DNA from: Phycisphaerae bacterium RAS1
GTDB lineage: Bacteria; Planctomycetota; Phycisphaerae; UBA1845; Fen-1342
Length of the DNA stretch: 64,000 bases
Assembly (NCBI GenBank): GCA_007859745.1
Contig: SMLU01000001.1
Coordinates: 1,798,001 to 1,862,000 of the forward strand
Direction: 5' to 3'
Positions 1 through 64,000 of this stretch are shown in pieces. A model generated the notes under the pieces. The model was not told the origin of the DNA, did not search any database, and saw only the letters and a list, made by a program, of their open reading frames with translations. Within the stretch, counting starts at the first letter, position 1, and the number at the start of each line of letters is the position of its first letter. Both the position numbers and the translations under genes were made by a program.

Positions 1-1
1 C

Positions 2-190
2 TCGAACGTCGTCGCAGTCGCCGAACTCCGGGACCGCAGCACCGGCGCCGCGAACATGACGGACGAGGATGTGATGGAGGACTTCTGTCGGCCGCTGGCC
101 GAGCAGTTCGCAGTGTCACCGGAGGCGATGCGCATTCGGCTAACTGAGCTGGAGCTGTTGACTAAGCTGAGGTCCGCAACACTGTTTTGA
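2..190 (+). pseudogene. C-terminal tail of an ImmA/IrrE-type metallopeptidase (partial)
   Basis: The frame is open from the window edge to a TGA at 188-190. It ends with the segment FAVSPEAMRIRL followed by a short Leu-rich tail, which matches the usual C-terminus of ImmA/IrrE (COG2856) peptidases that cleave phage-type repressors. The HExxH catalytic part would lie outside the window, so integrity cannot be judged. It stops 4 nt before a 5'-truncated terminase fragment, an unusual neighbour pair that suggests a deletion fused two prophage regions. Confidence 0.5.
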
Positions 191-194
191 GGAC

Positions 195-995
195 GTGGTG
201 GCGGCCTGGGCCGCGGGTTTTGACGGCTATGTCGTTGATTACGGCACGGAACCGGGCCAGAAGGAAGCCTATTTCACGCTGCGCGAGCTGCGGCGGACGC
301 TGGCGCGCGCCGCGCCCGGCGCCGGCCCGGAGGGGGCGATCTACGCCGGACTCGAACGGCTGACGGCGGCCCTGATCGGCCGCGACTGGTCGAGCGACGA
401 TGGCGCGGCGCTGACGATTGACAGAGTGCTGATCGACGCGAACTGGGGCGAGACGACCGACCTGGTGAAACGCTTCTGCCGGCAGTGCGCGCATCCGGGC
501 GTGGTGATGCCCTCGCACGGGCGCTTTGTCGGGGCGTCGTCGGTCCCATTCCACGAATACACGCTGCGGCCGGGCGAGAAAGCGGGCGAAAACTGGCGGA
601 TTCCACCGCCCAAGGTCCGCGGAATCGCGCGGCACGTCGCCTTTGACGCGAACTACTGGAAAACGATGGTCCACCGGCGGCTGCGGACGGCGCTGGGCGA
701 CCGCGGCTGTCTGTCGTTGTGGGGAGCGCAGCCCGAGCGGCACCGCATGTTCGCCGAGCACGTGACGGCCGAGACGCCAGTGCGCGTCAGCGGCCGCGGC
801 CGGACGGTCGAGGAATGGAAGCAGCGCCCCGGCGCCGACAATCACCTGTTCGACTGCCTGGTCGGCTGCACGGTCGCGGCGTCGATGGAGGGCATCGCGC
901 TGCGCGAGATCGGAGACGCGCGGCCGCGGAAGCAGCCGCGAAGCTGGGCGGCGCTGCAGCAGGCCGCCCGGCGGCGCAGGGAGGCGCCGGCATGA
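195..995 (+). pseudogene. Phage terminase large subunit, GpA-like, C-terminal fragment
   Basis: The 266-residue product matches the nuclease half of GpA-type terminase large subunits, which cut concatemeric phage DNA during packaging. Visible signs are an early acidic VVDYGTEPG segment, an Asp in IDANWGE, the DANYWKT segment, and DNHLFDCLVG near the end where the last acidic nuclease residues of this family sit. The N-terminal ATPase (Walker A/B) is absent; full proteins are roughly 550-650 residues. The GTG start at 195 lies directly after the ImmA tail, so this is probably a truncated remnant rather than a working packaging enzyme. It overlaps the next gene by 4 nt (ATGA). Confidence 0.6.
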
Positions 996-1183
996 GCAAG
1001 AAGAACGCCAAAACCCCGCCGAGCTGGGGCCGGCCCAACTACGGGCTGGAGTGTCGCGAATGCGGCTGCAAGGAGTTCTTCACTCTGGAAACGCGGCCGA
1101 TCTGGAACGGCCGCATCCGCCGGCGGCGCGAATGCCGGCACTGCGGCAAACGCGTGACGACGCTCGAGGTGCGGGTGAGCTGA
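992..1183 (+). CDS. Small phage-associated zinc-ribbon protein
   Basis: A 63-residue protein starts at an ATG overlapping the terminase stop (ATGA). It has two Cys pairs, C-R-E-C-G-C and C-R-H-C-G-K, separated by about 30 residues, with a basic linker RIRRRR and a VTTLEV ending. This is the layout of the zinc ribbon of NrdR-like or Ogr/Delta-like phage regulators. Role unknown; a transcription or packaging accessory is plausible. The RHS-derived sequence starts only about 12 nt after its stop, so the prophage/RHS junction is immediate. Confidence 0.6.
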   Translation: MSKKNAKTPPSWGRPNYGLECRECGCKEFFTLETRPIWNGRIRRRRECRHCGKRVTTLEVRVS

Positions 1184-1194
1184 AAAGCGAGCCG

Positions 1195-1397
1195 CAGTGC
1201 GGTTACCTCGAACGACACTACCTCGTAGACGAACGTCGAGCCATCCTTCACGCGGCTTTCGCTGATCAGCCGGTCGCGGCGGTCGTAGGCGAAGGTCGTC
1301 ATGTCCGTCGTTGCGGGCGAAACGGCGGCGTCGTACTCGGTCCGCGTGGCGACGGCGTTGTCGAGGTTCCAGGCATGTTCAGGACCGCCCGCACATC
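1195..1397 (-). pseudogene. Truncated RHS core fragment (module C5)
   Basis: On the minus strand the sequence reads WNLDNAVATRTEYDA then TTFAYDRRDRLISESRV, the same YD-repeat segment that opens modules C3 and C4. Homology is lost after about 60 residues, near 1225, where sequence adjoining the prophage zinc-ribbon gene begins. It is the last, amputated cassette of cluster C and has no tip. Confidence 0.7.
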
Positions 1398-1423
1398 GCT
1401 GGGCTTCGAGTACGAAGCCCGGC
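1398..1423 (+). repeat. Inter-cassette hairpin, copy 1
   Basis: An 11-nt arm GCTGGGCTTCG, a 4-nt loop AGTA and the complementary arm (one mismatch in this copy). It lies between the small gene of cassette C4 and the start of RHS fragment C5. The same element occupies the same kind of border at 3582-3607 and 7637-7662. Confidence 0.75.
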
Positions 1424-1441
1424 CTACGCGACTACACGTGT

Positions 1442-2128
1442 CTATTGCGTGTCTCCGCTCAGTCCTCTCGCGATCGCCTGTGTAGCCACCATTCCACCAA
1501 GAATGGTCCCGTTTATCACGCATAGACGAAAGACAGTGCCGCCGGTCGCGGGTAGTGGAAGACCCACGTGCAACGTCGCCAGTGCGTAGATGGCCAGACA
1601 TTCCAACGCGGTCACAACGAGAAAGAGCGCCGCTGCAGAGACCATCACGCGGCGAAGGTGTGGGCTACATTCGGTAATAGCGGTGCTCGCCGACTCGCCA
1701 CACTCGACGCAACGCGGCTCCGTGCGCAACTGCGGGAATCGGCAGTGTCTGCAGAAGCGCACGCGCTCCGTCATGGAGGGCCACACGGCAGTTCTGAGGT
1801 GCGCCTCGAACCTCCGCAATCGAGCTATCGTGTCGCCAAGATCTATCAGTTGTCCCGCCATCCGATAGTTACAGGATATCATTACTATTGTGAATGTATC
1901 CACGGCCTGCACATACACTGTGCCGACCATTCCCCAGGAACGCCAAGTGACCCGTGACCGTACCCGGAGGCTAGTGTCGGTTGCGATAGTCGCGCGCCAA
2001 CCGCACTGCGCAGCCACATGCGCAACGGCTACAATGCCGACTGTGCCGGGGATGCGCCATCCCATTTGAAACTGCGCTCGCATTCGCAAGCCTCGTGACA
2101 CTAATCCTCTGGCCTCGGTGGCTGTCAC
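1442..2128 (-). CDS. Putative immunity protein, membrane, zinc ribbon (cassette C4)
   Basis: A 228-residue protein whose GTG start overlaps the TGA of the RHS module C4 (GTGA), so the two are translationally coupled. Hydrophobic stretches in the N-terminal half and two clear ones near the C-terminus (around VSAAALFLVVTALECL and VINGTILGGMVATQ) flank a central zinc-ribbon-like C-R-H-C...C-V-E-C-G. The position directly after an RHS tip, the small size and the lack of similarity to neighbouring small genes fit an immunity protein. The link rests on gene order alone. Four other membrane proteins in the locus share the ribbon. Confidence 0.5.
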   Translation of the reverse strand: MTATEARGLVSRGLRMRAQFQMGWRIPGTVGIVAVAHVAAQCGWRATIATDTSLRVRSRVTWRSWGMVGTVYVQAVDTFTIVMISCNYRMAGQLIDLGDTIARLRRFEAHLRTAVWPSMTERVRFCRHCRFPQLRTEPRCVECGESASTAITECSPHLRRVMVSAAALFLVVTALECLAIYALATLHVGLPLPATGGTVFRLCVINGTILGGMVATQAIARGLSGDTQ

Positions 2129-3486
2129 CGTGATGGCTGTCGCGGTGGCAGCAGATCAGCAGGGGAGTCGTCCGGAGGGTCAAAGTACTTTAATCCTCCG
2201 CCTCGTCGCTCCACGCAAATGCCCCATTTGGGCTGGACGCGCCGGTAGGCTCGAATGAGCGGGTCGAGGTCTCCATCTTGTGATCCAGCTACCACAAACC
2301 CGATGCAGGTGCCGATTATCACCCAGGGGACTCCGCCCCTGATACCCAGGATCGCACCGCCCGCGCCACCCACACAGCCCTTGTAGACGCTGAAAAGGCC
2401 AGTGGGGTCAACGGCGGTAAGTGACTGAGCGCTCAAATAGAGATAGCAATTAGTACCGCCGAAAAGCCCAATCGGATCCCGCTGTGCAAACCGCCCAATC
2501 CCCGCCTGGTACCAGCGCGCGCCGACGTGCGCCAGCGTAATCGGCGGCAACTCCGTGTTCGCGCCTTGCAAAACCAGCAGATCGGACTCGTAGCCATACC
2601 CGCCGGCGTAGCCGTAGCGCGGGTAGCCCATTGGCAGTGCGCCGCCGACGGTTCCGCCGGCAACCGGCTCGCCGAAGGCCGTGTAGGACACAGCCGCGGG
2701 CGGCTGTGCCACACTTCCAGCCGCATTCGTGCGCAGCATGGTCGAACCGATCAGGTCGCCATGCAGGAACTCGACGCTGTAGGGATCAAGTATCTCTTCT
2801 TCCTCTTGGACGAACGTCTCGCTGGCCGCGGCCGTCCCTGCGGCGGTCAGATACGCCGTCGAGTGCGTCACCGCCGCGCCGGATGACACCGTGTAGTCCA
2901 AATGCGGCGCGTCGCCGATGTAGTCGGTCCAGAGGTCGGAGCCGACGATGCTCCAGTCGTCATTGGGGTCCAACTCACGCATCAGGTAGCGCTGCCGCGG
3001 GCGGTCGAAGCGGAACTCCTTCGCCGCGGTCATATCGAACGACTCCGGCACGACCTCGCCCTGCCCATCGACCTGCCACTGGCTCCACAGCGCAATCCAC
3101 AACGTCGTGTTGCCGTTGTAGAACAGCCCCAGGTCTTTGCGGACCGTCGGCGACGATTCGTCCTTGATCGTGATGTTCGAGCAGGCCCCGCGGTCGTAGT
3201 AGGTGTAATACACCGTCCGCTGCAGCTCCTCGTCGGGGCCGTATTCGCGATAGGACAGCAGCCGGTTGTTGCGCGTCGGGTACGTGAGCTCGTTCTCCGG
3301 GTCGGCGAAGTCCACGTCGTAAGTATAGTCGGTCACGTGCAGGCCGTCCGGCAGTGTCAGGCGTTTCTCCTTCCGGTTGCCCAGGGCGTCGTAGTCGTAC
3401 TCGATCGCGTAGACCGCGGTCGGGCCGTTTCGCACACGGTTTTCTGAGATCAGCCGATGCCGCTGGTCGTAGGCGAACGTCGTCAC
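2125..3486 (-). CDS. RHS/YD-repeat cassette C4 with glycine-rich membrane-type tip
   Basis: The predicted start is a GTG at 3486, but RHS homology continues upstream to about 3580 (WNLDN...), so the start is only nominal. The order is YD repeats (TTFAYDQRHRL, YDYDALGNRK), a region common to C3 and C4, an SYTAFGEPVAGG segment encoded partly by a REP palindrome, then RWYQAGIGRFAQRDPIGL...VDPTGL, the standard RHS core end. The unique tip is about 90 residues and has Gly-rich hydrophobic runs (VGGAGGAILGIRGG, VIIGTCIGFVVAG) before a polar tail. A pore-forming or membrane-active tip is possible. No secretion signal is present. Confidence 0.75.
   Translation of the reverse strand: MTTFAYDQRHRLISENRVRNGPTAVYAIEYDYDALGNRKEKRLTLPDGLHVTDYTYDVDFADPENELTYPTRNNRLLSYREYGPDEELQRTVYYTYYDRGACSNITIKDESSPTVRKDLGLFYNGNTTLWIALWSQWQVDGQGEVVPESFDMTAAKEFRFDRPRQRYLMRELDPNDDWSIVGSDLWTDYIGDAPHLDYTVSSGAAVTHSTAYLTAAGTAAASETFVQEEEEILDPYSVEFLHGDLIGSTMLRTNAAGSVAQPPAAVSYTAFGEPVAGGTVGGALPMGYPRYGYAGGYGYESDLLVLQGANTELPPITLAHVGARWYQAGIGRFAQRDPIGLFGGTNCYLYLSAQSLTAVDPTGLFSVYKGCVGGAGGAILGIRGGVPWVIIGTCIGFVVAGSQDGDLDPLIRAYRRVQPKWGICVERRGGGLKYFDPPDDSPADLLPPRQPSR
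2689..2708 (+). repeat. REP palindrome inside RHS coding sequence (C4)
   Basis: Arms CACAGCCG/CGGCTGTG with loop CGGG. On the minus strand it encodes part of VAQPPAAV. The same palindrome class occurs in modules C3 and B2. Confidence 0.75.
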
Positions 3487-3581
3487 GTCCGTCGTCGCGG
3501 GCGAAACGGTCGCGTCGTACTCCGTCCGCGTGGCGACGGTGTTGTCGAGGTTCCAGGAATACTCAGGACCGCCCGCGCATC

Positions 3582-3607
3582 GCTGGGCTTCGAGTACGAA
3601 GCCCAGC
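3582..3607 (+). repeat. Inter-cassette hairpin, copy 2
   Basis: A perfect 11-nt inverted repeat (GCTGGGCTTCG, loop AGTA) between the small gene of C3 and RHS cassette C4. The flanks (gttgtcgaggttccagg upstream, cgacgcgact downstream) are also shared with copy 1 at 1398. Confidence 0.8.
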
Positions 3608-3615
3608 CGACGCGA

Positions 3616-3966
3616 CTAAGGCAGGCCGAATCGATCCAGTACACGCGCTACCGCCGCTGCGTCATACATTTGTCCGCACTCTGGGCACACGTGATCCCTC
3701 GGAACGCCCTTTCGCCAGTAACCGCACTTCAGACAGATATCTGCGCCCGTTTGTTGCAGCACACTGCGAAGCCGCCTGTGCCATCCCCAGTACAAGGGGA
3801 ACTGTGCCGCTAGACATAGCATGCCGAGTAGAGTACAGTGCCTCTCCCAGGCGGCTGGGCCGTACGCGACGCCTACCAGGCACACGAGGGCAAGTACACC
3901 TCCGACGACCTCGAAAGCTAGCACGATGTTAGCGCCTCGATCGAAGAACGCGTTGTGCTCCCACAT
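3616..3966 (-). CDS. Putative immunity protein, membrane, zinc ribbon (cassette C3)
   Basis: A 116-residue protein begins 33 nt after the stop of RHS C3. Two to three hydrophobic segments (residues about 12-36 and 45-62) are followed by C-L-K-C-G-Y...C-P-E-C-G, a rubredoxin-like zinc ribbon, and a short helix. It sits exactly between an RHS tip and the next core copy. The immunity role is inferred from position and from the shared ribbon with genes at 1442, 14184, 15900 and 18027. Confidence 0.55.
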   Translation of the reverse strand: MWEHNAFFDRGANIVLAFEVVGGVLALVCLVGVAYGPAAWERHCTLLGMLCLAAQFPLYWGWHRRLRSVLQQTGADICLKCGYWRKGVPRDHVCPECGQMYDAAAVARVLDRFGLP

Positions 3967-3999
3967 AACGGATGCTCCAGCTCTCCACCGCTCCGACGA

Positions 4000-5655
4000 T
4001 CACTCAATACGTGGGGTGTTGTAGGTGACTTCCACTTCAGTGCCCACCTTGACATCTGGTGCAGCAAGCCCCGTACCTCCCATTATGATACCGACAACGG
4101 AAATACACCGAGAAAGGCCGAGGGCGAGCGGCGCTGCTGGCCCTGCGAGTGGCGACAAGAATGCCCCGGTGAATCCAATCAAGCTAACTACAAATCCGGC
4201 GAACCTGAGTTCACTGTGCGTATCGAATATGTCATAGTACTTCTTCGTCTGCGAGAGCACCAGCGTGCCGATGTACTGCCCCTCGCTATACAGAGGTATC
4301 CGAACTTCAGTGTGCTCCACTTTCGTAAGAACCCTGTATCTCTTGAGACCATCGAAGTCCACACTATACGACGGATCGTTCGCGACGTAGGCATACGCGT
4401 TCAGTCCATCAGCCAATCCAACCGGATCGCGCTGGACAAACCGGCCGATCCCCGCCTGGTACCAGCGCGCGCCGAGATGTGCCAGCGTGAGTGCTGGTAG
4501 AGTCGTGTCCACGCCTTGCATGACGATCGAGTCGGATTCGTAGCCGTAGTAGCCCGCGTAGCCGTACCGCGAAAAGCCGCTGGGGAGCGCTCCGCCGACA
4601 CTTCCTCCGGCGACCGGCTCGCCGAAAGCGGTGTAGGACACAGCCGAGGGCGGCTGTGCCACACTTCCGGACGAATCCGTCCGCAGTATGGTCGAGCCGA
4701 CCAGGTCGCCGTGGAGGAACTCGACGCTGGCGGGATCATGCTGGACGGCGCTCGTGAAGCTCTCGCGAGCGACCGCTGTGCCGGCGCCAGTCAGATAGGC
4801 AGTCGAATGCGTGACCGCGGCGCCCGACGACACTGTGTAGTCCAAATGCGGCGCGTCGCCAATGTAGTCGGTCCAGACGCCGGAGCCGACAATGGCCCAG
4901 CCGTTGTTGGGGTCGAGGTCGCGCATCAGGTAGCGTTGCCGCGGGCGGTCGAAGCGGAATTCCTTTGCCGCGGTCATTTCGAATGACTGGGGCACGCCCT
5001 GCTCATTGACCTGCCACTGGCTCCACAGCGCGATCCACAGCGTGCCGTTGCCGTTGTAGAACAGACCGAGGTCCTTCCGCACGCTCGGCGACGACTCGTC
5101 CTTGATCGTGATGTTCGAACAAGCGCCGCGGTCGTAGTAGGTATAGTAAACGGTCCGCTGCAGCTCCTCGTCGGGGCCGTATTCGCGATAGGACAGCAGC
5201 CGGTTGTTGCGCGTCGGGTACGTGAGCTCGTTCTCCGGGTCGTCGGAGTCCACATCGTAAGTATAGTCGGTCACGTGCAGGCCGTCCGACAGCGTCAGGC
5301 GTTTCTCCTTTCGGTTGCCCAGGGCGTCGTAGTCGTACTCGATCGCGTAGACCGCGGTCGAGCCGTTTCGCACACGGTTTTCTGAGATCAGCCGATGCCG
5401 CTGGTCGTAGGTAAACGTCGTCACGTCCGTCGTCGCGGGCGAAACGGTCGCGTCGTACTCAGTTCTCGTGGCGACGGTGTTGTCGAGATTCCACGTGTAC
5501 TCGATCCGCGAAAGCACCTGGGCGGCCGCGGATTCATGCCTGAGCTTCAGCAGCCGGTGGGCCGCGTCGTACTCGTAGAAGTACGTCTTGGTGCCGTTGC
5601 TGTTCTCGATCCGCTCCAGCCGGCCGGCGCCGTCGTAGAAATAGGCGGCGCACAC
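4000..5655 (-). CDS. RHS/YD-repeat cassette C3 with hydrophobic tip
   Basis: A 551-residue RHS protein with a GTG at 5655 and no signal peptide. YD repeats start at AAYFYDGAGRLERI and run through the core shared with C4. The conserved end is RWYQAGIGRFVQRDPVGLADGLNAYAYV...VDFDGL. The tip, about 115 residues, has a polar first half (KVEHTEVRIPLYSEGQYIG) and two hydrophobic stretches (about SLIGFTGAFLSPLAGP and SVVGIIMGGTGLA), so it may act at a membrane. The 5' border lies further upstream in the core than in C4, showing that cassettes carry different lengths of core. Confidence 0.75.
   Translation of the reverse strand: MCAAYFYDGAGRLERIENSNGTKTYFYEYDAAHRLLKLRHESAAAQVLSRIEYTWNLDNTVATRTEYDATVSPATTDVTTFTYDQRHRLISENRVRNGSTAVYAIEYDYDALGNRKEKRLTLSDGLHVTDYTYDVDSDDPENELTYPTRNNRLLSYREYGPDEELQRTVYYTYYDRGACSNITIKDESSPSVRKDLGLFYNGNGTLWIALWSQWQVNEQGVPQSFEMTAAKEFRFDRPRQRYLMRDLDPNNGWAIVGSGVWTDYIGDAPHLDYTVSSGAAVTHSTAYLTGAGTAVARESFTSAVQHDPASVEFLHGDLVGSTILRTDSSGSVAQPPSAVSYTAFGEPVAGGSVGGALPSGFSRYGYAGYYGYESDSIVMQGVDTTLPALTLAHLGARWYQAGIGRFVQRDPVGLADGLNAYAYVANDPSYSVDFDGLKRYRVLTKVEHTEVRIPLYSEGQYIGTLVLSQTKKYYDIFDTHSELRFAGFVVSLIGFTGAFLSPLAGPAAPLALGLSRCISVVGIIMGGTGLAAPDVKVGTEVEVTYNTPRIE
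4639..4658 (+). repeat. REP palindrome inside RHS coding sequence (C3)
   Basis: Arms CACAGCCG/CGGCTGTG with loop AGGG, at the same codons as the copy at 2689-2708. It encodes part of VAQPPSAV. Confidence 0.75.
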
Positions 5656-5661
5656 GTCGGC

Positions 5662-6111
5662 CTACGCCAACGTAGCGCAATATGAAAACACGGCTCGACT
5701 TAAGGACTCGCATTCGAATGTCACGTCGCACGGCTCCTGGTCAAAAACGCACCGAATAAGCGCACGGTCAGGCCGTTGGGCATCAAAAGTCGCTGCGACA
5801 ATTGCCGCGCGCAGGATAGCGCCATAAAGTGCGGCAGGCGGCGCAGTCATGGTCCACCAATGTACTGCGCCGTTCTGGTCTGCGCGGCCGTACTCCAGGG
5901 TGACGCTCATCGGAGCGTCGCGCACTTGCAGGCGCACGTGATGCATGCCGTCCACGCGAGCCTGGTGGAGAATTCTGCTCAAAAGCACAATCGCGCCATG
6001 AGGCGCCCTCGCTTCCCGCGCGGCGTCGATAGGAGCAAAACGGGTCTGCGACTGCACATGCAGTACCGGCCCCCGCTCGTCGGTTGTTTTGCGCACTCCG
6101 TACGGTCTCAC
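5662..6111 (-). CDS. Putative immunity protein, soluble (cassette C2)
   Basis: A 149-residue protein with a GTG start 24 nt after the stop of RHS C2. I recognise no domain. The N-terminal half is polar, a middle segment reads MSVTLEYGRADQNGAVHWW, and a helix-like run (AALYGAILRAAIVAA) follows. There is no signal peptide. Its place between tip C2 and core copy C3 is the only functional hint. Confidence 0.45.
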   Translation of the reverse strand: MRPYGVRKTTDERGPVLHVQSQTRFAPIDAAREARAPHGAIVLLSRILHQARVDGMHHVRLQVRDAPMSVTLEYGRADQNGAVHWWTMTAPPAALYGAILRAAIVAATFDAQRPDRALIRCVFDQEPCDVTFECESLSRAVFSYCATLA

Positions 6112-6135
6112 TGTGTGTGCTCCCGCAAAGCCAAC

Positions 6136-7609
6136 TCAGAGGTAACCCATGCCCTGACGCACTTCACGATCAAACGGTCCCGGAAACCAGTCATAGATGA
6201 CTTCACCGATGCGATCTCCGAGCGATCGCCCGGTCCAGCGTTCCGTAAGATAGTCGGCCAAAACGCCGGTTCCATACCCGAGCCCTGCGGCGATGCACAC
6301 CGCTACGGCAGTTGTTCCGACTCCCGGTAATACAGGCTTCCACCACGGCGGCCGAGGAAGCACGGGCGGGCGCACGTTCACTGGAATCCGAATCCGACCA
6401 CCGGGATGAACCGGGTACGGAGTGGGGTTCGTCGGGAGTGGATCGCCTACGTAAATGATCTCGGTTCCGAACGGGTCTGTCTGACTGACAGGATTGGCAC
6501 CTGCATAGAGATAGAGGTTCGCCCCACCAGTGAGTCCAATCGGATCCCGCTGGACAAACCGCCCGACACTCGCCTGATACCACCTGGCCCCAACATGGCT
6601 CAGTGTAATGGGCGCCGTCCCGGGTGCGCCGTCCAGGACGAGCATATCCGACTCATAGCCATACTTGCCGACATACCCATACCTCCCAATCGACCCCGGC
6701 AGCGTCGTGCCGATGCGCCAGTTGCTGGCCTGCGCGTCCCAGACCAGTGGCTCGCCGAAGGCGGTGTAGGCCTGTTGTCCGGTCGGCTCGCCGACAATGT
6801 CGGTGGTCGTGCTGATCGACCCGATCATGTCGGGATTCAAATAGCGCACGCCGTCGATCGTGCCGACCTCGTAGCGGGCCATCAGCCCGTTGTCGGACAG
6901 GTAGCGCATCTTCTCCACCGGCTCGCCGGTCGTCGTGTCGCAGTTCAGATCGTCCGTCACGCTCAGCTCAAAATCACCGTACGGCAGCAGTCCCAGAAGG
7001 TCCGTCCAGCGCTGCGGCTGCTCCGGCAAGACTTCCCACTGCATCGGATCATACGTCCGCACCACCATCTCGCGCGACATGTAGCGTCCGCCGTCGGCGT
7101 CGTAATAGAACTCGCGCCCGCGGCCGCGGGTCTGGTCCTCGCCGGCGTGCGCCAGAATCTCGTAGTCGGTGGGCTGGCCGTTCACGTCGTACTTCCAGCG
7201 GTCCCACAGGACCCGCCAGAGCTGGCCGCTGCTCGTATAAAACAGCGACAGGTCGCGCTGCCACTCGAACTCCGGGCCGACGCCTTCGTCCTTGATGGCG
7301 ACGTTCGAGACGTGGCCCGTGACATACTAAGTATAGCGGACCGTTCGCTTCAGGACTTCCTGCCCCGGCTGGCCCTCGAACTCCTGGTAGGCCAGCAGGC
7401 GGTTATTCAAACTCTGGTTGCCCTCGCCCGTATCCTGGAACGGGGGCGTGACGGCCGGATGGTCGGCGACGTTCGTGTCGTACCAGTAGCGCGTCTCCCG
7501 GCGCGGGTTGGACGCGGCATCTGTGCGCGTCAGGCGATTGCCAAGCGGGTCGTAGGTGTAGGTCAATTCGTTACTCGCGCCGCCGCCGCCGACGCCGTTG
7601 TCGAGGATC
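6136..7609 (-). pseudogene. RHS/YD-repeat cassette C2, interrupted by an in-frame TAG
   Basis: Reading starts near 7609 (AWILDNGV, YTYDPLGNRL) and meets a TAG at 7329-7327 within RTVRYT-stop-YVTGHVSN. The paralogous modules read YTYYDRGACSN here. The same frame then stays open to 6136. The core differs from C3 and C4 in its middle but ends with the same RWYQASVGRFVQRDPIGL...TDPFG boundary. The tip is about 105 residues: a Pro-rich stretch, a probable membrane helix (TTAVAVCIAAGLGYGTGV) and a polar tail ending QGMGYL. A single nonsense change would account for the break. Confidence 0.7.
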
Positions 7610-7636
7610 CAGGCTATTCACCGCCGCTTGCCGATC

Positions 7637-7662
7637 GCTGGGCTTCGAGTACGAAGCCCAGC
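7637..7662 (+). repeat. Inter-cassette hairpin, copy 3
   Basis: A perfect 11-nt inverted repeat with loop AGTA, between the small gene at 7774-8358 and RHS cassette C2. It is the third copy of the cluster C border element. Confidence 0.8.
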
Positions 7663-7773
7663 CTACGCGCTGCTCGCACAGCACTGGCACACTCGCCACC
7701 ACTCATTCCCGACGTCCTCTCCCGAGCGCGCCACAGCCTGCGGACAAGGATGAAGGACAGCAGTGTATTCCCG

Positions 7774-8358
7774 TCATTCCACAAACCGCCGTCTAGATTG
7801 CCAGCCTTTGCACCTGTATGACAGTAGAATAAGGGTCTCGGTGATTGCTCGACACAACCTGCCCAGCACGATAGACGCTCGCCACGTGGACCCACGCCCC
7901 GTGCCACGCATTAGCGCAATCTGAAGTCGTGCACACAGCCGCCGCACTACTTGCGGGCATGGCGTGGGAACGACTTCAGCGTGGCATATGCGGCTCGCCC
8001 GATCCGCGCGAAACACAACGATACCGCTAAACGTCTGCGTTGCCAATGTGGCATAGACAAGCGCTTCTGATCCGCGATGTAATTTCGCCTGCATATGCAG
8101 CACATCAAGAAAGCGCGCAAACGTCATTATGGAACCGCCACTAATCGGTTCCACGAACTGGCCATGTGAATAGCGCCGCGCTGGGTGCGCGAGGATGTGC
8201 GCGACCATGGCTGCGTAAGCCGCATCATCGATGCGTAGTGCGCGCGCCGTCCGACTTACGAGAGACATCGCAAAGCGGAGTCGTATCTGCACGGCCCATT
8301 CGCGCTCACTCTCAGCGACATGTTCGTGCATACAAAGCTCCGAGCCGTGTCCTATCAC
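7774..8358 (-). CDS. Putative immunity or orphan small protein (cassette C1)
   Basis: 194 residues from GTG at 8358; an ATG at 8331 gives MHEHVAESE and may be the true start. No recognised domain. It appears soluble and mostly helical, with GSIMTFARFLDVLHMQAKL near the middle and a basic C-terminus. It follows the stop of RHS C1 by about 40 nt and precedes hairpin copy 3, the same position as the other small genes of cluster C. Confidence 0.4.
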   Translation of the reverse strand: MIGHGSELCMHEHVAESEREWAVQIRLRFAMSLVSRTARALRIDDAAYAAMVAHILAHPARRYSHGQFVEPISGGSIMTFARFLDVLHMQAKLHRGSEALVYATLATQTFSGIVVFRADRASRICHAEVVPTPCPQVVRRLCARLQIALMRGTGRGSTWRASIVLGRLCRAITETLILLSYRCKGWQSRRRFVE

Positions 8359-8397
8359 CGCTCCCGCGCGGTTTTCGGACTTAGCGGTTAGGCCTGC

Positions 8398-10999
8398 TTA
8401 GTCAACGAACCGGATAACACCCCGGATACACTCGACTACAAAGTCCTCCGCCGCTTCAAGTGTTAGCGGCGCTCCCTCTGCCTCAAAGAAGGCGACCACT
8501 CCCTCCTCCAATTCGAAACCGACGGCTTCGACCTCCCAGAGCTCGCCTCCAAATACAACATAGGCGATGCCAGGCGGTTCGAGGTCGTCGTACGTGTAGG
8601 CCAGGTCATAGGGCACGGGCGACAGCGTGTAGGGCGGCAAAGCGATGTAGCCGTACTCGCGCGTCAGGCGGCTGCGCTTGTCGTAGGTGAAGTTCACGGT
8701 CACCGGCGAGTTCGTGCCGACGGTCTGCTCGATGGAAGAGACGAGGCCGTCCGCCGTGTATTCGTAATCGAGCTTCAGCAGGATCGCGCCCGCCGTGCCG
8801 ACGCGGTGGGTGATGGTGTCGAGGCGCTGGGCGTCGTCGTAGGTCCAGGTGATGCGGGATGCAACGGATCCGTCGTGGTAGTAGTCGGCGTGCTCGTTTC
8901 GACCCGTGGGGTAGAGCGTGTAGTGCACGAGGTGCGCTTCGTCCAGGTAGACGTCGATCAGGCGGTTGGCGTCGTCGTACATGTATTCGGTCTGGTGGTT
9001 CTCGGGATCGGTCAGGAGCTCGAGGTTGCCGTTGGCGTCGGGCGTGAAGAGAAATTCGCGCACGACGGCATCGCCGTCGGGATCGGGCGCCGTCGTTGTG
9101 AAGGTGGCTGAACGCAGGCGGGACAACTCGTCGTAGGTGAACTCGTGGTTGTGCTGGGCGGATTCGCAGAGCGCTTCAAACGCGGGATCTTCTCCCCACT
9201 CCACGACCGCGCGCACGGAGAGGATGTAGGCTGTGGCGGTGCGAAGGCGGCCGAGCTTGTTGTAGGTCATCTCCGAGCAGCCGACCGGATCAGTGCCGAA
9301 GCAGCTTTCGTAGAAGCTTCCTTCGCTTGCGTCACAGGAAGGCATCGGGATGTAGGGGCTGCAATCGGGGATCGGCATGTAGGGATTGACCGGATCGCCG
9401 CCGCCTAGCAGGGGAAGGGGTTCCCCGACCGATCCTGGCGGCGGCTCGTTCGGCAAGCAGGATTCGCCGGTCGGCTCGTCAAAGGCAGTTGACGTCGTGG
9501 TCGAAGGCTGCTCATAGAACAGCTCCGCCGTGCCGTTGTAGACGGTCACGCTTTTGAGCACGCCGTTGCCGCTGCGGACCTGGGTTTCAACGACCGGGAA
9601 CGACCCGGACTGCGGGCCTTCGCGCACGCCGGCGGGCTGGCGAAAGACGTCGTTGGTGTAGATGAACGCGGTTCGGGCCAGGAGCGGGTCAAGCACGACG
9701 TCGACTTCGCCGATGGGGGCGCCCAGGCGCGTCGTGGAGGGCGTGACGTAGTGATGATACGAAATCGCCGTCTCCGCCGGCATGAAGGGGGCGGCCCCGT
9801 CGGCGTCGGGCTCGGTGATCTTGGTGACGTTCGTGTGGTCGGCCCAAAGCTGCTGTTGTGCGTTGTAGTAGTCCTCGTATTCAAGCTGGACCTGTTTGGA
9901 GTCGTCGGGGTCGCCCTCGTTGTTGAGCGGCGGCGTGATGCTCGTGACGTTGTTGTAGCCGTCGTATGTCCACGTCCACGTGTGCCCGAGCGGATCGGTG
10001 AGCGTTTCGCGGTTGCCGTTGCCGTCGTACGTCGCCGTCCAGGTCTGCTCCATCTCGTTGGTGAATGAACTGAGGTTGCGGTCTGGGTCGTAGCCGAAAT
10101 AGACGGTGTCGCCGTAGGGATTCGAGGCGCTGACGATCGCACCCACGCCGTTGAACGCCCATGTCCAGGTCTTGCCGCGACGGTCCGTGTATTCCGTCAC
10201 CGCCAGATAGCTCTCGGCATCGACCGAGAATTCGAAATCCTGCGTCGCCGGTTCGGGTGCGCCGGACGGGTCAGTGACGGTCTGGATTCGTCCGTCGGCG
10301 TAGTAGGCGTACGTGTATTCGTTGGTCTCCGGGTCAGTCAGGCTTGTGATCCGTCCGTCCGTCTGGTAGTCGAACTCGAAAATGCGCTTGTAAGGCGAAT
10401 CCTCGTGATCGGGATAGAGCGTGATCTTCCAGATTCGGCCCTCGTTCGGGCCGTCTTCAAAGCGCGTCACGTCAAAGAACCGGTTTTTCGTGGTCGGATT
10501 CCGTAATGCGTGCCCTCTGGCCAGCGGCGGCTCGATCGGGGTCTCATCCCGGTCAAATGCGAAATCGCCGTCGTCGCCGCCGTAGATCGCGCTCTGCAGA
10601 AGCTTCAGGAAACCTTGCGAGGTTCGAATAAGCGTCAAGCGCAGCCACGGAAGGGCGTTGTTGTCGGTTTCCAGGTGCGAATCGAGCACGTAAACCAGTA
10701 ACCCGGCGCTGTCATAGACACGGTGCGTCTGGTCCTTACGTGTCAAAGTCCATTGCTGAAGCTGATCGTCATACGTGAGCGAGTCGAACACGCCTTCGGG
10801 CGCAGTGCACTGGTCTTGCGCGTCGCGAGCAAATCGGTCAACGGTTCCGTCCTCGTGGACGACGTCCACGTAGTCGTCCTCAATCAGCAACAGGCCGCCG
10901 TAGGCCGCGATCCAGCCCGAGCCAAGCCCGAACTTTGTGCCGGCATCCAGGTCAATCGTCCCGTCCACCCGGCTCGACACGTGGTAAAGCGCAAAGTCG
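8398..10999 (-). CDS. RHS/YD-repeat protein C1, N-terminal half of an RHS core (5' truncated)
   Basis: From about 10990 the minus strand reads VSSRVDGTIDLDAG...GLGSGW then a YD-repeat series (YDDQLQQWTL, YAYYADGRIQTVTDPSG, YDGNGNRETLTDPLGHTWTW, TYDGYNNVTSI). This is the first part of an RHS shell, absent from every other module. GTG at 10980 is a nominal start; upstream homology ends at the head-to-head junction with A1. The end is abnormal: after AYTYDDL the frame runs into about 55 acidic residues (ELWEVEAVGFELEEG) and stops with no RDP...DPxGL core end. This looks like fusion to the C-terminal part of an unrelated small gene. Confidence 0.65.
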
Positions 11000-13900
11000 A
11001 CCGCGAGGGCAACCTGACGCGCATCGTCGGCCCGGAAGGCGAACGGACAGACATTTCCTATGATGGCGCTGACCGCCGCGAAATCGTCCGGGCGTTTCAC
11101 GCGACGCCCAGCGAACCGCCCGATCCCGAGGAGTACATCGAGACCTCCTACACCTACGACGGCGCGGACAATCTCACGACGATCCTGCGCCCCGACGGCG
11201 AGGCCGTCACGCTCGCCTACGACCTCGACAACCGCCTGACCGACGTCTCCGACACCTCCGGCACGATCGCCGGTTTCACTTATGACGAAAACGGCAACGT
11301 CGAAACGCGCTCGACCGGCCTGAGCAACCAAACGTGGACGTTCGAGTACGACCTGGCCGACCGGCTGACGGTCGTGAAAGACCCGGTCGTCGAATCGCCG
11401 GACAAGTACACGCAGTACGACTACGACGCCAACGGCAACCGCACCGACCTGGTTGACAACAACGGCGTTCACACGAAGTACGGGTACGACGGCCTCAACC
11501 GCCTCACCTCGATGATCGAGAACTTCGAAGGCACAGACGACACCGCCGACACGACCACCACCTACGGCTACAACGGAGTGCGGCAGGTTTCGATCAGCGA
11601 TCACGACGACAACACGACCACGTACGTGTACGACGACGCACTGCGCCTGACCAAGGCCACCTACCCCGATTCCGCCGGCGGCAGCGACGTGGTTACGTAC
11701 ACTTACGATCCCGACGGCAGTCTCGAGACGCGCACCGACCAGCGCGGCGTCGTCACGGAGTACGCCTACGATCATCTGCATCAGCTTACCGATCGCGAAT
11801 ACTCCGGCCCGCTGGGGACGCGGGCCGAGACCTTCGCCTTCGATCGCTCCGGCCGGCTGACCGCCGCGGACAACGGCGTTGTCGACACGACGCTGACCTA
11901 CGACCTGCTGGGCCGCATGACCAGCTCGACGATGGATTTCGGCGGCGGGTCGGCGGGCGTGTACAGCACCGGCATTGAATACGTTGTCGCCGAGGACGAC
12001 CTGCGGCAGGTGGTCACCTATCCCAGCGGTCGCGAGGTGACCGACACGCTGGACCGCCGCTCGCGCCTGGAGAGCGTCGCCAGCGACCTGTCGTCGCCCG
12101 GCGCGCCGGCCGGCGTCACGTGGGGCTACGACGACGGCGACCGGCGCGAGTCGGCCGCGCTGGCCAACGGGGCGCAGTCGCTGTTCGATTACGACCTGAA
12201 CAACCGCCTGCTGCGGCTGCGCCACGCGCGGGATTTTTCACCCAGCCTGATCGACCCGATGCACGACATCGAGTATCGCTACGACGCCGTCGGCAACCGG
12301 CTGCTGAAGCGCGACAACCTGCGCACCGACCGCAGCGAGCTCTACGGCTACGACCAGCGGCACCGGCTGCGCTCGATGCTGCGCGGCGAGCTTGACGGCG
12401 ACATCGACGTGCCGGCGGAGGTGACCATCCCATCGCCGATCAATGACGGCGAGATGGTGCAGTCGCAGGCGTGGCCGATGGGCGACTCGCAGGCGTCGCC
12501 GCCGGTGGAGCCGGGGCTGGATCGCCGCGGGAACTGGGCCGGGTTCGAGTATGAGACCGGCACGGCCGTCGCGTCGCAGAGCCGCACGGCCAACGCGGCC
12601 AATGAGTACGAGAGCGTCTACACGACCATCGGCGGCCTGATCGTCGGCCAGCTTTTGGAGCATGACGCGGCCGGCAACCTGGTCGAGATCGCGCTGGTGG
12701 GCGATTTGAACTGCGACGGCGAGGTCAACATCAATGACATCGGCGCCTTCAGTCTGGCCATCTCCGACCCGCCCGCCTACGCCGCGGCCTATCCCGACTG
12801 CAACATCGACCTGGGCGACATCAACGGCGACACCTACGTGAACATCGGCGACATCAACGCCTTCACGGCCCTGCTTTCGGCCGGCCACCCGGCCGCTGCC
12901 CGGCGGTATACTTATGATGAGGAAAACCGGCTGACGGCGGTGACCGAGTGGGACGAGACGCCGCTGCTGGAGATTGAGTACGACGCTTTGGGACGCCGCG
13001 TGTTGACGAAGGACCATGTTGGCGGCTGTGGCACGGGTTTCCAACCCGTGAAGACGCGGCACATCTACGCCGGCATCGAGACGCTCGAAGAGCACGTCTG
13101 CTGCGGCGAGGCGTATCCGGATTGCGAGTCTGAGGATTGGGCCCTGGCTCGCGAGTTCCTCTGGGGCGAGCGCTTCCCCGAGCCGCTGGCGATGATCGAC
13201 TACACCGACGCCGGCGACGTGCCCGCGGCCGGCACGACCGGCGGCGGGGCGGAGACGCTGCACTTTGTGCACGATGCGCTCGGCTCGGTCATCGGCCTGC
13301 TCGACGCCGGCGACCCGGATGCCACGCCCACGCCGATTCCGCCGAAGATGGTCGAGCGGTATGAGTACGATCCATACGGGCGAACGTACGTTGAGGCGTG
13401 GGACGCCGGGACTAGTGAGTGGGTCCGCCTGACGCCGCAAGGCGACGCCAGCGCCGCCAGCTCGCGCTTCGGCAACCCGTTCGCCTGGACTGGGCAGCGC
13501 TACGACGCGGCGGTCGGCATGTATCACTTTCTGTTCCGGTCATACTTGCCGGAGTTGGGGAGGTGGATGCAGCGCGATCCGCTGACATACGTGAGTGGGA
13601 TAAACCTGAACGAATACATCAGCAGTCGCCCCGCCGTATGGATAGATCCCCTCGGGCTCGATCGCTGGCATAGAGGCGTGCTGCATACGGGCCTTGACGT
13701 GGGGCCAATCAATGGTATCTACTATGCAATTGACTTTACTGGCCTTGGCAACTACAACCTTGGACAACTGGTTCTGGTGACGCTCTTTGGATGGAATGTT
13801 GGGGTGCCCGGTCAGGTCATCATCATCCCCACACAACGTCCTGGCCGACCGCCCGATATTCGGAGCGATCCGACGATTGACCAGGCGCTCATAAACATGC

Positions 13901-14154
13901 TGTCTAATGAGTGGTTCTGGTATAACGTGTTTTTCAGGAATTGCGACAACTTTGCGAAGTACTTCTTGGACTGCGGGCTTGTTGAATGGAAGCCCATTCC
14001 GCCAGAGTACTTTCCAAAGCCGCCGTCTCCGCCTGCTCCTCCAAGCGAACCACCGCCACAGCCTCCGCCTGTGCCATCCGACCCCGGCACACCACTCGGT
14101 GGGAAGGGGCCACCTTGTCAAGATGGAAAAGGCCCTTACGGCGGTCCAATGTGA
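10990..14154 (+). CDS. RHS/YD-repeat cassette A1, longest core, dockerin insert, papain-like tip (5' truncated)
   Basis: Homology starts at DREGNLTRIVGPEG with no native start codon, so this is the 3' part of a gene. It has about 12 YD repeats, then an embedded type I dockerin-like pair at 12698-12882 (GDLNCDGEVNINDIGAF and GDINGDTYVNIGDINAF), then YDEENRLTAV, a Cys-bearing HIYAGIETLEEHVCCG segment, LGSVIGLLDAGD, and the core end LGRWMQRDPLTY...IDPLGL. The tip from about 13660 has HRGVLHTGLDVGP and RNCDNFAKYFLDCGL. The H plus N-C-x-x-F pair is the signature of permuted papain-like (LRAT/NlpC-P60 type) hydrolases, so a hydrolytic toxin is inferred. A Pro-rich tail ends the protein. Confidence 0.75.
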   Translation, partial: RKVDREGNLTRIVGPEGERTDISYDGADRREIVRAFHATPSEPPDPEEYIETSYTYDGADNLTTILRPDGEAVTLAYDLDNRLTDVSDTSGTIAGFTYDENGNVETRSTGLSNQTWTFEYDLADRLTVVKDPVVESPDKYTQYDYDANGNRTDLVDNNGVHTKYGYDGLNRLTSMIENFEGTDDTADTTTTYGYNGVRQVSISDHDDNTTTYVYDDALRLTKATYPDSAGGSDVVTYTYDPDGSLETRTDQRGVVTEYAYDHLHQLTDREYSGPLGTRAETFAFDRSGRLTAADNGVVDTTLTYDLLGRMTSSTMDFGGGSAGVYSTGIEYVVAEDDLRQVVTYPSGREVTDTLDRRSRLESVASDLSSPGAPAGVTWGYDDGDRRESAALANGAQSLFDYDLNNRLLRLRHARDFSPSLIDPMHDIEYRYDAVGNRLLKRDNLRTDRSELYGYDQRHRLRSMLRGELDGDIDVPAEVTIPSPINDGEMVQSQAWPMGDSQASPPVEPGLDRRGNWAGFEYETGTAVASQSRTANAANEYESVYTTIGGLIVGQLLEHDAAGNLVEIALVGDLNCDGEVNINDIGAFSLAISDPPAYAAAYPDCNIDLGDINGDTYVNIGDINAFTALLSAGHPAAARRYTYDEENRLTAVTEWDETPLLEIEYDALGRRVLTKDHVGGCGTGFQPVKTRHIYAGIETLEEHVCCGEAYPDCESEDWALAREFLWGERFPEPLAMIDYTDAGDVPAAGTTGGGAETLHFVHDALGSVIGLLDAGDPDATPTPIPPKMVERYEYDPYGRTYVEAWDAGTSEWVRLTPQGDASAASSRFGNPFAWTGQRYDAAVGMYHFLFRSYLPELGRWMQRDPLTYVSGINLNEYISSRPAVWIDPLGLDRWHRGVLHTGLDVGPINGIYYAIDFTGLGNYNLGQLVLVTLFGWNVGVPGQVIIIPTQRPGRPPDIRSDPTIDQALINMLSNEWFWYNVFFRNCDNFAKYFLDCGLVEWKPIPPEYFPKPPSPPAPPSEPPPQPPPVPSDPGTPLGGKGPPCQDGKGPYGGPM
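13032..13050 (+). repeat. REP palindrome inside RHS coding sequence (A1)
   Basis: CACGGGTT-TCC-AACCCGTG, coding for part of GTGFQPV. The same element occurs in A2 and A5; in A3 and A6 the position holds unrelated sequence. Confidence 0.75.
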
Positions 14155-14183
14155 AGTGCGCTGTGAAAGGTGTTAGACCGCAA

Positions 14184-14495
14184 ATGGGACGTACCATTCG
14201 CTATTGTGCTGTTGGGTTCGTGCTGGGCATCCTCGTCGGAATCTGCGAGGCGCTGATTTCGGCAATTGGCGCCACGGAGTATTGGCGCACTGTGCGGCTT
14301 CATTACGGGCAAGTTGGATTGGCGTTCCCTGGGCTGGGCTTGATTGGGGGGTTGATTCTCGCCAAGCGCGCTCAACGAGGCCCCCGCGGAGTGCCCGGTC
14401 GCTCGCTTTGTCATTACTGCGGGTACGATCTGACTGGAAACACCACGGGCGTCTGTCCAGAGTGCGGACGCTCGATCAAGCGTTCTCCGTCGTAG
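14184..14495 (+). CDS. Putative immunity protein, two-TM with zinc ribbon (cassette A1)
   Basis: 103 residues from ATG 14184, 29 nt after the A1 stop. Two hydrophobic segments (residues about 5-25 and 42-60) are followed by C-H-Y-C-G-Y-D-L-T-G-N...C-P-E-C-G, a ribbon frequent in planctomycete membrane proteins. The partial core of A2 begins about 40 nt after its stop. Position supports an immunity role against the A1 tip; the biochemical function is unknown. Confidence 0.55.
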   Translation: MGRTIRYCAVGFVLGILVGICEALISAIGATEYWRTVRLHYGQVGLAFPGLGLIGGLILAKRAQRGPRGVPGRSLCHYCGYDLTGNTTGVCPECGRSIKRSPS

Positions 14496-14530
14496 TTGGT
14501 CGACATACAGCCGAACGAGGAGGTTTCTCG

Positions 14531-15892
14531 GATACCTTCACGGCCCCGCTTTCGGCCCGGCACCCGGCCGCCGCCCGGCGGTATACTTATGATGAGGAGA
14601 ACCGGCTGACGGCGGTCGGCCGGCCGAACCCGAATGACCCCGGCGGCGATCCGATTTCGCTGCTGGAGATTGAGTACGACGCTTTGGGACGCCGCGTGTT
14701 GACGAAGGAGCATGTTGGCGGCTGTGGCACGGGTTTCCAACCCGTGAAGACGCGGCACGTCTACGCCGGCATCGAGGTTCTGGAAGACCACGCCTGCTGC
14801 GACGGGGAAGAGGCCGGCGGATTGCCTGCCTGTCCGCCGGCGGAGGGCGGAGCGTGGGCCCTGGCGCGCGAATTCCTGTGGGGCGAGCGCTTCCCCGAGC
14901 CGCTGGCAATGATCGATTACACCGACGCCGGCGACGTGCCGGCCATCGGTTCCTCCGGCGGCGGGGCCGAGACGCTGCACTTTGTGCACGACGCGCTCGG
15001 CTCGGTCATCGGCCTGCTCGACGCCGGCGACCCGGATGCCACGCCCACGCCGATTCCGCCGAAGATGGTCGAGCGGTATGAGTACGATCCATACGGGCGA
15101 ACGTACGTTGAGGCGTGGGACGCCGGGACTAGTGAGTGGGTCCGCCTGACGCCGCAAGGCGACGCGACGGCCGGCGGCTCGCGCTTCGGCAATCCCTTCG
15201 CCTGGACCGGCCAGCGCTACGATGCGAGCGTCGGGATGTATCACTTCCTGTTTCGGTCGTACTCGCCGGAATTGGGGAGGTGGATGCAGAGGGATCCGCT
15301 GGGGTATTTGGATGGCGTGAATCTCTACGAGTACGTTCGCTCCTGCGCCACAACGGCTACCGATCCGATGGGCGCACAGCAGCGCGACTGGACGGGCTCG
15401 TGGGATCCTCCCACAAACACAACCACCACCAATATCGGCACCGAAGCGCTATTAGAGTTGATCTGGGCCGCGACGGAGGCCAACCGACAACTTACCGAGG
15501 CGGAATGGAAGCGGTTCTTGGAGCTGATCAGGAGCCTGGAGTCACTTGACATAGACAGTACGTTTGCAAGGTGGTCACCGGATACACAGCAACGATACAC
15601 ACGCAAATGGTACAGCAAAAACATTGAGCGCTACGGCATAGAGCAGTATAAGGAAATCCAAAAACTGCTCAAGAAGATCTGGCCGAAGAAAGGGAAAGAA
15701 GGGCCTACGTGGCCACTGTGTTGTTTTGCACAGTATTCGGTGTGCAAGAACATCCAACAGTGCGCGCCACATTGCTGCCGCGCTCACATGGATGCGTGTC
15801 TTTCTGGTGGTGATAATGCGTGTCACGGCAGTACCAATCCGCCCCCAGGATGCCCTCCGGCAAGCAAGTGTTTTACACTCTGTATCAATTGA
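14531..15892 (+). CDS. RHS/YD-repeat cassette A2, Cys-rich tip
   Basis: Core homology to A1 begins within the last dockerin codons (TAPLSARHPAAARRYTYDEEN, about 14536). No start codon belongs to it, as expected for a silent cassette. The core continues through LGSVIGLLDAGD to LGRWMQRDPLGY...TDPMG. The tip, about 175 residues, is Trp/Lys-rich and helical in its middle (LIWAATEANRQLTEAEWKRF, IQKLLKKIWPKKGKEG) and ends with about 13 Cys in the last 60 residues, including CC pairs. I recognise no family. Confidence 0.7.
   Translation, partial: DTFTAPLSARHPAAARRYTYDEENRLTAVGRPNPNDPGGDPISLLEIEYDALGRRVLTKEHVGGCGTGFQPVKTRHVYAGIEVLEDHACCDGEEAGGLPACPPAEGGAWALAREFLWGERFPEPLAMIDYTDAGDVPAIGSSGGGAETLHFVHDALGSVIGLLDAGDPDATPTPIPPKMVERYEYDPYGRTYVEAWDAGTSEWVRLTPQGDATAGGSRFGNPFAWTGQRYDASVGMYHFLFRSYSPELGRWMQRDPLGYLDGVNLYEYVRSCATTATDPMGAQQRDWTGSWDPPTNTTTTNIGTEALLELIWAATEANRQLTEAEWKRFLELIRSLESLDIDSTFARWSPDTQQRYTRKWYSKNIERYGIEQYKEIQKLLKKIWPKKGKEGPTWPLCCFAQYSVCKNIQQCAPHCCRAHMDACLSGGDNACHGSTNPPPGCPPASKCFTLCIN
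14728..14746 (+). repeat. REP palindrome inside RHS coding sequence (A2)
   Basis: CACGGGTT-TCC-AACCCGTG, at the same codons as in A1. Confidence 0.75.
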
Positions 15893-15899
15893 ACTGAAG

Positions 15900-16406
15900 A
15901 TGATCACCGCATTCACAGCATGCGCTCGCATTGCGTTGTACGGCAGCCTTGGAGCCAGCATCTTCGCGGCGTGCCTGCGTGGCGATGCAATTCTCGTCTG
16001 TTCGGTTCTTGGCGGTCACGCGCATGTAGCCGTTGACTTTCTCAGGGCTACGTGCGAGATGTGTCTGCGCACGGCTCCCCAGACGGACGACCTTCCGATC
16101 TTCGAGGACGGCATCACGTATTTGAAGCCGGAATCCCAGCCGTGGTCATTGGGCTCTCCCTTGCGGGGGGCCTTCACGCTTAGGTTGTTCGACGACATGG
16201 CCTTTGTCAGGTGTCCGCTCTGGTTGGTTATGATCTGTGAAGTTGGGCTACTCGCAGTATTGAGAATGATCCGGCGACGGCTGCGACCGCCTATAGCCGG
16301 ATCCTGCGAAAGTTGTGGATACTGCCTTGACGGAAACGTCAGCGGCACTTGTCCGGAGTGCGGTTGCAAGATCCTGCAAGCGCCGCGGGAACTGGGCCGG
16401 GTTTGA
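15900..16406 (+). CDS. Putative immunity protein, membrane, zinc ribbon (cassette A2)
   Basis: 168 residues from ATG 15900, 7 nt after the A2 stop. Hydrophobic segments lie at about residues 5-25, 30-45 and 105-120, then C-E-S-C-G-Y...C-P-E-C-G-C. The final residues (about RELGRV) are read from RHS core DNA of the next cassette in another frame, so the recombination that placed the A3 core also replaced this gene's own 3' end. An immunity role is inferred from position. Confidence 0.55.
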   Translation: MITAFTACARIALYGSLGASIFAACLRGDAILVCSVLGGHAHVAVDFLRATCEMCLRTAPQTDDLPIFEDGITYLKPESQPWSLGSPLRGAFTLRLFDDMAFVRCPLWLVMICEVGLLAVLRMIRRRLRPPIAGSCESCGYCLDGNVSGTCPECGCKILQAPRELGRV

Positions 16407-18039
16407 GTATGAGACCGGGACGGCCGCCGCGTCGCAGAGCCGCACGGCCAACGCGGCCAATGAGTACGAGAGCGTCTACACGACCATCGGCGGCCTGATC
16501 GTCGGCCAGCTTTTGGAGCATGACGCGGCCGGCAACCTGGTCGAGATCGCGCTGGTGGGCGATTTGAACTGCGACGGCGAGGTCAACATCAATGACATCG
16601 GCGCCTTCAGCCTGGCCCTCTCGAACCCGACCGCGTACGCCGCCGCGTACCCGGACTGCAACATCCAACTCGGCGACATCAACGCCGACGCCTCCGTCAA
16701 CGTCGGCGACATCAACGCCTTCACCGCCCTGCTTTCGGCCGGCCACCCGGCCGCCGCCCGGCGGTATACTTATGATGAGGAGAACCGGCTGACGGCGGCG
16801 ACCAAGTGGGACGAGACGCCGCTGCTGGAGATTGAGTACGACGCTTTGGGACGCCGCGTGAGCACGCATGACCATACCGGCGCATCCGACCCCTGTGGCT
16901 GGGGGAGCATCGGCGTCTCGCCGGTGAAACTCCGGCACGTCTTCGCCGGCATCGAGACGCTGGAGGAATACGTTTGCTGCGGCGCGGCGTATCCGGATTG
17001 CGAATCCGAGGATTGGACGCTGGCGCGCGAGTTCCTCTGGGGCGAGCGCTTCCCCGAACCGCTGGCGATGATCGACTACACCGACGCCGGCGACGTACCG
17101 GCCGTCGGTTCGTCCGGCGGCGGGGCCGAGACGCTGCATTTTGTGCATGACGCGCTCGGAAGCGTCATCGGCCTGCTCGACGCCGGCGACCCGGATGCCA
17201 CGCCCACGCCGATTCCGCCGAAGATGGTCGAGCGCTACGAATACGATCCGTATGGACGGACGTATGTCGAAGCCTGGGATCAATCATTGAACAGCGGCGC
17301 GGGCGACTGGGTGCGCCTGACGCCGGTGGGCGACGCCGCCGCCGCCGGCTCGCGTTTCGGCAACCCGTTCGCCTGGACTGGCCAGCGATACGACGCGGGG
17401 GTCGGGATGTACCACTTTCTCTTCCGCAGCTATTCGCCGGAGTTGGGGAGGTGGATGCAGCGGGATCCGCTGGAATACTCCGATGGGCCCAATCTTCTTC
17501 AATATGTGCGCGGGCGTCCCGAAAACGCAACCGATCCATTGGGCCTTCTCGATCCTAAGGGAGGGGGCGCGCCGGGCTTGGGCTTGGGGTATACGCCAGA
17601 TGACTACAAGAACGCGCTAAAGGAGATCGACAAGTACCTCAAGGGCCAGGTTGGCGAGCATATGGAAGACAAGGATCGCACAGACCTGGCTACTGACATT
17701 ACGAATGAAATGGGCATGTTGGAAGCGAAGAAGCTGAACGATGCGAAGAAAGAGATCGAGGACGCCGACAAGATCCTGAATGACCCGGCTGCAAGCGATA
17801 AAGACAAAAAGAAGGCGCAGGACAAGAAGAACAAGGCCACCAAGAAAATGAAAGAAGTCCAGGACGAGATCGAGAAGCGACTGAGAGAGAAGGCAAAGAA
17901 GGATAGCAAGCTAAGAGACCGACTCGATAAGGCAGACAAGGCGAAACAGAAAAAAGAAGATGAGGACAAGGACAAGGACAAAGAGAAGGACAAAGACAAA
18001 GGGAAAGGCGGCGGCGGTAGCGGTCCATGTCCGGACTAG
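16315..18039 (+). CDS. RHS/YD-repeat cassette A3, lysine-rich charged tip
   Basis: A GTG at 16315 lies within the preceding gene; true RHS homology starts at about 16381 (RRGNWAGFEYETG). The core includes the dockerin-like pair at 16555-16740. It then follows A1, except that the REP-bearing stretch is replaced by a STHDHTGASDPCGWGSIGVSP variant shared with A6. The core end is LGRWMQRDPLEY...TDPLGL. The tip, about 155 residues, is extremely charged and helical, with K/E/D alternation (KKEIEDADKIL, KKMKEVQDEIEKRLREKAKK) and a KDKDKEKDKDK tail ending GGGGSGPCPD. A coiled coil or a disordered basic/acidic domain is likely; no enzyme motif seen. Confidence 0.7.
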   Translation: MDTALTETSAALVRSAVARSCKRRGNWAGFEYETGTAAASQSRTANAANEYESVYTTIGGLIVGQLLEHDAAGNLVEIALVGDLNCDGEVNINDIGAFSLALSNPTAYAAAYPDCNIQLGDINADASVNVGDINAFTALLSAGHPAAARRYTYDEENRLTAATKWDETPLLEIEYDALGRRVSTHDHTGASDPCGWGSIGVSPVKLRHVFAGIETLEEYVCCGAAYPDCESEDWTLAREFLWGERFPEPLAMIDYTDAGDVPAVGSSGGGAETLHFVHDALGSVIGLLDAGDPDATPTPIPPKMVERYEYDPYGRTYVEAWDQSLNSGAGDWVRLTPVGDAAAAGSRFGNPFAWTGQRYDAGVGMYHFLFRSYSPELGRWMQRDPLEYSDGPNLLQYVRGRPENATDPLGLLDPKGGGAPGLGLGYTPDDYKNALKEIDKYLKGQVGEHMEDKDRTDLATDITNEMGMLEAKKLNDAKKEIEDADKILNDPAASDKDKKKAQDKKNKATKKMKEVQDEIEKRLREKAKKDSKLRDRLDKADKAKQKKEDEDKDKDKEKDKDKGKGGGGSGPCPD

Positions 18040-18752
18040 TTGATCGGCCATCGGGCTCAGTGACGGTGTTGCCACACAAATGGCGTGTATGGGTAATATC
18101 GAGCGTCGCGTACATTGCGGCCATCATGACCGCAACTTGTCTGACCAGCGCGCTGTTTTGGGCTGACCCGCTCTTGCGAAACGGGCCGGATCACTTCGGC
18201 GCCCGCGCGCTTAGGTTTATTTGGTGCCCACGGACGGGCGAGACGATCCGTTCGTTGATTGCCTGCGTCACGTTTTGGGTGCTACCGGCCCTGGTTGCTG
18301 TTGCGATCTGTGCGTATTCCACCAGAAAACAATCGTCGGCTCGCTTGTCGATCCACATGGTGGTGCTCAGGAAACTGTGGATACCCAGCGCTGCTGGTAT
18401 CGCGGGCGGATTTGTCACTTGCCTACTTTCGGTAATCGGTCATGGCAGCGACATCGACCTTGTAATGACGCCGGGACGCGCGCTCATTGTATGGTTTGAT
18501 GTGTTTCAACCACTCGACCGGTGGTCCGGGGTGCGAGGCGTAAGCACGATTCTTACACTACTGTGTGGATGGTCGCCGATGGTCTTAGGCGCGATTGCCA
18601 CGTTTTGGTTTTGTATGTACCGAGCGGGCAGCAAGGACCGGCGGACAACAGACTGCGAGCGCTGCGGATACGATCTCACCGGACTTCCCAGTCGGCGCTG
18701 CCCAGAATGTGGGTGGGTGCCGCACGAGTCTTCGCGCCACACGACGCAATGA
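18027..18752 (+). CDS. Putative immunity protein, multi-TM with zinc ribbon (cassette A3)
   Basis: 241 residues from ATG 18027, overlapping the end of A3 by 13 nt. About five hydrophobic segments (VISSVAYIAAIMTATCL, LIACVTFWVLPALVAVAIC, IPSAAGIAGGFVTCLLSVIG, VLGAIATFWFCMY and others) precede C-E-R-C-G-Y-D-L-T-G-L...C-P-E-C-G-W. It is the largest of the five ribbon proteins in the locus. Its stop overlaps an ATG (ATGA at 18749) that opens cassette A4. Confidence 0.6.
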   Translation: MSGLVDRPSGSVTVLPHKWRVWVISSVAYIAAIMTATCLTSALFWADPLLRNGPDHFGARALRFIWCPRTGETIRSLIACVTFWVLPALVAVAICAYSTRKQSSARLSIHMVVLRKLWIPSAAGIAGGFVTCLLSVIGHGSDIDLVMTPGRALIVWFDVFQPLDRWSGVRGVSTILTLLCGWSPMVLGAIATFWFCMYRAGSKDRRTTDCERCGYDLTGLPSRRCPECGWVPHESSRHTTQ

Positions 18753-20737
18753 TTCGACGTAGGTGCGGTCCCGATCGTTTTGTAAGCTTCCGCCGCGGCG
18801 AGGTCTACGCCTACGACCAGCGGCACCGGCTGCGCGGCATGCAGCGCGGCACGCTGGACGGCGACATCGACGACCCCGGCGTCGGCATCGCCGACCCGAT
18901 CGACGACGCCGAGATGCCCGCCGTGCAGAACTGGCCGATGGGCGATTCGCAGGCCTCGCCGCCGGTGGAGCCGGGGCTGGACCGGCGCGGGAACTGGGCC
19001 GGGTTCGAGTATGAGACCGGCACGGCCGCCGCGTCGCAGAGCCGCACGGCCAACGCGGCCAATGAGTACGAGAGCGTCTACACGACGATCGGCGGCCTGA
19101 TCGTCGGCCAACTCCTGGAACACGACGCGGCCGGCAACCTGGTCGAGATCGCGCTGGTGGGCGATCTGAACTGCGACGGCGAGGTCAACATCAATGACAT
19201 CGGCGCCTTCAGCCTGGCCCTCTCCGACCCGCCCGCCTACGCCGCGGCCTATCCCGATTGCAACATCGACCTCGGCGACATCAACGCCGACGCCTCCGTC
19301 AACGTCGGCGACATCAACGCCTTCACCGCCCTGCTTTCGGCCGGCCACCCGGCCGCCGCCCGGCGGTATACTTATGACGAGGAGAACCGCCTGACGGCGG
19401 TGACGGAGTGGGACGAAACGCCGCTGCTGGAAATCGCGTACGACGCATTGGGACGCCGCGTGTTGACGAAGGACCATCTTGCAGGTTGTGGTATTGGCTT
19501 CCAGCCCGTTCAGACGCGGCAGGTCTACGCCGGCATCGAGGTTCTGGAAGAGCACGCCTGCTGCGACGGCGAAGATTCAGGCGGATTGCCGGATTGTGCG
19601 ACCGGCTGGGCCTTGGCGCGCGAGTTCCTCTGGGGCGAGCGCTTCCCCGAGCCGCTGGCGATGATCGACTTCACCGACGCCGGCGACGTGCCCGCGGCCG
19701 GCACGACCGGCGGCGGGCCGGAGACGCAGCACTTTGTGCATGACGCGCTCGGCTCGGTCATCGGCCTGCTCGACGCCGGCGACCCGGATGCGACGCCGAC
19801 GCCGGTACCGCCGAAGATGGTGGAGCGATACGAGTACGACCCCTACGGTCGGACGTACGTGGAAGCCTGGGACGCCGGCACGAGTGAGTGGGTGCGCCTC
19901 TCGCCGCAAGGCGACACCACGGCCGCGGCCTCGCGCTTCGGCAACCCGTTTGCCTGGACCGGCCAGCGCTACGACCCCGGCGTCGGCATGTATCACTTCC
20001 TCTTCCGGAGTTACTTGCCGGAGCTGGGGAGGTGGATGCAGCGGGATCCGGTTGAGTACTCAGAGGGGCCGAATATGCTCGAATATGTGCGATCGATGCC
20101 GACGGGCTTTGGAGACCCGTTCGGCTTGTGGCCGCGCCGACTGCCGCGTGGGGTTCCTCCGCCGACGCCCGGGCCGGGACAGCCGCCGCATATCCCGTGT
20201 CGCGCTGACCCTGGGAGGTGTACACCTGAACAGCACAAAGCTCTCCAAGACAATGTGAACAGCGCGTGCAAGCCGAATTATGGCGGCGGCGGCTTTGGAT
20301 GTAGTCCACCCGGCGCCTTCGTTCCAATTGGGGCCTATTGTCAGAGCACAAAGAGCAACATACTGCGTGCGTCAAAATGCGCGCAGGCCCGTGAGACCAT
20401 CAATAACGCCTGTTATGGTGGCGGGGACGATGGTCACAAGGAGCAGGCAGCGAACGCGCGACGTGCGGCGTCAAATTGTGCCGACCAGTATTTTCGGCAT
20501 TGTGGCCGCCGCCGACATGCGCCGAAACCGAACCCGTCCCCGGTACCGCCGCCTTACTCGGTTCCAGTTGGTGACTCCCTCTGGGAGCAGTATTCCAACG
20601 CCGTTAAACGTAAGTTGGACTCGGAATGGGGCTGGTGGGGCTGCGGTTTCGCACCGTCTCCAGTGTTCGTGCTCCCCGGCGGAGTTCCATCGCCGGCTCC
20701 TGTGCCTCTTCCAGTAGGTATTCCCGCGTTTCCTTAG
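18749..20737 (+). CDS. RHS/YD-repeat cassette A4, Cys/Gly-rich tip
   Basis: The ATG at 18749 overlaps the previous stop, giving a possible own start; RHS homology begins at about 18799 (EVYAYDQRHRL). The core includes the dockerin-like pair at 19157-19342 and an eroded copy of the GTGFQPV segment. The end is LGRWMQRDPVEY...GDPFGL. The tip, about 215 residues, is Pro-rich, then Cys-rich: HKALQDNVNSAC, CAQARETINNACYGGGDDGH and ANARRAASNC. This C...IN..C-[YF]-GGGD..H pattern recalls a domain seen at the ends of other RHS proteins, but I cannot name it safely. Confidence 0.7.
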   Translation: MIRRRCGPDRFVSFRRGEVYAYDQRHRLRGMQRGTLDGDIDDPGVGIADPIDDAEMPAVQNWPMGDSQASPPVEPGLDRRGNWAGFEYETGTAAASQSRTANAANEYESVYTTIGGLIVGQLLEHDAAGNLVEIALVGDLNCDGEVNINDIGAFSLALSDPPAYAAAYPDCNIDLGDINADASVNVGDINAFTALLSAGHPAAARRYTYDEENRLTAVTEWDETPLLEIAYDALGRRVLTKDHLAGCGIGFQPVQTRQVYAGIEVLEEHACCDGEDSGGLPDCATGWALAREFLWGERFPEPLAMIDFTDAGDVPAAGTTGGGPETQHFVHDALGSVIGLLDAGDPDATPTPVPPKMVERYEYDPYGRTYVEAWDAGTSEWVRLSPQGDTTAAASRFGNPFAWTGQRYDPGVGMYHFLFRSYLPELGRWMQRDPVEYSEGPNMLEYVRSMPTGFGDPFGLWPRRLPRGVPPPTPGPGQPPHIPCRADPGRCTPEQHKALQDNVNSACKPNYGGGGFGCSPPGAFVPIGAYCQSTKSNILRASKCAQARETINNACYGGGDDGHKEQAANARRAASNCADQYFRHCGRRRHAPKPNPSPVPPPYSVPVGDSLWEQYSNAVKRKLDSEWGWWGCGFAPSPVFVLPGGVPSPAPVPLPVGIPAFP

Positions 20738-20767
20738 CTTAGCTAGCGCCCCGAGTCCAGTGGAAGT

Positions 20768-21268
20768 GTGCGAGGCTTGAACGTGACGAGCGGCGATCTG
20801 GTGGCATTCGTCGAGTCCGCATTTGCAGGTCTAGCGGCGCCACGGCGAAGGGACGTCTTTCGTTATCGAGTGGACGAGCCCTGGCTCGCCGACTACTTCG
20901 CTGCGAGTTCAAATTGGCGTGCAATTAACGTCCAGCTATTTGGAGGCCACGTCGCCTTTGGTTCATTCACGGTAAGGGCTTTTCAATTCGTCCTCCCAGC
21001 GTATCTCGTTGGGGCGATCACGAATCGTGAGAAACTGGGAACTGGACTTGATGACCTGCTCTTCGGTGTGATACTGGATGTTGACGAACTGGATTTCAAG
21101 CTTGAGAGATTCGGAGCACTGTCCTACTGGCAACAACTGGCAGTACGCAGGTTCTTGGAGTTTGAGCGAGATAGTTCACGGCAAACGCTCGTGGATCGAC
21201 GTGTTCTCCGCGCATTGTCTTCCTACTGGGAGACATTCAATCCTCATCCGGTTAAGAGTGTGGTCTGA
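20768..21268 (+). CDS. Putative immunity protein, soluble, DUF6714-like (cassette A4)
   Basis: 166 residues from GTG 20768, 30 nt after the A4 stop. No signal or membrane segment. The layout (LVAFVESAFAGLAAPRR, a W at about residue 50, FVLPAYLVGAI, then YWQQLAVRRFLEFE and a closing SYW) resembles the small DUF6714-type proteins that appear next to toxin genes. Family assignment is by eye only. The A5 core copy begins 8 nt after its stop. Confidence 0.5.
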   Translation: MRGLNVTSGDLVAFVESAFAGLAAPRRRDVFRYRVDEPWLADYFAASSNWRAINVQLFGGHVAFGSFTVRAFQFVLPAYLVGAITNREKLGTGLDDLLFGVILDVDELDFKLERFGALSYWQQLAVRRFLEFERDSSRQTLVDRRVLRALSSYWETFNPHPVKSVV

Positions 21269-21390
21269 AATCGGCACACGACCTCGAGTATCGCTACGAC
21301 GCGGTCGGCAACCGGCTGCTGAAACGCGACAACCTGCGGACCGACCGCAGCGAGGTCTACGCCTACGACCAGCGGCACCGGCTGCGCTCG

Positions 21391-23283
21391 ATGCAGCGCG
21401 GCGAGCTCGACGGCGACATCGACGAGCCGGCGGAGGTGACCATCCCGACGCCGATCAATGACGGCGAGCTGGTGCAGTCGCAGACGTGGCCGCAGAGCGC
21501 CGGATTGGATCGCCGTGGGAACTGGGTCGGATTCGACTACGAGACGAAGAACGGAGCGGCGTCGCAGACGCGGACGCGCAACGGCGCCAACGAGTACGGC
21601 TACATCGACACCACGGTCGGCGAGATGTTCGTCCAGCAACTTCTGACGCACGACGCGGCCGGCAACCTGACGCGAATCGACCTCGTGGGCGATTTGAACT
21701 GTGATGGCGAGGTCAACTTGCTGGATGTGAACGCGTTCAGCCTGGCGCTGTCCGACTCGGAGGACTATGCCGCCGCGTATCCCGGCTGCAACAGCTTGCT
21801 GGGCGATGTGAACCGCGACGGCGTGCTGAACGTGAGCGACATCAACGCATTCAGCGCGCTGCTATCGGCTGGAAACACCGGACAAGCCCGGCGGTTCGGG
21901 TATGATGAAGAGAACCGGTTGGTGACGGTGCTGCAGACGGACGGCACGCCACTGCTGGAGATTGCGTACGACGCTCTGGGACGCCGCGTGTTGACGAAGG
22001 ACCATGTTGGCGGCTGTGGCACGGGTTTCCAACCCGTGAAGACGCGGCACGTCTACGCCGGCATCGAGGTTCTGGAAGAGCACGCCTGCTGCGACGGCGA
22101 AGAGGCCGGCGGGTTGCCGGATTGTGAATCCGAGGATTGGACGCTGGCGCGCGAGTTTCTGTGGGGCGACCGCTTCCCGGAGCCGCTGGTGATGATCGAT
22201 TTCACCGACGCGGGCGATGTTCCCGCGGCCGGCACGACCGGCGGCGGGGCTGAGACGCTGCACTTTGTGCGTGACTCGCTCGGCTCGGTCATCGGCCTGC
22301 TCGACGCGGGTGACCCGGAAGCGACGCCGACGCCGATTCCGCCGAAGATGGTCGAGCGGTATGAGTACGATCCGTACGGGCGGACGTACGTCGAGGCCTG
22401 GGATCAGTCGCTCAACAGCGGCGCTGGGGATTGGGTCCGCCTGACGCCAGTGAGCGGCGCAACTGCCGCCGCCTCGCGCTTAGGCAATCCTTTTGCCTGG
22501 ACTGGGCAGCGATACGATGCGGGCGTGGGCATGTATCACTTCCTGTTCCGGTCGTACTCGCCAGAACTGGGGAGGTGGATGCAGCGCGATCCGCTGGGGT
22601 ATGTCGGCGCTGACAATCTCTTTCAATACGTACTGTCTTCACCGCTGACGTGGCTCGACCCATTGGGTCTGTGTGAAGAGGGCAGCGGTCCGGCTCCGGC
22701 GCCCCCCGCGGACGTTCCGATTCTGCCGCTCGTACCGAAGAAGTGCCTGCACCACCTAAAGGAGATTTTGGGACTCGCGAACAACCTAAGGGACGAGATC
22801 AGGAACTACAACCCGGAAGCAGATCCAGGCGGAAAGTCCTTCGACAAGTCGGGAAGAAAAACAAGACCCGGCGGTCATGGTCAGAAATACCGAGACAAGC
22901 AGAACCGCCTTCGGAACAAGATCGATGAGTACGACCGTGATTGTCGCCCAGGCGGAGCGCCGCCGCTCCCAAAGGAAGTCACGGACGTCGTCGACATGCC
23001 CATCCCGCAGGCCCAACCCACTGGCGGCCCCGCGCCCGCACGTCAACCCGGCGCGCCACCGGCACCCGCGGCACCTCAGCAACCGAAACCGGAACAGCCG
23101 GCCATCGACCCAGTCGCTCCGCCGAAGCCGGGCGCCGTTCCGGCGGCGGCAGGCGGAGGGTCTATCCTCGGGACAATCTTCGAATTCGGCGCTGGGCTTT
23201 CGCGTGTGCCCATTTCACTCATGCCGATCTTCATTGTGGATGTCGAGAGCGACCTCAATAAACCAAAGATTCACTACGACTAA
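21391..23283 (+). CDS. RHS/YD-repeat cassette A5, Pro-rich tip
   Basis: RHS homology starts at 21277 (HDLEYRYDAVGNRLLKRD), the longest core overlap with A1 in this cluster; the first in-frame ATG is at 21391. The dockerin-like pair at 21685-21870 is more diverged (GDLNCDGEVNLLDVNAF, GDVNRDGVLNVSDINAF). The core end is LGRWMQRDPLGY...LDPLGL. The tip, about 205 residues, has a basic helical part (KKCLHHLKEILGLANNLRDEI, GRKTRPGGHGQKYRDKQNRL) followed by a long Pro/Ala linker and a C-terminal hydrophobic segment. The GRKTRPGGHGQKY...R...R part could be a nuclease-like basic motif, but this is speculative. Confidence 0.7.
   Translation: MQRGELDGDIDEPAEVTIPTPINDGELVQSQTWPQSAGLDRRGNWVGFDYETKNGAASQTRTRNGANEYGYIDTTVGEMFVQQLLTHDAAGNLTRIDLVGDLNCDGEVNLLDVNAFSLALSDSEDYAAAYPGCNSLLGDVNRDGVLNVSDINAFSALLSAGNTGQARRFGYDEENRLVTVLQTDGTPLLEIAYDALGRRVLTKDHVGGCGTGFQPVKTRHVYAGIEVLEEHACCDGEEAGGLPDCESEDWTLAREFLWGDRFPEPLVMIDFTDAGDVPAAGTTGGGAETLHFVRDSLGSVIGLLDAGDPEATPTPIPPKMVERYEYDPYGRTYVEAWDQSLNSGAGDWVRLTPVSGATAAASRLGNPFAWTGQRYDAGVGMYHFLFRSYSPELGRWMQRDPLGYVGADNLFQYVLSSPLTWLDPLGLCEEGSGPAPAPPADVPILPLVPKKCLHHLKEILGLANNLRDEIRNYNPEADPGGKSFDKSGRKTRPGGHGQKYRDKQNRLRNKIDEYDRDCRPGGAPPLPKEVTDVVDMPIPQAQPTGGPAPARQPGAPPAPAAPQQPKPEQPAIDPVAPPKPGAVPAAAGGGSILGTIFEFGAGLSRVPISLMPIFIVDVESDLNKPKIHYD
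22020..22038 (+). repeat. REP palindrome inside RHS coding sequence (A5)
   Basis: CACGGGTT-TCC-AACCCGTG, at the same codons as in A1 and A2. Confidence 0.75.
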
Positions 23284-23288
23284 CAATC

Positions 23289-23819
23289 ATGAGTGTGGAC
23301 CGTACTACTGAAGCTGAAACAGCGCTTGTTTCCCGGCTGCGGGCCCTCGAGTCCGAACACGGTTGCGAACGAACCCCGCAGCCGACAACACCCGAGGCAG
23401 TAGTCGAGCTCATTCATAACACAGCTCTCGATTACTGGCCGCACTCGGCACACCGATTGTTCCGCGGATTGCTCGCGGTCGTGCGTCAACAGCCGCCCGC
23501 CGATCGGTGGTGGAGCGAGATGGATACTGCGCTGCTCATTCTGAACGTCTCGAACGAAATCTCGCCCGGGGTCGACGAGCGTTGGGCTGCTGAGTACGGA
23601 GAAGCGTCGGCCAATCGTTGGAAAGAAGATCGGCGGCTTTCGTCGGAATTCTGGAACCAGGAGGTTTCCACGTGGCGTATTGAAGACGTGCATGCTGTGC
23701 TAACCTGGCTCAAGGCAATTGAGGGACTTGAGTTCGTCCGGACGAGCGGCTCCAGTGACTACTCTTCCGCGCTTCGTTACTGGACAGAGTTGTCGAAGCG
23801 TCGCCAACAAAAGGCATGA
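23289..23819 (+). CDS. Putative immunity protein, soluble (cassette A5)
   Basis: 176 residues from ATG 23289, 5 nt after the A5 stop. No signal peptide. Acidic, Trp-rich and apparently all-helical (ALVSRLRALESEHG, HSAHRLFRGLLAVVR, RWAAEYGEASANRW, VHAVLTWLKAIEGLEFV). No family recognised. Immunity role from position only. The A6 core copy begins about 23 nt after its stop. Confidence 0.5.
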   Translation: MSVDRTTEAETALVSRLRALESEHGCERTPQPTTPEAVVELIHNTALDYWPHSAHRLFRGLLAVVRQQPPADRWWSEMDTALLILNVSNEISPGVDERWAAEYGEASANRWKEDRRLSSEFWNQEVSTWRIEDVHAVLTWLKAIEGLEFVRTSGSSDYSSALRYWTELSKRRQQKA

Positions 23820-23841
23820 TATCCGATTGTGCAGGAACTCG

Positions 23842-24807
23842 CTTGAGTACGACGCTTTGGGACGCCGCGTGAGCACGCACGACCATACCGGCGCATCCGA
23901 CGCCTGTGGCTGGGGGAGCATCGGCGTCTCGCCGGTGAAACTCCGGCACATCTACGCCGGCATCGAGACGCTGGAGGAATACGTTTGCTGCGGCGAGGCG
24001 TATCCCGACTGCGAATCCGAGGATTGGACGCTGGCGCGCGAGTTCCTGTGGGGCGAGCGCTTCCCCGAGCCGCTGGCGATGATCGACTTCACCGACGCCG
24101 GCGACGTGCCGGCCGTCGGCACCACCGGCGGCGGAGCCGAGACGCTGCACTTCGTGCATGACGCGCTCGGCTCGGTCATCGGCCTGCTCGACGCCGGCGA
24201 CCCGGAAGCTACGCCCACACCAATTCCGCCGAAGATGGTCGAGCGGTATGAGTACGATCCGTACGGGCGGACGTACGTGGAAGCGTGGGACGCCGGGACG
24301 AGTGAGTGGGTGCGTTTATCGCCGCAAGGCGAAGCCACTGCTGCCGGTTCGCGTTTCGGCAACCCATTCGCCTGGACCGGTCAGCGATACGACGCCGGCG
24401 TCGGGATGTATTACTTCCTGTTCCGGAGCTACTCGCCGGAATTGGGGAGATGGATGCAGCGAGATCCGATCGCGTATGTGGACGGGCTGAATCTGCACGA
24501 ATACGTTCGCTCGGCGCCAACAACGGCAGTTGATCCGACAGGGAATCAGTCGCGGCGTGACTGGTTTGCGGACCGGCCGACGCGACCGGCGCAGCACGCC
24601 CCGGCCACACCGGCGTCCCAGCCCAATTCGCGGGTCGGAGTGATAGATTGGGGTGGAATAGACCCGGGGACTCTGCCGGGCGGGACGACGGCCGAAGAGG
24701 CCTGGAGGAAAGTGCGAGAGTCGAAGTCCAAAGGTAACTGCTACCGCTATGCGTGCAATGACCCGCTGTCGGACGATGAGATCAAGGACGGCGGCCTGGA
24801 TGAGTAG
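23842..24807 (+). CDS. RHS/YD-repeat cassette A6, short tip ending at the IS5-like insertion
   Basis: Homology starts at LEYDALGRRVSTHDH (about 23842), with no own start. The core follows A3 (same GASDACGWGSIGVSP variant) to LGRWMQRDPIAY...VDPTG. The tip is only about 80 residues and contains KGNCYRYACNDP close to its end. The TAG stop at 24805-24807 is the insertion point of the IS. Removing the IS and one TA restores a TAG at the same place, so the short tip may predate the insertion unless the insertion was accompanied by a deletion. N-C-Y-x-Y-A-x-N is a motif of some small RHS-tip domains of unknown function. Confidence 0.65.
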   Translation, partial: LEYDALGRRVSTHDHTGASDACGWGSIGVSPVKLRHIYAGIETLEEYVCCGEAYPDCESEDWTLAREFLWGERFPEPLAMIDFTDAGDVPAVGTTGGGAETLHFVHDALGSVIGLLDAGDPEATPTPIPPKMVERYEYDPYGRTYVEAWDAGTSEWVRLSPQGEATAAGSRFGNPFAWTGQRYDAGVGMYYFLFRSYSPELGRWMQRDPIAYVDGLNLHEYVRSAPTTAVDPTGNQSRRDWFADRPTRPAQHAPATPASQPNSRVGVIDWGGIDPGTLPGGTTAEEAWRKVRESKSKGNCYRYACNDPLSDDEIKDGGLDE

Positions 24808-25636
24808 AAGCTATCCCTAAACCTGTCGAATCAACAGAATGGTGCATGCCAGGTGCAGAAAGCCGCGGAACAACTTGGTGGACTTTTCCCAGCGGATGCA
24901 CAAGCGGCGGAAGTGTTGAATCCAGGCAATGGTGCGCTCCACGGTCCAGCGACGCTTGTATCTTCGCAGCGGCCGGCCATCCTGTGTGATGTTGACGCGG
25001 TTGGAGCGATGCGGCGCGATCAGCTCCGTCCCGCGCTGCGCCAGCTCTGCCGCCAGCCCGTCGTCGTCGTACGCTTTGTCGCCGATCACCCGCTCGGGCA
25101 CGCCGCTGGTCAGCATGAAGTCGAACAGCCGCTGCACCAGTCGGCTCTCGTGCGGCGTGGCCGACATCGTGTCGATCGACACCGGCAACCCCTGGGCATC
25201 CACCAGAATCATGATTTTCACCCCTTTTCCGGCCTTCGTGAGCCCCACGCCGTCGCCGCCGCCCTTGGCTTTCGAGAACATGCCGTCCATGAAACACTCG
25301 TACAGCCGGAAGCCGTCGCGCTCCTCGACCACGCGGCCGGCCTCGCGCAGCACGCGTTCAAAGACGCCGTCCCGCACCCAGCGCTGAAAGTGCCGATGCA
25401 CGGCGCTCTTGGCCCCGAACGCCCGAGGCAAGTCCTTCCACTTGGCCCCGTTGTCCAGAATCCAGAAGATGCCGCGCAGCACCCTGGCCTTGTCCAACGC
25501 AGGCCGACCGCCCTTGGCACTGATCGGCGGATCGGGAATCCGTTCCAACAGCCAACTACACACATCATCCGTGAGCGTCAACATGTTGTGTATTATACAT
25601 CTGAATGCCACAATATGCCAGTTTAGGGATAGGTTC
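24807..25636 (+). mobile_element. IS5-family-like insertion sequence
   Basis: About 830 bp. The ends carry a perfect 12-bp inverted repeat, CTATCCCTAAAC at 24811-24822 and its complement at 25621-25632, which extends outward with mismatches. A TA is repeated immediately outside both ends (24805-24806 and 25637-25638), consistent with the 2-bp TA target duplication of IS427/IS1031-type elements. It encodes one transposase on the minus strand and lies exactly between cassette A6 and RHS module B1. Its right end supplies an in-frame ATG (25605) to B1. Confidence 0.8.
24817..25584 (-). CDS. IS5-family DDE transposase
   Basis: 255 residues from ATG 25584 (MLTLTDDVCSWLLERIPD). The N-terminal DUF4096-like region (LRGIFWILDNGAKWKDLPRAFG, HRHFQRW) is followed by a DDE_Tnp_1-type catalytic domain: first D near LYECFMDGMFSKAKGG, second D in VIGDKAYDDDGL, E in RRWTVERTIAWIQHFRRL. 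The length fits an intact single-ORF IS427-group transposase and no frameshift is seen, so the element may still be active. An upstream ATG exists, but the conserved domain starts at 25584. Confidence 0.9.
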   Translation of the reverse strand: MLTLTDDVCSWLLERIPDPPISAKGGRPALDKARVLRGIFWILDNGAKWKDLPRAFGAKSAVHRHFQRWVRDGVFERVLREAGRVVEERDGFRLYECFMDGMFSKAKGGGDGVGLTKAGKGVKIMILVDAQGLPVSIDTMSATPHESRLVQRLFDFMLTSGVPERVIGDKAYDDDGLAAELAQRGTELIAPHRSNRVNITQDGRPLRRYKRRWTVERTIAWIQHFRRLCIRWEKSTKLFRGFLHLACTILLIRQV

Positions 25637-28600
25637 TAGCGTCGAAATCGCTCGGACATATCACGCATACTACATGTCGAGCGGCGATCTCGTGCATGTC
25701 GAGGAGCGCTGCGCGACGGGCGGCGCTGCCTACGAGGCATCCGGGAATCTCCGGACCGTCACAACGTATGACGGAACTGACGAAGAAAAGCCGGCGGCGA
25801 TTCAGTACGCCGATGGGCGCGTCGATCAGTACGTCTATGGCACGTCGGACGCGCCGGGCCCCATGTGTGATACGGTCGAGGTGATCCACAGAATATCGAG
25901 CGGTCCGGTTGTCGGCAAGACGACCAGTCGCAAGTCCTACCGAACCCAGGATACCGGCCGGCTCCTTTGGGACGAGACGTACGCCTACATTTCCGGCGGA
26001 TCCGGCAACAGCTACCAGCTGATCGAACGGATCGTGCGACAATACGACGCCCGCGGCCGGGTCACGCAGACGGAGCGCCTGAACGGCGCAACGACGACCA
26101 CGTCGTACACGAGCTGCTGCGGAAACACGACCGTAATCGACGAGAGCGGAATCGAAATCGAGACCACCGTCGATCCGATCCTTCATCGAGTCGCGAGTCG
26201 CACGAAGCTCGCCGAAAACGCCAACCTCATCACATCGTTTGACTACGACATCGACGAAGAGCTTGACTTTCGCGTGCAGGAGGTAGCGACCGCCGCACCT
26301 CAGGGCTCATCCGAGAGCCTACTACAGGTTCGTTACGCCGATCTTGCCGGCCGATCCAGGCTCGAAGTCGACGACGCCGGCCTGCAGACGTTGCACGTCT
26401 ACGACGACAGTTGGACCAACGGCGACGGCCGCAAGGAAACGCTGACTCGTCCGGGCGAATTGGACGAAATCACGGAGTTCTACCGAGACAGCCGCATCAA
26501 GTCGGTGACCGGCGACGTGGTCGAGCAGCACTACACGTATGGCGTCGACGCGAACGGTCATCCCTGGACCAAAGTCGCGACTGGCAGCTCGATTTCAACG
26601 CGTTATGTGAAGACCATGTACGATGCGCTCGGTCGCGTCATCGCCGAAGAGCGCCCGGCGTTCACTCCAGCCGGTTCCAATCCGCTTGATCCAATCGTCA
26701 CGACATACGAATACTACCCGCCGGGAGGATCCACGCCGGCCGGCGCAGCGGGACGCGTGAAATCTGTGACGACAGACGGTCTGGCCCCGACGTTGTACGT
26801 CTACGACGAGCTGGGCAACGTCAGGTACACCGGATTGGACGTGGCGAACCCAGGCGAGCTCGACCTCGACGGCGCGGATCGCGTCAGTGAGACCGAAACG
26901 CTCTATCAGTCGTGCGGGTCGTCCATTTGTCGAGAAACGACCACGTCCGTCTACACCACCAACGACGAGCCCGACACGGTTACAACGGTTCAACGCGAGT
27001 TCCTGACGGCGCTTCCCTCCGGCATCGTCCGCTGGAGCGAAATCGAAGACGCCGCCGAAAACGTCACTGTCTCAAAGACAGAGCTCGACGCGGAAAACAA
27101 AACCGTCACGCAGAAGATGCAATACCCCGGTCAGTCGTCCAGCTTCGATGTCAGCGTGACCATCAACGGGCTGTTGCAGTCAGCAACGAGCCGCGCCGGT
27201 GTCGAAACCCAGTACGGCTACGACGCCCTGGAACGCCGCACGGATGTGACGGACGGCCGCGAGAACGCGACGACGACCGTCTACGACGAGGACACGACGC
27301 GCGTGGACTTCGTCGCCAACGCGAACGGCGACGTGGCCGACTACGTCTACGACGAGGAATCGGGCCGGCTGATCGCCGTCGGCAACCTGCTGGACGACGA
27401 CGAGTCCTACGTCTGGACGCGCTACGCCTACGACACGAGCGTGCCCGGCCATCCGCTCTATCGCGTCTGGGGCGACGTGCCGCAGCCGGTGCAGTTCGAC
27501 TTCAACGACCTGGGCGAACGCGTCGGCCTGCACACCTACCGCTTCGACCCGTCGAGCCCAGACCCCGGGCCGGACTGGACCGGCACGACCTGGCCCAGCG
27601 GCGCCGGCGACGGCGATGAAACCGGCTGGACGTTCGACGAAGCGACCGGGCTGCTGACCGCCAAGACGTACGCCGACGAAACCCAGACCAAGTACAGCTA
27701 CACGCCCGAAGGCCGGCTGCACACGCGCACCTGGGCGCGGCAGGTGGACAGCGCCGACCTGCTGACGACCTACGCCTACGACGAAGACACCGGCGAACTC
27801 GAATCGATCGACTATTCCGACACGACGCCGGAGCCGGACATCGAGTTCACCTACACCCGCACCGGCCTGACCGACGTCGTCACCGACAACCGGCTCGAAG
27901 TCACGCATGATTACGATTACGACGCCCTGCTGCACCTCGAAACCGAGACGATCAGCGAGCTGACCAGCGGCGTGCTTTACGAAAAGGTCATCACGCGCGG
28001 CTACAGCGAGATCGCCCCCGGTCGGCTGGAGAGCCTGCAGGTCGGCACCACCGGTGATCTCGACGCCGATTACGCCGCGGCGTACGCCTATGACGGCCCG
28101 ACCGCCCGCATGACGCGCGTCACCGGCCCCGGCCTGCCCAGCGGCAGCGGGTCGGACTTCGGCGCGTGGTACGGCTATCTGACCAATAGCGAGCTGGTCG
28201 AGAAGACCGAAATCAAGAGCGCCGCCAACGCCGTGCTGCTGCGGACGACGCGTGGGTTTGAGGATCATCGCGACCTGCTCACGTCGGTCGAGAACAAGTG
28301 GGATCCGGCCGGGACACCGGTCGTGAAGTCCCGGTACACGTACACGAACGACCGCCTGGCCCGCCGGACGTCGGTGCTGAACGAGGGCACGGCGTTTTCG
28401 CTGCCTTCGCCGCACACGGCGGCGTATAATCGGTACGGCTACAACGACCGGAACGAGCTGACGACGGCGTACCGCTATCTCGGTGACGACCTGGAAGACA
28501 CGGACGACCCCGTGCCCAACGAGCATTTCAAGTACGACTACGACCCGATCGGCAACCGCCGCGGGTCGTGGATGGGGCCGGAGGGCGAGGACCCGATCAT

Positions 28601-29111
28601 CGCCACGGACTACGGTTCGCCGAGCGGCGTTGCGAACAGTCTGAACCAGTACGACCGCGTCTCGTCGATCGGCGTGGACGCGCCGTCGGTGTCGAACTGG
28701 ATCGAGCATGACGAGGACGGAAATCTCTCGCTGACTCACGTCGGCGGCGACATGAACTGCGACGGGCAGTTGAACATTCTGGACATCAACATCTTCACGC
28801 TGGCGATCCTCGATCCGGGGCAGTACATGGAGATGTACCCGGAGTGCCGCATCGGCAACGGCGACATGAACGGCGACGGCGAAGTGGACATCCTGGATGT
28901 GAATACGTTCGTCTATCTGGCCGGCGCAAACAACAAGAGCACGCACACGCGCTACGTCTGGGACGCCGAGAATCGGCTGATCGAAGTCTGGCCGGCGGCC
29001 GACGAGGCGAATTGGCCGAACGGCACGCTTCGCAGCGAGTATGTTTATGACTACCTGGGCCGGCGGGTCATCAAGCGCGTCTACACGTGGGACAGTGATG
29101 AGGATGAGTAG
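25605..29111 (+). CDS. RHS/YD-repeat module B1, long core with dockerin insert, ends at in-frame TAG
   Basis: 1168 residues; the ATG at 25605 lies inside the IS end, and RHS sequence starts at about 25640 (VEIARTYHAYYMSSGDL). About 20 YD repeats follow, then the block DRLARRTSVLNEG-SPHTAAYNRYGYNDRNE-HFKYDYDPIGNRRGSW reused by all B cassettes. The dockerin-like pair is at 28741-28926 (GDMNCDGQLNILDINIF, GDMNGDGEVDILDVNTF). Translation stops at TAG 29109-29111, where copies B2 and B3 have TGG (Trp). The same frame resumes at once (29121-29717). Nothing precedes the core, so the original N-terminus is lost. Confidence 0.75.
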   Translation: MPQYASLGIGSSVEIARTYHAYYMSSGDLVHVEERCATGGAAYEASGNLRTVTTYDGTDEEKPAAIQYADGRVDQYVYGTSDAPGPMCDTVEVIHRISSGPVVGKTTSRKSYRTQDTGRLLWDETYAYISGGSGNSYQLIERIVRQYDARGRVTQTERLNGATTTTSYTSCCGNTTVIDESGIEIETTVDPILHRVASRTKLAENANLITSFDYDIDEELDFRVQEVATAAPQGSSESLLQVRYADLAGRSRLEVDDAGLQTLHVYDDSWTNGDGRKETLTRPGELDEITEFYRDSRIKSVTGDVVEQHYTYGVDANGHPWTKVATGSSISTRYVKTMYDALGRVIAEERPAFTPAGSNPLDPIVTTYEYYPPGGSTPAGAAGRVKSVTTDGLAPTLYVYDELGNVRYTGLDVANPGELDLDGADRVSETETLYQSCGSSICRETTTSVYTTNDEPDTVTTVQREFLTALPSGIVRWSEIEDAAENVTVSKTELDAENKTVTQKMQYPGQSSSFDVSVTINGLLQSATSRAGVETQYGYDALERRTDVTDGRENATTTVYDEDTTRVDFVANANGDVADYVYDEESGRLIAVGNLLDDDESYVWTRYAYDTSVPGHPLYRVWGDVPQPVQFDFNDLGERVGLHTYRFDPSSPDPGPDWTGTTWPSGAGDGDETGWTFDEATGLLTAKTYADETQTKYSYTPEGRLHTRTWARQVDSADLLTTYAYDEDTGELESIDYSDTTPEPDIEFTYTRTGLTDVVTDNRLEVTHDYDYDALLHLETETISELTSGVLYEKVITRGYSEIAPGRLESLQVGTTGDLDADYAAAYAYDGPTARMTRVTGPGLPSGSGSDFGAWYGYLTNSELVEKTEIKSAANAVLLRTTRGFEDHRDLLTSVENKWDPAGTPVVKSRYTYTNDRLARRTSVLNEGTAFSLPSPHTAAYNRYGYNDRNELTTAYRYLGDDLEDTDDPVPNEHFKYDYDPIGNRRGSWMGPEGEDPIIATDYGSPSGVANSLNQYDRVSSIGVDAPSVSNWIEHDEDGNLSLTHVGGDMNCDGQLNILDINIFTLAILDPGQYMEMYPECRIGNGDMNGDGEVDILDVNTFVYLAGANNKSTHTRYVWDAENRLIEVWPAADEANWPNGTLRSEYVYDYLGRRVIKRVYTWDSDEDE

Positions 29112-29120
29112 AGTCTGACG

Positions 29121-29717
29121 TTGGATCGCCGCTTCGTCTATGACGGCTGGCTATTGCTGCTGGAGCTTGACGGACTGGACGATAACGCTGTCATTCGCAA
29201 GTACACTTGGGGCCTGGACCTCGCCGGCCTGAACGGTTCGGTCGGCGATCGCACGTCAGCCGGCGGCATCGGCGGCCTGCTGGCAATGGAACAGGCTTCA
29301 GGCGTTCAGGAAGGCTACTCCGGCGGATATCTCTACTGCTACGACGCCAATGGCAACGTGACGCAGGTGCTGGATGCCGACACCGGCGCATTTGCGGTCA
29401 CATATGAATACGATCCTTATGGCAATCGTGTGAACACGCCAACGGAAGGCGAACTTGAACAGCCGATCCGCTTCAGCACGCGACCGTTTGATCCGGAGAC
29501 GGGTTTTGGTGCGTGGCTGTACCGGTTGTATGATCCAAGAACTGGGAGGTGGATCAGCAGAGATCCGATTGGGGAAGCCGATGGCCCTATGGATTATCAT
29601 GCTTATCATCGCGATGAAGGCAACAAGCGCGACCGTCCGCAAACGGTCGATACGGATGTACGCCGCAAGTGCTGGGTGTATTCTAGCCTGCGCAATATGG
29701 CTATGTACGAAAGCTGA
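29121..29717 (+). CDS. RHS core C-terminus of module B1, tip lost
   Basis: Same frame as the preceding ORF after TAG 29109: LDRRFVYDGWLLLLELDG, YDANGNVTQVLDADTG, YEYDPYGNRV, FGAWLYRLYDPRTGRWISRDPIGE. Directly after RDP it runs out of frame into the start of the small gene at 29581 (DYHAYHRDEGNKRD...), giving a meaningless 45-residue tail. So the tip was deleted and the core was joined to the immunity-like gene. With the TAG this makes B1 a non-functional module. Confidence 0.6.
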   Translation: MDRRFVYDGWLLLLELDGLDDNAVIRKYTWGLDLAGLNGSVGDRTSAGGIGGLLAMEQASGVQEGYSGGYLYCYDANGNVTQVLDADTGAFAVTYEYDPYGNRVNTPTEGELEQPIRFSTRPFDPETGFGAWLYRLYDPRTGRWISRDPIGEADGPMDYHAYHRDEGNKRDRPQTVDTDVRRKCWVYSSLRNMAMYES

Positions 29718-30039
29718 CCGGTATGTGGAGTGGCTGCGAGCAAGTCCAGAGCACATAATCGTGCTCGGGAGTTCACCGGAATTCCTGACTGAATCGCAGG
29801 CCATCCAGGCGGCAGGCCAAGTGCTCGCGCACGCTCACTACTGCGTTTCGGAGTGGTCCATGTTGCCAGACGGGCGGACGAGTGCGCCAGATGGTCGAAG
29901 AGACGAATATTTTGTCCGAAATGTGTCACGGCCGAACGAGGGATTCATACAGTTTGTGCGGGACAGTCGCGAGATGCGAACAGTACGCTTGCGGTTGGAC
30001 GGAACACTTATCAAGTGTGTCATCTGGAACCCGAAATGA
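29581..30039 (+). CDS. Putative immunity protein, single TM, copy 1 (orphan)
   Basis: 152 residues from ATG 29581. An N-terminal hydrophobic start and a second hydrophobic run (ASAGCILACAIWLC) are followed by a polar domain (RYVEWLRASPEHIIVLGSSPEFLTE, AHYCVSEWSMLPDGR, VRLRLDGTLIKCVIW). It is almost identical to the gene at 32002-32454, which follows the complete B2 tip. This copy follows a module whose tip is gone, so it looks like an orphan immunity gene that arose by tandem duplication. Confidence 0.6.
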   Translation: MALWIIMLIIAMKATSATVRKRSIRMYAASAGCILACAIWLCTKADRYVEWLRASPEHIIVLGSSPEFLTESQAIQAAGQVLAHAHYCVSEWSMLPDGRTSAPDGRRDEYFVRNVSRPNEGFIQFVRDSREMRTVRLRLDGTLIKCVIWNPK

Positions 30040-30540
30040 CTCGCGCAAATGCGTGTCGGCGTCACCACCGTCGCCGCACACGGCGGCGTATAATCGGTAC
30101 GGCTACAACGACCGGAACGAGCTGACGACGGCGTACCGCTATCTCGGTGACGACCTGGAAGACACGGACGACCCCGTGCCCAACGAGCATTTCAAGTACG
30201 ACTACGACCCGATCGGCAACCGCCGCGGGTCGTGGATGGGGCCGGAAGGCGAGGATCCGATCATCAGCACGGATTACGGCGCGCCGAGCGGCGTTGCGAA
30301 CAGTCTGAACCAGTACGATCGCGTGTCGTCGACTGCCGGCGAAGGCACGCAGGCGATTTCCAACTGGATCGAGCACGACGAGGACGGCAACCTGTCACTC
30401 AAGTGGCTGGTGGGCGACATGAACTGCGATGGGCAGGTAAACGTTCTGGACAATAACGCTTTTACGCTGGCCCTGTCGGACCCGCCGGCCTACGCGGCGC
30501 AGTTCCCGAACTGCCAGATCATCAACGCCGACGTGAACAA
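29600..30540 (+). repeat. Large direct repeat, copy 1 (immunity gene + start of B core)
   Basis: Nearly identical to 32015-32955 at a constant offset of 2415 bp, with only a few single-base differences seen (for example in the codons around 30150 and 30403). It spans the small gene and the first part of RHS core B2. Identity falls beyond the first part of the dockerin-like segment. Confidence 0.8.
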
Positions 30541-32032
30541 TGACGGATACATCAACATCCTCGACATCACGCCGTACGTGTACCTGATCCTGTCCGGCAA
30601 CTCCGGCGGCTACACGCGGTACGTCTGGGACGCCGAGAATCGGCTGATCGAGGTCCGCCCGGCGGCGGAGGAGGATGTGCTCGCCGACGGCATCACGCGC
30701 AGCGAATATGCGTACGACTATCTTGGCCGCCGCGTCATCAAGCGCGTCTACACGTGGGACGCCACTGAAGACGAGTGGAATCTGACGCTTGACCGCCGGT
30801 TCGTCTATGACGGCTGGCTGCTGCTGTTGGAGCTTGACGGCACTGTAGCACAGCCGCCCCCGGCTGTGATCCGCAAGTACACCTGGGGCCTGGACCTGGC
30901 CGGCTTGAACGGCGCTGTGGGACCGGTTTCCAACCGGTCAACCGACGACGGCCGGTCTTCCGCGGGTGGCATCGGAGGCCTGCTGGCGATGGAGCAAGCC
31001 TCCGGCGTCCAATCCGGCTACTCTGGCGGCTATCTGTTCTGCTACGACGCCAACGGCAACGTCACGCAGGTACTCGACGCCGACACCGGCGCGATCGCCG
31101 TCAAGTACGAATACGACCCCTACGGCAAGCGCGTGAACGCGCCGACCAGTGGCGAGCTTATTCAGCCGATGACGTTCAGCACACGGTCGTTTGATGCGGA
31201 GACGGGATTCGGGGCGTGGTTGTATCGACTCTATGATCCGAGGACGGGCAGGTGGACGAGTCATGATCCTCTGGGTGAACGTGTTGACCCGAATTTGTAC
31301 GCATTCGTCTGGCCCAACCCCGTATGCGTGATCGATCCGCTAGGGCTCCAACCTTTTGATCCACTCGATCCAGGCGCTAAGCGACCGCCTGTCGGACAGC
31401 CAGATTGGACGATTCCAACTGAAGCGATGGAGGGTGAGTGTGTGGGCGCCCCAACACACGTCGCCCGCCGGCGGGCAGAAGAGGCATGGCGACGCTATCA
31501 ATTCCATCTCGCTCGCGCTACTGACTACGATAAACGAGCTGCGCGGTATTGGCGATCAGTATACGAGCGGTGGGCCAATTGTGTGGCATCGCACGGATCT
31601 GAAGTATCGCTATGCCATCGGCGGATGAGCAAGGCCGGCACGGATTCCTCAACGGCGTGCCAGATCGGCGTCGCGAATTCCGTCGGCTGGTTGTGGGAGG
31701 AAGCAGCCCATTCCTATCTCAACACCAATCCATGTTGCGAGTCTGATGGTTACGGGCTACAAGGTGGCGAGGGCGAAGGCTCATTGCCGTCCAAGGAAAG
31801 CCCGATTTTCGCATGTCCTTATCGATGCGACAAGTGCCACCGACAGAACCGTGTGTTACAGTATGGGCAAGGTGCTGGAAAGCAAGGGCTGTTCGCGAGC
31901 GATGACGATATTGTCGATTGCATTAGGAATGCGAAGGCAAAGAGCGGCTATTCCATTACGTCATATAATTGTAATAGTTGGTCATCTCAGACAGCGCATG
32001 AATGTGGATTATCATGCCCATCATCGCGATGA
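30062..32032 (+). CDS. RHS/YD-repeat cassette B2, Cys-rich papain-like tip
   Basis: Core homology to B1 starts at the border SPHTAAYNRYGYN (about 30070); no own start codon in the core. The dockerin-like pair is at 30409-30606 (GDMNCDGQVNVLDNNAF...NADVNNDGYINILDI). Two REP palindromes are read in frame (VAQPPPAV; GPVSNRS), which B1 and B3 lack. The core end is LYDPRTGRWTSHDPLGE...IDPLGL. The tip, about 230 residues, has helices in its first half, a Cys cluster (CPYRCDKCHRQN), and ends SYNCNSWSSQTAHECGL. The N-C-x-x-W...C-G-L pattern parallels the A1 tip (N-C-D-N-F...C-G-L), so a related cysteine hydrolase fold is possible. Confidence 0.7.
   Translation, partial: SPPSPHTAAYNRYGYNDRNELTTAYRYLGDDLEDTDDPVPNEHFKYDYDPIGNRRGSWMGPEGEDPIISTDYGAPSGVANSLNQYDRVSSTAGEGTQAISNWIEHDEDGNLSLKWLVGDMNCDGQVNVLDNNAFTLALSDPPAYAAQFPNCQIINADVNNDGYINILDITPYVYLILSGNSGGYTRYVWDAENRLIEVRPAAEEDVLADGITRSEYAYDYLGRRVIKRVYTWDATEDEWNLTLDRRFVYDGWLLLLELDGTVAQPPPAVIRKYTWGLDLAGLNGAVGPVSNRSTDDGRSSAGGIGGLLAMEQASGVQSGYSGGYLFCYDANGNVTQVLDADTGAIAVKYEYDPYGKRVNAPTSGELIQPMTFSTRSFDAETGFGAWLYRLYDPRTGRWTSHDPLGERVDPNLYAFVWPNPVCVIDPLGLQPFDPLDPGAKRPPVGQPDWTIPTEAMEGECVGAPTHVARRRAEEAWRRYQFHLARATDYDKRAARYWRSVYERWANCVASHGSEVSLCHRRMSKAGTDSSTACQIGVANSVGWLWEEAAHSYLNTNPCCESDGYGLQGGEGEGSLPSKESPIFACPYRCDKCHRQNRVLQYGQGAGKQGLFASDDDIVDCIRNAKAKSGYSITSYNCNSWSSQTAHECGLSCPSSR
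30849..30868 (+). repeat. REP palindrome inside RHS coding sequence (B2)
   Basis: Arms CACAGCCG/CGGCTGTG with a 4-C loop, coding for part of VAQPPPAV, where B1 and B3 read LDDNAV. This is a direct case of a REP replacing or inserting into codons without breaking the frame. Confidence 0.8.
30921..30939 (+). repeat. REP palindrome of a second class inside RHS coding sequence (B2)
   Basis: GACCGGTT-TCC-AACCGGTC, encoding GPVSNRS. It has the same TCC loop as the A-cluster palindromes but different arms. Confidence 0.75.
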
Positions 32033-32454
32033 AGGCAACAAGCGCGACCGTCCGCAAACGGTCGATACGGATGTACGCCGCAAGTGCTGGGTGTATTCTA
32101 GCCTGCGCAATATGGCTATGTACGAAAGCTGACCGGTATGTGGAGTGGCTGCGAGCAAGTCCAGAGCACATAATCGTGCTCGGGAGTTCACCGGAATTCC
32201 TGACTGAATCGCAGGCCATCCAGGCGGCAGGCCAAGTGCTCGCGCACGCTCACTACTGCGTTTCGGAGTGGTCCATGTTGCCAGACGGGCGGACGAGTGC
32301 GCCAGATGGTCGAAGAGACGAATATTTTGTCCGAAATGTGTCACGGCCGAACGAGGGATTCATACAGTTTGTGCGGGACAGTCGCGAGATGCGAACAGTA
32401 CGCTTGCGGTTGGACGGAACACTTATCAAGTGTGTCATCTGGAACCCGAAATGA
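32002..32454 (+). CDS. Putative immunity protein, single TM, copy 2 (cassette B2)
   Basis: 150 residues from ATG 32002, overlapping the last 31 nt of RHS B2. Apart from the first codons it matches the protein at 29581-30039. An N-terminal hydrophobic start, an AGCILACAIWLC segment and a polar C-terminal domain suggest a membrane-anchored protein. Position directly after an intact tip supports it as the cognate partner of B2. Confidence 0.6.
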   Translation: MWIIMPIIAMKATSATVRKRSIRMYAASAGCILACAIWLCTKADRYVEWLRASPEHIIVLGSSPEFLTESQAIQAAGQVLAHAHYCVSEWSMLPDGRTSAPDGRRDEYFVRNVSRPNEGFIQFVRDSREMRTVRLRLDGTLIKCVIWNPK

Positions 32455-32955
32455 CTCGCGCAAATGCGTGTCGGCGTCACCACCGTCGCCGCACACGGCG
32501 GCGTATAATCGGTACGGCTACAACGACCGGAACGAGCTGACGACGGCGTACCGCTATCTCGGCGACGACCTGGAAGACACGGACGACCCCGTGCCCAACG
32601 AGCATTTCAAGTACGACTACGACCCGATCGGCAACCGCCGCGGGTCGTGGATGGGGCCGGAAGGCGAGGATCCGATCATCAGCACGGATTACGGCGCGCC
32701 GAGCGGCGTTGCGAACAGTCTGAACCAGTACGATCGCGTGTCGTCGACTGCCGGCGAAGGCACGCAGGCGATTTCCAACTGGATCGAGCACGATGAGGAC
32801 GGCAACCTGTCGCTCAAGTGGCTGGTGGGCGACATGAACTGTGATGGGCAGGTAAACGTTCTGGACAATAACGCTTTTACGCTGGCCCTGTCGGACCCGC
32901 CGGCCTACGCGGCGCAGTTCCCGAACTGCCAGATCATCAACGCCGACGTGAACAA
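32015..32955 (+). repeat. Large direct repeat, copy 2
   Basis: Partner of 29600-30540 at a 2415-bp offset. It places a second copy of the small gene and of the B core start downstream of tip B2, leading into cassette B3. Confidence 0.8.
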
Positions 32956-34393
32956 CGACGGCTACATCAACATCCTCGACATCACCGCGTATGTGTACCT
33001 GGTCATGTCGGGCAACGCGGGCGGGTACACGCGCTATGTCTGGGACGCGGAGAACCGGCTGATCGAGGTCCGCCCCGCCGCGGCGGAAGAGGCCCTGGCC
33101 GGCGGCATCACGCGCAGCGAGTATGCGTACGACTATCTTGGCCGCCGCGTCATCAAGCGCGTGTACACGTGGGACGAATCAAACGACGAATGGGATCTGA
33201 CGCTCGACCGCAGGTTCGTCTACGACGGCTGGCTGCTGCTGCTGGAGTTGGACGGCCTCGACGACAACGCGGTCATTCGCAAGTACACGTGGGGCCTTGA
33301 TCTGGCCGGCCTGAATGCTGGTCCGAGCTGCGACCGTCAGCGAGCGGGCGGCATTGGGGGCCTGCTGGCCATCGAACAGGCGAGCGGCGTCCAATCCGGC
33401 TACTCCGGCGGCTACCTGTACTGCTACGACGCCAACGGCAATGTCACGCAGGTACTCGACGCCGACACCGGCGCGATTGCTGTGAAGTACGAGTATGACC
33501 CGTACGGCAACCGCGTCAATGCTGATACTAGTGTGGAACTCGATCAGCCCCTCCGCTTTGAGACGAGATTCCAAGACGCCGAAACGGGACTGGCGTACTG
33601 GTTGCTTCGATACTACCTCCCAATTGCCGGACGTTGGCTAAACCGCGATCCACTGCAAGAAGCTGGCGCGCTGAACCTATATGAGTTCGTGGGAAACGCT
33701 CCGTTGTCCCGGATTGACCCACTCGGCTTGGATTGGTTCTCGGATTTGTCTAACTTCGTTGCGGGAATTGGCGATTCCCTTAGCTTTGGACTGACCAGAG
33801 AAGCCCGCAAGGGTCTGAATTTCATGCTCTTTGGTGAACATCAGGATGCGGGCATTGACCATGAAGGATGGCCCTACCGGCTTGGCGAGGCTACGGAAGT
33901 AGTCGTGGAGATTGCGGTGACCGCCGGTGGCGCAACGCTAAGGCATGTCGCGAAACACACCGTGCGCCATGTTGTGGAGGGCGGTGCACGCGACGCATTT
34001 CGAAAAACGCACAAGCTAGTGGGCGGCATCATTCACCACGTGAATCCGATCATAGGGCATCCGGGCGGCCGACTTGCGCGATTCCCGCTGCCGTTTCGTT
34101 TTGCGGCGCGCGGTTTTTGGAACATGACATGGATTTCCAGTCAGGCGGCTCACATTGCTCAGCACCGCCGTCTCCTTAGGCTCGAGGGATTGGATCGTCT
34201 GCGCGAAAGCTCGATGCTAGTGCGCTGGGCCGCAAATGAGCTCTCGTTCTACGCCGATGCGTGGTTGCGCTGTGAATTCGATAGCATCACAATCACCGTT
34301 GGGATCTTTGGAAGGGTGTCGGAGGAGGGCACACAGTTTGGTTATTCTACGGAGGTATCTGAGACCGTGTATTGGTCCGAGGCAGGCCGATGA
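32477..34393 (+). CDS. RHS/YD-repeat cassette B3 with HNH-like nuclease tip
   Basis: The core starts at the same SPHTAAYNRYGYN border as B2 and includes a dockerin-like pair at 32824-33021. The core end is ETGLAYWLLRYYLPIAGRWLNRDPLQE...IDPLGL, a different variant from B1/B2. The tip, about 220 residues, has an acidic/hydrophobic lead (LSNFVAGIGDSLSFGLTREA) then GGIIHHVNPIIGHPGG, ARFPLPFRFAARGFWNMTW and QAAHIAQHRRL. His-His, a central Asn and a late His in this order fit an HNH-type nuclease fold used by many RHS tips, so DNA or RNA cleavage is inferred. The stop overlaps the next ATG (ATGA). Confidence 0.75.
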   Translation, partial: SPPSPHTAAYNRYGYNDRNELTTAYRYLGDDLEDTDDPVPNEHFKYDYDPIGNRRGSWMGPEGEDPIISTDYGAPSGVANSLNQYDRVSSTAGEGTQAISNWIEHDEDGNLSLKWLVGDMNCDGQVNVLDNNAFTLALSDPPAYAAQFPNCQIINADVNNDGYINILDITAYVYLVMSGNAGGYTRYVWDAENRLIEVRPAAAEEALAGGITRSEYAYDYLGRRVIKRVYTWDESNDEWDLTLDRRFVYDGWLLLLELDGLDDNAVIRKYTWGLDLAGLNAGPSCDRQRAGGIGGLLAIEQASGVQSGYSGGYLYCYDANGNVTQVLDADTGAIAVKYEYDPYGNRVNADTSVELDQPLRFETRFQDAETGLAYWLLRYYLPIAGRWLNRDPLQEAGALNLYEFVGNAPLSRIDPLGLDWFSDLSNFVAGIGDSLSFGLTREARKGLNFMLFGEHQDAGIDHEGWPYRLGEATEVVVEIAVTAGGATLRHVAKHTVRHVVEGGARDAFRKTHKLVGGIIHHVNPIIGHPGGRLARFPLPFRFAARGFWNMTWISSQAAHIAQHRRLLRLEGLDRLRESSMLVRWAANELSFYADAWLRCEFDSITITVGIFGRVSEEGTQFGYSTEVSETVYWSEAGR

Positions 34394-34908
34394 GCATTGG
34401 TATGCTGCTCTTCTATGCGGTGGCATCCATTGCAGCTGTAATTGCCGTGTACTATTCCCGGAAAGTGGGAATGTGCTATGACGCTGAGCCGCCGCGCGCT
34501 CCAGCGGCATCTGACGTCACAGCTGAGGATGTACTTCGGCAGTTCGGAGTACGGGCAAGGACAACGGCTGTGCCGAAGTGTATCGACAAAGTCGACCACC
34601 ACCTTAGGCAGATGATCATGGAGTACGACAGACTGACATTTGATGGGCTGACCAATATCTACGACAGACGGATGGTATTCGAGAGCCCAAGCGATGAGCG
34701 CGTCGTACAGATCGGAACGACTGCGGAGGGATCGCGTGTGTTCGTGCAATGCGATGTAACAGATCCACGAGTGTACGTTGAAGACGTCGATGACTGCCTT
34801 CCCGGCGAACTGCGAGTGTTCGCCGCAAACATCCTAGAGTACGTCTTGCTTTCGTATCATGAACACTTGGACGCAGCGAAACGTGTAAGGGTTCCGCACG
34901 CCGGTTGA
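34390..34908 (+). CDS. Putative immunity protein, N-terminal TM (cassette B3)
   Basis: 172 residues from ATG 34390, overlapping the B3 stop by 4 nt. One hydrophobic segment (MLLFYAVASIAAVIAVYY) is followed by a soluble acidic domain (VTAEDVLRQFGVRART, HHLRQMIMEYDRLTFDGL, YVEDVDDCLPGEL, VLLSYHEHLD). No family recognised. Translational coupling to an HNH-like tip makes an inhibitor role plausible, but a membrane anchor is unexpected for a nuclease inhibitor and leaves doubt. Confidence 0.55.
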   Translation: MSIGMLLFYAVASIAAVIAVYYSRKVGMCYDAEPPRAPAASDVTAEDVLRQFGVRARTTAVPKCIDKVDHHLRQMIMEYDRLTFDGLTNIYDRRMVFESPSDERVVQIGTTAEGSRVFVQCDVTDPRVYVEDVDDCLPGELRVFAANILEYVLLSYHEHLDAAKRVRVPHAG

Positions 34909-34909
34909 G

Positions 34910-35400
34910 AGAAGCGTCTTACTGCGCAAGGCGCGCGGGTTCGGGCAGCATCGCGACCTGCTCACCTCAGTCGAGAACAAGTGGGATCCGTGCGGTACGC
35001 CGGTCGTGAAGTCGAAGTACACATGCACGAACGATCGTTTGGCCCGCCGGACGTCGGTGCTGAACGAAGGTACGGCGTTTTCGCTGCCGTCGCCGCACAC
35101 GGCGGCGTATAATCGGTACGGCTACAACGACCGGAACGAGCTGACGACGGCGTACCGCTATCTCGGCGACGACCTGGAAGACACGGACGACCCCGTGCCC
35201 AACGAGCATTTCAAGTACGATTACGACCCAATTGGCAATCGCCGCGGGTCGTGGATGGGGCCGGAAGGCGAGGATCCGCTGGTCGGCTCGGAATACAATC
35301 CGACCAACGGCCTGAATCAGTACGAGCGCGTCGCGACCGTCTCGGGCATCGAGGAGTCGCCGAGCATTTCGAACTGGATCGGGTACGACGAAGACGGGCG
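34910..35400 (+). pseudogene. RHS cassette B4, 5' part, cut by RAYT element
   Basis: The frame reads SVLLRKARGFGQHRDLLTSVENKWDP, then DRLARRTSVLNEG and the shared SPHTAAYNRYGYN block, to NWIGYDEDGR at about 35400. The 5' border is further upstream than in B2, B3 and B5. The dockerin region and following core are missing; the RAYT element occupies their place. Confidence 0.7.
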
Positions 35401-36144
<744 letters not shown>

Positions 36145-36147
36145 CGC

Positions 36148-36927
36148 CCGACGAGCGGCGAGTTTGGCCAGCCGATGAAGTTCAGCACGCGGCTGTTCGA
36201 TGCGGAGACGGGGTTCGGGGCATGGCTGTACCGGCTCTATTAATATGATCCGAGGACTGGGAGGTGGATTAGTAGGGATCCCGCGGGGGAGTTTCCGGAT
36301 GCGCATCTCAGCGCATACGTGCGCAATAATCCGGGATTCCGAATCGACGCGTTTGGCGCAAGGTCGGTTGGACCGGGTCTCGAGTATGGTCCCTTTGATG
36401 TAATTCAGCTCGCCTGCTGGCACGTCCGGACTCCGTTTTTCGGCAACAGCCTTGGCATTCACTGCGACATCACCTGCTCCACGCCCAGCGTGACACGATA
36501 CGGATGGGGTACTGGACCAGGATCCGGAGAAGGCAGCAACGGCGGGACGTTTCCGCCCGGAACCGGAGGATATCCCGGTTGGGCTCCACATCCTGGGGGA
36601 GACGGGCCAGTGACACCCGAGTTTACCGGCCCGACGGTCATCATGCCCCCCGGAACCTGTCAGTGCATCTGGTCCAAGGGCGCCAAACTAAACGCTATTA
36701 AGGACAAGGCCTATGGCGGTAGCTCCGGAAGCAACTCAAATGCTGCGCTAAACCTCCTGATGGGATGTTGTGGCGTACCAACTGGAGTAGCGTACTCGGG
36801 AACAAGAGCCACGGCGTTCGATACTCCAGTTCAACGCGTTTGCGGGGAGATTTGTACGATATACCGCAGTAGCATAGTCGTGAAGGGTCCCGCATTATGC
36901 CCTCTCAAGTGCGACGATCTCAAATGA
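36148..36927 (+). pseudogene. RHS cassette B4, 3' part with Cys-rich tip
   Basis: After the RAYT element the core resumes at PTSGEFGQPMKFSTRLFDAETG and reaches FGAWLYRLY. A 6-nt insertion then creates a TAA (36241-36243) before YDPRTGRWISRDPAGE. The frame continues open to 36927; an ATG at 36319 could start a 202-residue remnant. The tip is unusual: Gly/Pro-rich with about 10 Cys (DVIQLACWHV, IHCDITC, GTCQCIWSKGAK, MGCCGVP, ALCPLKC). No family recognised. Two lesions make expression as an RHS protein unlikely. Confidence 0.65.
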
Positions 36928-37337
36928 CCACGATGCATGGTTGCCACGCGCGACGCCGTACCGTTGCCTGGTTCGTCGCAGCGGCTTTTTGTGTGGCGTC
37001 GCTTCTCGCGATTATGCACTACCGATTGCTTGCGCACGGACGCGTGACGCCTGCGAGCAGCATTCCCCCGCTGGCTGTAGGAAGCGCATTCGTCGGCATT
37101 CTAGGATCAAGGGCCGTCGGCGTTCGACTGACCATTCTGGCTGCGTTGCTCTTGACACTGGCCTGGATCCTGGGCGGAATGGCTGCATTGGGCAGAAAGT
37201 GGCCAGGACGACTGGTTACGGAGGGCGATGTGGTTGTCAGCGTCATGGGCGGTGCTCTGTTTTGCATTGTGATTGCACTGCTTGGTCGTTTCGTCGTCGG
37301 CATGATCTGCGCGCGCAGGGCCAAGCAAGTGTCGTAG
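36924..37337 (+). CDS. Putative immunity protein, multi-TM (cassette B4)
   Basis: 137 residues from ATG 36924, overlapping the B4 stop (ATGA). Four hydrophobic segments (TVAWFVAAAFCVASLLAI, IPPLAVGSAFVGIL, LTILAALLLTLAWILGGMAAL, VSVMGGALFCIVIALLGRF) leave little soluble part. No zinc ribbon. Its frame is intact although the toxin gene is broken, as expected if immunity is retained. Only about 25 nt separate its stop from the next core copy. Confidence 0.55.
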   Translation: MTTMHGCHARRRTVAWFVAAAFCVASLLAIMHYRLLAHGRVTPASSIPPLAVGSAFVGILGSRAVGVRLTILAALLLTLAWILGGMAALGRKWPGRLVTEGDVVVSVMGGALFCIVIALLGRFVVGMICARRAKQVS

Positions 37338-37363
37338 GCTCAGTTGATGTGATATTCCCAACA

Positions 37364-37521
37364 TCGCCGCACACGGCGGCGTATAATCGGTACGGCTACA
37401 ACGACCGGAACGAGCTGACGACGGCGTACCGCTACCTCGGCGACGACCTGGAAGACACGGACGATCCCGTGCCCAACGAGCATTTCAAGTACGACTACGA
37501 CCCGATCGGCAATCGCCGCGG
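37364..37521 (+). pseudogene. Truncated RHS core copy (module B5)
   Basis: Starts at the same border as B2 and B3 (TCGCCGCACACGGCGGCG) and reads SPHTAAYNRYGYN...YDYDPIGNRRG. Homology ends at about 37521, where the rve-type IS begins; no RHS sequence follows on the other side of the IS. It marks the right end of the RHS locus. Confidence 0.75.
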
Positions 37522-38895
37522 GCGCGCGGGTCCACCAGCGCAGGTCCAAAATGTCGGTGGTCCCTGATTCACGTGTCGGAGTCGCCGTAATCTTGATTGT
37601 CCCACCGCGAACGGGACGATCCGCCGGTGCTGAATCGCTCAGCGCGCGCATCGGCACCTGCCCGTCCGCGCGGCATCCTACTCGAATAGACGGAAATGAG
37701 CACAACTTGGGTTGGAGTCGGCAGCCGCTGGCGCCTCACGCGGCTTCGCGGTGATAGTGCCGCAGCAGCCCGCCGAGGAAGCGCTGGCACTTGATCCGGC
37801 CCAGCCACGGCGCGGGCGTGCTGGGGATTTCCACCGGCGGCCCCGTGGCGGCTTCGGGCAGCGTCCGATTGCCCAGTGACTGATGCGGCCGGTGCTCGTT
37901 GTGGAACCCGACGAAGCTCCGCAGGATGTGATCCAGGTGGGCGAGGCTGAAGCACAGGAAATGGTTCAAGCACTCGCGCTTCAGCGAGCCGATCCAGGAT
38001 TCGATGGACGCGTTTGCGTCCGGCGCCAGCAGGGGCGTCCGCACGCGCCGCACGCCCGCGTTGAAGAACACTCGATCGAAGGCAAACGAGAACTTCGCGT
38101 CGCGATCGTGAAGCACGAAGCGGCACTCGAGTCCGCACTCTTCCAGCCACATTATCGTATTGCGGGCTTGCTGGAGCACCCAGCGTTCATTCGGTTCGTA
38201 CGTCGGCGAGCTCAGATACACACGCCGCGTCCCGACGTGAATGAACGCGAGGCAGAATGCGAGCCGAGTGCCCAGCGGCGTGATCACGCTCTTCGTGAAG
38301 AAATCGCAGGCGACGAGCGTGTCAAGATGCAGACGAATGAACTTTTGCCAGACTGTCTCCTCGGCTCGCCCGCGGCGATTCGGCGACGGCGCCAGACCGG
38401 CGTCCTTCAGGATGCGACGGACGGACGATCGGCCCAGCCGTAGCCGCAGCTTGCGCAGTTCGCCACGGATGCGGCGGTAGCCCCAGCCCGCGTTCTCCTT
38501 CGCCAACCGCTTGACGAGTTCGCACAGGTTTCGGACGAGCTTCGGGCGGCCGACCGGCTTGGGCGTGCGCCCTTCCCGCTGCTCGACGACCCAGCGAGAA
38601 TAGGTTTGCGGCGCGACGATCCCGATCACATCGGCGACGTAGTGGTTGAGTTCCGCGCCGATGGCCAGCAGCCGCAGCCGGTCGTCCGGGCTCGGGATGA
38701 CCCGGTTGCCGCCGAGCTTGCGGCGGAGGATTTCGACCTAGGCCTTCAGGAAGTGGATGCGGGCGTCGCGCCGGGCCGAGGCAGCCTCTTGAAGGAGGTG
38801 CATGAAGACGTAGAACCAGCGGAACATGATCTTTGAACCTCGAAGGACCAGCGTCGGTAGTGCCGAGATGAACAGCTTCCGACATTTTGGACCTG
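37522..38895 (-). mobile_element. rve-type insertion sequence (IS481/IS3-like), decayed
   Basis: A perfect 17-bp inverted repeat CAGGTCCAAAATGTCGG at 37541-37557 (complement at 38879-38895), probably extended outward by imperfect sequence. It encloses one minus-strand transposase pseudogene. Isolated copies of the same end occur at 40116-40159 and 47402 onward, so the element has moved in this genome. No clear target duplication; the right-hand flank is unrelated to RHS, implying deletion after insertion. Confidence 0.7.
37736..38827 (-). pseudogene. Integrase-core transposase with in-frame TAG
   Basis: The full reading frame would start at ATG 38827 (MFRWFYVFMHLLQEAAS), but a TAG at 38740-38738 interrupts codon 30 (FLKA-stop-VEILRRKL). 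Downstream the frame is open: a helix-turn-helix region (WGYRRIRGELRKL), then an rve domain with D in TLVACDFFTKSV, D in FVLHDRDAKFS and E in SIESWIGSLKRECLNHF, and the QSLGNRTLPEA region typical of IS481/IS3-like integrases. An internal start (about 38629) would give 297 residues lacking the N-terminal part. Confidence 0.75.
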
Positions 38896-39060
38896 CACCA
38901 ACGAGCCGACAACCGGCGCCCAGACTCGGGAGCCGGCGTGCGACATCCGGACCGGGGCCCGCGACGGCTGGTCGCGCGCCTCATAACCCCGCCCGACTGA
39001 TTTCGAAGTCTGGTCCCCTCCTCCGATCCGAACCTCGATGGTTCGCTTCGCTCAGGCGGG

Positions 39061-39157
39061 CCGAACCTTAGGGGTTCGGTTCGGTGGAGGGAAACGGACT
39101 CGAAAAAGTCTCTATCAATCCGTAGAGACTTTTTTTTGAGGAGAGTGCGTTTCCCTC
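39061..39157 (+). terminator. Nested palindromes, terminator-like
   Basis: Hairpin CCGAACC-(5)-GGTTCGG at 39061-39079. It is followed by a 71-bp inverted structure with outer arms GAGGGAAACG/CGTTTCCCTC (39087-39096, 39148-39157) and inner arms AAAAAGTCTCT/AGAGACTTTTT with a T run, a strong bidirectional terminator shape. The rest of 38896-39160 shows no gene. It could also be a small non-autonomous element. Confidence 0.45.
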
Positions 39158-39160
39158 TAG

Positions 39161-40087
39161 TTGAAGGGTCGTCGCGAAATCGCGCGGCCCGTGGGCGCCT
39201 TGGTGACCTGCGGCGACCGTGGGCTCATTCGTCGGACGATTCGTTGGAAAGACGCCGGCAGCCTCGCCCCTGGCGAGGCTACGTCCAGCACGCTCCCCCG
39301 TGCTGTTCACATTGGGTCGCCGGAAGTCGGATACGACCAGGAGCCGCTTCTCCGCGGCTCCTGGAGCGCGGACGGGTGCGTTGCGGCCGCGTGGTGCGCG
39401 AGCACGTTTGACATCGTGGTCATCCGGGACCACGCCGTCATCACGCGCGTTTCCGGGCCGACGCTGCCGGGTCACCGGTACATAGCGGTCAGCCCGGACG
39501 GACGATATGTCGTCGGCGCTTATTTCGGCGACGGCGTTGTGTTCGTTTGGGACACGGATTCCGGCCGGCTCATCGCCACGCTTTCGGACGAGCACGAGAT
39601 CGACCGCGTCGCCTATGAGTTCAGCGTCGATGGACGCTGGTTGCTGGGCTCGGGCGTCCGCGGCCACACCATCTGGGAAACAACGGCCTGGCAGGTCGTT
39701 CAACGCAGCGAATTCGCCGACGCGGCGATCGACGGCCGCCGCGCCGGCGAGTTACTGGCCGGGAACACGGGTTTGCTGCGCGAGGGTGCCGGGCGATCGC
39801 TGCGATTGCTCGATGTCGAAACGCTTGAGGAGACCGCGCAATTGCTCCTGCCGGCGTTTCTCAATCAGTCGAGTTGTTTTCGGCCGGCAGGGGGCTGGTC
39901 GGCGCACCCGATCATCGGAAATCGCGGCTTCGTGGTCTGGGATCTCCGGCGCGTTCGCGACCAGCTTGCAGCGCTTGGCCTCGACTGGAGTGCGCCGCCG
40001 CTGCCGCCGCGCCCCGACAACTGGAATCAGCGGATCGAAGTGCACGTTCAAGACGACGCGACGACGCCGCAAGCGACGGCGCGCTGA
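39161..40087 (+). pseudogene. C-terminal WD40-repeat fragment of a Ser/Thr kinase-type protein
   Basis: 308 residues, nominal TTG start. Repeats with GSWSADGCVAA, YIAVSPDGRYVVGAYFGDGVVFVWDTDSGRLIATL and FSVDGRWLLGSGVRG, then the ending FVVWDLRRVRDQLAALGLDWSAPPLPP, which is the standard C-terminus of planctomycete kinases fused to WD40 propellers. No kinase domain precedes it; only about three blades remain, so it is a 5'-deleted remnant. A 22-bp direct repeat (39169-39190 and 40255-40276) brackets it. Confidence 0.65.
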
Positions 40088-40115
40088 GAGATCTGCAACG
40101 TCGACCGTTTGCCCC

Positions 40116-40159
40116 GCGCGGGTCCACGAGCGCGGGTCGAAAATGTCGGCGGCTCCTGA
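40116..40159 (+). repeat. Solo IS end (rve-type element)
   Basis: Matches the left end of the IS at 37522, including GGTC-x-AAAATGTCGG. It stands alone 30 bp after the WD40 fragment. The remaining sequence of 40088-40462 shows no gene. Confidence 0.65.
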
Positions 40160-40462
40160 CTTGGGTGCCTTGGCTGCGGTGTCTTGAGTTGTGTGCCCAA
40201 CAACGTGACGTGTGGCGGGCCTCCCGGCGTTCGGCGATCTCGAGGACGGTTCGCTCGTCGCGAAATCGCGCGGCCCTGGGCCCTCGCGGCTCTCTCGCCA
40301 GTGGACGCCGTGCCTCCCGCTGGCACGCGACGGCGCCCCGGCCTGGCAGGCGACGGGCCATGTCAGACAGCCCGTAACGGACTAACCGGGCCCTCGAGAT
40401 GATGCGACCGCGAGGGCGCTGTGCAACGGCGACTTGCCGGGCCCGGTTTGGCCTCGAACGTG

Positions 40463-41119
40463 CTACTGGCGGGTGCGCAGCGCCCAGCGTGCGGCTGCGC
40501 AGACGCCGGCGGACACGGCTACCAGGATCGACAGCAGCTCTCCCGTCAGCGCCGAGCGCGGCCGCGATGACGAGGCGCCGGACTTTTTGACGTGCTTCTC
40601 AATCGTCGGCTTCAGCCGCGCGCCCTGCAGGTCTGTGTGCACGGCGAGCACCTGCTGCGTGTCGGCGTCGACCAGGAAGAGCGCCGGCAGCGCCGCCGCC
40701 TGGAGCACAACGCCATACTTCTGGCCGATGCCGCCGTTCGCGTCGTACACGTTCTCCCACGTGATGCGTTGTGCTGCACAATAGTCTGTGAGTTGCTGCT
40801 GCTGCGGCGGCTGTTTGTGCTTTACGACGACGCCCAGTACGTCAAATCCGCGTGCCTGGTAGGCCTGCACCGCATCCACCTGAACCTTGGATTCGACGTC
40901 ACAGTTGGGAAAACCCGGCGCCCAGAAACTGATCAATACGATCTTGCCCCGATATCCGTCTGGAAAGCTGACGAGCCTATTGTTGATCGAGTTCAGCGCG
41001 ATGGGCGGGGCGGTCGACCCGATGCTGACGGGGGATGTCTGGGCGCTGCAGGGCGTCGCCAGGCTGAGAACGCCCGGGAGCAGCACTAACGCCAGGGCAA
41101 GTTGCGGCGAATGGGGCAT
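40463..41119 (-). CDS. TlpA/AhpC-like thioredoxin-fold exported protein, atypical active site
   Basis: 218 residues. A signal peptide (LALALVLLPGVLSLATPCSAQ), a thioredoxin-like domain (IGSTAPPIALNSINNRLVSF, GKIVLISFWAPGFPNC, VLGVVVKHKQPPQ, ALPALFLVDADTQQVLAVH), and a C-terminal hydrophobic anchor (LLSILVAVSAGVCAAARW). The usual C-x-x-C is replaced by a motif with one Cys (W-A-P-G-F-P-N-C). A cis-Pro equivalent is present in LPALFL. It is the last gene of the operon starting at 47396, 14 nt after the kinase. Redox function is uncertain. Confidence 0.7.
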   Translation of the reverse strand: MPHSPQLALALVLLPGVLSLATPCSAQTSPVSIGSTAPPIALNSINNRLVSFPDGYRGKIVLISFWAPGFPNCDVESKVQVDAVQAYQARGFDVLGVVVKHKQPPQQQQLTDYCAAQRITWENVYDANGGIGQKYGVVLQAAALPALFLVDADTQQVLAVHTDLQGARLKPTIEKHVKKSGASSSRPRSALTGELLSILVAVSAGVCAAARWALRTRQ

Positions 41120-41133
41120 GCGTTGGCCGGCGG

Positions 41134-44100
41134 CTATTGCCAGGTGGATTGTACCAGCGTCGCGACACCGTTCGTCAGCCGCAGCGTGATCTTCTGGCTG
41201 GCGCCCGAAGTGATCTGCCCCTGCCGTTCAAAGGTATAGTTTGCGACGGCGACGAGGTAGTGAAACGCGCAATAGGCGACGGCGCGCGTACGGGCGACGT
41301 TCAGGTCGAGTTCGTACACGCCGTCCGGCAGCGGCTGCTTCGCCGGAACGACGAGCCGCTCAAAGCCGCGCGTCGACGCGGCGTGCCCGAACGGTCGAAA
41401 CACGCCCGTGGATGATCGCAGCGAGATATCGACGTCCACCGGACTCGACCCGTCGCGCCAACCGACCTGGATTTCCGCCGCGTGCCGCCCGGTCAGGCCG
41501 CCGAAGCGCGGATCGGAAGCCGTGAGCCAGTCGTTATAGACGCAGCGTGCATCGCCGTTCAGGTAGTCGACGGCGACGAAACGATAATCGCCCGGTTGTA
41601 ACATTTCGGTGATTGAAAACTGGTAGCCGGGCAGCACGAGTTCATGCGTGACGTTGACCGGGTTGACATCGCGCCGCCTGCCGACTCTCACCGTGAAGAA
41701 ATGCAATCCATCGCGGAGCAGCCCGACCGGCAGCGCCGAGCGCTCGAAACCCTTCGGCACGAAGCCCATTTTGGTTGTCTGGTTCTTCTGCGCGCCGGGC
41801 AGAAGCCACTCCAGGTCAACGTGCGCGTTCTGCGTCGCGTCCCAGGAGGCCCGTGCAGTCGCCTCGTCCAGTGCGGCAACCGCGGGCGCCCCGCGCGGCT
41901 GCTCGCGTGCGCGATCCGGCGGAGGAACAACCACGGGCGGCGGAGCGGCGGCCCGCGACGAACTCGGACGCGGCCGGCCGTTCTGCCAGTTCTCGTTGAT
42001 GGACTTCACCGCATGGTCACGCGCGGCGCGCAGCAGCGGCTGGAACTTTTCGGGCGGAAGCTGTTGCCCATTCGTGACCTTGACCGGGTCTTCGTCAATC
42101 TGCGCGCCGGTGATGACCATGTTTCCGATCGAGAACCCGTTGCTCGGATCGACAATGTCCATCTCCACGCGGCGCGTCCACTTGAACCAGTTGGCTTCGG
42201 CTCCCGCCCCCGGACCGGTCATCTGCGCCGTCGCCGTTGCGAAGACCAGCACATCGCATTGCAGCCGCCGGGCCTCGGACTTCATGTGCCCGAGGTCGTG
42301 CACGAGCTGCGCGTCGGCCGCCAGCAGCCGCGCGCGACGATCCTTCGATTGCTCAAACAGCGAGCGCAGCTCCGTCTGCAATGAACCGGGCAGTGCCGGC
42401 GTTTGCGGGTCGGCGTCGAGGTCCTCAAATACCACGATCAGTGTCTGCGGATCGTCCAGCAGAACGGGCGCAGGATACGGCGGGATGACGTGCGCGAAAT
42501 CAACATGCACCGGCACCGTTGCGCTCTGTCCGGAGTTTCTGACGAGGACCGTCGTCGATCCGCTGTTCCTCGCAGTCACTACCCCTTCATCGTCTACAGA
42601 AACGATATTGGCGTCGCTGACCTCATACGTGGTTCCAGAAGCCTTCCCGACGACCTCATCCAGCCGGCCTGTAGAGTAGACTTTCCTGACCGTCAGTGCC
42701 TGGCTCGCACCGCTCGCCGTCAGCGCCAACGAAGCCGGCGTGACCTGCAGCCCCGGCAGTTGCTCGACGACCGGCGTCGGCGGCTTCGGCCCGGTCGTGT
42801 CTCCACCCGGACCCCAGCGATCCCATGCATACCACGCGCCCGCCGCAGTCACCAGCAGGAGCAGCGGAATCAGGGCCGCGGGCGCGCGGCGCTTCGCCGC
42901 CGGATGCGGCGCGGCGCCGGATGCGTCGCGCCGAGTCTGCATCGGCGTCACAGGAGGCGGCTGCGCCGGGGCGATCGGCCCGCCGCTCGAGAAGTCGCCG
43001 CCCGTTTTCGGCGTCGCCCCGAGAAAGCAGCGCAGGTCCGCCGCGAGCGCCTGTGCGTTGGCGTAGCGCTTCGACGGATCCTTCTGCAGCGCACACATGC
43101 AGATGCGCTCGAGCTCCGGCGGCACCTCCGCCACGCGCGTGCGCGGCGCGGGCGGGTCTTCGTCGCGGATGCGGCGGGCGACATCGGCATAGTGCTGCCC
43201 GGGAAAGGCGCGTTCGTACGTCAGCAGTTCATAGAGGGCGGCCCCGAGCGAGAAGATGTCGGTCTGCGGGCTGGCCTCCTGTCCGGCTAATTGCTCCGGA
43301 CTGGTGTAACACATCGTCCCGACGAACGAGCCTTCGAGCGACACGCCCGGGTCCGCCAACTGCTTCGAGAGCCCGAAGTCGGTCAGGTAGGGTCGGCCGT
43401 CCTCGTCCAGCATGATGTTGGCCGGCTTGATGTCGCGATGGACCAGCCCGCGCTCGTGCGCATAGTGCAGCGCATCGGCTATCTGCGTCATCCACTCGGC
43501 GATCTGACGGTAGTACGAGTCCTGTCGGAAGCCCGGACAGCGGCTGCGCAGCGTTTCCGGCGACATGCGCTCCGGCCGCGACTCGCGGAACTGGTCGTGA
43601 ATCAGCGACGAGAACGTCGGGCCGTTCACGAACGTCATGGCATAATAGGCGAGGCGGTTTCGACGACCGTACTTGTAGACTTCGACGATGTTCGGGTGGT
43701 GCAGGCTGGCCGCCAGGCGCGCCTCGCGCTCAAAGCGCGCCGCGTGTACCGGGCTGCCGTGCAGATCAGGGCGATCCAGCACCTTGATCGCCACGACGCG
43801 ATCCAGCGAGCGCTGCCGCGCGCGGAATACGCTCGCCTGCCCGCCGCCCCCGACATAATCGTTCATCTCAAAGTCTTCATCGCCGATGTCGGGCGGCTCG
43901 ACCGCGCCGGTCGGGCCGGAGAGCGCGTCGCCGGCCGCGGCCTGATGGTTCCAGTTCATCGTGCCCGTGTGAACGGCGCTGGAGCCGGGCCCCGGCCGCG
44001 GCGCGGCCAGCACGTCCGACGGGTCCACCAGCGGCCCGGGCGACGTGATCGTGGCGTCGATCCCCATTCCCGCCAAGCGCGCCCCGCCGCTGGAGTCGGG

Positions 44101-44241
44101 CTGGGCGGCGGCGCGGCGGTCGAGCGTCTGCCGGCAGGCGGCGCATTGGTCGACGTGCGCCTTAAGGCGCGCGAGATCGTCGCGGGCGCCGATTCCGGCG
44201 ACGAGCTTGTTGAACTCTGCGTCGGTGAGGCAGGAAGTCAT
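41134..44241 (-). CDS. Membrane Ser/Thr protein kinase with N-terminal zinc-finger-like and C-terminal Big_2-like domains
   Basis: ATG 44241 (MTSCLTDAEFNKLV) has a GGAG upstream and fits the usual start; another ATG lies at 44259. An N-terminal H-x-x-x-C-A-A-C motif resembles anti-sigma zinc fingers. The kinase domain (about residues 130-390) has GGGGQASVF, VAIK, HRDIKPANI and DFGLSK, so it should be active. A TM helix (ALIPLLLLVTAAGAWYAW) follows, then an extracytoplasmic part with a bacterial Ig-like Big_2 repeat (LQVTPASLALTASG...VSVDDEGVVTARNSGST) and beta-rich domains. Likely a surface-sensing kinase. The upstream operon partners are exported proteins. Confidence 0.85.
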   Translation of the reverse strand: MTSCLTDAEFNKLVAGIGARDDLARLKAHVDQCAACRQTLDRRAAAQPDSSGGARLAGMGIDATITSPGPLVDPSDVLAAPRPGPGSSAVHTGTMNWNHQAAAGDALSGPTGAVEPPDIGDEDFEMNDYVGGGGQASVFRARQRSLDRVVAIKVLDRPDLHGSPVHAARFEREARLAASLHHPNIVEVYKYGRRNRLAYYAMTFVNGPTFSSLIHDQFRESRPERMSPETLRSRCPGFRQDSYYRQIAEWMTQIADALHYAHERGLVHRDIKPANIMLDEDGRPYLTDFGLSKQLADPGVSLEGSFVGTMCYTSPEQLAGQEASPQTDIFSLGAALYELLTYERAFPGQHYADVARRIRDEDPPAPRTRVAEVPPELERICMCALQKDPSKRYANAQALAADLRCFLGATPKTGGDFSSGGPIAPAQPPPVTPMQTRRDASGAAPHPAAKRRAPAALIPLLLLVTAAGAWYAWDRWGPGGDTTGPKPPTPVVEQLPGLQVTPASLALTASGASQALTVRKVYSTGRLDEVVGKASGTTYEVSDANIVSVDDEGVVTARNSGSTTVLVRNSGQSATVPVHVDFAHVIPPYPAPVLLDDPQTLIVVFEDLDADPQTPALPGSLQTELRSLFEQSKDRRARLLAADAQLVHDLGHMKSEARRLQCDVLVFATATAQMTGPGAGAEANWFKWTRRVEMDIVDPSNGFSIGNMVITGAQIDEDPVKVTNGQQLPPEKFQPLLRAARDHAVKSINENWQNGRPRPSSSRAAAPPPVVVPPPDRAREQPRGAPAVAALDEATARASWDATQNAHVDLEWLLPGAQKNQTTKMGFVPKGFERSALPVGLLRDGLHFFTVRVGRRRDVNPVNVTHELVLPGYQFSITEMLQPGDYRFVAVDYLNGDARCVYNDWLTASDPRFGGLTGRHAAEIQVGWRDGSSPVDVDISLRSSTGVFRPFGHAASTRGFERLVVPAKQPLPDGVYELDLNVARTRAVAYCAFHYLVAVANYTFERQGQITSGASQKITLRLTNGVATLVQSTWQ

Positions 44242-44272
44242 CCGGGCTCCAATCAGCATCAGGTCGCGCGGA

Positions 44273-45694
44273 TTAGCGCTCCACGAGCTTCAATTCGATC
44301 GCGTCGCCCTGTCCCTCGACCAGGCGCAGCTCGACTCCCGCGCCGATTTCGGACGTCAGCAGCTTCTGCAGCGCCGCGCGCGACAGGTGGGTTCGCACGC
44401 TCCACACCGCCGCGCCGCCCGAAAAGCTCGCTTGGGTGATTTCGAGGTCGGCCTCCTGTTTCGGGAAGAACTCCCGCAGCAGCGTCTCGCGCGCGGCGCT
44501 CAGCCCGTCGCCGCGAATCTGGACGGTGTATTCCTCGCCGTGGCGGGCGATTTCGAGCAGCGCCATGACCAGCGCGCGGGCGGCCTCGCGCCCTAACTGC
44601 CGCCCCGTCTGCTGGAGTCCGTCGATCGCGCCCTTTTCGCCGGCGAAGGCGCTGGAGCGCTGCGCGCTCTGCGGCTTCACGCCGGTGAGGACCTTTCCCG
44701 TTGCCGAGCTGTGAATCTCCAATCTCGAGGTGGTCGCGAACGATTGCAGCGGGGGGTCGCCCGCGGCCTGCCCGTTGTCGAGCGCCGGGTGGGCGGTGGC
44801 GTGGCCGACGGCGTAGAGCGGCGCGCCGAAGTCGCGATTCGTCAGCCGCAGCAGCTTGTCATCGTCGCTATTAAACGCCCGTTCCTGATTCTGCTGCTTG
44901 AGAAACTTGTGGCGCTGCTTGCACTGCACGTCGAAGCCATACTCGCGGAGCACGCGGTTGATCTCCATGCCCGCGTGCGACTCCGCCAGCGGGTCGCCCA
45001 TGACATCCACCAGCGTCTGGGTCGAGCGATCGGGCGTGAGCAGCTCCTTCTCCCTCTGATGTAGGTCGTAACGAACGTACTCGTCCATCCAGATCATCAC
45101 GCGGCCCTGGAGCTTGTACTCCAGCACTTTCTGCAGCTCGGCGCACATCTTTCTGAACTTTGTCTCATTCAGCTTGACGTTCAGCACCAGCCGCGTGCGT
45201 GTTCGGTCCAACTGGGCCAGCTTGTCGTCGCCGGTCGCCGGGCTCACGCATTCCAGCGCAAGCGCCAGGCGAAAGGCCGCGAAGAGCCGCGAATCGGCGA
45301 GGTCCGACCAGGAGGCGATCAGATCTTCGCCCCGGGCTTCGACATAGTTCTCCCGCGCGTTCAACTCCGCGGCCTCTTCATCCTCGCCCTCGCCCTCGGA
45401 GTGCTCGTAGCCCTCCGGCGCGGGACGCGCGCCGCGCTGCCGCGGCGGCGGCGCGGGGCGCTTGCCCGGCGTCGACCGGGCCGCAGGCTCATCCTGCTTT
45501 GAGTCTGCCGCCGGGTCCGGTTCGCGGACGGGTTTTCTCGTTGGTTTGGACGCGGCGGGTTGATCCGGGTCGGCCGACGCCGCGGCCGCCGAGCCCGCGG
45601 GCTCGACGTTGCAGGGCTGCAACGCCTGCGCCGCGGAAGGCAGCAGGAGCACGAGGGTCGCGCCTGCCAGCAGTGCATTCGCCAGAACGTGCAT
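44273..45694 (-). CDS. Secreted protein of unknown function (473 aa)
   Basis: A signal peptide (ANALLAGATLVLLLPSAAQA) is followed by a long Pro/Ala/charged linker (to about residue 110). Then comes an alpha/beta region with repeated LVLNVKLNETKFRKMCAEL, YEYTVQIRGDGLSAARETL and ASFSGGAAVWSVRTHLSRAALQKLL, which may be two related beta-alpha domains. No family recognised. It lies between a lipoprotein (17 nt away) and the kinase (13 nt) in one operon, so a periplasmic role with the kinase is likely. Confidence 0.7.
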   Translation of the reverse strand: MHVLANALLAGATLVLLLPSAAQALQPCNVEPAGSAAAASADPDQPAASKPTRKPVREPDPAADSKQDEPAARSTPGKRPAPPPRQRGARPAPEGYEHSEGEGEDEEAAELNARENYVEARGEDLIASWSDLADSRLFAAFRLALALECVSPATGDDKLAQLDRTRTRLVLNVKLNETKFRKMCAELQKVLEYKLQGRVMIWMDEYVRYDLHQREKELLTPDRSTQTLVDVMGDPLAESHAGMEINRVLREYGFDVQCKQRHKFLKQQNQERAFNSDDDKLLRLTNRDFGAPLYAVGHATAHPALDNGQAAGDPPLQSFATTSRLEIHSSATGKVLTGVKPQSAQRSSAFAGEKGAIDGLQQTGRQLGREAARALVMALLEIARHGEEYTVQIRGDGLSAARETLLREFFPKQEADLEITQASFSGGAAVWSVRTHLSRAALQKLLTSEIGAGVELRLVEGQGDAIELKLVER

Positions 45695-45711
45695 CGCGTC
45701 GCCTCCAGGCG

Positions 45712-46884
45712 CTATTCGTCCGTCGCAGACGTCTCGACCATCGCGGCCCAGCGCTCGCGCCGCGCGGTCTGCACGCGCCGCGTCGCCCGGTCATACTCGT
45801 CGTCGCTCTGCAGCGCGCGGGCCTGTGCGTAATATTCTTCCGCGAGCTTCAGCTTCCCGAGCAGCTCGCACGCCACGCCCGCGAGAAAGCGGGCCTGGTG
45901 ATCCTTCTGTTTTCCGTCGGCCGCGATCGCGGCTTCGAGGCAGCTCAGCGCGGCGCGCGGGTCGCCATCGATCAACATCCGGCGACATTCCTCGACCGCG
46001 GAGTTTTTCGCCTTCGGCTCAAGAAAGATCGGCATCGAAGGCAGGTCGCCGCCGAGCGTACGCGCCAGGAACGTGCCCGTGTGAATCCGCAGCCAGGTCT
46101 CGACGATTCGATCGCGCGGGGTGAGCTGCGCCGCGGTCGCCGTGTCTCCGTCGAAGAATCCCGCCGCCTTGGGAATCGCCGTCTCCGAGCAAACGTCCAG
46201 AAACGTCTGCTGGTTGGCGACCGTTCCGTCGGCGCGCTGGCAGCGGAGAGTGGTCCGCAGAGCCAGGTGGCGCCGGACGCCCTTGGTCTCGCGCGAACCG
46301 TCATGCCAGGACCGGCTGTAGAACAGCGCCATCGCGGCCGATGACGCCGAGTAGCCCTTGGACTTCACTTCCGCCAGGTCGTCCGACACGCGCGCTTCCA
46401 CGATCAGGAAGGCGTCGGCGGGCTGGAGCTGACTTCGCGCGGCGGCGCCGGGGGCCGCGACGTCCGAGCGCTGCAGGCGGCCCTCGCGCACCGTCATACC
46501 GACGTTTCGGCGATCGACGATCCGAAGCGGCAGGTTTTCCGCCGCGATGGCGTCGGCCAGCATGGATTCGACGACGTCGGCGGCGCGCGTCGATTCGTCG
46601 ATGCGCACGTTCGCGCCGGAATCCTCGTCGGGTGCGCGCTGGCCTTCCGACGCCGCGCCGCGCGCCGCTGCGCCGGGCAGCACGGCGATTGTCTGAACGT
46701 CAACCGGGAACGGCTCCGGGTTCTCGATTCGATACCACGCCTCGAGCGTGGGAATCAGCCGCACGCGCTCCGACTTGGGCGACGAGCCGCAGCCGGTCAG
46801 CACCAGCGCCGCGGCGGCGAGTGCGAGCCGAATCCGTCGCGCCGGGCGGGGATGCGCGGGCCGCTTCGACGTCGGGCGACTCAT
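45712..46884 (-). CDS. Lipoprotein of unknown function (390 aa)
   Basis: ATG 46884 overlaps the upstream stop (ATGA). A twin-basic N-terminus then LALAAAALVLTGC, a lipobox. The mature part has VQTIAVLPG and RVVESMLADAIAAENL-like segments recalling curli/CsgG- or LpoB-type assembly lipoproteins, and a C-terminal TPR-like helical region (AALSCLEAAIAADGKQ, LLGKLKLAEEYYAQARAL). Assignment to a named family is not secure. Second gene of the five-gene operon. Confidence 0.7.
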   Translation of the reverse strand: MSRPTSKRPAHPRPARRIRLALAAAALVLTGCGSSPKSERVRLIPTLEAWYRIENPEPFPVDVQTIAVLPGAAARGAASEGQRAPDEDSGANVRIDESTRAADVVESMLADAIAAENLPLRIVDRRNVGMTVREGRLQRSDVAAPGAAARSQLQPADAFLIVEARVSDDLAEVKSKGYSASSAAMALFYSRSWHDGSRETKGVRRHLALRTTLRCQRADGTVANQQTFLDVCSETAIPKAAGFFDGDTATAAQLTPRDRIVETWLRIHTGTFLARTLGGDLPSMPIFLEPKAKNSAVEECRRMLIDGDPRAALSCLEAAIAADGKQKDHQARFLAGVACELLGKLKLAEEYYAQARALQSDDEYDRATRRVQTARRERWAAMVETSATDE

Positions 46885-47396
46885 CGAAATGTCCCATGCT
46901 GCGTTGGCGTGGAATTTCGGCCGGCGTTCACGCGATGATCGCGGGTCGTGTGTTGTGCAGTCTCATCCGTCGCCATCGACCCCTCGCCGTCGTCCGGCTC
47001 CTCGTGATCGGTTCGATCGATCCGCACGACCCAAAGCTCGTTCCTGGCCTGCACGGCGCGCTCGTACGCGTCGCGGCAATCTCGTCGGAATGCGATCTCG
47101 TCCGGGGAATTGCTGGAGCGGGACAGCGCCCGTGAGTAGCGCTTCTCGGCGGCGGCGGGTTCTCCGACCATCTCCAGCGCAATGCCCGCGCAGTAATGCA
47201 GCCGCGGATCGGCCTGGTCGCTGCTGCTCGCAGCGGGGTCACGCGCGATGGCGACGGCGTCGTTCCAGCGCGCGTCGAGAAGCGCGGCGTGAATGTCTCT
47301 GCCCGGTTTGCCTTTGGGCTTGTAGATCGGGATCGTCTCTTCCTCCAGCGCCCCGCCGAACAGTCGCGCTACGAACAGCTTCACGTGGCGGCGCAA
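46881..47396 (-). CDS. TPR-like protein, 5' end lost at an IS remnant
   Basis: The frame is open only from the IS remnant; a nominal TTG is at 47396 and a TAG lies just upstream. The 171 residues start with RRHVKLFVARLFGG and then show TPR-like helices (DARWNDAVAIARDPA, LHYCAGIALEMVGEPAAAEKRYSRAL) similar in style to the end of the next gene. The N-terminus, probably including a signal, appears replaced by the IS-derived segment at 47402-47630. Overlaps the lipoprotein gene by 4 nt. Confidence 0.5.
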   Translation of the reverse strand: MRRHVKLFVARLFGGALEEETIPIYKPKGKPGRDIHAALLDARWNDAVAIARDPAASSSDQADPRLHYCAGIALEMVGEPAAAEKRYSRALSRSSNSPDEIAFRRDCRDAYERAVQARNELWVVRIDRTDHEEPDDGEGSMATDETAQHTTRDHRVNAGRNSTPTQHGTFR

Positions 47397-47401
47397 CTCG
47401 T

Positions 47402-47630
47402 TGTCCTACAGATCCAAGATGTCGGCGGTCCCTGATTCACGTGTCAGAGTCGCCGTTATCTTGATGGGGCCGCCGCGCAGGATGTGATCCCGGTATGCCA
47501 GGTTGAAGCACACGAAGTGGTTCAAGCACTCGCGTTTCAGCGGTCCGATCCAGGACTCGTGGAACGCGTTCGCGTTCAGCCCAGCAGGGGCGTCCGCACG
47601 CGCCGCATGCCCGCGTCTCGAACGCTTCGT
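47402..47630 (-). mobile_element. Remnant of the rve-type IS (end plus transposase C-terminal piece)
   Basis: Plus-strand 47406-47470 matches the left end of the IS at 37541 (AAGATGTCGGCGGTCCCTGATTC...). It is then joined to codons for ESWIGPLKRECLNHF, the catalytic-Glu segment of the same transposase. Internal parts are deleted. The remnant abuts both the truncated TPR gene and the upstream region of the aminotransferase gene. Confidence 0.7.
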
Positions 47631-47719
47631 CCAGTCCCGACAGTGGACGCTACTTGGTTGATCTTCCGGCGTCGTGCCTGCAACGGCCATCTGGGAAATC
47701 CCCGGTATGCTGCCGAGAC

Positions 47720-48973
47720 ATGAAAGACTCTTCCATGGACCGGCGGTCGTTTCTCGCATCGATAGGCGCGTTGTCCGCGGCGCAAGCCTTCAGCGCAGGG
47801 CTTGTGCAAGGCGTCGAGCCGACCACGCGAGCAGCGCCGGGGCCTGATGTGAACCGTGGACTGGCGAACGCTGCGGACGTGTTGCTCGCGCCGGGACTCG
47901 CCTATTTGCAGACGGGGAGCGTCGGGCCTTCGCCCAATCCGGTCGTGGATCGCACGCTCGCGGCCTGGATAGAACTGGAAAAAAACCCGGTGCACCAGGG
48001 TTACCGTATTCAGTTGCCCGCGTTGGAGCAGGTCCGGGACAAGGCGGCCGCAATGCTCCGATGCACGCACGACGAGATTATTCTGACGCGCGGCACGACC
48101 GATGGCATGAACGCCGTCGCCGTCGGCCTGGATCTTGGGCCAGGCGATCGCGTGCTTACAACCGACCAGGAGCACGGCGGAGGCCACCTTTGCTGGGAAT
48201 ATTTGGCGCGGCGCCGCGGCATCGTGCTCGACCACGTTCCCATCCCACTCGGCGAGAACGACGCGCCGGCCATCGTCGATCGCTTTCGCAAAGCGATCAC
48301 GCCGAAAACACGCGTGCTGTCATTCTCGCACGTGTTGTACACCACCGGCCTGCGCATGCCCGTGTCGGAACTCTCCGCCCTGGCTTGTGAGCATGGGTGC
48401 CTGGCGATCGTCGACGGAGCGCAGGCCCTCGGGGGCATTGACGTTGACGTGCAGGCGCTCGGTTGTCACGTGTACGCCACCACCGGCCACAAGTGGATGC
48501 TCGGACCCAAAGGAACGGGCTTGCTTTTCGTGCGCGAGGACGCGAGAGAACGTGTCCAGCTCATCGCGGAGCAGGCCGGGCGCGAGGTTCAGAGCGATTC
48601 CACCGGTCTTATCAACCTGCCGGGGGTGATCGGCCTTGGCGCGGCGATCGACTACAGCCGTGCAATCGGAATAGGGAAAATCGAGACGCACAACCTCGAC
48701 TTACGCAATCGACTATTCGAAATGCTCGGCAATGTCCCCCAGGTCCGCATCGTCAGCCCGGCGCCGGGGCCATCGGCCTCACCCTTGCTCACCCTGCAAC
48801 TTCCCGAAGGCGTGAATTCACGCGAATTCATCGGACGGATGCTCGAGAAGCACCAAATCGCACTGAAGTCGCTTCCAATGTTGCCGAATGGCCTTCGATT
48901 CTCCATGCACCTTTTCAATTCCATGCAGGACATAGAGCGAGCAGTCGAAAGTCTGCGAATCGAGCTTTCATGA
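47720..48973 (+). CDS. Tat-exported class V aminotransferase-like PLP enzyme
   Basis: 417 residues from ATG 47720 (an ATG at 47735 gives MDRRSFLASIGALSAAQAF). The D-R-R-S-F-L motif is a twin-arginine signal. The fold is the cysteine desulfurase/isopenicillin-N-epimerase type: YLQTGSVGPSPNPV, ILTRGTTDGMNAV, DQEHGGGHLCWEY, VDGAQALGGIDVDV and PLP-binding Lys in TTGHKWMLGPKGTG. An exported PLP enzyme of this class is often an isopenicillin-N-epimerase-like protein; the substrate is unknown. It is a single gene, with IS remnant upstream. Confidence 0.85.
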   Translation: MKDSSMDRRSFLASIGALSAAQAFSAGLVQGVEPTTRAAPGPDVNRGLANAADVLLAPGLAYLQTGSVGPSPNPVVDRTLAAWIELEKNPVHQGYRIQLPALEQVRDKAAAMLRCTHDEIILTRGTTDGMNAVAVGLDLGPGDRVLTTDQEHGGGHLCWEYLARRRGIVLDHVPIPLGENDAPAIVDRFRKAITPKTRVLSFSHVLYTTGLRMPVSELSALACEHGCLAIVDGAQALGGIDVDVQALGCHVYATTGHKWMLGPKGTGLLFVREDARERVQLIAEQAGREVQSDSTGLINLPGVIGLGAAIDYSRAIGIGKIETHNLDLRNRLFEMLGNVPQVRIVSPAPGPSASPLLTLQLPEGVNSREFIGRMLEKHQIALKSLPMLPNGLRFSMHLFNSMQDIERAVESLRIELS

Positions 48974-49127
48974 TTCGATAGGATGGACAACGCAGGTCGT
49001 CGCTGTTTCTGTTCCTATTGAATCAGACGGCAGAAACTTGAGGGGGTGCGGTAAATGGGATCGTCCGGCTTGCTGCCCGCATTGCGGAGCACTTCTCTGT
49101 GGACCACGTTCCGACGCAGCGTGCTCA

Positions 49128-51158
49128 TCAGCCGCCCTGCAGGAGCGCGACGAAGGGGTTGATGTCGAGCACGTCGACGTTGCCGTCCCGGTTGATGTCG
49201 CCATTGCCCAGGTCGCACAGGGGGTGGGCGGCGGCGTACGCGGCCGGGTTGACCAGCGCCTGAATGAATGGGTTGATATCGAGCACATTCACAGCGCCGT
49301 CACAATCCATGTCCCCCAGCCGGATCGACAGCGCCGCCGAGAGCGGCAGGCCGATGCCCTGGCAGATCAGATCGGACGCCGCCGCGCTGGTATCGGTGAC
49401 GGCCGCACTAGCGAGCGCGGGAGTGGTGAAGAGCGGATCGCTGAAGCCGAATTCGACGTCATTCGGTTCGACGGCCTCGGCGTGATAACCCAGAATCCAG
49501 AGCGAGTGATCGCCGGGGCGCTGCAGGATCGATGTGACCTGCGTCATGCCCTGCACGGCCAGCACATCTGCCGTCGGCGTGTGCGACAGCCCGGTCACGG
49601 GGCCGCCCTGGCTGCTGCGCTGGATGGTCAGGCGATAGACGTTGGCGATCATATTCGCTGTCGGGTTGGAGGCCGAGGCGACGTAGAGACTCTCCGGGCG
49701 ATCGGCATTGGCGCGCGCATAGAGCAGCCCGGCCGGACCGACCAATTGCGGATTCAGCGCCGTGAGCAGAAAGCGCTTCTCGTCGGTCGGGTTGTTCTCC
49801 CGGAAACACAGCACCCAGTCGTTGTTGTTCTCGGCCTTGGCGGCCGTGACGAACAGATACTGGCCGGTCGCGTCGATCTCGATCTCGCGCATGCGGCTGA
49901 CGTCGCAGACTGAGAGATTCGGCGGGACCGTGTTCGTGCAGCCGTCGCCTGCGATCGGCCGCGAGCCGTAGAGCGCGTCGATGCGATAGGGATACTCGCA
50001 CACGCCGCCGCCGGCGGTAAGCACGAGCCGGGCCGCGGCGCGGTAGGTCTGGCCGGCGTCAGTGACGAGGACCGGGACGACATAGAGGCGATTCGGGTCG
50101 GTCGGATGAAAGACGGCGTCGGCGATCGGAATGCCATCGACGCCCTGGCCGACGACGCGCATGCCCACGCGGACGCGCTTGCCGGCGAAGGTGCAGTCGC
50201 GGGGCGGGACGATTGCCTGCACATCGCTCAGGCGGATGATGCCCTGATGCGTATGGACTTGGTAGAGCTGCTGGGCTGGGTCGCTGAGCAGGCGCCCATT
50301 GCCGCGGTACTGCCCGTAGTTGCCGGCCGGGCCGGGGGGCAAGGCCGAGCCGATGCACGACTCGTCGTAGCGCAGAAAGTTGAGCTGGTCGTCGCCGGTG
50401 GCGGTCGATTTGCCGGCGATCACGAGCGAATGATAGGGCACGTTGACGCGCTCGCCGCCGCCGGAGTCGACCGGGGCCAGCGCACTGCCGTTGTCGGCGC
50501 AGACGTTCAGGTTCGTGTCGTGCAGGACGGAGTCGAAAGCGAGGATATCGCCGGCGTCGAGGTAGCCATCACGCGAGTAGCCGTCGAGGCAGTCCGTGGT
50601 GGCCGGCCCACCGGGATCGGCGCTGGAGCGGCCGACCTGGCTGAGGAGGTAGAGGTAGTCGGTGCGGTCGACGCCGCCGGGCGTACCGATGTCGCCGCAG
50701 TTGGTCTGCACGCAGTCGACCGGGTCCCAGTCGTCGATCCACAGCTCCGTCATCTGGCCACTGCCGTACAATCTCAGCTCGACGTACGTCAGGACGGAAA
50801 GATCCAGCGTCCCGCGCGGAAACTCTCCGGAGAACAGCGCGTACTGCGGCGGGTTGATCGTCACCGAGCCGGGCAGCGGCGGCGCGGCGGCCGGATCAGG
50901 CGGATAGAGCGTCGCGACGAGCACGTTGTCCTGGCCGGCAGCGGGGTTGTCGCTGAGCGAGACGGTCAGGTAGGTTCCCGGCGGAGCGGCGCGGAACAGG
51001 TATTCGAACGAGACATAGAGCGAGTCCCTCGAAGACTTCGTGAAGGCCGCCTTCGCGGCTGCAAACCCCGCCACCCCCGGCAGCACCCGCATCTGCATTG
51101 TGCCGTCGGCGCCAAAGATTGGATTCGGATCGTACCGCGCAATGACGCCGCCGGACAA
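49128..51158 (-). CDS. Dockerin-tailed secreted-type protein, apparently lacking its N-terminus
   Basis: 676 residues with nominal TTG start; the frame extends upstream to within the preceding gene's end without a signal peptide, so the 5' part seems missing. The first part is beta-rich (LYVSFEYLFRAAPPGTYLTVSL) with NCGDIGTPGGVDRTDYLYLLSQVG, an internal dockerin-like stretch. A beta-propeller-like middle follows, and a C-terminal type I dockerin-like pair (GDMDCDGAVNVLDINPF, GDINRDGNVDVLDINPF). It is likely a cell-surface or secreted protein in origin; function unknown. Only about 65 nt separate it from the upstream lipoprotein. Confidence 0.65.
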   Translation of the reverse strand: MSGGVIARYDPNPIFGADGTMQMRVLPGVAGFAAAKAAFTKSSRDSLYVSFEYLFRAAPPGTYLTVSLSDNPAAGQDNVLVATLYPPDPAAAPPLPGSVTINPPQYALFSGEFPRGTLDLSVLTYVELRLYGSGQMTELWIDDWDPVDCVQTNCGDIGTPGGVDRTDYLYLLSQVGRSSADPGGPATTDCLDGYSRDGYLDAGDILAFDSVLHDTNLNVCADNGSALAPVDSGGGERVNVPYHSLVIAGKSTATGDDQLNFLRYDESCIGSALPPGPAGNYGQYRGNGRLLSDPAQQLYQVHTHQGIIRLSDVQAIVPPRDCTFAGKRVRVGMRVVGQGVDGIPIADAVFHPTDPNRLYVVPVLVTDAGQTYRAAARLVLTAGGGVCEYPYRIDALYGSRPIAGDGCTNTVPPNLSVCDVSRMREIEIDATGQYLFVTAAKAENNNDWVLCFRENNPTDEKRFLLTALNPQLVGPAGLLYARANADRPESLYVASASNPTANMIANVYRLTIQRSSQGGPVTGLSHTPTADVLAVQGMTQVTSILQRPGDHSLWILGYHAEAVEPNDVEFGFSDPLFTTPALASAAVTDTSAAASDLICQGIGLPLSAALSIRLGDMDCDGAVNVLDINPFIQALVNPAAYAAAHPLCDLGNGDINRDGNVDVLDINPFVALLQGG

Positions 51159-51222
51159 CAGTTGCGCTACTCGTGCGTCAAGTGTGATGAGCGACGGCGA
51201 CAGAGCGGCACCGGAAGGCGTG

Positions 51223-53697
51223 TCAAGGCGTCGGCGTCAGGATGACGAACTGCTGCGCGCCGGACTGATTCGCCGCGATACAGACGATCTGGCCGGCGCG
51301 GTTGATCGCGGTGGCGTTAAGCAGGAAGACGCCCGCGCCGGCGTCGATTCGCTCGTTCAGGTTGACCTGTCCGTCCCCTTCGCTCCACGCGAACGCGACG
51401 AAGGCGCCATTGGTGCGAACCACGTTGCCGACCACCGTGCCGGACGGGCTGATGGCGCGGGCAAAACCCTGGTCGCCGTCGAGTGTGCCAAGGTCGAGCG
51501 GCGCCGCGCCGCTTGTCCAGATCACCGGATGAAACCGCTGCGAGAAGCCTGATCCGACCGTCGCCCCGCCGACGACGCGGTCGGCATCGACGTCCAACGC
51601 CTGCCCGAGTCCGCCCGCCGACAGCGGCGGGAGCGCGGTTCGCGTCTGGAAGTTTGGCCCGGACCAGGTGACGGCGTCGAGTCCGTTCGGAGATCGTCCG
51701 TCAGCGCCGGCGATGGACATTGCGTCGCGCGAAATGGCCAGCGCGAAGCCGTATCCGTCCGAATCCTGCGTGGGCAGCGCGGTTGTTACGCCGCCCGCCC
51801 AAACGAACGGGTGGGGCGTTCCGTTTGCGGCGAAGGTAGTGCCGATGACGACGCCGTTGTCGCTGATGTCGCTCGCGCGGCCCTTCTTGTCGCCCGGAAG
51901 GCGGTCGATCAGCATCAGGTCCGGGTCTGAGGCTTGCCGGCGGACGTCGCGCTTGGATGGCGCCGTGACAATCCGATCGCCCAGGAGCAGCACCCCGGGA
52001 TGCGACTCGTCCGGTTCCGAGGGGAATGCGACCTCGATGGCCACTTCGCAGTCATCATTGATCGACAGCGCGTGGACGGAGCTGGCGCCGTTCAGGGCGA
52101 CCTCAAGCGCTTCGCCTTCATCAGCGTCGATCGACGGCGGGAAAAGCGCGGACACGGACTTGCCCGGCGTGCCGCTGACCGGCGCATGCGGCCCCACCAT
52201 GCGGCCGTGATTATTGATGGCGTTGGGGAACTGCGGAAAACCGAACTGCGAGAGATCAATGAGCTCCTGCACTTCGACCTTCTGGACGAGGTACTCGCTG
52301 GCCACGCCCTCGTGATCGACGAAGCCGTTGGGCAGCCGGCCGCAACCCACCGTTGGACAACAGGGTGCACAGGCCTCCTTCGGCGCAAAGGACGCAGACG
52401 CCGGCGTTTGCCGCGTCTGCGCCGCCTCGCCGCCGAAGATCGAAAAGAACAAGTTATTGACGCGCGCATTCAGCGGCAGGTCGAACGCGTCAATCGCGAA
52501 CGACGTGCGCGACGCCAGGTTCAGCGCCTGCCCCGTCGGCGTCGCGCTCATTTTCTCGAACAGCCGCTCGATGAACGGGCTGATCTCTCCGCGGCGGCCG
52601 TAGGTGAACTCGCTGTCGCTGGCGGAGGTGTACATCGAAAGCCGAACGCACGGGGCACGATCCCGAAACGTCGGCAGAAACCCGAAGGCCGAAGGCGTAA
52701 GCCAGTTTCCACTGAAGCACGAATGCACAATCACGCTGGTTTCGCAGGCCTTAACGTCCGAAAGCTTGATCGCGATGTCGCGCCCCGTGAGAAACCTCTG
52801 CGGCTCGCTGGCGGTGTAGATGAACGGCGCGTTGTCCGAGCCGTGGCCGTCGTAATACAAAATGACCTGGCACAGCGGCCCGCCCTGCGCCATCGAACTC
52901 GCGATGAGCGCGTCCAGCGCCGCGTTGATCGCGGCGACGCTGGCGTCGCCGTCGGCGGCGCGCTTCACGTGCGTCACGGCGTAGCCGCGGGACTGGAGCA
53001 CGTCGTCCATCGCCGGCGGATTCGCCTGGAAGCCCTCATGTTCGTAGTTCATCTCGATGATGATCGCGGCGCGGCCGGAGCAGCACTCCGTTCCGGCCTC
53101 GCCGAGTGAGCGCGGGTCGCGTTTGTCGAGCCGAAGCAGGATTTTTTCGAGCGCCGCCGCATTGGCTCGGGGACGCGGGGCTGCTGGCGGGGATTCGAGG
53201 CCGAAAACGAACGTGGGATCGGACTTGTCGCGCGTCGGAGGGATCGCGACGCCATCGACAACCGGGTCGTAGTTGGCGCCGACCAGCTCGACCGCGCCCG
53301 TTTTTGCGTCGACGAAGGCATAGGCGACCGGGTGCAGCCAGCCGGCATCCGGGAACAGGTCGATCCAGAAAAACCACGTGGGCCTCTCGATAGTGCGCGC
53401 GATGCTGGCCGCGGCCGGATCTTCGAAACGCGGCGCGACCTCCGCATCCGCGTCGAGCATCGCCGCCGGCCCGAAGACGTTTACCATCGTCGCGTCAACC
53501 TCGAACGGATCCAGCGCCTCGGCCTTCAGCCGCGAAAACGCCGCCGCCCGGTCAAGCAGTTTCCCGCCGGAGGTATTGTCCGTGGTGTTGTCGTTGGAGT
53601 TTGTATTCGCGTCATCCCCGGCCGGCGACGGACACCCCGGAAGCGTCGCCGCGAGGAGGATCAGCGGCGCCATGGCCCACGCGCGGAAGCTCGCCAT
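51223..53697 (-). CDS. Caspase-like (C13/C14-type) lipoprotein with HAF-like repeats
   Basis: 824 residues; AAGGAG lies 7 nt upstream of ATG 53697. The signal MAPLILLAATLPGC is a lipobox. The middle has a caspase-like dyad: His in VILYYDGHGSDNAP and Cys in SVIVHSCFSGNWL, preceded by AAIIIEMNYEHEGFQ, which resembles legumain/gingipain-type clan CD peptidases. The C-terminal half has HAF-type repeats (INNHGRMVGPHA, ISDNGVVIGTTF, ISPSGTVVGNVV). Probably a surface-attached clan CD peptidase; substrate unknown. Confidence 0.75.
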   Translation of the reverse strand: MASFRAWAMAPLILLAATLPGCPSPAGDDANTNSNDNTTDNTSGGKLLDRAAAFSRLKAEALDPFEVDATMVNVFGPAAMLDADAEVAPRFEDPAAASIARTIERPTWFFWIDLFPDAGWLHPVAYAFVDAKTGAVELVGANYDPVVDGVAIPPTRDKSDPTFVFGLESPPAAPRPRANAAALEKILLRLDKRDPRSLGEAGTECCSGRAAIIIEMNYEHEGFQANPPAMDDVLQSRGYAVTHVKRAADGDASVAAINAALDALIASSMAQGGPLCQVILYYDGHGSDNAPFIYTASEPQRFLTGRDIAIKLSDVKACETSVIVHSCFSGNWLTPSAFGFLPTFRDRAPCVRLSMYTSASDSEFTYGRRGEISPFIERLFEKMSATPTGQALNLASRTSFAIDAFDLPLNARVNNLFFSIFGGEAAQTRQTPASASFAPKEACAPCCPTVGCGRLPNGFVDHEGVASEYLVQKVEVQELIDLSQFGFPQFPNAINNHGRMVGPHAPVSGTPGKSVSALFPPSIDADEGEALEVALNGASSVHALSINDDCEVAIEVAFPSEPDESHPGVLLLGDRIVTAPSKRDVRRQASDPDLMLIDRLPGDKKGRASDISDNGVVIGTTFAANGTPHPFVWAGGVTTALPTQDSDGYGFALAISRDAMSIAGADGRSPNGLDAVTWSGPNFQTRTALPPLSAGGLGQALDVDADRVVGGATVGSGFSQRFHPVIWTSGAAPLDLGTLDGDQGFARAISPSGTVVGNVVRTNGAFVAFAWSEGDGQVNLNERIDAGAGVFLLNATAINRAGQIVCIAANQSGAQQFVILTPTP

Positions 53698-54014
53698 CGG
53701 ATGCTCCTTGAAATGTCACTAAGGCGTACGGTGGAAAGCCGAACCCGGATTTGCATTTTAAGCGTTGCGTACCCCGATTTGCGATGGGTGAATCGCGTGA
53801 GTAGCCATCCCATTACCGCTTGGGGACCGGACTCTTCGCGTCGGACGACCCTGCTTTTCCGGCCTTCACGCGTGCGATGAGACCGGCCTGAGGCCGACAC
53901 CCGAGGGTCTTCGGATTAGCTCTAAGAAAAACTCTAATTCATCGTGTTCGACGCCGGAGGTCGCACGCGGCGGACAGGGAGCCAACACGCCAGCGTGATT
54001 CGTGCGCGCGCCGG
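53698..54014. other. Intergenic region, no gene seen
   Basis: Holds the ribosome-binding site of the 53697 gene and a GACCGGCC-TGA-GGCCGAC palindrome-like stretch near 53880. No coding frame with family similarity. Confidence 0.5.
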
Positions 54015-55880
54015 TCACGGTCCGCGATTGTCCGCCTCGCCGTCGGCGCCGCGCGCAGCGCTCAACTCGCGCCGGCGGGAGTCGACCAATGTTTGCGCCC
54101 AGCTCGGCGGCCGGGCGCGCTGCATCTGCTCATACGCGGCGACCGCGGCGCGATGGTCGCCGTCGGCACGCAGTCGCTCCGCGACTGCCCACTCGGCAAT
54201 CCAGCCAAGCTGGCAGGGCATCTGCGCGCGCAACACCTCAGGAGTTCGGCTCGGGTCCAGCAGAAACGCCGCAGCTTCCGAATATCCCGGCCGCCGGCTG
54301 AACCAGCGCTGCGCGAGCGTCGCCGCCACATCACTGCGACCCACGGCATATTCGTCAATGAACCGGGCGAAGGCATAGTCCAGCGCAAGCGAGAGCTGCG
54401 CCTCCGTCAACTCGCCGAACTCATTGACCGCCGCAGCATGCGCCTGGCGCGCTCTCTCGGCCTCTTCCGCCCCCTCGCGGGCCAGCACGCGATAAAACAC
54501 CGCGACCGTCCCCGCACTGCCAATGCCCACGAGCAGAGTCATCAACATGACCGCCGCCACCGCGTTGCGCCGGGCCATTTTCCGCAGCACGTACCACGCG
54601 CTGTCGCGCTTCGCCTCGATCGCCTCACCGGACAGGTAACGGCGAATGTCGGAGGCCAGCTCGCCCGCGTTCTGGTAGCGCCTTTCGCGCTCCTTCGCCA
54701 GGCACTTGAGCACAATCGTCTCGACTTCGTCGCCAATGTGCCGCAGCAGTGTGCTGGGCCGGGCAGGGGCGGCGCTGATGATCCTGTCCAACACGTCGCG
54801 CATGCTGCCGGTCACGTCGTACGGGAATCGCCCGGTCAGCATCTGGAACAGAATCACGCCCAGCGAGTACACATCGCTGCGCACGTCCATCGCGCTGGGC
54901 ATGCCCGAAGCCTGCTCCGGCGACGCCCACGGCAACGAGCCGACGAACTGCCCGGTTTCGGTCATGGCGGCCGCCGGCGCGACGTCGCCAACCGGCGCCT
55001 TCGCCAGCCCGAAGTCCAGCACCACCGGTTCTCCCTCCGGATCAACGCGGATATTGCTCGGCTTCAGGTCGCGATGGATGACGCCGCGCAGGTGGGCGGC
55101 GTTCACCGCGTCGCAGATCTTCGCGAACATCCGCAAGAATTCGTCCACCGCCCGCCGCGTGACACGGCTGCCGGCGTGCGACGCCGTCTTACCGGGCGCA
55201 GCCGCCGCGCCGGATGCCGAACCGCCTGAAGGCGACTCGGCCAATTCGCGCCGCCGCGACTCCACGTAGCGATCGAGCGTCTGCCCCGGAATGTAGTCCA
55301 TCACGAGGTAGAAGCACCCGCCGGCCGAGCCGCTGTCATGAATGGCGACGATGTTCGGATGCTTCAGGGCCGCGAGAATCTGCACTTCGCGCTCAAAGCG
55401 CGCCCGATCGGCCGCGCCCGCGAACCGTCCCTCCAGGATGACCTTGACGGCGACCTTGCGCTTCGTTGCGAGCTGCATCGCCAGATAGACGATCCCCTGC
55501 CCGCCGCGGTGAATCTCCCGAATCAGCTCATAGCCCGGAATGGCGTCGGGCGGAACTCCGGCCCCCGCCGCGTCACGGACCGCTCCCGGCGACGTGGTCG
55601 TCAGCTCGCCAACGGTCACGACAAAAGTCGAGTCCCCGCTCGCGTTCGCCCCCGCCGCGGGCGCCACGCGTTGGTCGGCGGCGGCAATGGCGCCGTGGAC
55701 GAGTGCGAGCTTGCGGAGTTCCTGCTCCAGCTCCGGCGCCAGCGTGGGGTGGGCGGCCAACGCGCCGGACAGGTCCAGCGTCTCGCCCCGGTCCAGCCGG
55801 GCCGCATACGCGGCGACCAACTCGCGGACCACTTCCGCGCGTTGCGGCGGCGATTGCGGTTCTTTCAGATCATCAGCCAC
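54015..55880 (-). CDS. Ser/Thr protein kinase, membrane-anchored
   Basis: 621 residues. A short N-terminal helical region (LDLSGALAAHPTLAPELEQEL) precedes a kinase domain with GGQGIVYLA, VAVKVILEG, HRDLKPSNIRV, DFGLAK and an SLPWASPEQASG activation segment. A TM helix (AVAAVMLMTLLVGIGSAGTVAVFY) and a helical extracytoplasmic tail of about 150 residues follow. Catalytic residues look intact. It follows the ECF sigma factor gene, the common planctomycete arrangement; the two are now separated by a MITE-like element. Confidence 0.85.
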   Translation of the reverse strand: MADDLKEPQSPPQRAEVVRELVAAYAARLDRGETLDLSGALAAHPTLAPELEQELRKLALVHGAIAAADQRVAPAAGANASGDSTFVVTVGELTTTSPGAVRDAAGAGVPPDAIPGYELIREIHRGGQGIVYLAMQLATKRKVAVKVILEGRFAGAADRARFEREVQILAALKHPNIVAIHDSGSAGGCFYLVMDYIPGQTLDRYVESRRRELAESPSGGSASGAAAAPGKTASHAGSRVTRRAVDEFLRMFAKICDAVNAAHLRGVIHRDLKPSNIRVDPEGEPVVLDFGLAKAPVGDVAPAAAMTETGQFVGSLPWASPEQASGMPSAMDVRSDVYSLGVILFQMLTGRFPYDVTGSMRDVLDRIISAAPARPSTLLRHIGDEVETIVLKCLAKERERRYQNAGELASDIRRYLSGEAIEAKRDSAWYVLRKMARRNAVAAVMLMTLLVGIGSAGTVAVFYRVLAREGAEEAERARQAHAAAVNEFGELTEAQLSLALDYAFARFIDEYAVGRSDVAATLAQRWFSRRPGYSEAAAFLLDPSRTPEVLRAQMPCQLGWIAEWAVAERLRADGDHRAAVAAYEQMQRARPPSWAQTLVDSRRRELSAARGADGEADNRGP

Positions 55881-55966
55881 GACTTTCTCGCTGGCGTCGC
55901 ACCTGTCTGCAGGTGACGGTTTCGACGCGTCGTCACGCTGCCGATGAGCTGAATCAGCGCCGTCCG

Positions 55967-56094
55967 CTAGCAGGCTGCTAAGAAAGGCGGGCCGTAGCGT
56001 CGGCCCTCAGTGGCCGACGCCGAAATTCCGCGGCTTCTTGCACTCGCCGTCGGCCGCAGAGAGCCGACGCTACAGTTCTTTAGCGACCTGCTAG
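55967..56094 (+). mobile_element. MITE-like element between sigma factor and kinase
   Basis: Terminal inverted repeats of 19 nt (55967-55985 and 56076-56094, about 15 matches) start and end with CTAG. Inside are two opposed REP-like units (TAGCGTCGGCC...GGCCGACGC and CGTCGGCCGC...GCCGACGCTA). The right CTAG supplies the TAG stop of the sigma factor gene. No coding capacity. Confidence 0.6.
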
Positions 56095-56747
56095 TCGCGA
56101 GTGTCGGCCTTGTGCGAACCGGCCTCGCCGCCGCGAAGCCGCTCGATCGCCTCGCGCAGCCGTTGGAGTCCGCGGTGACACAGCATCCGGGCGGCGCCGC
56201 TCGTTTTTCCGACGCGCTCGGCGATTTCCTCGATGCCCAGCCCCTCGACGTAGCGCAGCGTCAGGCATTCTCGGTAATCCGTTTCCAGGCTCGCCAGCGC
56301 CGACTGCACCAGGCTGACGTCCTCGCGGCGAGCGACCGACCGGCTCGGCGTGCGCGAGTGCACCGACAGCATCTCCAGCAGGTTGATCGTGGCCTGGTCG
56401 TCGCCCTTGGGAGAAACGTCGATCGCGCGCCGCTTGCCGCCGCGCTTCCGGGCCCGCAGCCCCTTGATCATGTCGAGCATGCGATGCTCCGCGACGCGGA
56501 TCACCCACGACACGAACGCGTCGAATTCGCTTCCTTCAAACGTCCCGATTTCGCGGCAGACGACGATGTACGCTTCCTGCAGCACGTCGTCGGCGCTCAG
56601 CAATCCGCTCAGGTCGGCGGGGAGCCTCCCCGAAATCGCCGCCGATGCTCGGTCATGAAGGGATAGCAGCAATTGTTGCAGCGCCGCCCGATCGCCGCTC
56701 CGGGCGCGACTCAGCCACTCAGATGGGTTCGCACCGGCTGCCATCAT
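56091..56747 (-). CDS. ECF-type RNA polymerase sigma factor
   Basis: 218 residues. Region 2: LSADDVLQEAYIVVCREIGTFEGSEFDAFVSWVIRVAEHRMLDMIKG. Region 4: LASLETDYRECLTLRYVEGLGIEEIAERVGKTSGAARMLCHRGLQRLREAI. Longer than a minimal ECF, as in planctomycete ECF sigma factors that pair with protein kinases. The next gene downstream is such a kinase, so the pair probably forms a phosphorylation-gated regulatory unit. The stop codon is formed at the edge of the MITE, so the last residues may be altered. Confidence 0.9.
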   Translation of the reverse strand: MMAAGANPSEWLSRARSGDRAALQQLLLSLHDRASAAISGRLPADLSGLLSADDVLQEAYIVVCREIGTFEGSEFDAFVSWVIRVAEHRMLDMIKGLRARKRGGKRRAIDVSPKGDDQATINLLEMLSVHSRTPSRSVARREDVSLVQSALASLETDYRECLTLRYVEGLGIEEIAERVGKTSGAARMLCHRGLQRLREAIERLRGGEAGSHKADTRD

Positions 56748-56902
56748 TGAACCGACCGGCCCGGCGAAACGTGCGCTCTGGCGACATCAACCGCGACTTC
56801 GCCCGGTATCGTACCCGAACTGCAGCCGCCACGGAGCCGCGATAACTCACCAAGGCGACTCGGGATAGCGCAGTCGCCGCCGAGCTTGCGGGAAGCGGGG
56901 CC

Positions 56903-57214
56903 TCAAGACTCCGGCGAACGGTTCCTCGCCGTCCGGGGTGAACGACCGCCGGGCGGGCTCGACCCGCGGCGTTTTTTCCACTCGCACGCGATATTCTTGC
57001 CCACCAGTTCGCCCAGTTGCCGGCACCAAACAGCCGACATGGTGCGGCAGATTCCGGCCGTTTCGGCCGGCGGAAAGCCGGCATGCGGGCAACCAAAATC
57101 ACAAATCTCCGGCACAACCGGCAGCGGCCGGGCGGTATGGCGGCGCTTGGCCATGATCTCATCATACTCGGGGCGACGAGTTGGTTTTGCCGACACGGCA
57201 GGCTCAGCGGGCAT
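56903..57214 (-). CDS. Small Cys-rich protein of unknown function
   Basis: 103 residues from ATG 57214 (MPAEPAVSAKPTRRP). The core reads CDFGCPHAGFPPAETAGICRTMSAVWC, LGELVGKNIACEWKKRR: five Cys plus a His, suggesting metal binding. Similar small proteins of this pattern are common in planctomycetes, but no function is known. ATG 57154 is an alternative start. The C-terminal tail is low complexity. Confidence 0.5.
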   Translation of the reverse strand: MPAEPAVSAKPTRRPEYDEIMAKRRHTARPLPVVPEICDFGCPHAGFPPAETAGICRTMSAVWCRQLGELVGKNIACEWKKRRGSSPPGGRSPRTARNRSPES

Positions 57215-57247
57215 GATGTTTGACGGGCGCGGCGTGCACACCTGTCC

Positions 57248-57340
57248 GAACCCGCCGCGCCAAGCGGCGGGTCGACGTCCCCGGCCCGTGTCACGCCGAG
57301 TGCAGACGAGCGTCAACCCGCCGCTTGGCGCGGCGGGTTC
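57248..57340 (+). repeat. Inverted REP pair (BIME-like)
   Basis: A perfect 25-bp inverted repeat (57248-57272 and 57316-57340) whose arms are themselves hairpins around CCGCCGC-GCCAA-GCGGCGG, with about 43 bp between. A second copy is at 63858-63950. Lies in the 57215-57388 gap, which has no other feature. Confidence 0.75.
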
Positions 57341-57388
57341 GGAAAAACGGTCCGCCTCGCCACTCCATCCCGTCGGCGCCACGGTCGT

Positions 57389-58129
57389 CTACTTCATCAA
57401 CCGCCCAAGCTGGTTCACCGTCGCGCGGAGGTCTTTCGGCCGCAGGGCCTCGAACGTCATTCGCTGTCCGCTGCGCGGATGCTCAACCGTGAGCCGGGCG
57501 GCGTGCAGCGTCAGCCGCGCGATCAGCGGGCGCTCTTCGTGGCGGGCGCTGGGGTGGTAGCCGGACTTGTAATCTGACAGGAGCAGCGCCTTGGCCCCGC
57601 CGTAGAGCGGGTCGACCGAGAGGGGGTGGCCGGCGGCCGCCATGTGGACGCGAATCTGGTGCGTGCGGCCGGTGACCGGGCGACATTCGAGCAGCGTGTG
57701 GCCGGCGACACGTTCGAGAATGCGATAGTGAGTGCGGGCGGGCTTGCCGTGCCGCGAGCGATCGACGCGGGCCTTGTTGTTCTCATACGAAAGGGGCAGA
57801 TCGACGTCGCCGTCGCTGGTGACATAGCCGGTGACCAGCGCTTCGTAGAACTTCTCGACCGTGCGCTCCTCGAATTGCCGCACCAGGCTTCGCTGCGCGT
57901 CGAGCGTGCGGGCGAGGATCATCACGCCGCTGCACTCGCGGTCGAGCCGGTGAATGCCGCGGAGCGCCTCGTCGGGCGTGAAGGGCGGCATCTTCCGCAG
58001 CACGTCGATCAGCGCGGCTTCATCGTCGCGGCTGCGGGTCGAAAGCAGCCCGGACGGCTTGTCGATGACGAGAATGTCGTCGTCGAGGTACAGAACGGTC
58101 GGAAGCGGCATGCGCAAGACCGCGCTCAT
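57389..58129 (-). CDS. RluA-family 23S rRNA/tRNA pseudouridine synthase
   Basis: 246 residues; ATG 58129 overlaps the upstream stop (ATGA), and the extension beyond it is antisense noise. The catalytic Asp motif is GIHRLDRECSGVMILAR; other family segments are ILVIDKPSGLLSTRS, RPVTGRTHQIRVHMAAAGHPL and DPLYGG. No S4 domain is present, so it is a short RluA-type enzyme. Downstream of and coupled to the diadenylate cyclase gene. Confidence 0.9.
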   Translation of the reverse strand: MSAVLRMPLPTVLYLDDDILVIDKPSGLLSTRSRDDEAALIDVLRKMPPFTPDEALRGIHRLDRECSGVMILARTLDAQRSLVRQFEERTVEKFYEALVTGYVTSDGDVDLPLSYENNKARVDRSRHGKPARTHYRILERVAGHTLLECRPVTGRTHQIRVHMAAAGHPLSVDPLYGGAKALLLSDYKSGYHPSARHEERPLIARLTLHAARLTVEHPRSGQRMTFEALRPKDLRATVNQLGRLMK

Positions 58130-59952
58130 GGCGGAGCCGCCTGCAGCGCCACCAGCCGGAGTTGCACCACCCGCGGGGGCCCGACCAGCGCGACGCCCGG
58201 CGGGAGGATGATCTCGATCTCGACCGTGCGGAAATCGGTCGAGGGCGGTTCCAGCTCGCGCGTAATGGGGACCAGCGCCCGCACGTCCTGCGGCCGCAGC
58301 GACTCCACCAGCGGGCGCTCGCCTTCCACGTCGAACTCGAGCAGCCACTCGTTCGGGTCGCGGCGCTCCACGCCGTAACGCTCCAGCATGCGCGGGCTGA
58401 AATCGTAGCGCACGGTGATGCCCGACAGGCGGCGCGTGACGGACTGCCCGACGACGCGCAGGCTGGCCGACACCTCGGCCGGCTCGACCGCCAGCAACTC
58501 GACGCCATTGATGCGCGGCGACAGCGCCAGGCGTTCGAATGTCTGTGTTTTCCCGGGTTCAGCGGCGGCGAGACGATCTTGGAGCGGAAGCTCGATGGCG
58601 CGATCGGTCTCGGCCAGGCGGTCGAGATCGCGGCGGCGGAGCGAGACCCTGACCTCCGCGGGTGACACGTTGACGTCGGCGACGCGCGCCCGGCCGCTGC
58701 CGACGCGGACGGGCATCATGACGGCCGCCTTCTCATCGACGACGAAGGTGACCGTGTCGGGCAGCACTTTCTCGATCGACACGCCGCGGGCGCGAACGGC
58801 CGCGGAGCGCTCCAGCAGCTCAGCCGCCGGCACGCTGTATCGACCGGGCTTGGAGCGCGTGTCGTCCAGCACCCACTCGGCCGGCAGCGGCGTTCGCTGG
58901 GCGGCGGCGCGCAGCGCCTCCACCGCGCGGGTCGAGCCGCGCAGCGTGACGCTGACGGTGGCCTGGCTCGGCAGCTCGACGTCGACCACGAGACCGGGCT
59001 GCGGCGCCGTGATGCTGAGCGTCATCGGCACGCCGCCGGCGCTGATCTGGCTGGCCTGGTCGGCGAGATACCAGATGATGCCGGTGAGGCCGGCCACGAT
59101 CGCGGCCCGGCGAACCTGGTGCAATCGCGTTCGCAGCGTCCGCGGCACGCGGACCTGCACGTCGGCATGCAGCCGCGTGCTCAGATCATCCGGCAGCCGC
59201 TCGAGCGGGATGTTCGAATGCAGCTCCCCGTTGTCGGCCAGCGAGATGCCGCCGGTCTCCTCCGAAACAACCAGCACGAGCGCGTCCGTTTCGTAGCTCA
59301 TGCCCAGCGCCGCGAGGTGGCGGCTGCCCAGGGCGGCGTCGATCTCATCGCTTTCGAGCGTGGGAAACTGGCAACTCGCGGCCACGACGCGGTTGCCGCT
59401 GACGATGACGCCCAGGTCGTGCAGCGGGGAGTTCGGAAAAAAAACGGCGTTGAGCAGGGCCGGCGACAGCTCGGCGTTCAGAATGGTCCCATTCTCCGCC
59501 CAGCCGCGAAGGTCCACGTCGCGCTGAATGGCGATCAGCGCGCCGCACTTGTTTCTCGTCAGGTGGCCGGCCGCTTTGACCAGCGAGTTGATCTGCCGCG
59601 ACTGCGGCGAGCGGCGGCGCGAGAAGCTCACGTCTCCCGCACGGATGACGGCCCGCCGCAGCTCCGGCTGGAATGCGACCAGCGCGATGAACGCCAGCCC
59701 GAAGATCAGGTAGTTGTAGAGCAGTTCGAGCCGGGTCCAGCCCATCTGGGCGGAGAGCACGCGCACCACGAGCGTGATGGCGATCAGCACCATCAGCAGG
59801 CCGCGCAGCGGGCGCGTGCCGCGCGTGCCGCGCAGAACGCTCATGCACCAGTTCACCGACAGGCCGATCAGCAGCAGCTCCACGCCGACCGCGCGCGGGT
59901 CGTACGCGTCGCTGCGAAGCCGGTCGATGAACTGAAGCAGCGTGTCGAGCAT
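58126..59952 (-). CDS. Diadenylate cyclase CdaA fused to YbbR/CdaR repeats, atypical active site
   Basis: 608 residues. Three membrane segments (about 25-95) are followed by a DAC domain (about 105-250): NKCGALIAIQRDVDL, GTILNAELSPALLNAVFFPNSPLHD, SRHLAALGMSYETDALVLVVSEETGGISL. The canonical DGA becomes D-L-G (residues 179-181) and RHR becomes R-H-L (211-213). After a TM helix (about 282-300), several YbbR-like repeats fill the rest. In most bacteria cdaA and cdaR/ybbR are adjacent separate genes; here they are one. c-di-AMP synthesis with built-in regulation is the likely role, though the altered motifs cast doubt on activity. Confidence 0.85.
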   Translation of the reverse strand: MLDTLLQFIDRLRSDAYDPRAVGVELLLIGLSVNWCMSVLRGTRGTRPLRGLLMVLIAITLVVRVLSAQMGWTRLELLYNYLIFGLAFIALVAFQPELRRAVIRAGDVSFSRRRSPQSRQINSLVKAAGHLTRNKCGALIAIQRDVDLRGWAENGTILNAELSPALLNAVFFPNSPLHDLGVIVSGNRVVAASCQFPTLESDEIDAALGSRHLAALGMSYETDALVLVVSEETGGISLADNGELHSNIPLERLPDDLSTRLHADVQVRVPRTLRTRLHQVRRAAIVAGLTGIIWYLADQASQISAGGVPMTLSITAPQPGLVVDVELPSQATVSVTLRGSTRAVEALRAAAQRTPLPAEWVLDDTRSKPGRYSVPAAELLERSAAVRARGVSIEKVLPDTVTFVVDEKAAVMMPVRVGSGRARVADVNVSPAEVRVSLRRRDLDRLAETDRAIELPLQDRLAAAEPGKTQTFERLALSPRINGVELLAVEPAEVSASLRVVGQSVTRRLSGITVRYDFSPRMLERYGVERRDPNEWLLEFDVEGERPLVESLRPQDVRALVPITRELEPPSTDFRTVEIEIILPPGVALVGPPRVVQLRLVALQAAPP

Positions 59953-60021
59953 CGGCGGACAGTATAGAATCGCTGCGCCGGCGGCTCCATCGGCCGCACG
60001 CAGGAAGTCGGGCAGCCGGAA

Positions 60022-60756
60022 ATGACCGACGCGCAGCGCAGCCTCCTTCAGCGAAATGTCGCCGCCGTCCGCGAGCGCCTCGCGGCCGCGAGCCGTCGCA
60101 GCGGGCGGGCGGCGGACGCGGTGACGCTGGTCGCCGTCACGAAGTACGTCGAGCCGCCGATGATTCGGGCGCTGCTGGATTGCGGGCTGACGCAACTGGG
60201 CGAGAGCCGCGTGCAGCAGCTTGTGAGCCGCGCATCCCAGATCGGCCGCGGGGCCTGCTGGCACATGATCGGGCACCTGCAGCGAAACAAGGTGAAGCCG
60301 CTGCTGGCGGCTTCGCACGTGATTCACTCGCTGGATTCGACGCGGCTGGCCGACGAGATCCAGCGGCACGCGGCCGACATGGGGCTGCGGGCGGACGTAT
60401 TCGTCGAAGTGAACATCGCGGGCGAGCTGAGCAAGGAAGGCGTGGCCCCGGCCGGGGCGGCGGCGCTGTGCGAACACGTGGCGCGCGCCGACGCGCTCCG
60501 GCTGCGCGGACTCATGACCCTGGCGCCCATCTCGGACGATCCGCAGTCGGCCCGGCCGCACTTTGCGGCGTTGCGGGAGCTGCTCGACGAGCTTCGCCGC
60601 AGCGGAGCGGCGCCGCCGAGCTGCGGTGACCTCTCCATGGGCATGAGCCAGGATTACGGCGTCGCGGTGGAGGAGGGGGCGACGCTGGTGCGCGTGGGGT
60701 CGGCCTTGTTTGAAGGGTTGGGGTCGCCGGAAACCGAGCCGGCGCGATCCGCATGA
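60022..60756 (+). CDS. yggS: YggS/PROSC-family PLP homeostasis protein
   Basis: 244 residues from ATG 60022. The PLP-binding Lys is in VTLVAVTKYVEPP. Other conserved segments are LGESRVQQLVSRASQI, WHMIGHLQRNKVKPLL, VFVEVNIAGELSKEGV, LRGLMTLAPI and LSMGMSQDYGVAVEEGATLVRVGSALFEG. The length is typical. Divergent from the CdaA gene across about 70 nt that should hold both promoters. Its stop overlaps the next start by 4 nt. Confidence 0.9.
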   Translation: MTDAQRSLLQRNVAAVRERLAAASRRSGRAADAVTLVAVTKYVEPPMIRALLDCGLTQLGESRVQQLVSRASQIGRGACWHMIGHLQRNKVKPLLAASHVIHSLDSTRLADEIQRHAADMGLRADVFVEVNIAGELSKEGVAPAGAAALCEHVARADALRLRGLMTLAPISDDPQSARPHFAALRELLDELRRSGAAPPSCGDLSMGMSQDYGVAVEEGATLVRVGSALFEGLGSPETEPARSA

Positions 60757-61019
60757 TCGTCGACGTGGACCTCTTCATCCTGTTTCGCACGGTCATTTTC
60801 GCGGTCGTGGCGGCGCAACTCTTCTCATCGATCACGGCATGGAGCCTGAGCCTGGCGCGGGCCCTGCGCGGCGAAGATCCGCACCGGCGGCTGCTGCGCG
60901 TCTATCTCTCGTATCATCTGGTGACCGTGCGAAGCGCGCCGCTGGTTCGCGAGCTGTGGCAGATCGCCCTCTGCATCGCATTTCTTATCACACTCTGGGC
61001 CTTGCACGCGCGCGTCTAG
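60753..61019 (+). CDS. Small membrane protein of unknown function
   Basis: 88 residues, ATG overlapping the yggS stop (ATGA). Two hydrophobic segments (LFRTVIFAVVAAQLFSSITAW and ELWQIALCIAFLITLWALH) with a basic stretch between. It occupies the slot where YggT-type membrane proteins often follow yggS, but the sequence does not show YggT motifs. Confidence 0.65.
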   Translation: MIVDVDLFILFRTVIFAVVAAQLFSSITAWSLSLARALRGEDPHRRLLRVYLSYHLVTVRSAPLVRELWQIALCIAFLITLWALHARV

Positions 61020-61111
61020 GTACGCCTGCTAAATCCCCGGGCGCGCCGGTTCGATGACTTCCACACCGGCGAAGACCCAACGGCGAAATCCGCCGGTTTT
61101 CTTCGCGACCG

Positions 61112-62236
61112 ATGAGAGGGCGGCTTCCGCAGATGCAAGGCAACCCGACGCTCCGGGGCGTGCGCGCGTCCGACGACATCGTCCGGATGCTGCTCGACCA
61201 GTTGGATCAGTCCGACGGAAGCGGCGCCGTGAGCGGCATGAGGGCGGCCGAGCGCTTTGCTTATCGCCGACATTCGCTGCGCGTCGACGTTCAGCAGCCT
61301 GACGGGTCGTGGCTCTCGTACGTCTGCCCCACGCGGAACATCTCTCGCGACGGCGTGGGGCTGCTGCTGGGGCAGTTCGTCTACGCCAACACGCGCATCC
61401 GGATTCACCTGGTTACGCTGCAGAACCAGACGCAGCAGGTCCTGGGCGCCGTGATGAACTGCCGCTACATCCCCGGAACGGGGTCAGTGCATGAGGTCGG
61501 CGCCAGACTCGACGCGCCGGTCGACGTCGCGATGTTCAACCGTGACGCCCAGCGGCTGCACGTACTTCTGGTTTCGGCCGATCCGGCGCTGACCGGCGCC
61601 GCTTCACAGCTTCTCGCAGCGCTGAACATCGATTGCACAGTCGCGGACAGCGCCGACGCGGCTTTCACCGTCGCAGGCGACGGGCCGCGCGCGATCCTGT
61701 TCGACGGGGCGGCGCCGGGCTTTGACGCGGCGCGGACGGCCGGCGCCGCGCGGCAAGCGGGCAATGTGCGCCCCCTCTTGTGTCTGGCCGGCGACGCCGC
61801 GCAGGCCGATCAGGCGCTCGCGGCCGGCTTCAACTGGTTCGTCGAAAAGCCGTTGTCGGTCGACGGGCTGAACGCCGCGCTCCACGAGGTGCTGGACGAT
61901 CCACGCTTCAGCTCGGCCATACATGAACCCTTGATGAAGGACTTCGTCGACGGGTTCGTGGCGGAGCTGCGCGGACGCGTGCTGGAATTCGAACAGGCGT
62001 TTGTCGGCGGAAGCAAGAATGCGCTGTCGGCGGCGGCGCAGGCAATTGCCGACGAGGCGGCCCAGTTCGGGTTCGACGCCATCGGCGCCGCGGCCCGCGC
62101 GCTTTCCGACGCGATCGCCGCCGGCGCGACCGACCGCGCCGTGCGGCAGGCGCTGAACCGGCTCACACGCGCGTGCCTTGCTGCGCGCTCCATGTCGCTC
62201 GCGCCCATCGGCGCCCGGCCGGCGCCTCCGGCCTGA
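61112..62236 (+). CDS. PilZ-like domain protein with receiver-like and helical C-terminal domains
   Basis: 374 residues. Residues about 45-145 are PilZ-like: RFAYRRHSLRVDVQQPDG with Y-R-R-H-S at the position of the RxxxR motif, then CPTRNISRDGVGLLLG (D-G-x-G-L variant of DxSxxG), so c-di-GMP binding is plausible. A receiver-like domain follows (LHVLLVSADPALTGAASQLLAAL, ILFDGAAPGFDAARTAG, FVEKPLSVDGLNAAL) but the phospho-accepting Asp position is unclear. The C-terminal 120 residues are helical and may be Hpt-like, without a clear His motif. Confidence 0.7.
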   Translation: MRGRLPQMQGNPTLRGVRASDDIVRMLLDQLDQSDGSGAVSGMRAAERFAYRRHSLRVDVQQPDGSWLSYVCPTRNISRDGVGLLLGQFVYANTRIRIHLVTLQNQTQQVLGAVMNCRYIPGTGSVHEVGARLDAPVDVAMFNRDAQRLHVLLVSADPALTGAASQLLAALNIDCTVADSADAAFTVAGDGPRAILFDGAAPGFDAARTAGAARQAGNVRPLLCLAGDAAQADQALAAGFNWFVEKPLSVDGLNAALHEVLDDPRFSSAIHEPLMKDFVDGFVAELRGRVLEFEQAFVGGSKNALSAAAQAIADEAAQFGFDAIGAAARALSDAIAAGATDRAVRQALNRLTRACLAARSMSLAPIGARPAPPA

Positions 62237-62249
62237 GCGGGAGGCGCGT

Positions 62250-63695
62250 TCAACCGCCGGACAGCAACGCCACAAACGGGTTGATGTCGAGGATATCGAC
62301 GTTTCCGTCGCCGTTCAGGTCGCCGGCAGTGATGTCACACTCTGGATAGGCGGCGGCATACGCGAGCGGATCGCTGACCGCCAGCGTGAAGGCATTGATA
62401 TCCAGAATGTTCACCTGGCCGTCGCAATTCATGTCGCCCGGCAACGGCGGCGCCAGGTTGTAGAAGATCACCACGCACGGCTGCCCGCTGGTGCCGATGA
62501 CCAGGTCGGGCCACTGATCGCCATTCACGTCGCCGAACGCGATGGCGTTGCCGACATTGGGTGAGTCGTACGTCCAGGAGGGCGTCGAGCTGAGCACGCC
62601 GCCGTTATTCAGGTAGATGTGCGTCTGGCCGTTGCTGAAGTTGACCTCGGCGTAGTCCTGATCGCCGTCGCGATCGACGTCGCAGAAGGCGATCTCCTGC
62701 TGACCGAAGAAAGTCGCGCCCGACGTCCACGTCACGCTCAGGGCGCCGTCGTCGTTGCTCCAGAGCGCCGTCGGACTGGACCCGATCATGAGATCGGGCG
62801 AGCCGTTGTCATCCACGTCCGCCCAGGCGACGCCGCGCTTCGAGGCGGTGCTGCCGTCGGTCCAGATCGGCGTCGTCTGCAGCGTTCCGTTGACGTTGCG
62901 GTAGATCGCGCTCTGGAAATTCACCCACTTGGCGACGGCCACGTCCAGCCATCCGTCGCCATCGTAATCCGCCGCCGCGGCGGTATTCTGAATCGACGAC
63001 TCGGCCGATTGCCAGCTTGGCGTGGTCTCCAGCGCGCCGGCGTTGTTTCGAAAGAAGTAGATCGGGCGGTAGGGATTGGGGTCCAGCCCCTGGTTGGTCG
63101 TCAGCAGATCCAAGTCATTGTCGTGATCGATGTCGAAGAGCAGGCCGGACGTCGCCCAGCCGGCGATCGGCGGCGTCGACTGCCAATCGGGAACCGTGTC
63201 GGGTCCCGCCGCCGCGCCGTAAAACATGATGACGGGCGAAAACGACGACCCGCCGTCCACTGAGACGATGTCCGGATAGGTGTCCAGATTCACGTCGCCT
63301 ACCTGGAGATCGCCGGTGTGCCGTTCGACCGACGACGTCCAGCTTGGATTCGCCTCGGGAGTTCCGCCGACGTTGTAGTAGATGTAATTCTCCCAGTCGG
63401 TATAAGGCGGAAAACTCTGGCTGATATAACAGCCCACCAGCACGTCCCCTGCCTGGTCGTTGTTCATGTCCGCCACGCGGACCGAACCCACCTGGCGACG
63501 GATCGAGTTCTGCCAGTCCGGCGTCGTACCGAACGGTACGCCGGCGCCGCGCGTGATAACCTGGCCGTCCGTCGCGGACGGCCGCAGCAGCACCGTCTCG
63601 CGGCCGTCCTTGGACGTTTCGATTCGTACAGCATCAGAAAGTGCGGCGGGTGCAACACAGATGAGCACCAGCGGAATCGTGGCAAAGCGAATCAT
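62250..63695 (-). CDS. Secreted FG-GAP/VCBS-type repeat protein with dockerin tail
   Basis: ATG 63695 with AGGAGG 9 nt upstream; signal MIRFATIPLVLICVAPAALS. About seven FG-GAP/VCBS repeats follow (VRVADMNNDQAGDVLVG, LQVGDVNLDTYPDIVSVD, IDHDNDLDLLTTN, ADYDGDGWLDVAVAKW, ADVDDNGSPDLMIGS, CDVDRDGDQDYAEV, GDVNGDQWPDLVIG), a Ca-binding seven-bladed propeller. The C-terminus is a type I dockerin-like pair (GDMNCDGQVNILDINAF, GDLNGDGNVDILDINPF). Extracellular; ligand unknown. Confidence 0.85.
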   Translation of the reverse strand: MIRFATIPLVLICVAPAALSDAVRIETSKDGRETVLLRPSATDGQVITRGAGVPFGTTPDWQNSIRRQVGSVRVADMNNDQAGDVLVGCYISQSFPPYTDWENYIYYNVGGTPEANPSWTSSVERHTGDLQVGDVNLDTYPDIVSVDGGSSFSPVIMFYGAAAGPDTVPDWQSTPPIAGWATSGLLFDIDHDNDLDLLTTNQGLDPNPYRPIYFFRNNAGALETTPSWQSAESSIQNTAAAADYDGDGWLDVAVAKWVNFQSAIYRNVNGTLQTTPIWTDGSTASKRGVAWADVDDNGSPDLMIGSSPTALWSNDDGALSVTWTSGATFFGQQEIAFCDVDRDGDQDYAEVNFSNGQTHIYLNNGGVLSSTPSWTYDSPNVGNAIAFGDVNGDQWPDLVIGTSGQPCVVIFYNLAPPLPGDMNCDGQVNILDINAFTLAVSDPLAYAAAYPECDITAGDLNGDGNVDILDINPFVALLSGG

Positions 63696-63857
63696 GGCAG
63701 TTACCTCCTGTTGCGGCATACGAGCTCATCCCCCGCTCGCCCTGATGCAATCAGTATAACGCCCGCGGCCGCAATTTTGGGGGACCGGCCTCTGGCCGGT
63801 CTTTGCCTGGCTGTGGCCAGCGTTTCTGGCAGACACCGCCGACCAGGCCGCATTTCC

Positions 63858-63950
63858 GAACCCGCCGCGCCATGCGGCGGGGTGACCATCGTCCGTGAGC
63901 GGCGTCACACAGGCCGGGGACGTGACCCCGCCGCTTGGCGCGGCGGGTTC
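63858..63950 (+). repeat. Inverted REP pair (BIME-like), second copy
   Basis: Same element as at 57248-57340 with a few changes. The stretch 63720-64000 also holds a GACCGGCC-TCT-GGCCGGTC palindrome at 63783-63801 but no gene. Confidence 0.7.
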
Positions 63951-64000
63951 GGACAGATCAGTCCGCGTCCTCTCCGATCGCGACTTTCCGATATGCTGTA

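Follow-up and report, generated by a model that had tools for sequence, protein, structure and literature searches.

The main finding of this work is that four small genes in a stretch of 64,000 nucleotides of Phycisphaerae bacterium RAS1 (contig SMLU01000001.1, positions 1,798,001 to 1,862,000; hereafter the window) lie directly 3' of Rhs tips, on the same strand and at short spacing, and carry the same short cysteine ribbon next to predicted membrane segments (Table 1). These genes probably encode membrane-anchored candidate immunity proteins specific to their lineage, in which the ribbon is a generic cytoplasmic module and not the part that recognises the toxin. The slot position behind tips, the enrichment, the positive charge on the ribbon side, a partial kinship beyond the ribbon and arrays with a variable middle were all computed. 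According to the mechanism that we propose, the four genes would be the immunity-type genes of Rhs toxin cassettes, and their products would be inner-membrane proteins that have in common a short zinc-ribbon-type module facing the cytoplasm. Each protein would neutralise the toxin encoded by the preceding tip, these toxins presumably act in the envelope, and the membrane or outer part of the protein would recognise the toxin, while the ribbon would bind zinc and may serve as a generic cytoplasmic anchor or docking module without a role in specificity.

Table 1. Rhs tips and small genes of the window. Genes were called by simple ORF rules; the gap is the distance from tip stop to gene start, and each ribbon peptide is C-terminal to the predicted membrane segment(s).
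Feature	Position	Strand	Description	Gap (nt)	Ribbon profile (bits)	Ribbon peptide
Small gene behind tip with core match 2395-2538(-)	1442..2128	-	Different paired-cysteine motif; outside the ribbon family
Candidate immunity gene 3616	3616..3966	-	116 aa; membrane segment(s) and C-terminal ribbon; ribbon DNA 3664-3738	+33	40.5	CLKCGYWRKGVPRDHVCPECG
Rhs tip upstream of gene 3616	4003..4257	-	Tip end without stop; short, hydrophobic; no Pfam match up to E 0.1
Rhs tip A1	13657..14154	+	Weak PPPDE-peptidase match (PF05903, E=0.051), below cut-off
Candidate immunity gene A1	14151..14495	+	103-114 aa; start ATG 14184 or GTG 14151 (4-nt overlap with tip stop); two membrane segments and C-terminal ribbon 14406-14477	-4 (or +29)	43.9	CHYCGYDLTGNTTGVCPECG
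Rhs tip A2	15305..15892	+	Cys-rich C-terminus; includes a little core; no Pfam match up to E 0.1
Candidate immunity gene A2	15900..16406	+	168 aa; TM, outer part, PLW-TM, RRR, ribbon (16305-16373)	+7		CESCGYCLDGNVSGTCPECG
Rhs tip A3	17545..18039	+	Lys/Asp-rich; coiled-coil-like by eye; no Pfam match up to E 0.1
Candidate immunity gene A3	18027..18752	+	241 aa; four membrane segments and C-terminal ribbon 18654-18719	-13	45.1	CERCGYDLTGLPSRRCPECG

The ribbon and its place behind Rhs tips

The original prediction placed the same rubredoxin-like ribbon in five genes of the window, and this held for the genes at 3616, 14184, 15900 and 18027. The fifth gene (1442), which gave no match to the ribbon profile even at 3 bits, carries CRHCRFPQLRTEPRCVECG mid-protein, without CGYxL or CPECG. 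The rubredoxin-like character is no more than a resemblance. The ribbon has two CxxC knuckles like the double zinc ribbon PF12773, the zinc-ribbon models PF13248 and PF13240 and the rubredoxin-like models NF033497 and NF045720. Nevertheless, every match to these models is below the curated cut-off, and none in Pfam (five genes) or NCBIfam (four genes) reached its own, the best scores being those of DUF7129 (18.5 bits, cut-off 30), DZR (17.9, cut-off 27.3) and NF033497 (15.9, cut-off 32).

The proposed enrichment of the ribbon beside Rhs tips was strong. A same-strand ribbon within 1300 nt downstream was found for 8 of 30 tips of the own genome, a set that includes one tip below the Rhs family's own cut-off, and for 28 of 122 tips of relatives, against 0.54 expected. 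The relatives' tips came from the best 150 of 216 matches (128 non-own, of which 5 near contig starts were omitted, 123 were placed and 122 had a stop). When the script count took only own tips with the stop inside the fetched DNA, the figure was 7/29 against 0.12 expected from genome density; the eighth tip (2106139) is cut by the locus border and its ribbon was verified separately. Poisson probabilities were 7.8e-11 for the own genome (7/29) and 5.5e-38 for the relatives, values that take tips as independent and are optimistic, since tips within one array are not. The 3-kb stretches behind tips had no antisense ribbon at 15 bits or more, and the gene start fell between -45 and +90 nt from the tip stop in 26 of the 35 ribbon genes behind tips. 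A random genomic spread without association with Rhs, named beforehand as the refuting outcome, was not seen: the ribbon recurs as a common module among genes that occupy the immunity slot behind tips, and a tip-linked ribbon occurred in 18 of the 33 genomes having an examined tip.

The ribbon is a recurrent module of one planctomycete lineage. It was present in all 41 genomes searched of the order, with 36 copies in the own genome and 3-96 in each of 40 relatives. In a draw of 99 genomes from the phylum, many copies were otherwise found only in three genomes from one family of the same class, and the other 95 genomes had at most 1-3 weak matches each; this uneven spread ruled out a ribbon common across all planctomycetes. 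A random 80-kb sample held 0 ribbons among 60 genes, 9 of these being small membrane genes.

As for the tips, they are putative toxins: Pfam, run on 20 of the 35 ribbon-associated tips, gave one match above cut-off (DUF6973), DUF3238 just under it, and weak matches to PPPDE, TseH-like and the Binary_toxB calcium-binding domain. A membrane-active toxin class as the common partner, also suggested earlier, was not borne out by the 149 tips for which 300 nt or more of downstream DNA was available, where hydrophobic tips were 11/35 with a ribbon gene and 30/114 without (p=0.67). Cys-rich tips as the common partner likewise found no support, as they were not enriched (18/35 with and 57/114 without). 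Of the five tests made, only that for an HExxH-like motif gave a nominally higher frequency in ribbon tips (6/35 vs 4/114, p=0.012 without correction). No significant difference in Cys-richness separated the tips ahead of ribbon slots from those ahead of slots without TM (18/35 vs 17/39; p=0.084 on Cys density), so that envelope action is unsupported by this measure; ribbon and lipoprotein-like slots taken together gave 26/43 vs 17/39 (p=0.18), and only lipoprotein-like slots alone differed (8/8 tips with at least 6 Cys, p=0.0027 on Cys density).

Membrane arrangement and scaffolds of the ribbon proteins

The ribbon side of the nearest membrane segment was more positive in 39 of 43 slot entries (Wilcoxon p 8e-8), which correspond to 42 genes, one being counted with two starts, and some of which lie up to 3 kb downstream of the tip, behind other ribbon genes. 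This charge bias suggests that the ribbon is in the cytoplasm, and it makes a shared membrane scheme likely, in line with the common membrane-targeting strategy of the original prediction. A structure model of an array-family member (pLDDT 91.3) displayed a helix, a beta-domain of six strands, a second helix and the ribbon; the model of the 15900 gene was poor (pLDDT 66.7, 12 sequences). With the former, Foldseek returned no PDB match at E<=0.001 (best 0.084), and the best VIA-align match, with Z 5.4 and 96 aligned at 11.5 A, could reflect no more than a common arrangement; neither result on the predicted structure is to be taken as evidence of a new fold.

Immunity proteins for different toxins had been considered usually unrelated, a view that applies to only part of the slot genes. 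With the ribbon masked, blastp linked just 4 of the 43 entries to other ribbon genes (one of which, L219, 98%, is itself behind an Rhs core), and therefore a profile was needed. The profile of a two-helix family, also with the ribbon masked, matched 10 of 42 slot genes (11/43 entries) at E<0.001 against 1 of 45 controls (2/45 below E 0.01), a share that becomes 8/40 after removing the slot protein L088, which matches partly by construction, and another gene that shares 98% identity with one of the profile rows. In the window, the 15900 gene is a member of this family (E=6e-4), the 14184 gene is marginal (E=0.035), the 3616 gene gave E=0.24 and the 18027 gene was not among the 25 matches listed. 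The slot ribbon genes outside the two-helix family carry the ribbon on other scaffolds.

Related tips and related immunity scaffolds were found together in seven pairs, three of which include one or more ribbon genes. The tips of the G014 pair are related (37%), as are the scaffolds (48%). Between G013:C27 and G021:C251 the tips share 56% identity over 123 aa, and the genes behind them are related at 29% over 146 aa with the ribbon masked; only the gene behind G013:C27 has a ribbon, which speaks for a specificity seated outside this module. This was not so for three related HExxH-like tips (35-42% identity over 186-227 aa): each is followed by a ribbon protein, in one case with a transposase-like ORF in between, and no similarity beyond the ribbon was detectable among the three scaffolds. 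These unlike scaffolds could also mean that the ribbon matters for the HExxH-like toxin. More generally, the ribbon might be the functional part, recruiting a common cytoplasmic partner such as a chaperone, degradation or export factor of the Rhs system, with the membrane parts only positioning it. This would fit with the ribbon being the sole part common to all the proteins, including those behind the HExxH-like tips, and with a mean pairwise identity in the family alignment of 0.76 for the ribbon vs 0.15 for the outer domain. We nevertheless consider it rather improbable, given that the gene behind G021:C251 has no ribbon in any frame in the 1945 nt available, even though its relative behind G013:C27 has one, and that 29 Rhs loci from the phylum outside the order showed no ribbon at 5 bits or more (about 1.5 kb on each side, some cut by contig ends), despite the presence of Rhs in 58 of the 99 genomes of the draw, the own genome included.

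Ribbon genes away from tips and possible exchange of bodies in arrays

The ribbon is not Rhs-specific, since most of the 1269 ribbon genes across the 41 genomes are not beside Rhs. Among 80 loci obtained with a ribbon-family query, only 2 showed, inside the fetched DNA, an Rhs core immediately followed by a ribbon gene, a count from which any Rhs farther off would be missed because contig ends cut many loci; at one locus (L235) the ribbon gene behind Rhs differs from the query match. These loci are the best 80 of 371 when ranked by their similarity to the slot protein L088 (slot proteins make up five of the six query rows), so that this share and the share of arrays given below are valid for L088 relatives and not for all ribbon genes. 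Ribbon genes are also present in arrays devoid of Rhs and downstream of genes that, judged by eye, are nusG-like and sulfate-adenylyltransferase-like, which would agree with a set of general small membrane proteins of unrelated role, for instance envelope sensing, caught in repeat-rich mobile Rhs arrays. This is unlikely, however, as the enrichment is confined to the sense strand, concerns mostly the first slot, often with start-stop overlap, and extends over more than half of the genomes with an examined tip, whereas passive capture should yield both strands.

Tandem runs of 2-7 ribbon genes were observed in 42 of these 80 related loci, outside the window, with a median stop-to-stop distance of 516 nt. 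In total, 170 of 174 ribbon ORFs were on the + strand; since the query match is + by construction, the informative ones are the other ~95, of which 4 are on the - strand. The syntenic arrays L177 and L205 align in five collinear blocks with eight inner borders, five in ribbon-coding DNA and three at most 60 nt from a gene start, and the stretch after the ribbon often matches a different gene than the body does. Six of the seven short matches (52-85 nt) between non-orthologous genes of the two arrays are ribbon DNA. Six ribbon ORFs were counted in L177, of which one contains an in-frame TAG, together with an extra ribbon-like stretch outside these ORFs (4618-4677). In OFTM303, eleven DNA matches of 259-296 nt and 72-83% identity between array genes were located around gene starts; the ten with listed starts on both sides run from about -223..-190 to +49..+91, thus covering the last part of one gene and the first part of its successor. 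The ribbon-centred DNA profile found only 4 units there, missing most ribbons, and was used for gene-start positions only.

In two of three pairs of G032 paralogs near Rhs tips the outer domain was 18-19% identical, against 65-82% for the N-terminus with TM1 and 71-76% for TM2 with the ribbon; the third pair had 68%, 75% and 94%, respectively. A table of per-segment identities from pairwise alignments was set aside because gaps inflate identity. Synonymous difference was lowest in TM2+ribbon in one pair (pS 0.29 vs 0.60-0.73), and the two other pairs had pS 0.66-0.73 in this segment. The ribbon-coding stretch might owe its conservation largely to a role as DNA homology rather than as protein: together with the conserved gene start it would flank a variable middle and so let immunity genes swap bodies. 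This would account for the low pS of the one pair, the L177/L205 borders and short matches and the OFTM303 matches, but it is very unlikely. Alignment borders must run through any paralog-shared stretch, so that their positions by themselves make the case look stronger than it is. In addition, all 55 aligned members keep the four cysteines, the ribbon is N-terminal in 9 of the 43 slot entries, the two other G032 pairs do not share the low value, and the array evidence comes from only one array pair and one genome.

Relation to known immunity systems and significance

According to the accessible part of the 2012 survey of polymorphic toxins (PMC3482391), immunity proteins of Rhs/CDI systems include the two-helix membrane types Imm17 and Imm-CdiI and, like the ribbon genes, are small, placed right behind the tip on the same strand and diverse, some with two TM helices. 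The ribbon genes differ from them in a cytoplasmic CxxCGY..CPECG ribbon, of which that part of the survey (PMC3482391) makes no mention, and in their many copies in just one class among the genomes searched here. Homogeneous polyimmunity loci are described there for SUKH, Imm11, Imm33 and others (PMC3482391, section 39) and, as in the ribbon arrays, consist of tandem same-strand distant paralogs with small spacing whose content shifts between related genomes; extended loci (at least four genes) are given only for certain proteobacteria, bacteroidetes, firmicutes and actinobacteria (PMC3482391, same part). In contrast, the ribbon arrays are formed by genes for membrane proteins with a ribbon, occur in Planctomycetota and have a putative immunity role. 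A literature search by title and abstract, which covered few subscription papers, returned nothing on the ribbon family or on Rhs immunity in Phycisphaerae.

A wider reading, which we put forward only tentatively and hold to be doubtful, is that one planctomycete class possesses its own large immunity system, built on a chassis of helix, swappable outer beta domain, helix and cytoplasmic zinc ribbon. Its members would act as cognate immunity behind Rhs tips and, in the arrays, as a reservoir directed against neighbours' toxins that act in the envelope; bodies would be exchanged like cassettes between conserved gene-start and ribbon DNA, and the ribbon would couple all variants to one cytoplasmic partner.

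If the immunity role is true, the ribbon would flag the immunity slot in Rhs-rich planctomycetes of this class, where immunity genes otherwise look like unrelated orphans. Polyimmunity-like arrays would also become known from a further phylum and from membrane proteins, for neither of which the accessible part of the 2012 survey (PMC3482391) lists such arrays, and there would be a clean system for studying how proteins with a constant chassis and an exchangeable outer domain track diversifying toxins. Because the ribbon is spread so unevenly, the search for its cytoplasmic partner is a well-posed problem.

Ribbon genes in the slots of Rhs tips

Rhs tip cassettes occupy both strands of the window (G000:C1:1798001-1862000), and small membrane proteins encoded in the slot, the immunity position directly 3' of a variable, toxin-like tip, carry a short zinc-ribbon-type cysteine module (the ribbon). 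The original prediction of five such genes held for the four listed below; the gene at 1442-2128 (-) carries other paired cysteines and gave no ribbon-profile match at 3 bits, so that four ribbon genes are counted rather than five. Among the window genes scanned with Pfam and NCBIfam, none reached the cut-off of any family.

Ribbon genes of the window and their cysteine pattern
Feature	Position	Strand	Pattern
Ribbon gene	3616-3966	(-)	C-x2-C-G-Y-x(n)-C-P-E-C-G after predicted membrane segments
Ribbon gene	14184-14495	(+)	C-x2-C-G-Y-x(n)-C-P-E-C-G after predicted membrane segments
Ribbon gene	15900-16406	(+)	C-x2-C-G-Y-x(n)-C-P-E-C-G after predicted membrane segments
Ribbon gene	18027-18752	(+)	C-x2-C-G-Y-x(n)-C-P-E-C-G after predicted membrane segments

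The Rhs core fragments at 10723-14154, 16315-18039, 18521-20737 and 21391-23283 (+) contain embedded stretches (GDLNCDGEVNINDI...), which we take to be Dockerin-like. The small genes at 29455-30039 and 32002-32454 (+), with translations nearly identical by eye, follow two different Rhs tips and are a duplicated cassette gene. Transposase-like ORFs were seen by eye within or next to the Rhs region at 24817-25611 (-), 37736-38629 (-) and 35251-36063 (+), and in another locus (L003:7091-7870(-)) one more separates an HExxH-like Rhs tip from the ribbon gene behind it.

A profile made from 27 ribbons of the own genome (A1) matched 36 times there and 3-96 times in each of 40 relatives (1269 matches in 184 Mb in total). 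The best 150 of 216 Rhs tips across the 41 genomes were used as source; the tips taken were the 30 of the own genome (TIGR03696, E<=0.01, one under the family cut-off) and 123 of 128 relatives' tips among the matches listed, with the stop within the DNA analysed in 151, and both strands were searched for ribbons over as much as 3 kb behind them. A same-strand ribbon within 1300 nt was found behind 7 of 29 own tips against 0.12 expected (an eighth case was verified after a locus border had cut it from the count), and behind 28 of 122 relatives' tips among the matches listed against 0.54 expected; the antisense strand of the 151 tips gave no ribbon at 15 bits within 3 kb. Ribbons are thus strongly enriched behind the Rhs tips of this genome and its relatives, contrary to a random spread. 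At least one ribbon lies behind a tip in 18 of 33 genomes, the strict motif is matched by 34 of the 35 ribbons within 1300 nt, and 26 of these 35 genes start -45 to +90 nt from the tip stop.

Conserved and variable parts of the slot proteins

The 35 ribbon proteins behind tips have 81-341 aa and one to five predicted membrane segments. The 43 ribbon entries near tips represent 42 genes; 32 entries have the ribbon at the C-terminus, 9 at the N-terminus and 2 in the middle. In 39 of the 43, positive charge is higher on that side of the closest membrane segment which bears the ribbon; judged from these sequences, the ribbon is therefore probably cytoplasmic. A 323-aa slot protein (L124:1292-2260(-)) seems, by eye, to have an internal duplication, with the ribbon in the first half only, and some slot proteins (own C1:1693753 tip, G018:C140) carry other paired-cysteine motifs, e.g. 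CPLCG..CDCGYDW.

A family query over GTDB genomes confirmed 371 stretches, and the best 80 of 371 by similarity to the slot protein L088 were kept. With the ribbon cut off, a profile of 148 sequences from these 80 loci matched 11 of the 43 entries in slots at E<0.001, corresponding to 10 of 42 genes (8 of 40 once the non-independent L088 and a gene with 98% identity to L219 are left out); of 45 membrane slot proteins that lack a ribbon, one matched at this level. The window gene at 15900 was among the matches (E 6e-4). An AlphaFold2 model of a member of an array, a same-strand tandem run of ribbon genes, was built from 55 input sequences including the 15900 gene and was confident (pLDDT 91.3, pTM 0.74), with predicted helices at 6-31 and 104-122, six strands in the interval 32-102 that separates them, and the ribbon at 129-148; its search of PDB structures gave no significant match. 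Mean pairwise identity in the family alignment is 0.31 for the N-terminus and helix 1, 0.15 for the outer domain, 0.42 for helix 2 and linker, and 0.76 for the ribbon. Among three G032 paralogs near Rhs tips, identity for two pairs is 65 and 82% over the N-terminus and helix 1, falls to 19 and 18% over the outer domain, and is 71 and 76% over helix 2 and ribbon; the third pair shares 68, 75 and 94%, respectively, over the three parts.

Tip G013:C27 shares 56% identity with tip G021:C251, and the genes that follow them are related as well (29% over 146 aa when the ribbon is masked); a ribbon lies behind the former but nowhere in the 1945 nt available behind the latter, which speaks for specificity outside the ribbon. 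Against this counts a trio of HExxH-like tips (35-42% related), each followed by a ribbon protein on scaffolds without detectable similarity. Behind the own 2095691 tip, 30% related to these, lies a lipoprotein-like protein, which fits extracytoplasmic action that may be inferred for this toxin type. Each of the eight lipoprotein-like slot proteins (e.g. behind G034:C1:877216, G023:C1:1294246 and own C1:2095691) has a tip with at least six Cys in front of it. Ribbon-associated tips have a nominal excess of HExxH-like motifs; hydrophobic segments and cysteines are not enriched in them, which argues against the proposed single membrane-active toxin class as the common partner.

Ribbon arrays and a possible exchange of bodies

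Of the best 80 of 371 loci, 74 come from records titled as Planctomycetota, Phycisphaerae, Phycisphaerales or a planctomycete. An Rhs core is directly followed by a ribbon gene in only 2 of these 80, but 42 have runs of 2-7 ribbon genes on one strand, with a median stop-to-stop distance of 516 nt. Among 99 genomes drawn from the phylum, the ribbon profile matched 14: the own, three of one family in the same class (32-54 copies) and another ten, where 1-3 weak matches were seen. Rhs was found in 58 of the 99, and 29 Rhs loci from this draw, with about 1.5 kb on each side, had no ribbon (best 4.9 bits). One G032 tip is followed by four tandem ribbon genes, which connects the formation of arrays with the Rhs slot. 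An array protein of 323 aa (L222:3122-4093(+)) has two ribbon-like stretches.

The loci L177 and L205, from different genomes, have flanks 89% and 80% identical in DNA and carry six and four ribbon genes, respectively, in changed order. Three are counterparts (81-91%), the gene at L205:4935 has no L177 counterpart closer than 38%, and the tail after the ribbon can match a different gene than the body does. The five collinear blocks have eight inner borders: five lie inside DNA that codes for a ribbon, and three are no more than 60 nt away from a gene start. Such borders necessarily run through any stretch common to paralogs. The array genes of OFTM303 share eleven DNA matches (72-83%), which reach from the end of a gene into the beginning of the gene behind it. 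Because of these borders and this shared DNA, the one array pair and one genome suggest that variable bodies are exchanged between conserved ends. The same border positions and matches lend something to the idea that the ribbon-coding stretch is kept largely as DNA homology for this exchange, an idea that we regard as very unlikely. In L177, an array gene (3142-3651(+)) has an in-frame TAG within the ribbon.

Proposed role of the slot proteins

We consider it most likely that the slot protein would be anchored in the inner membrane and have its ribbon on the cytoplasmic side, that it would use its membrane or outer part to engage the toxin, either in the periplasm or at the membrane itself, and block it, and that the ribbon would stabilise the cytoplasmic end or dock to a common partner. 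The computed basis of this mechanism is the slot position, the enrichment, the topology bias and the variable outer domain; toxin binding, zinc and protection by the slot proteins are what we infer. In the part of PMC3482391 that lists them, extended polyimmunity loci are given only for certain proteobacteria, bacteroidetes, firmicutes and actinobacteria. The candidate slot proteins would work like a cassette immunity protein, and the ribbon-gene arrays resemble the homogeneous polyimmunity loci as described there, with a putative immunity role in both.
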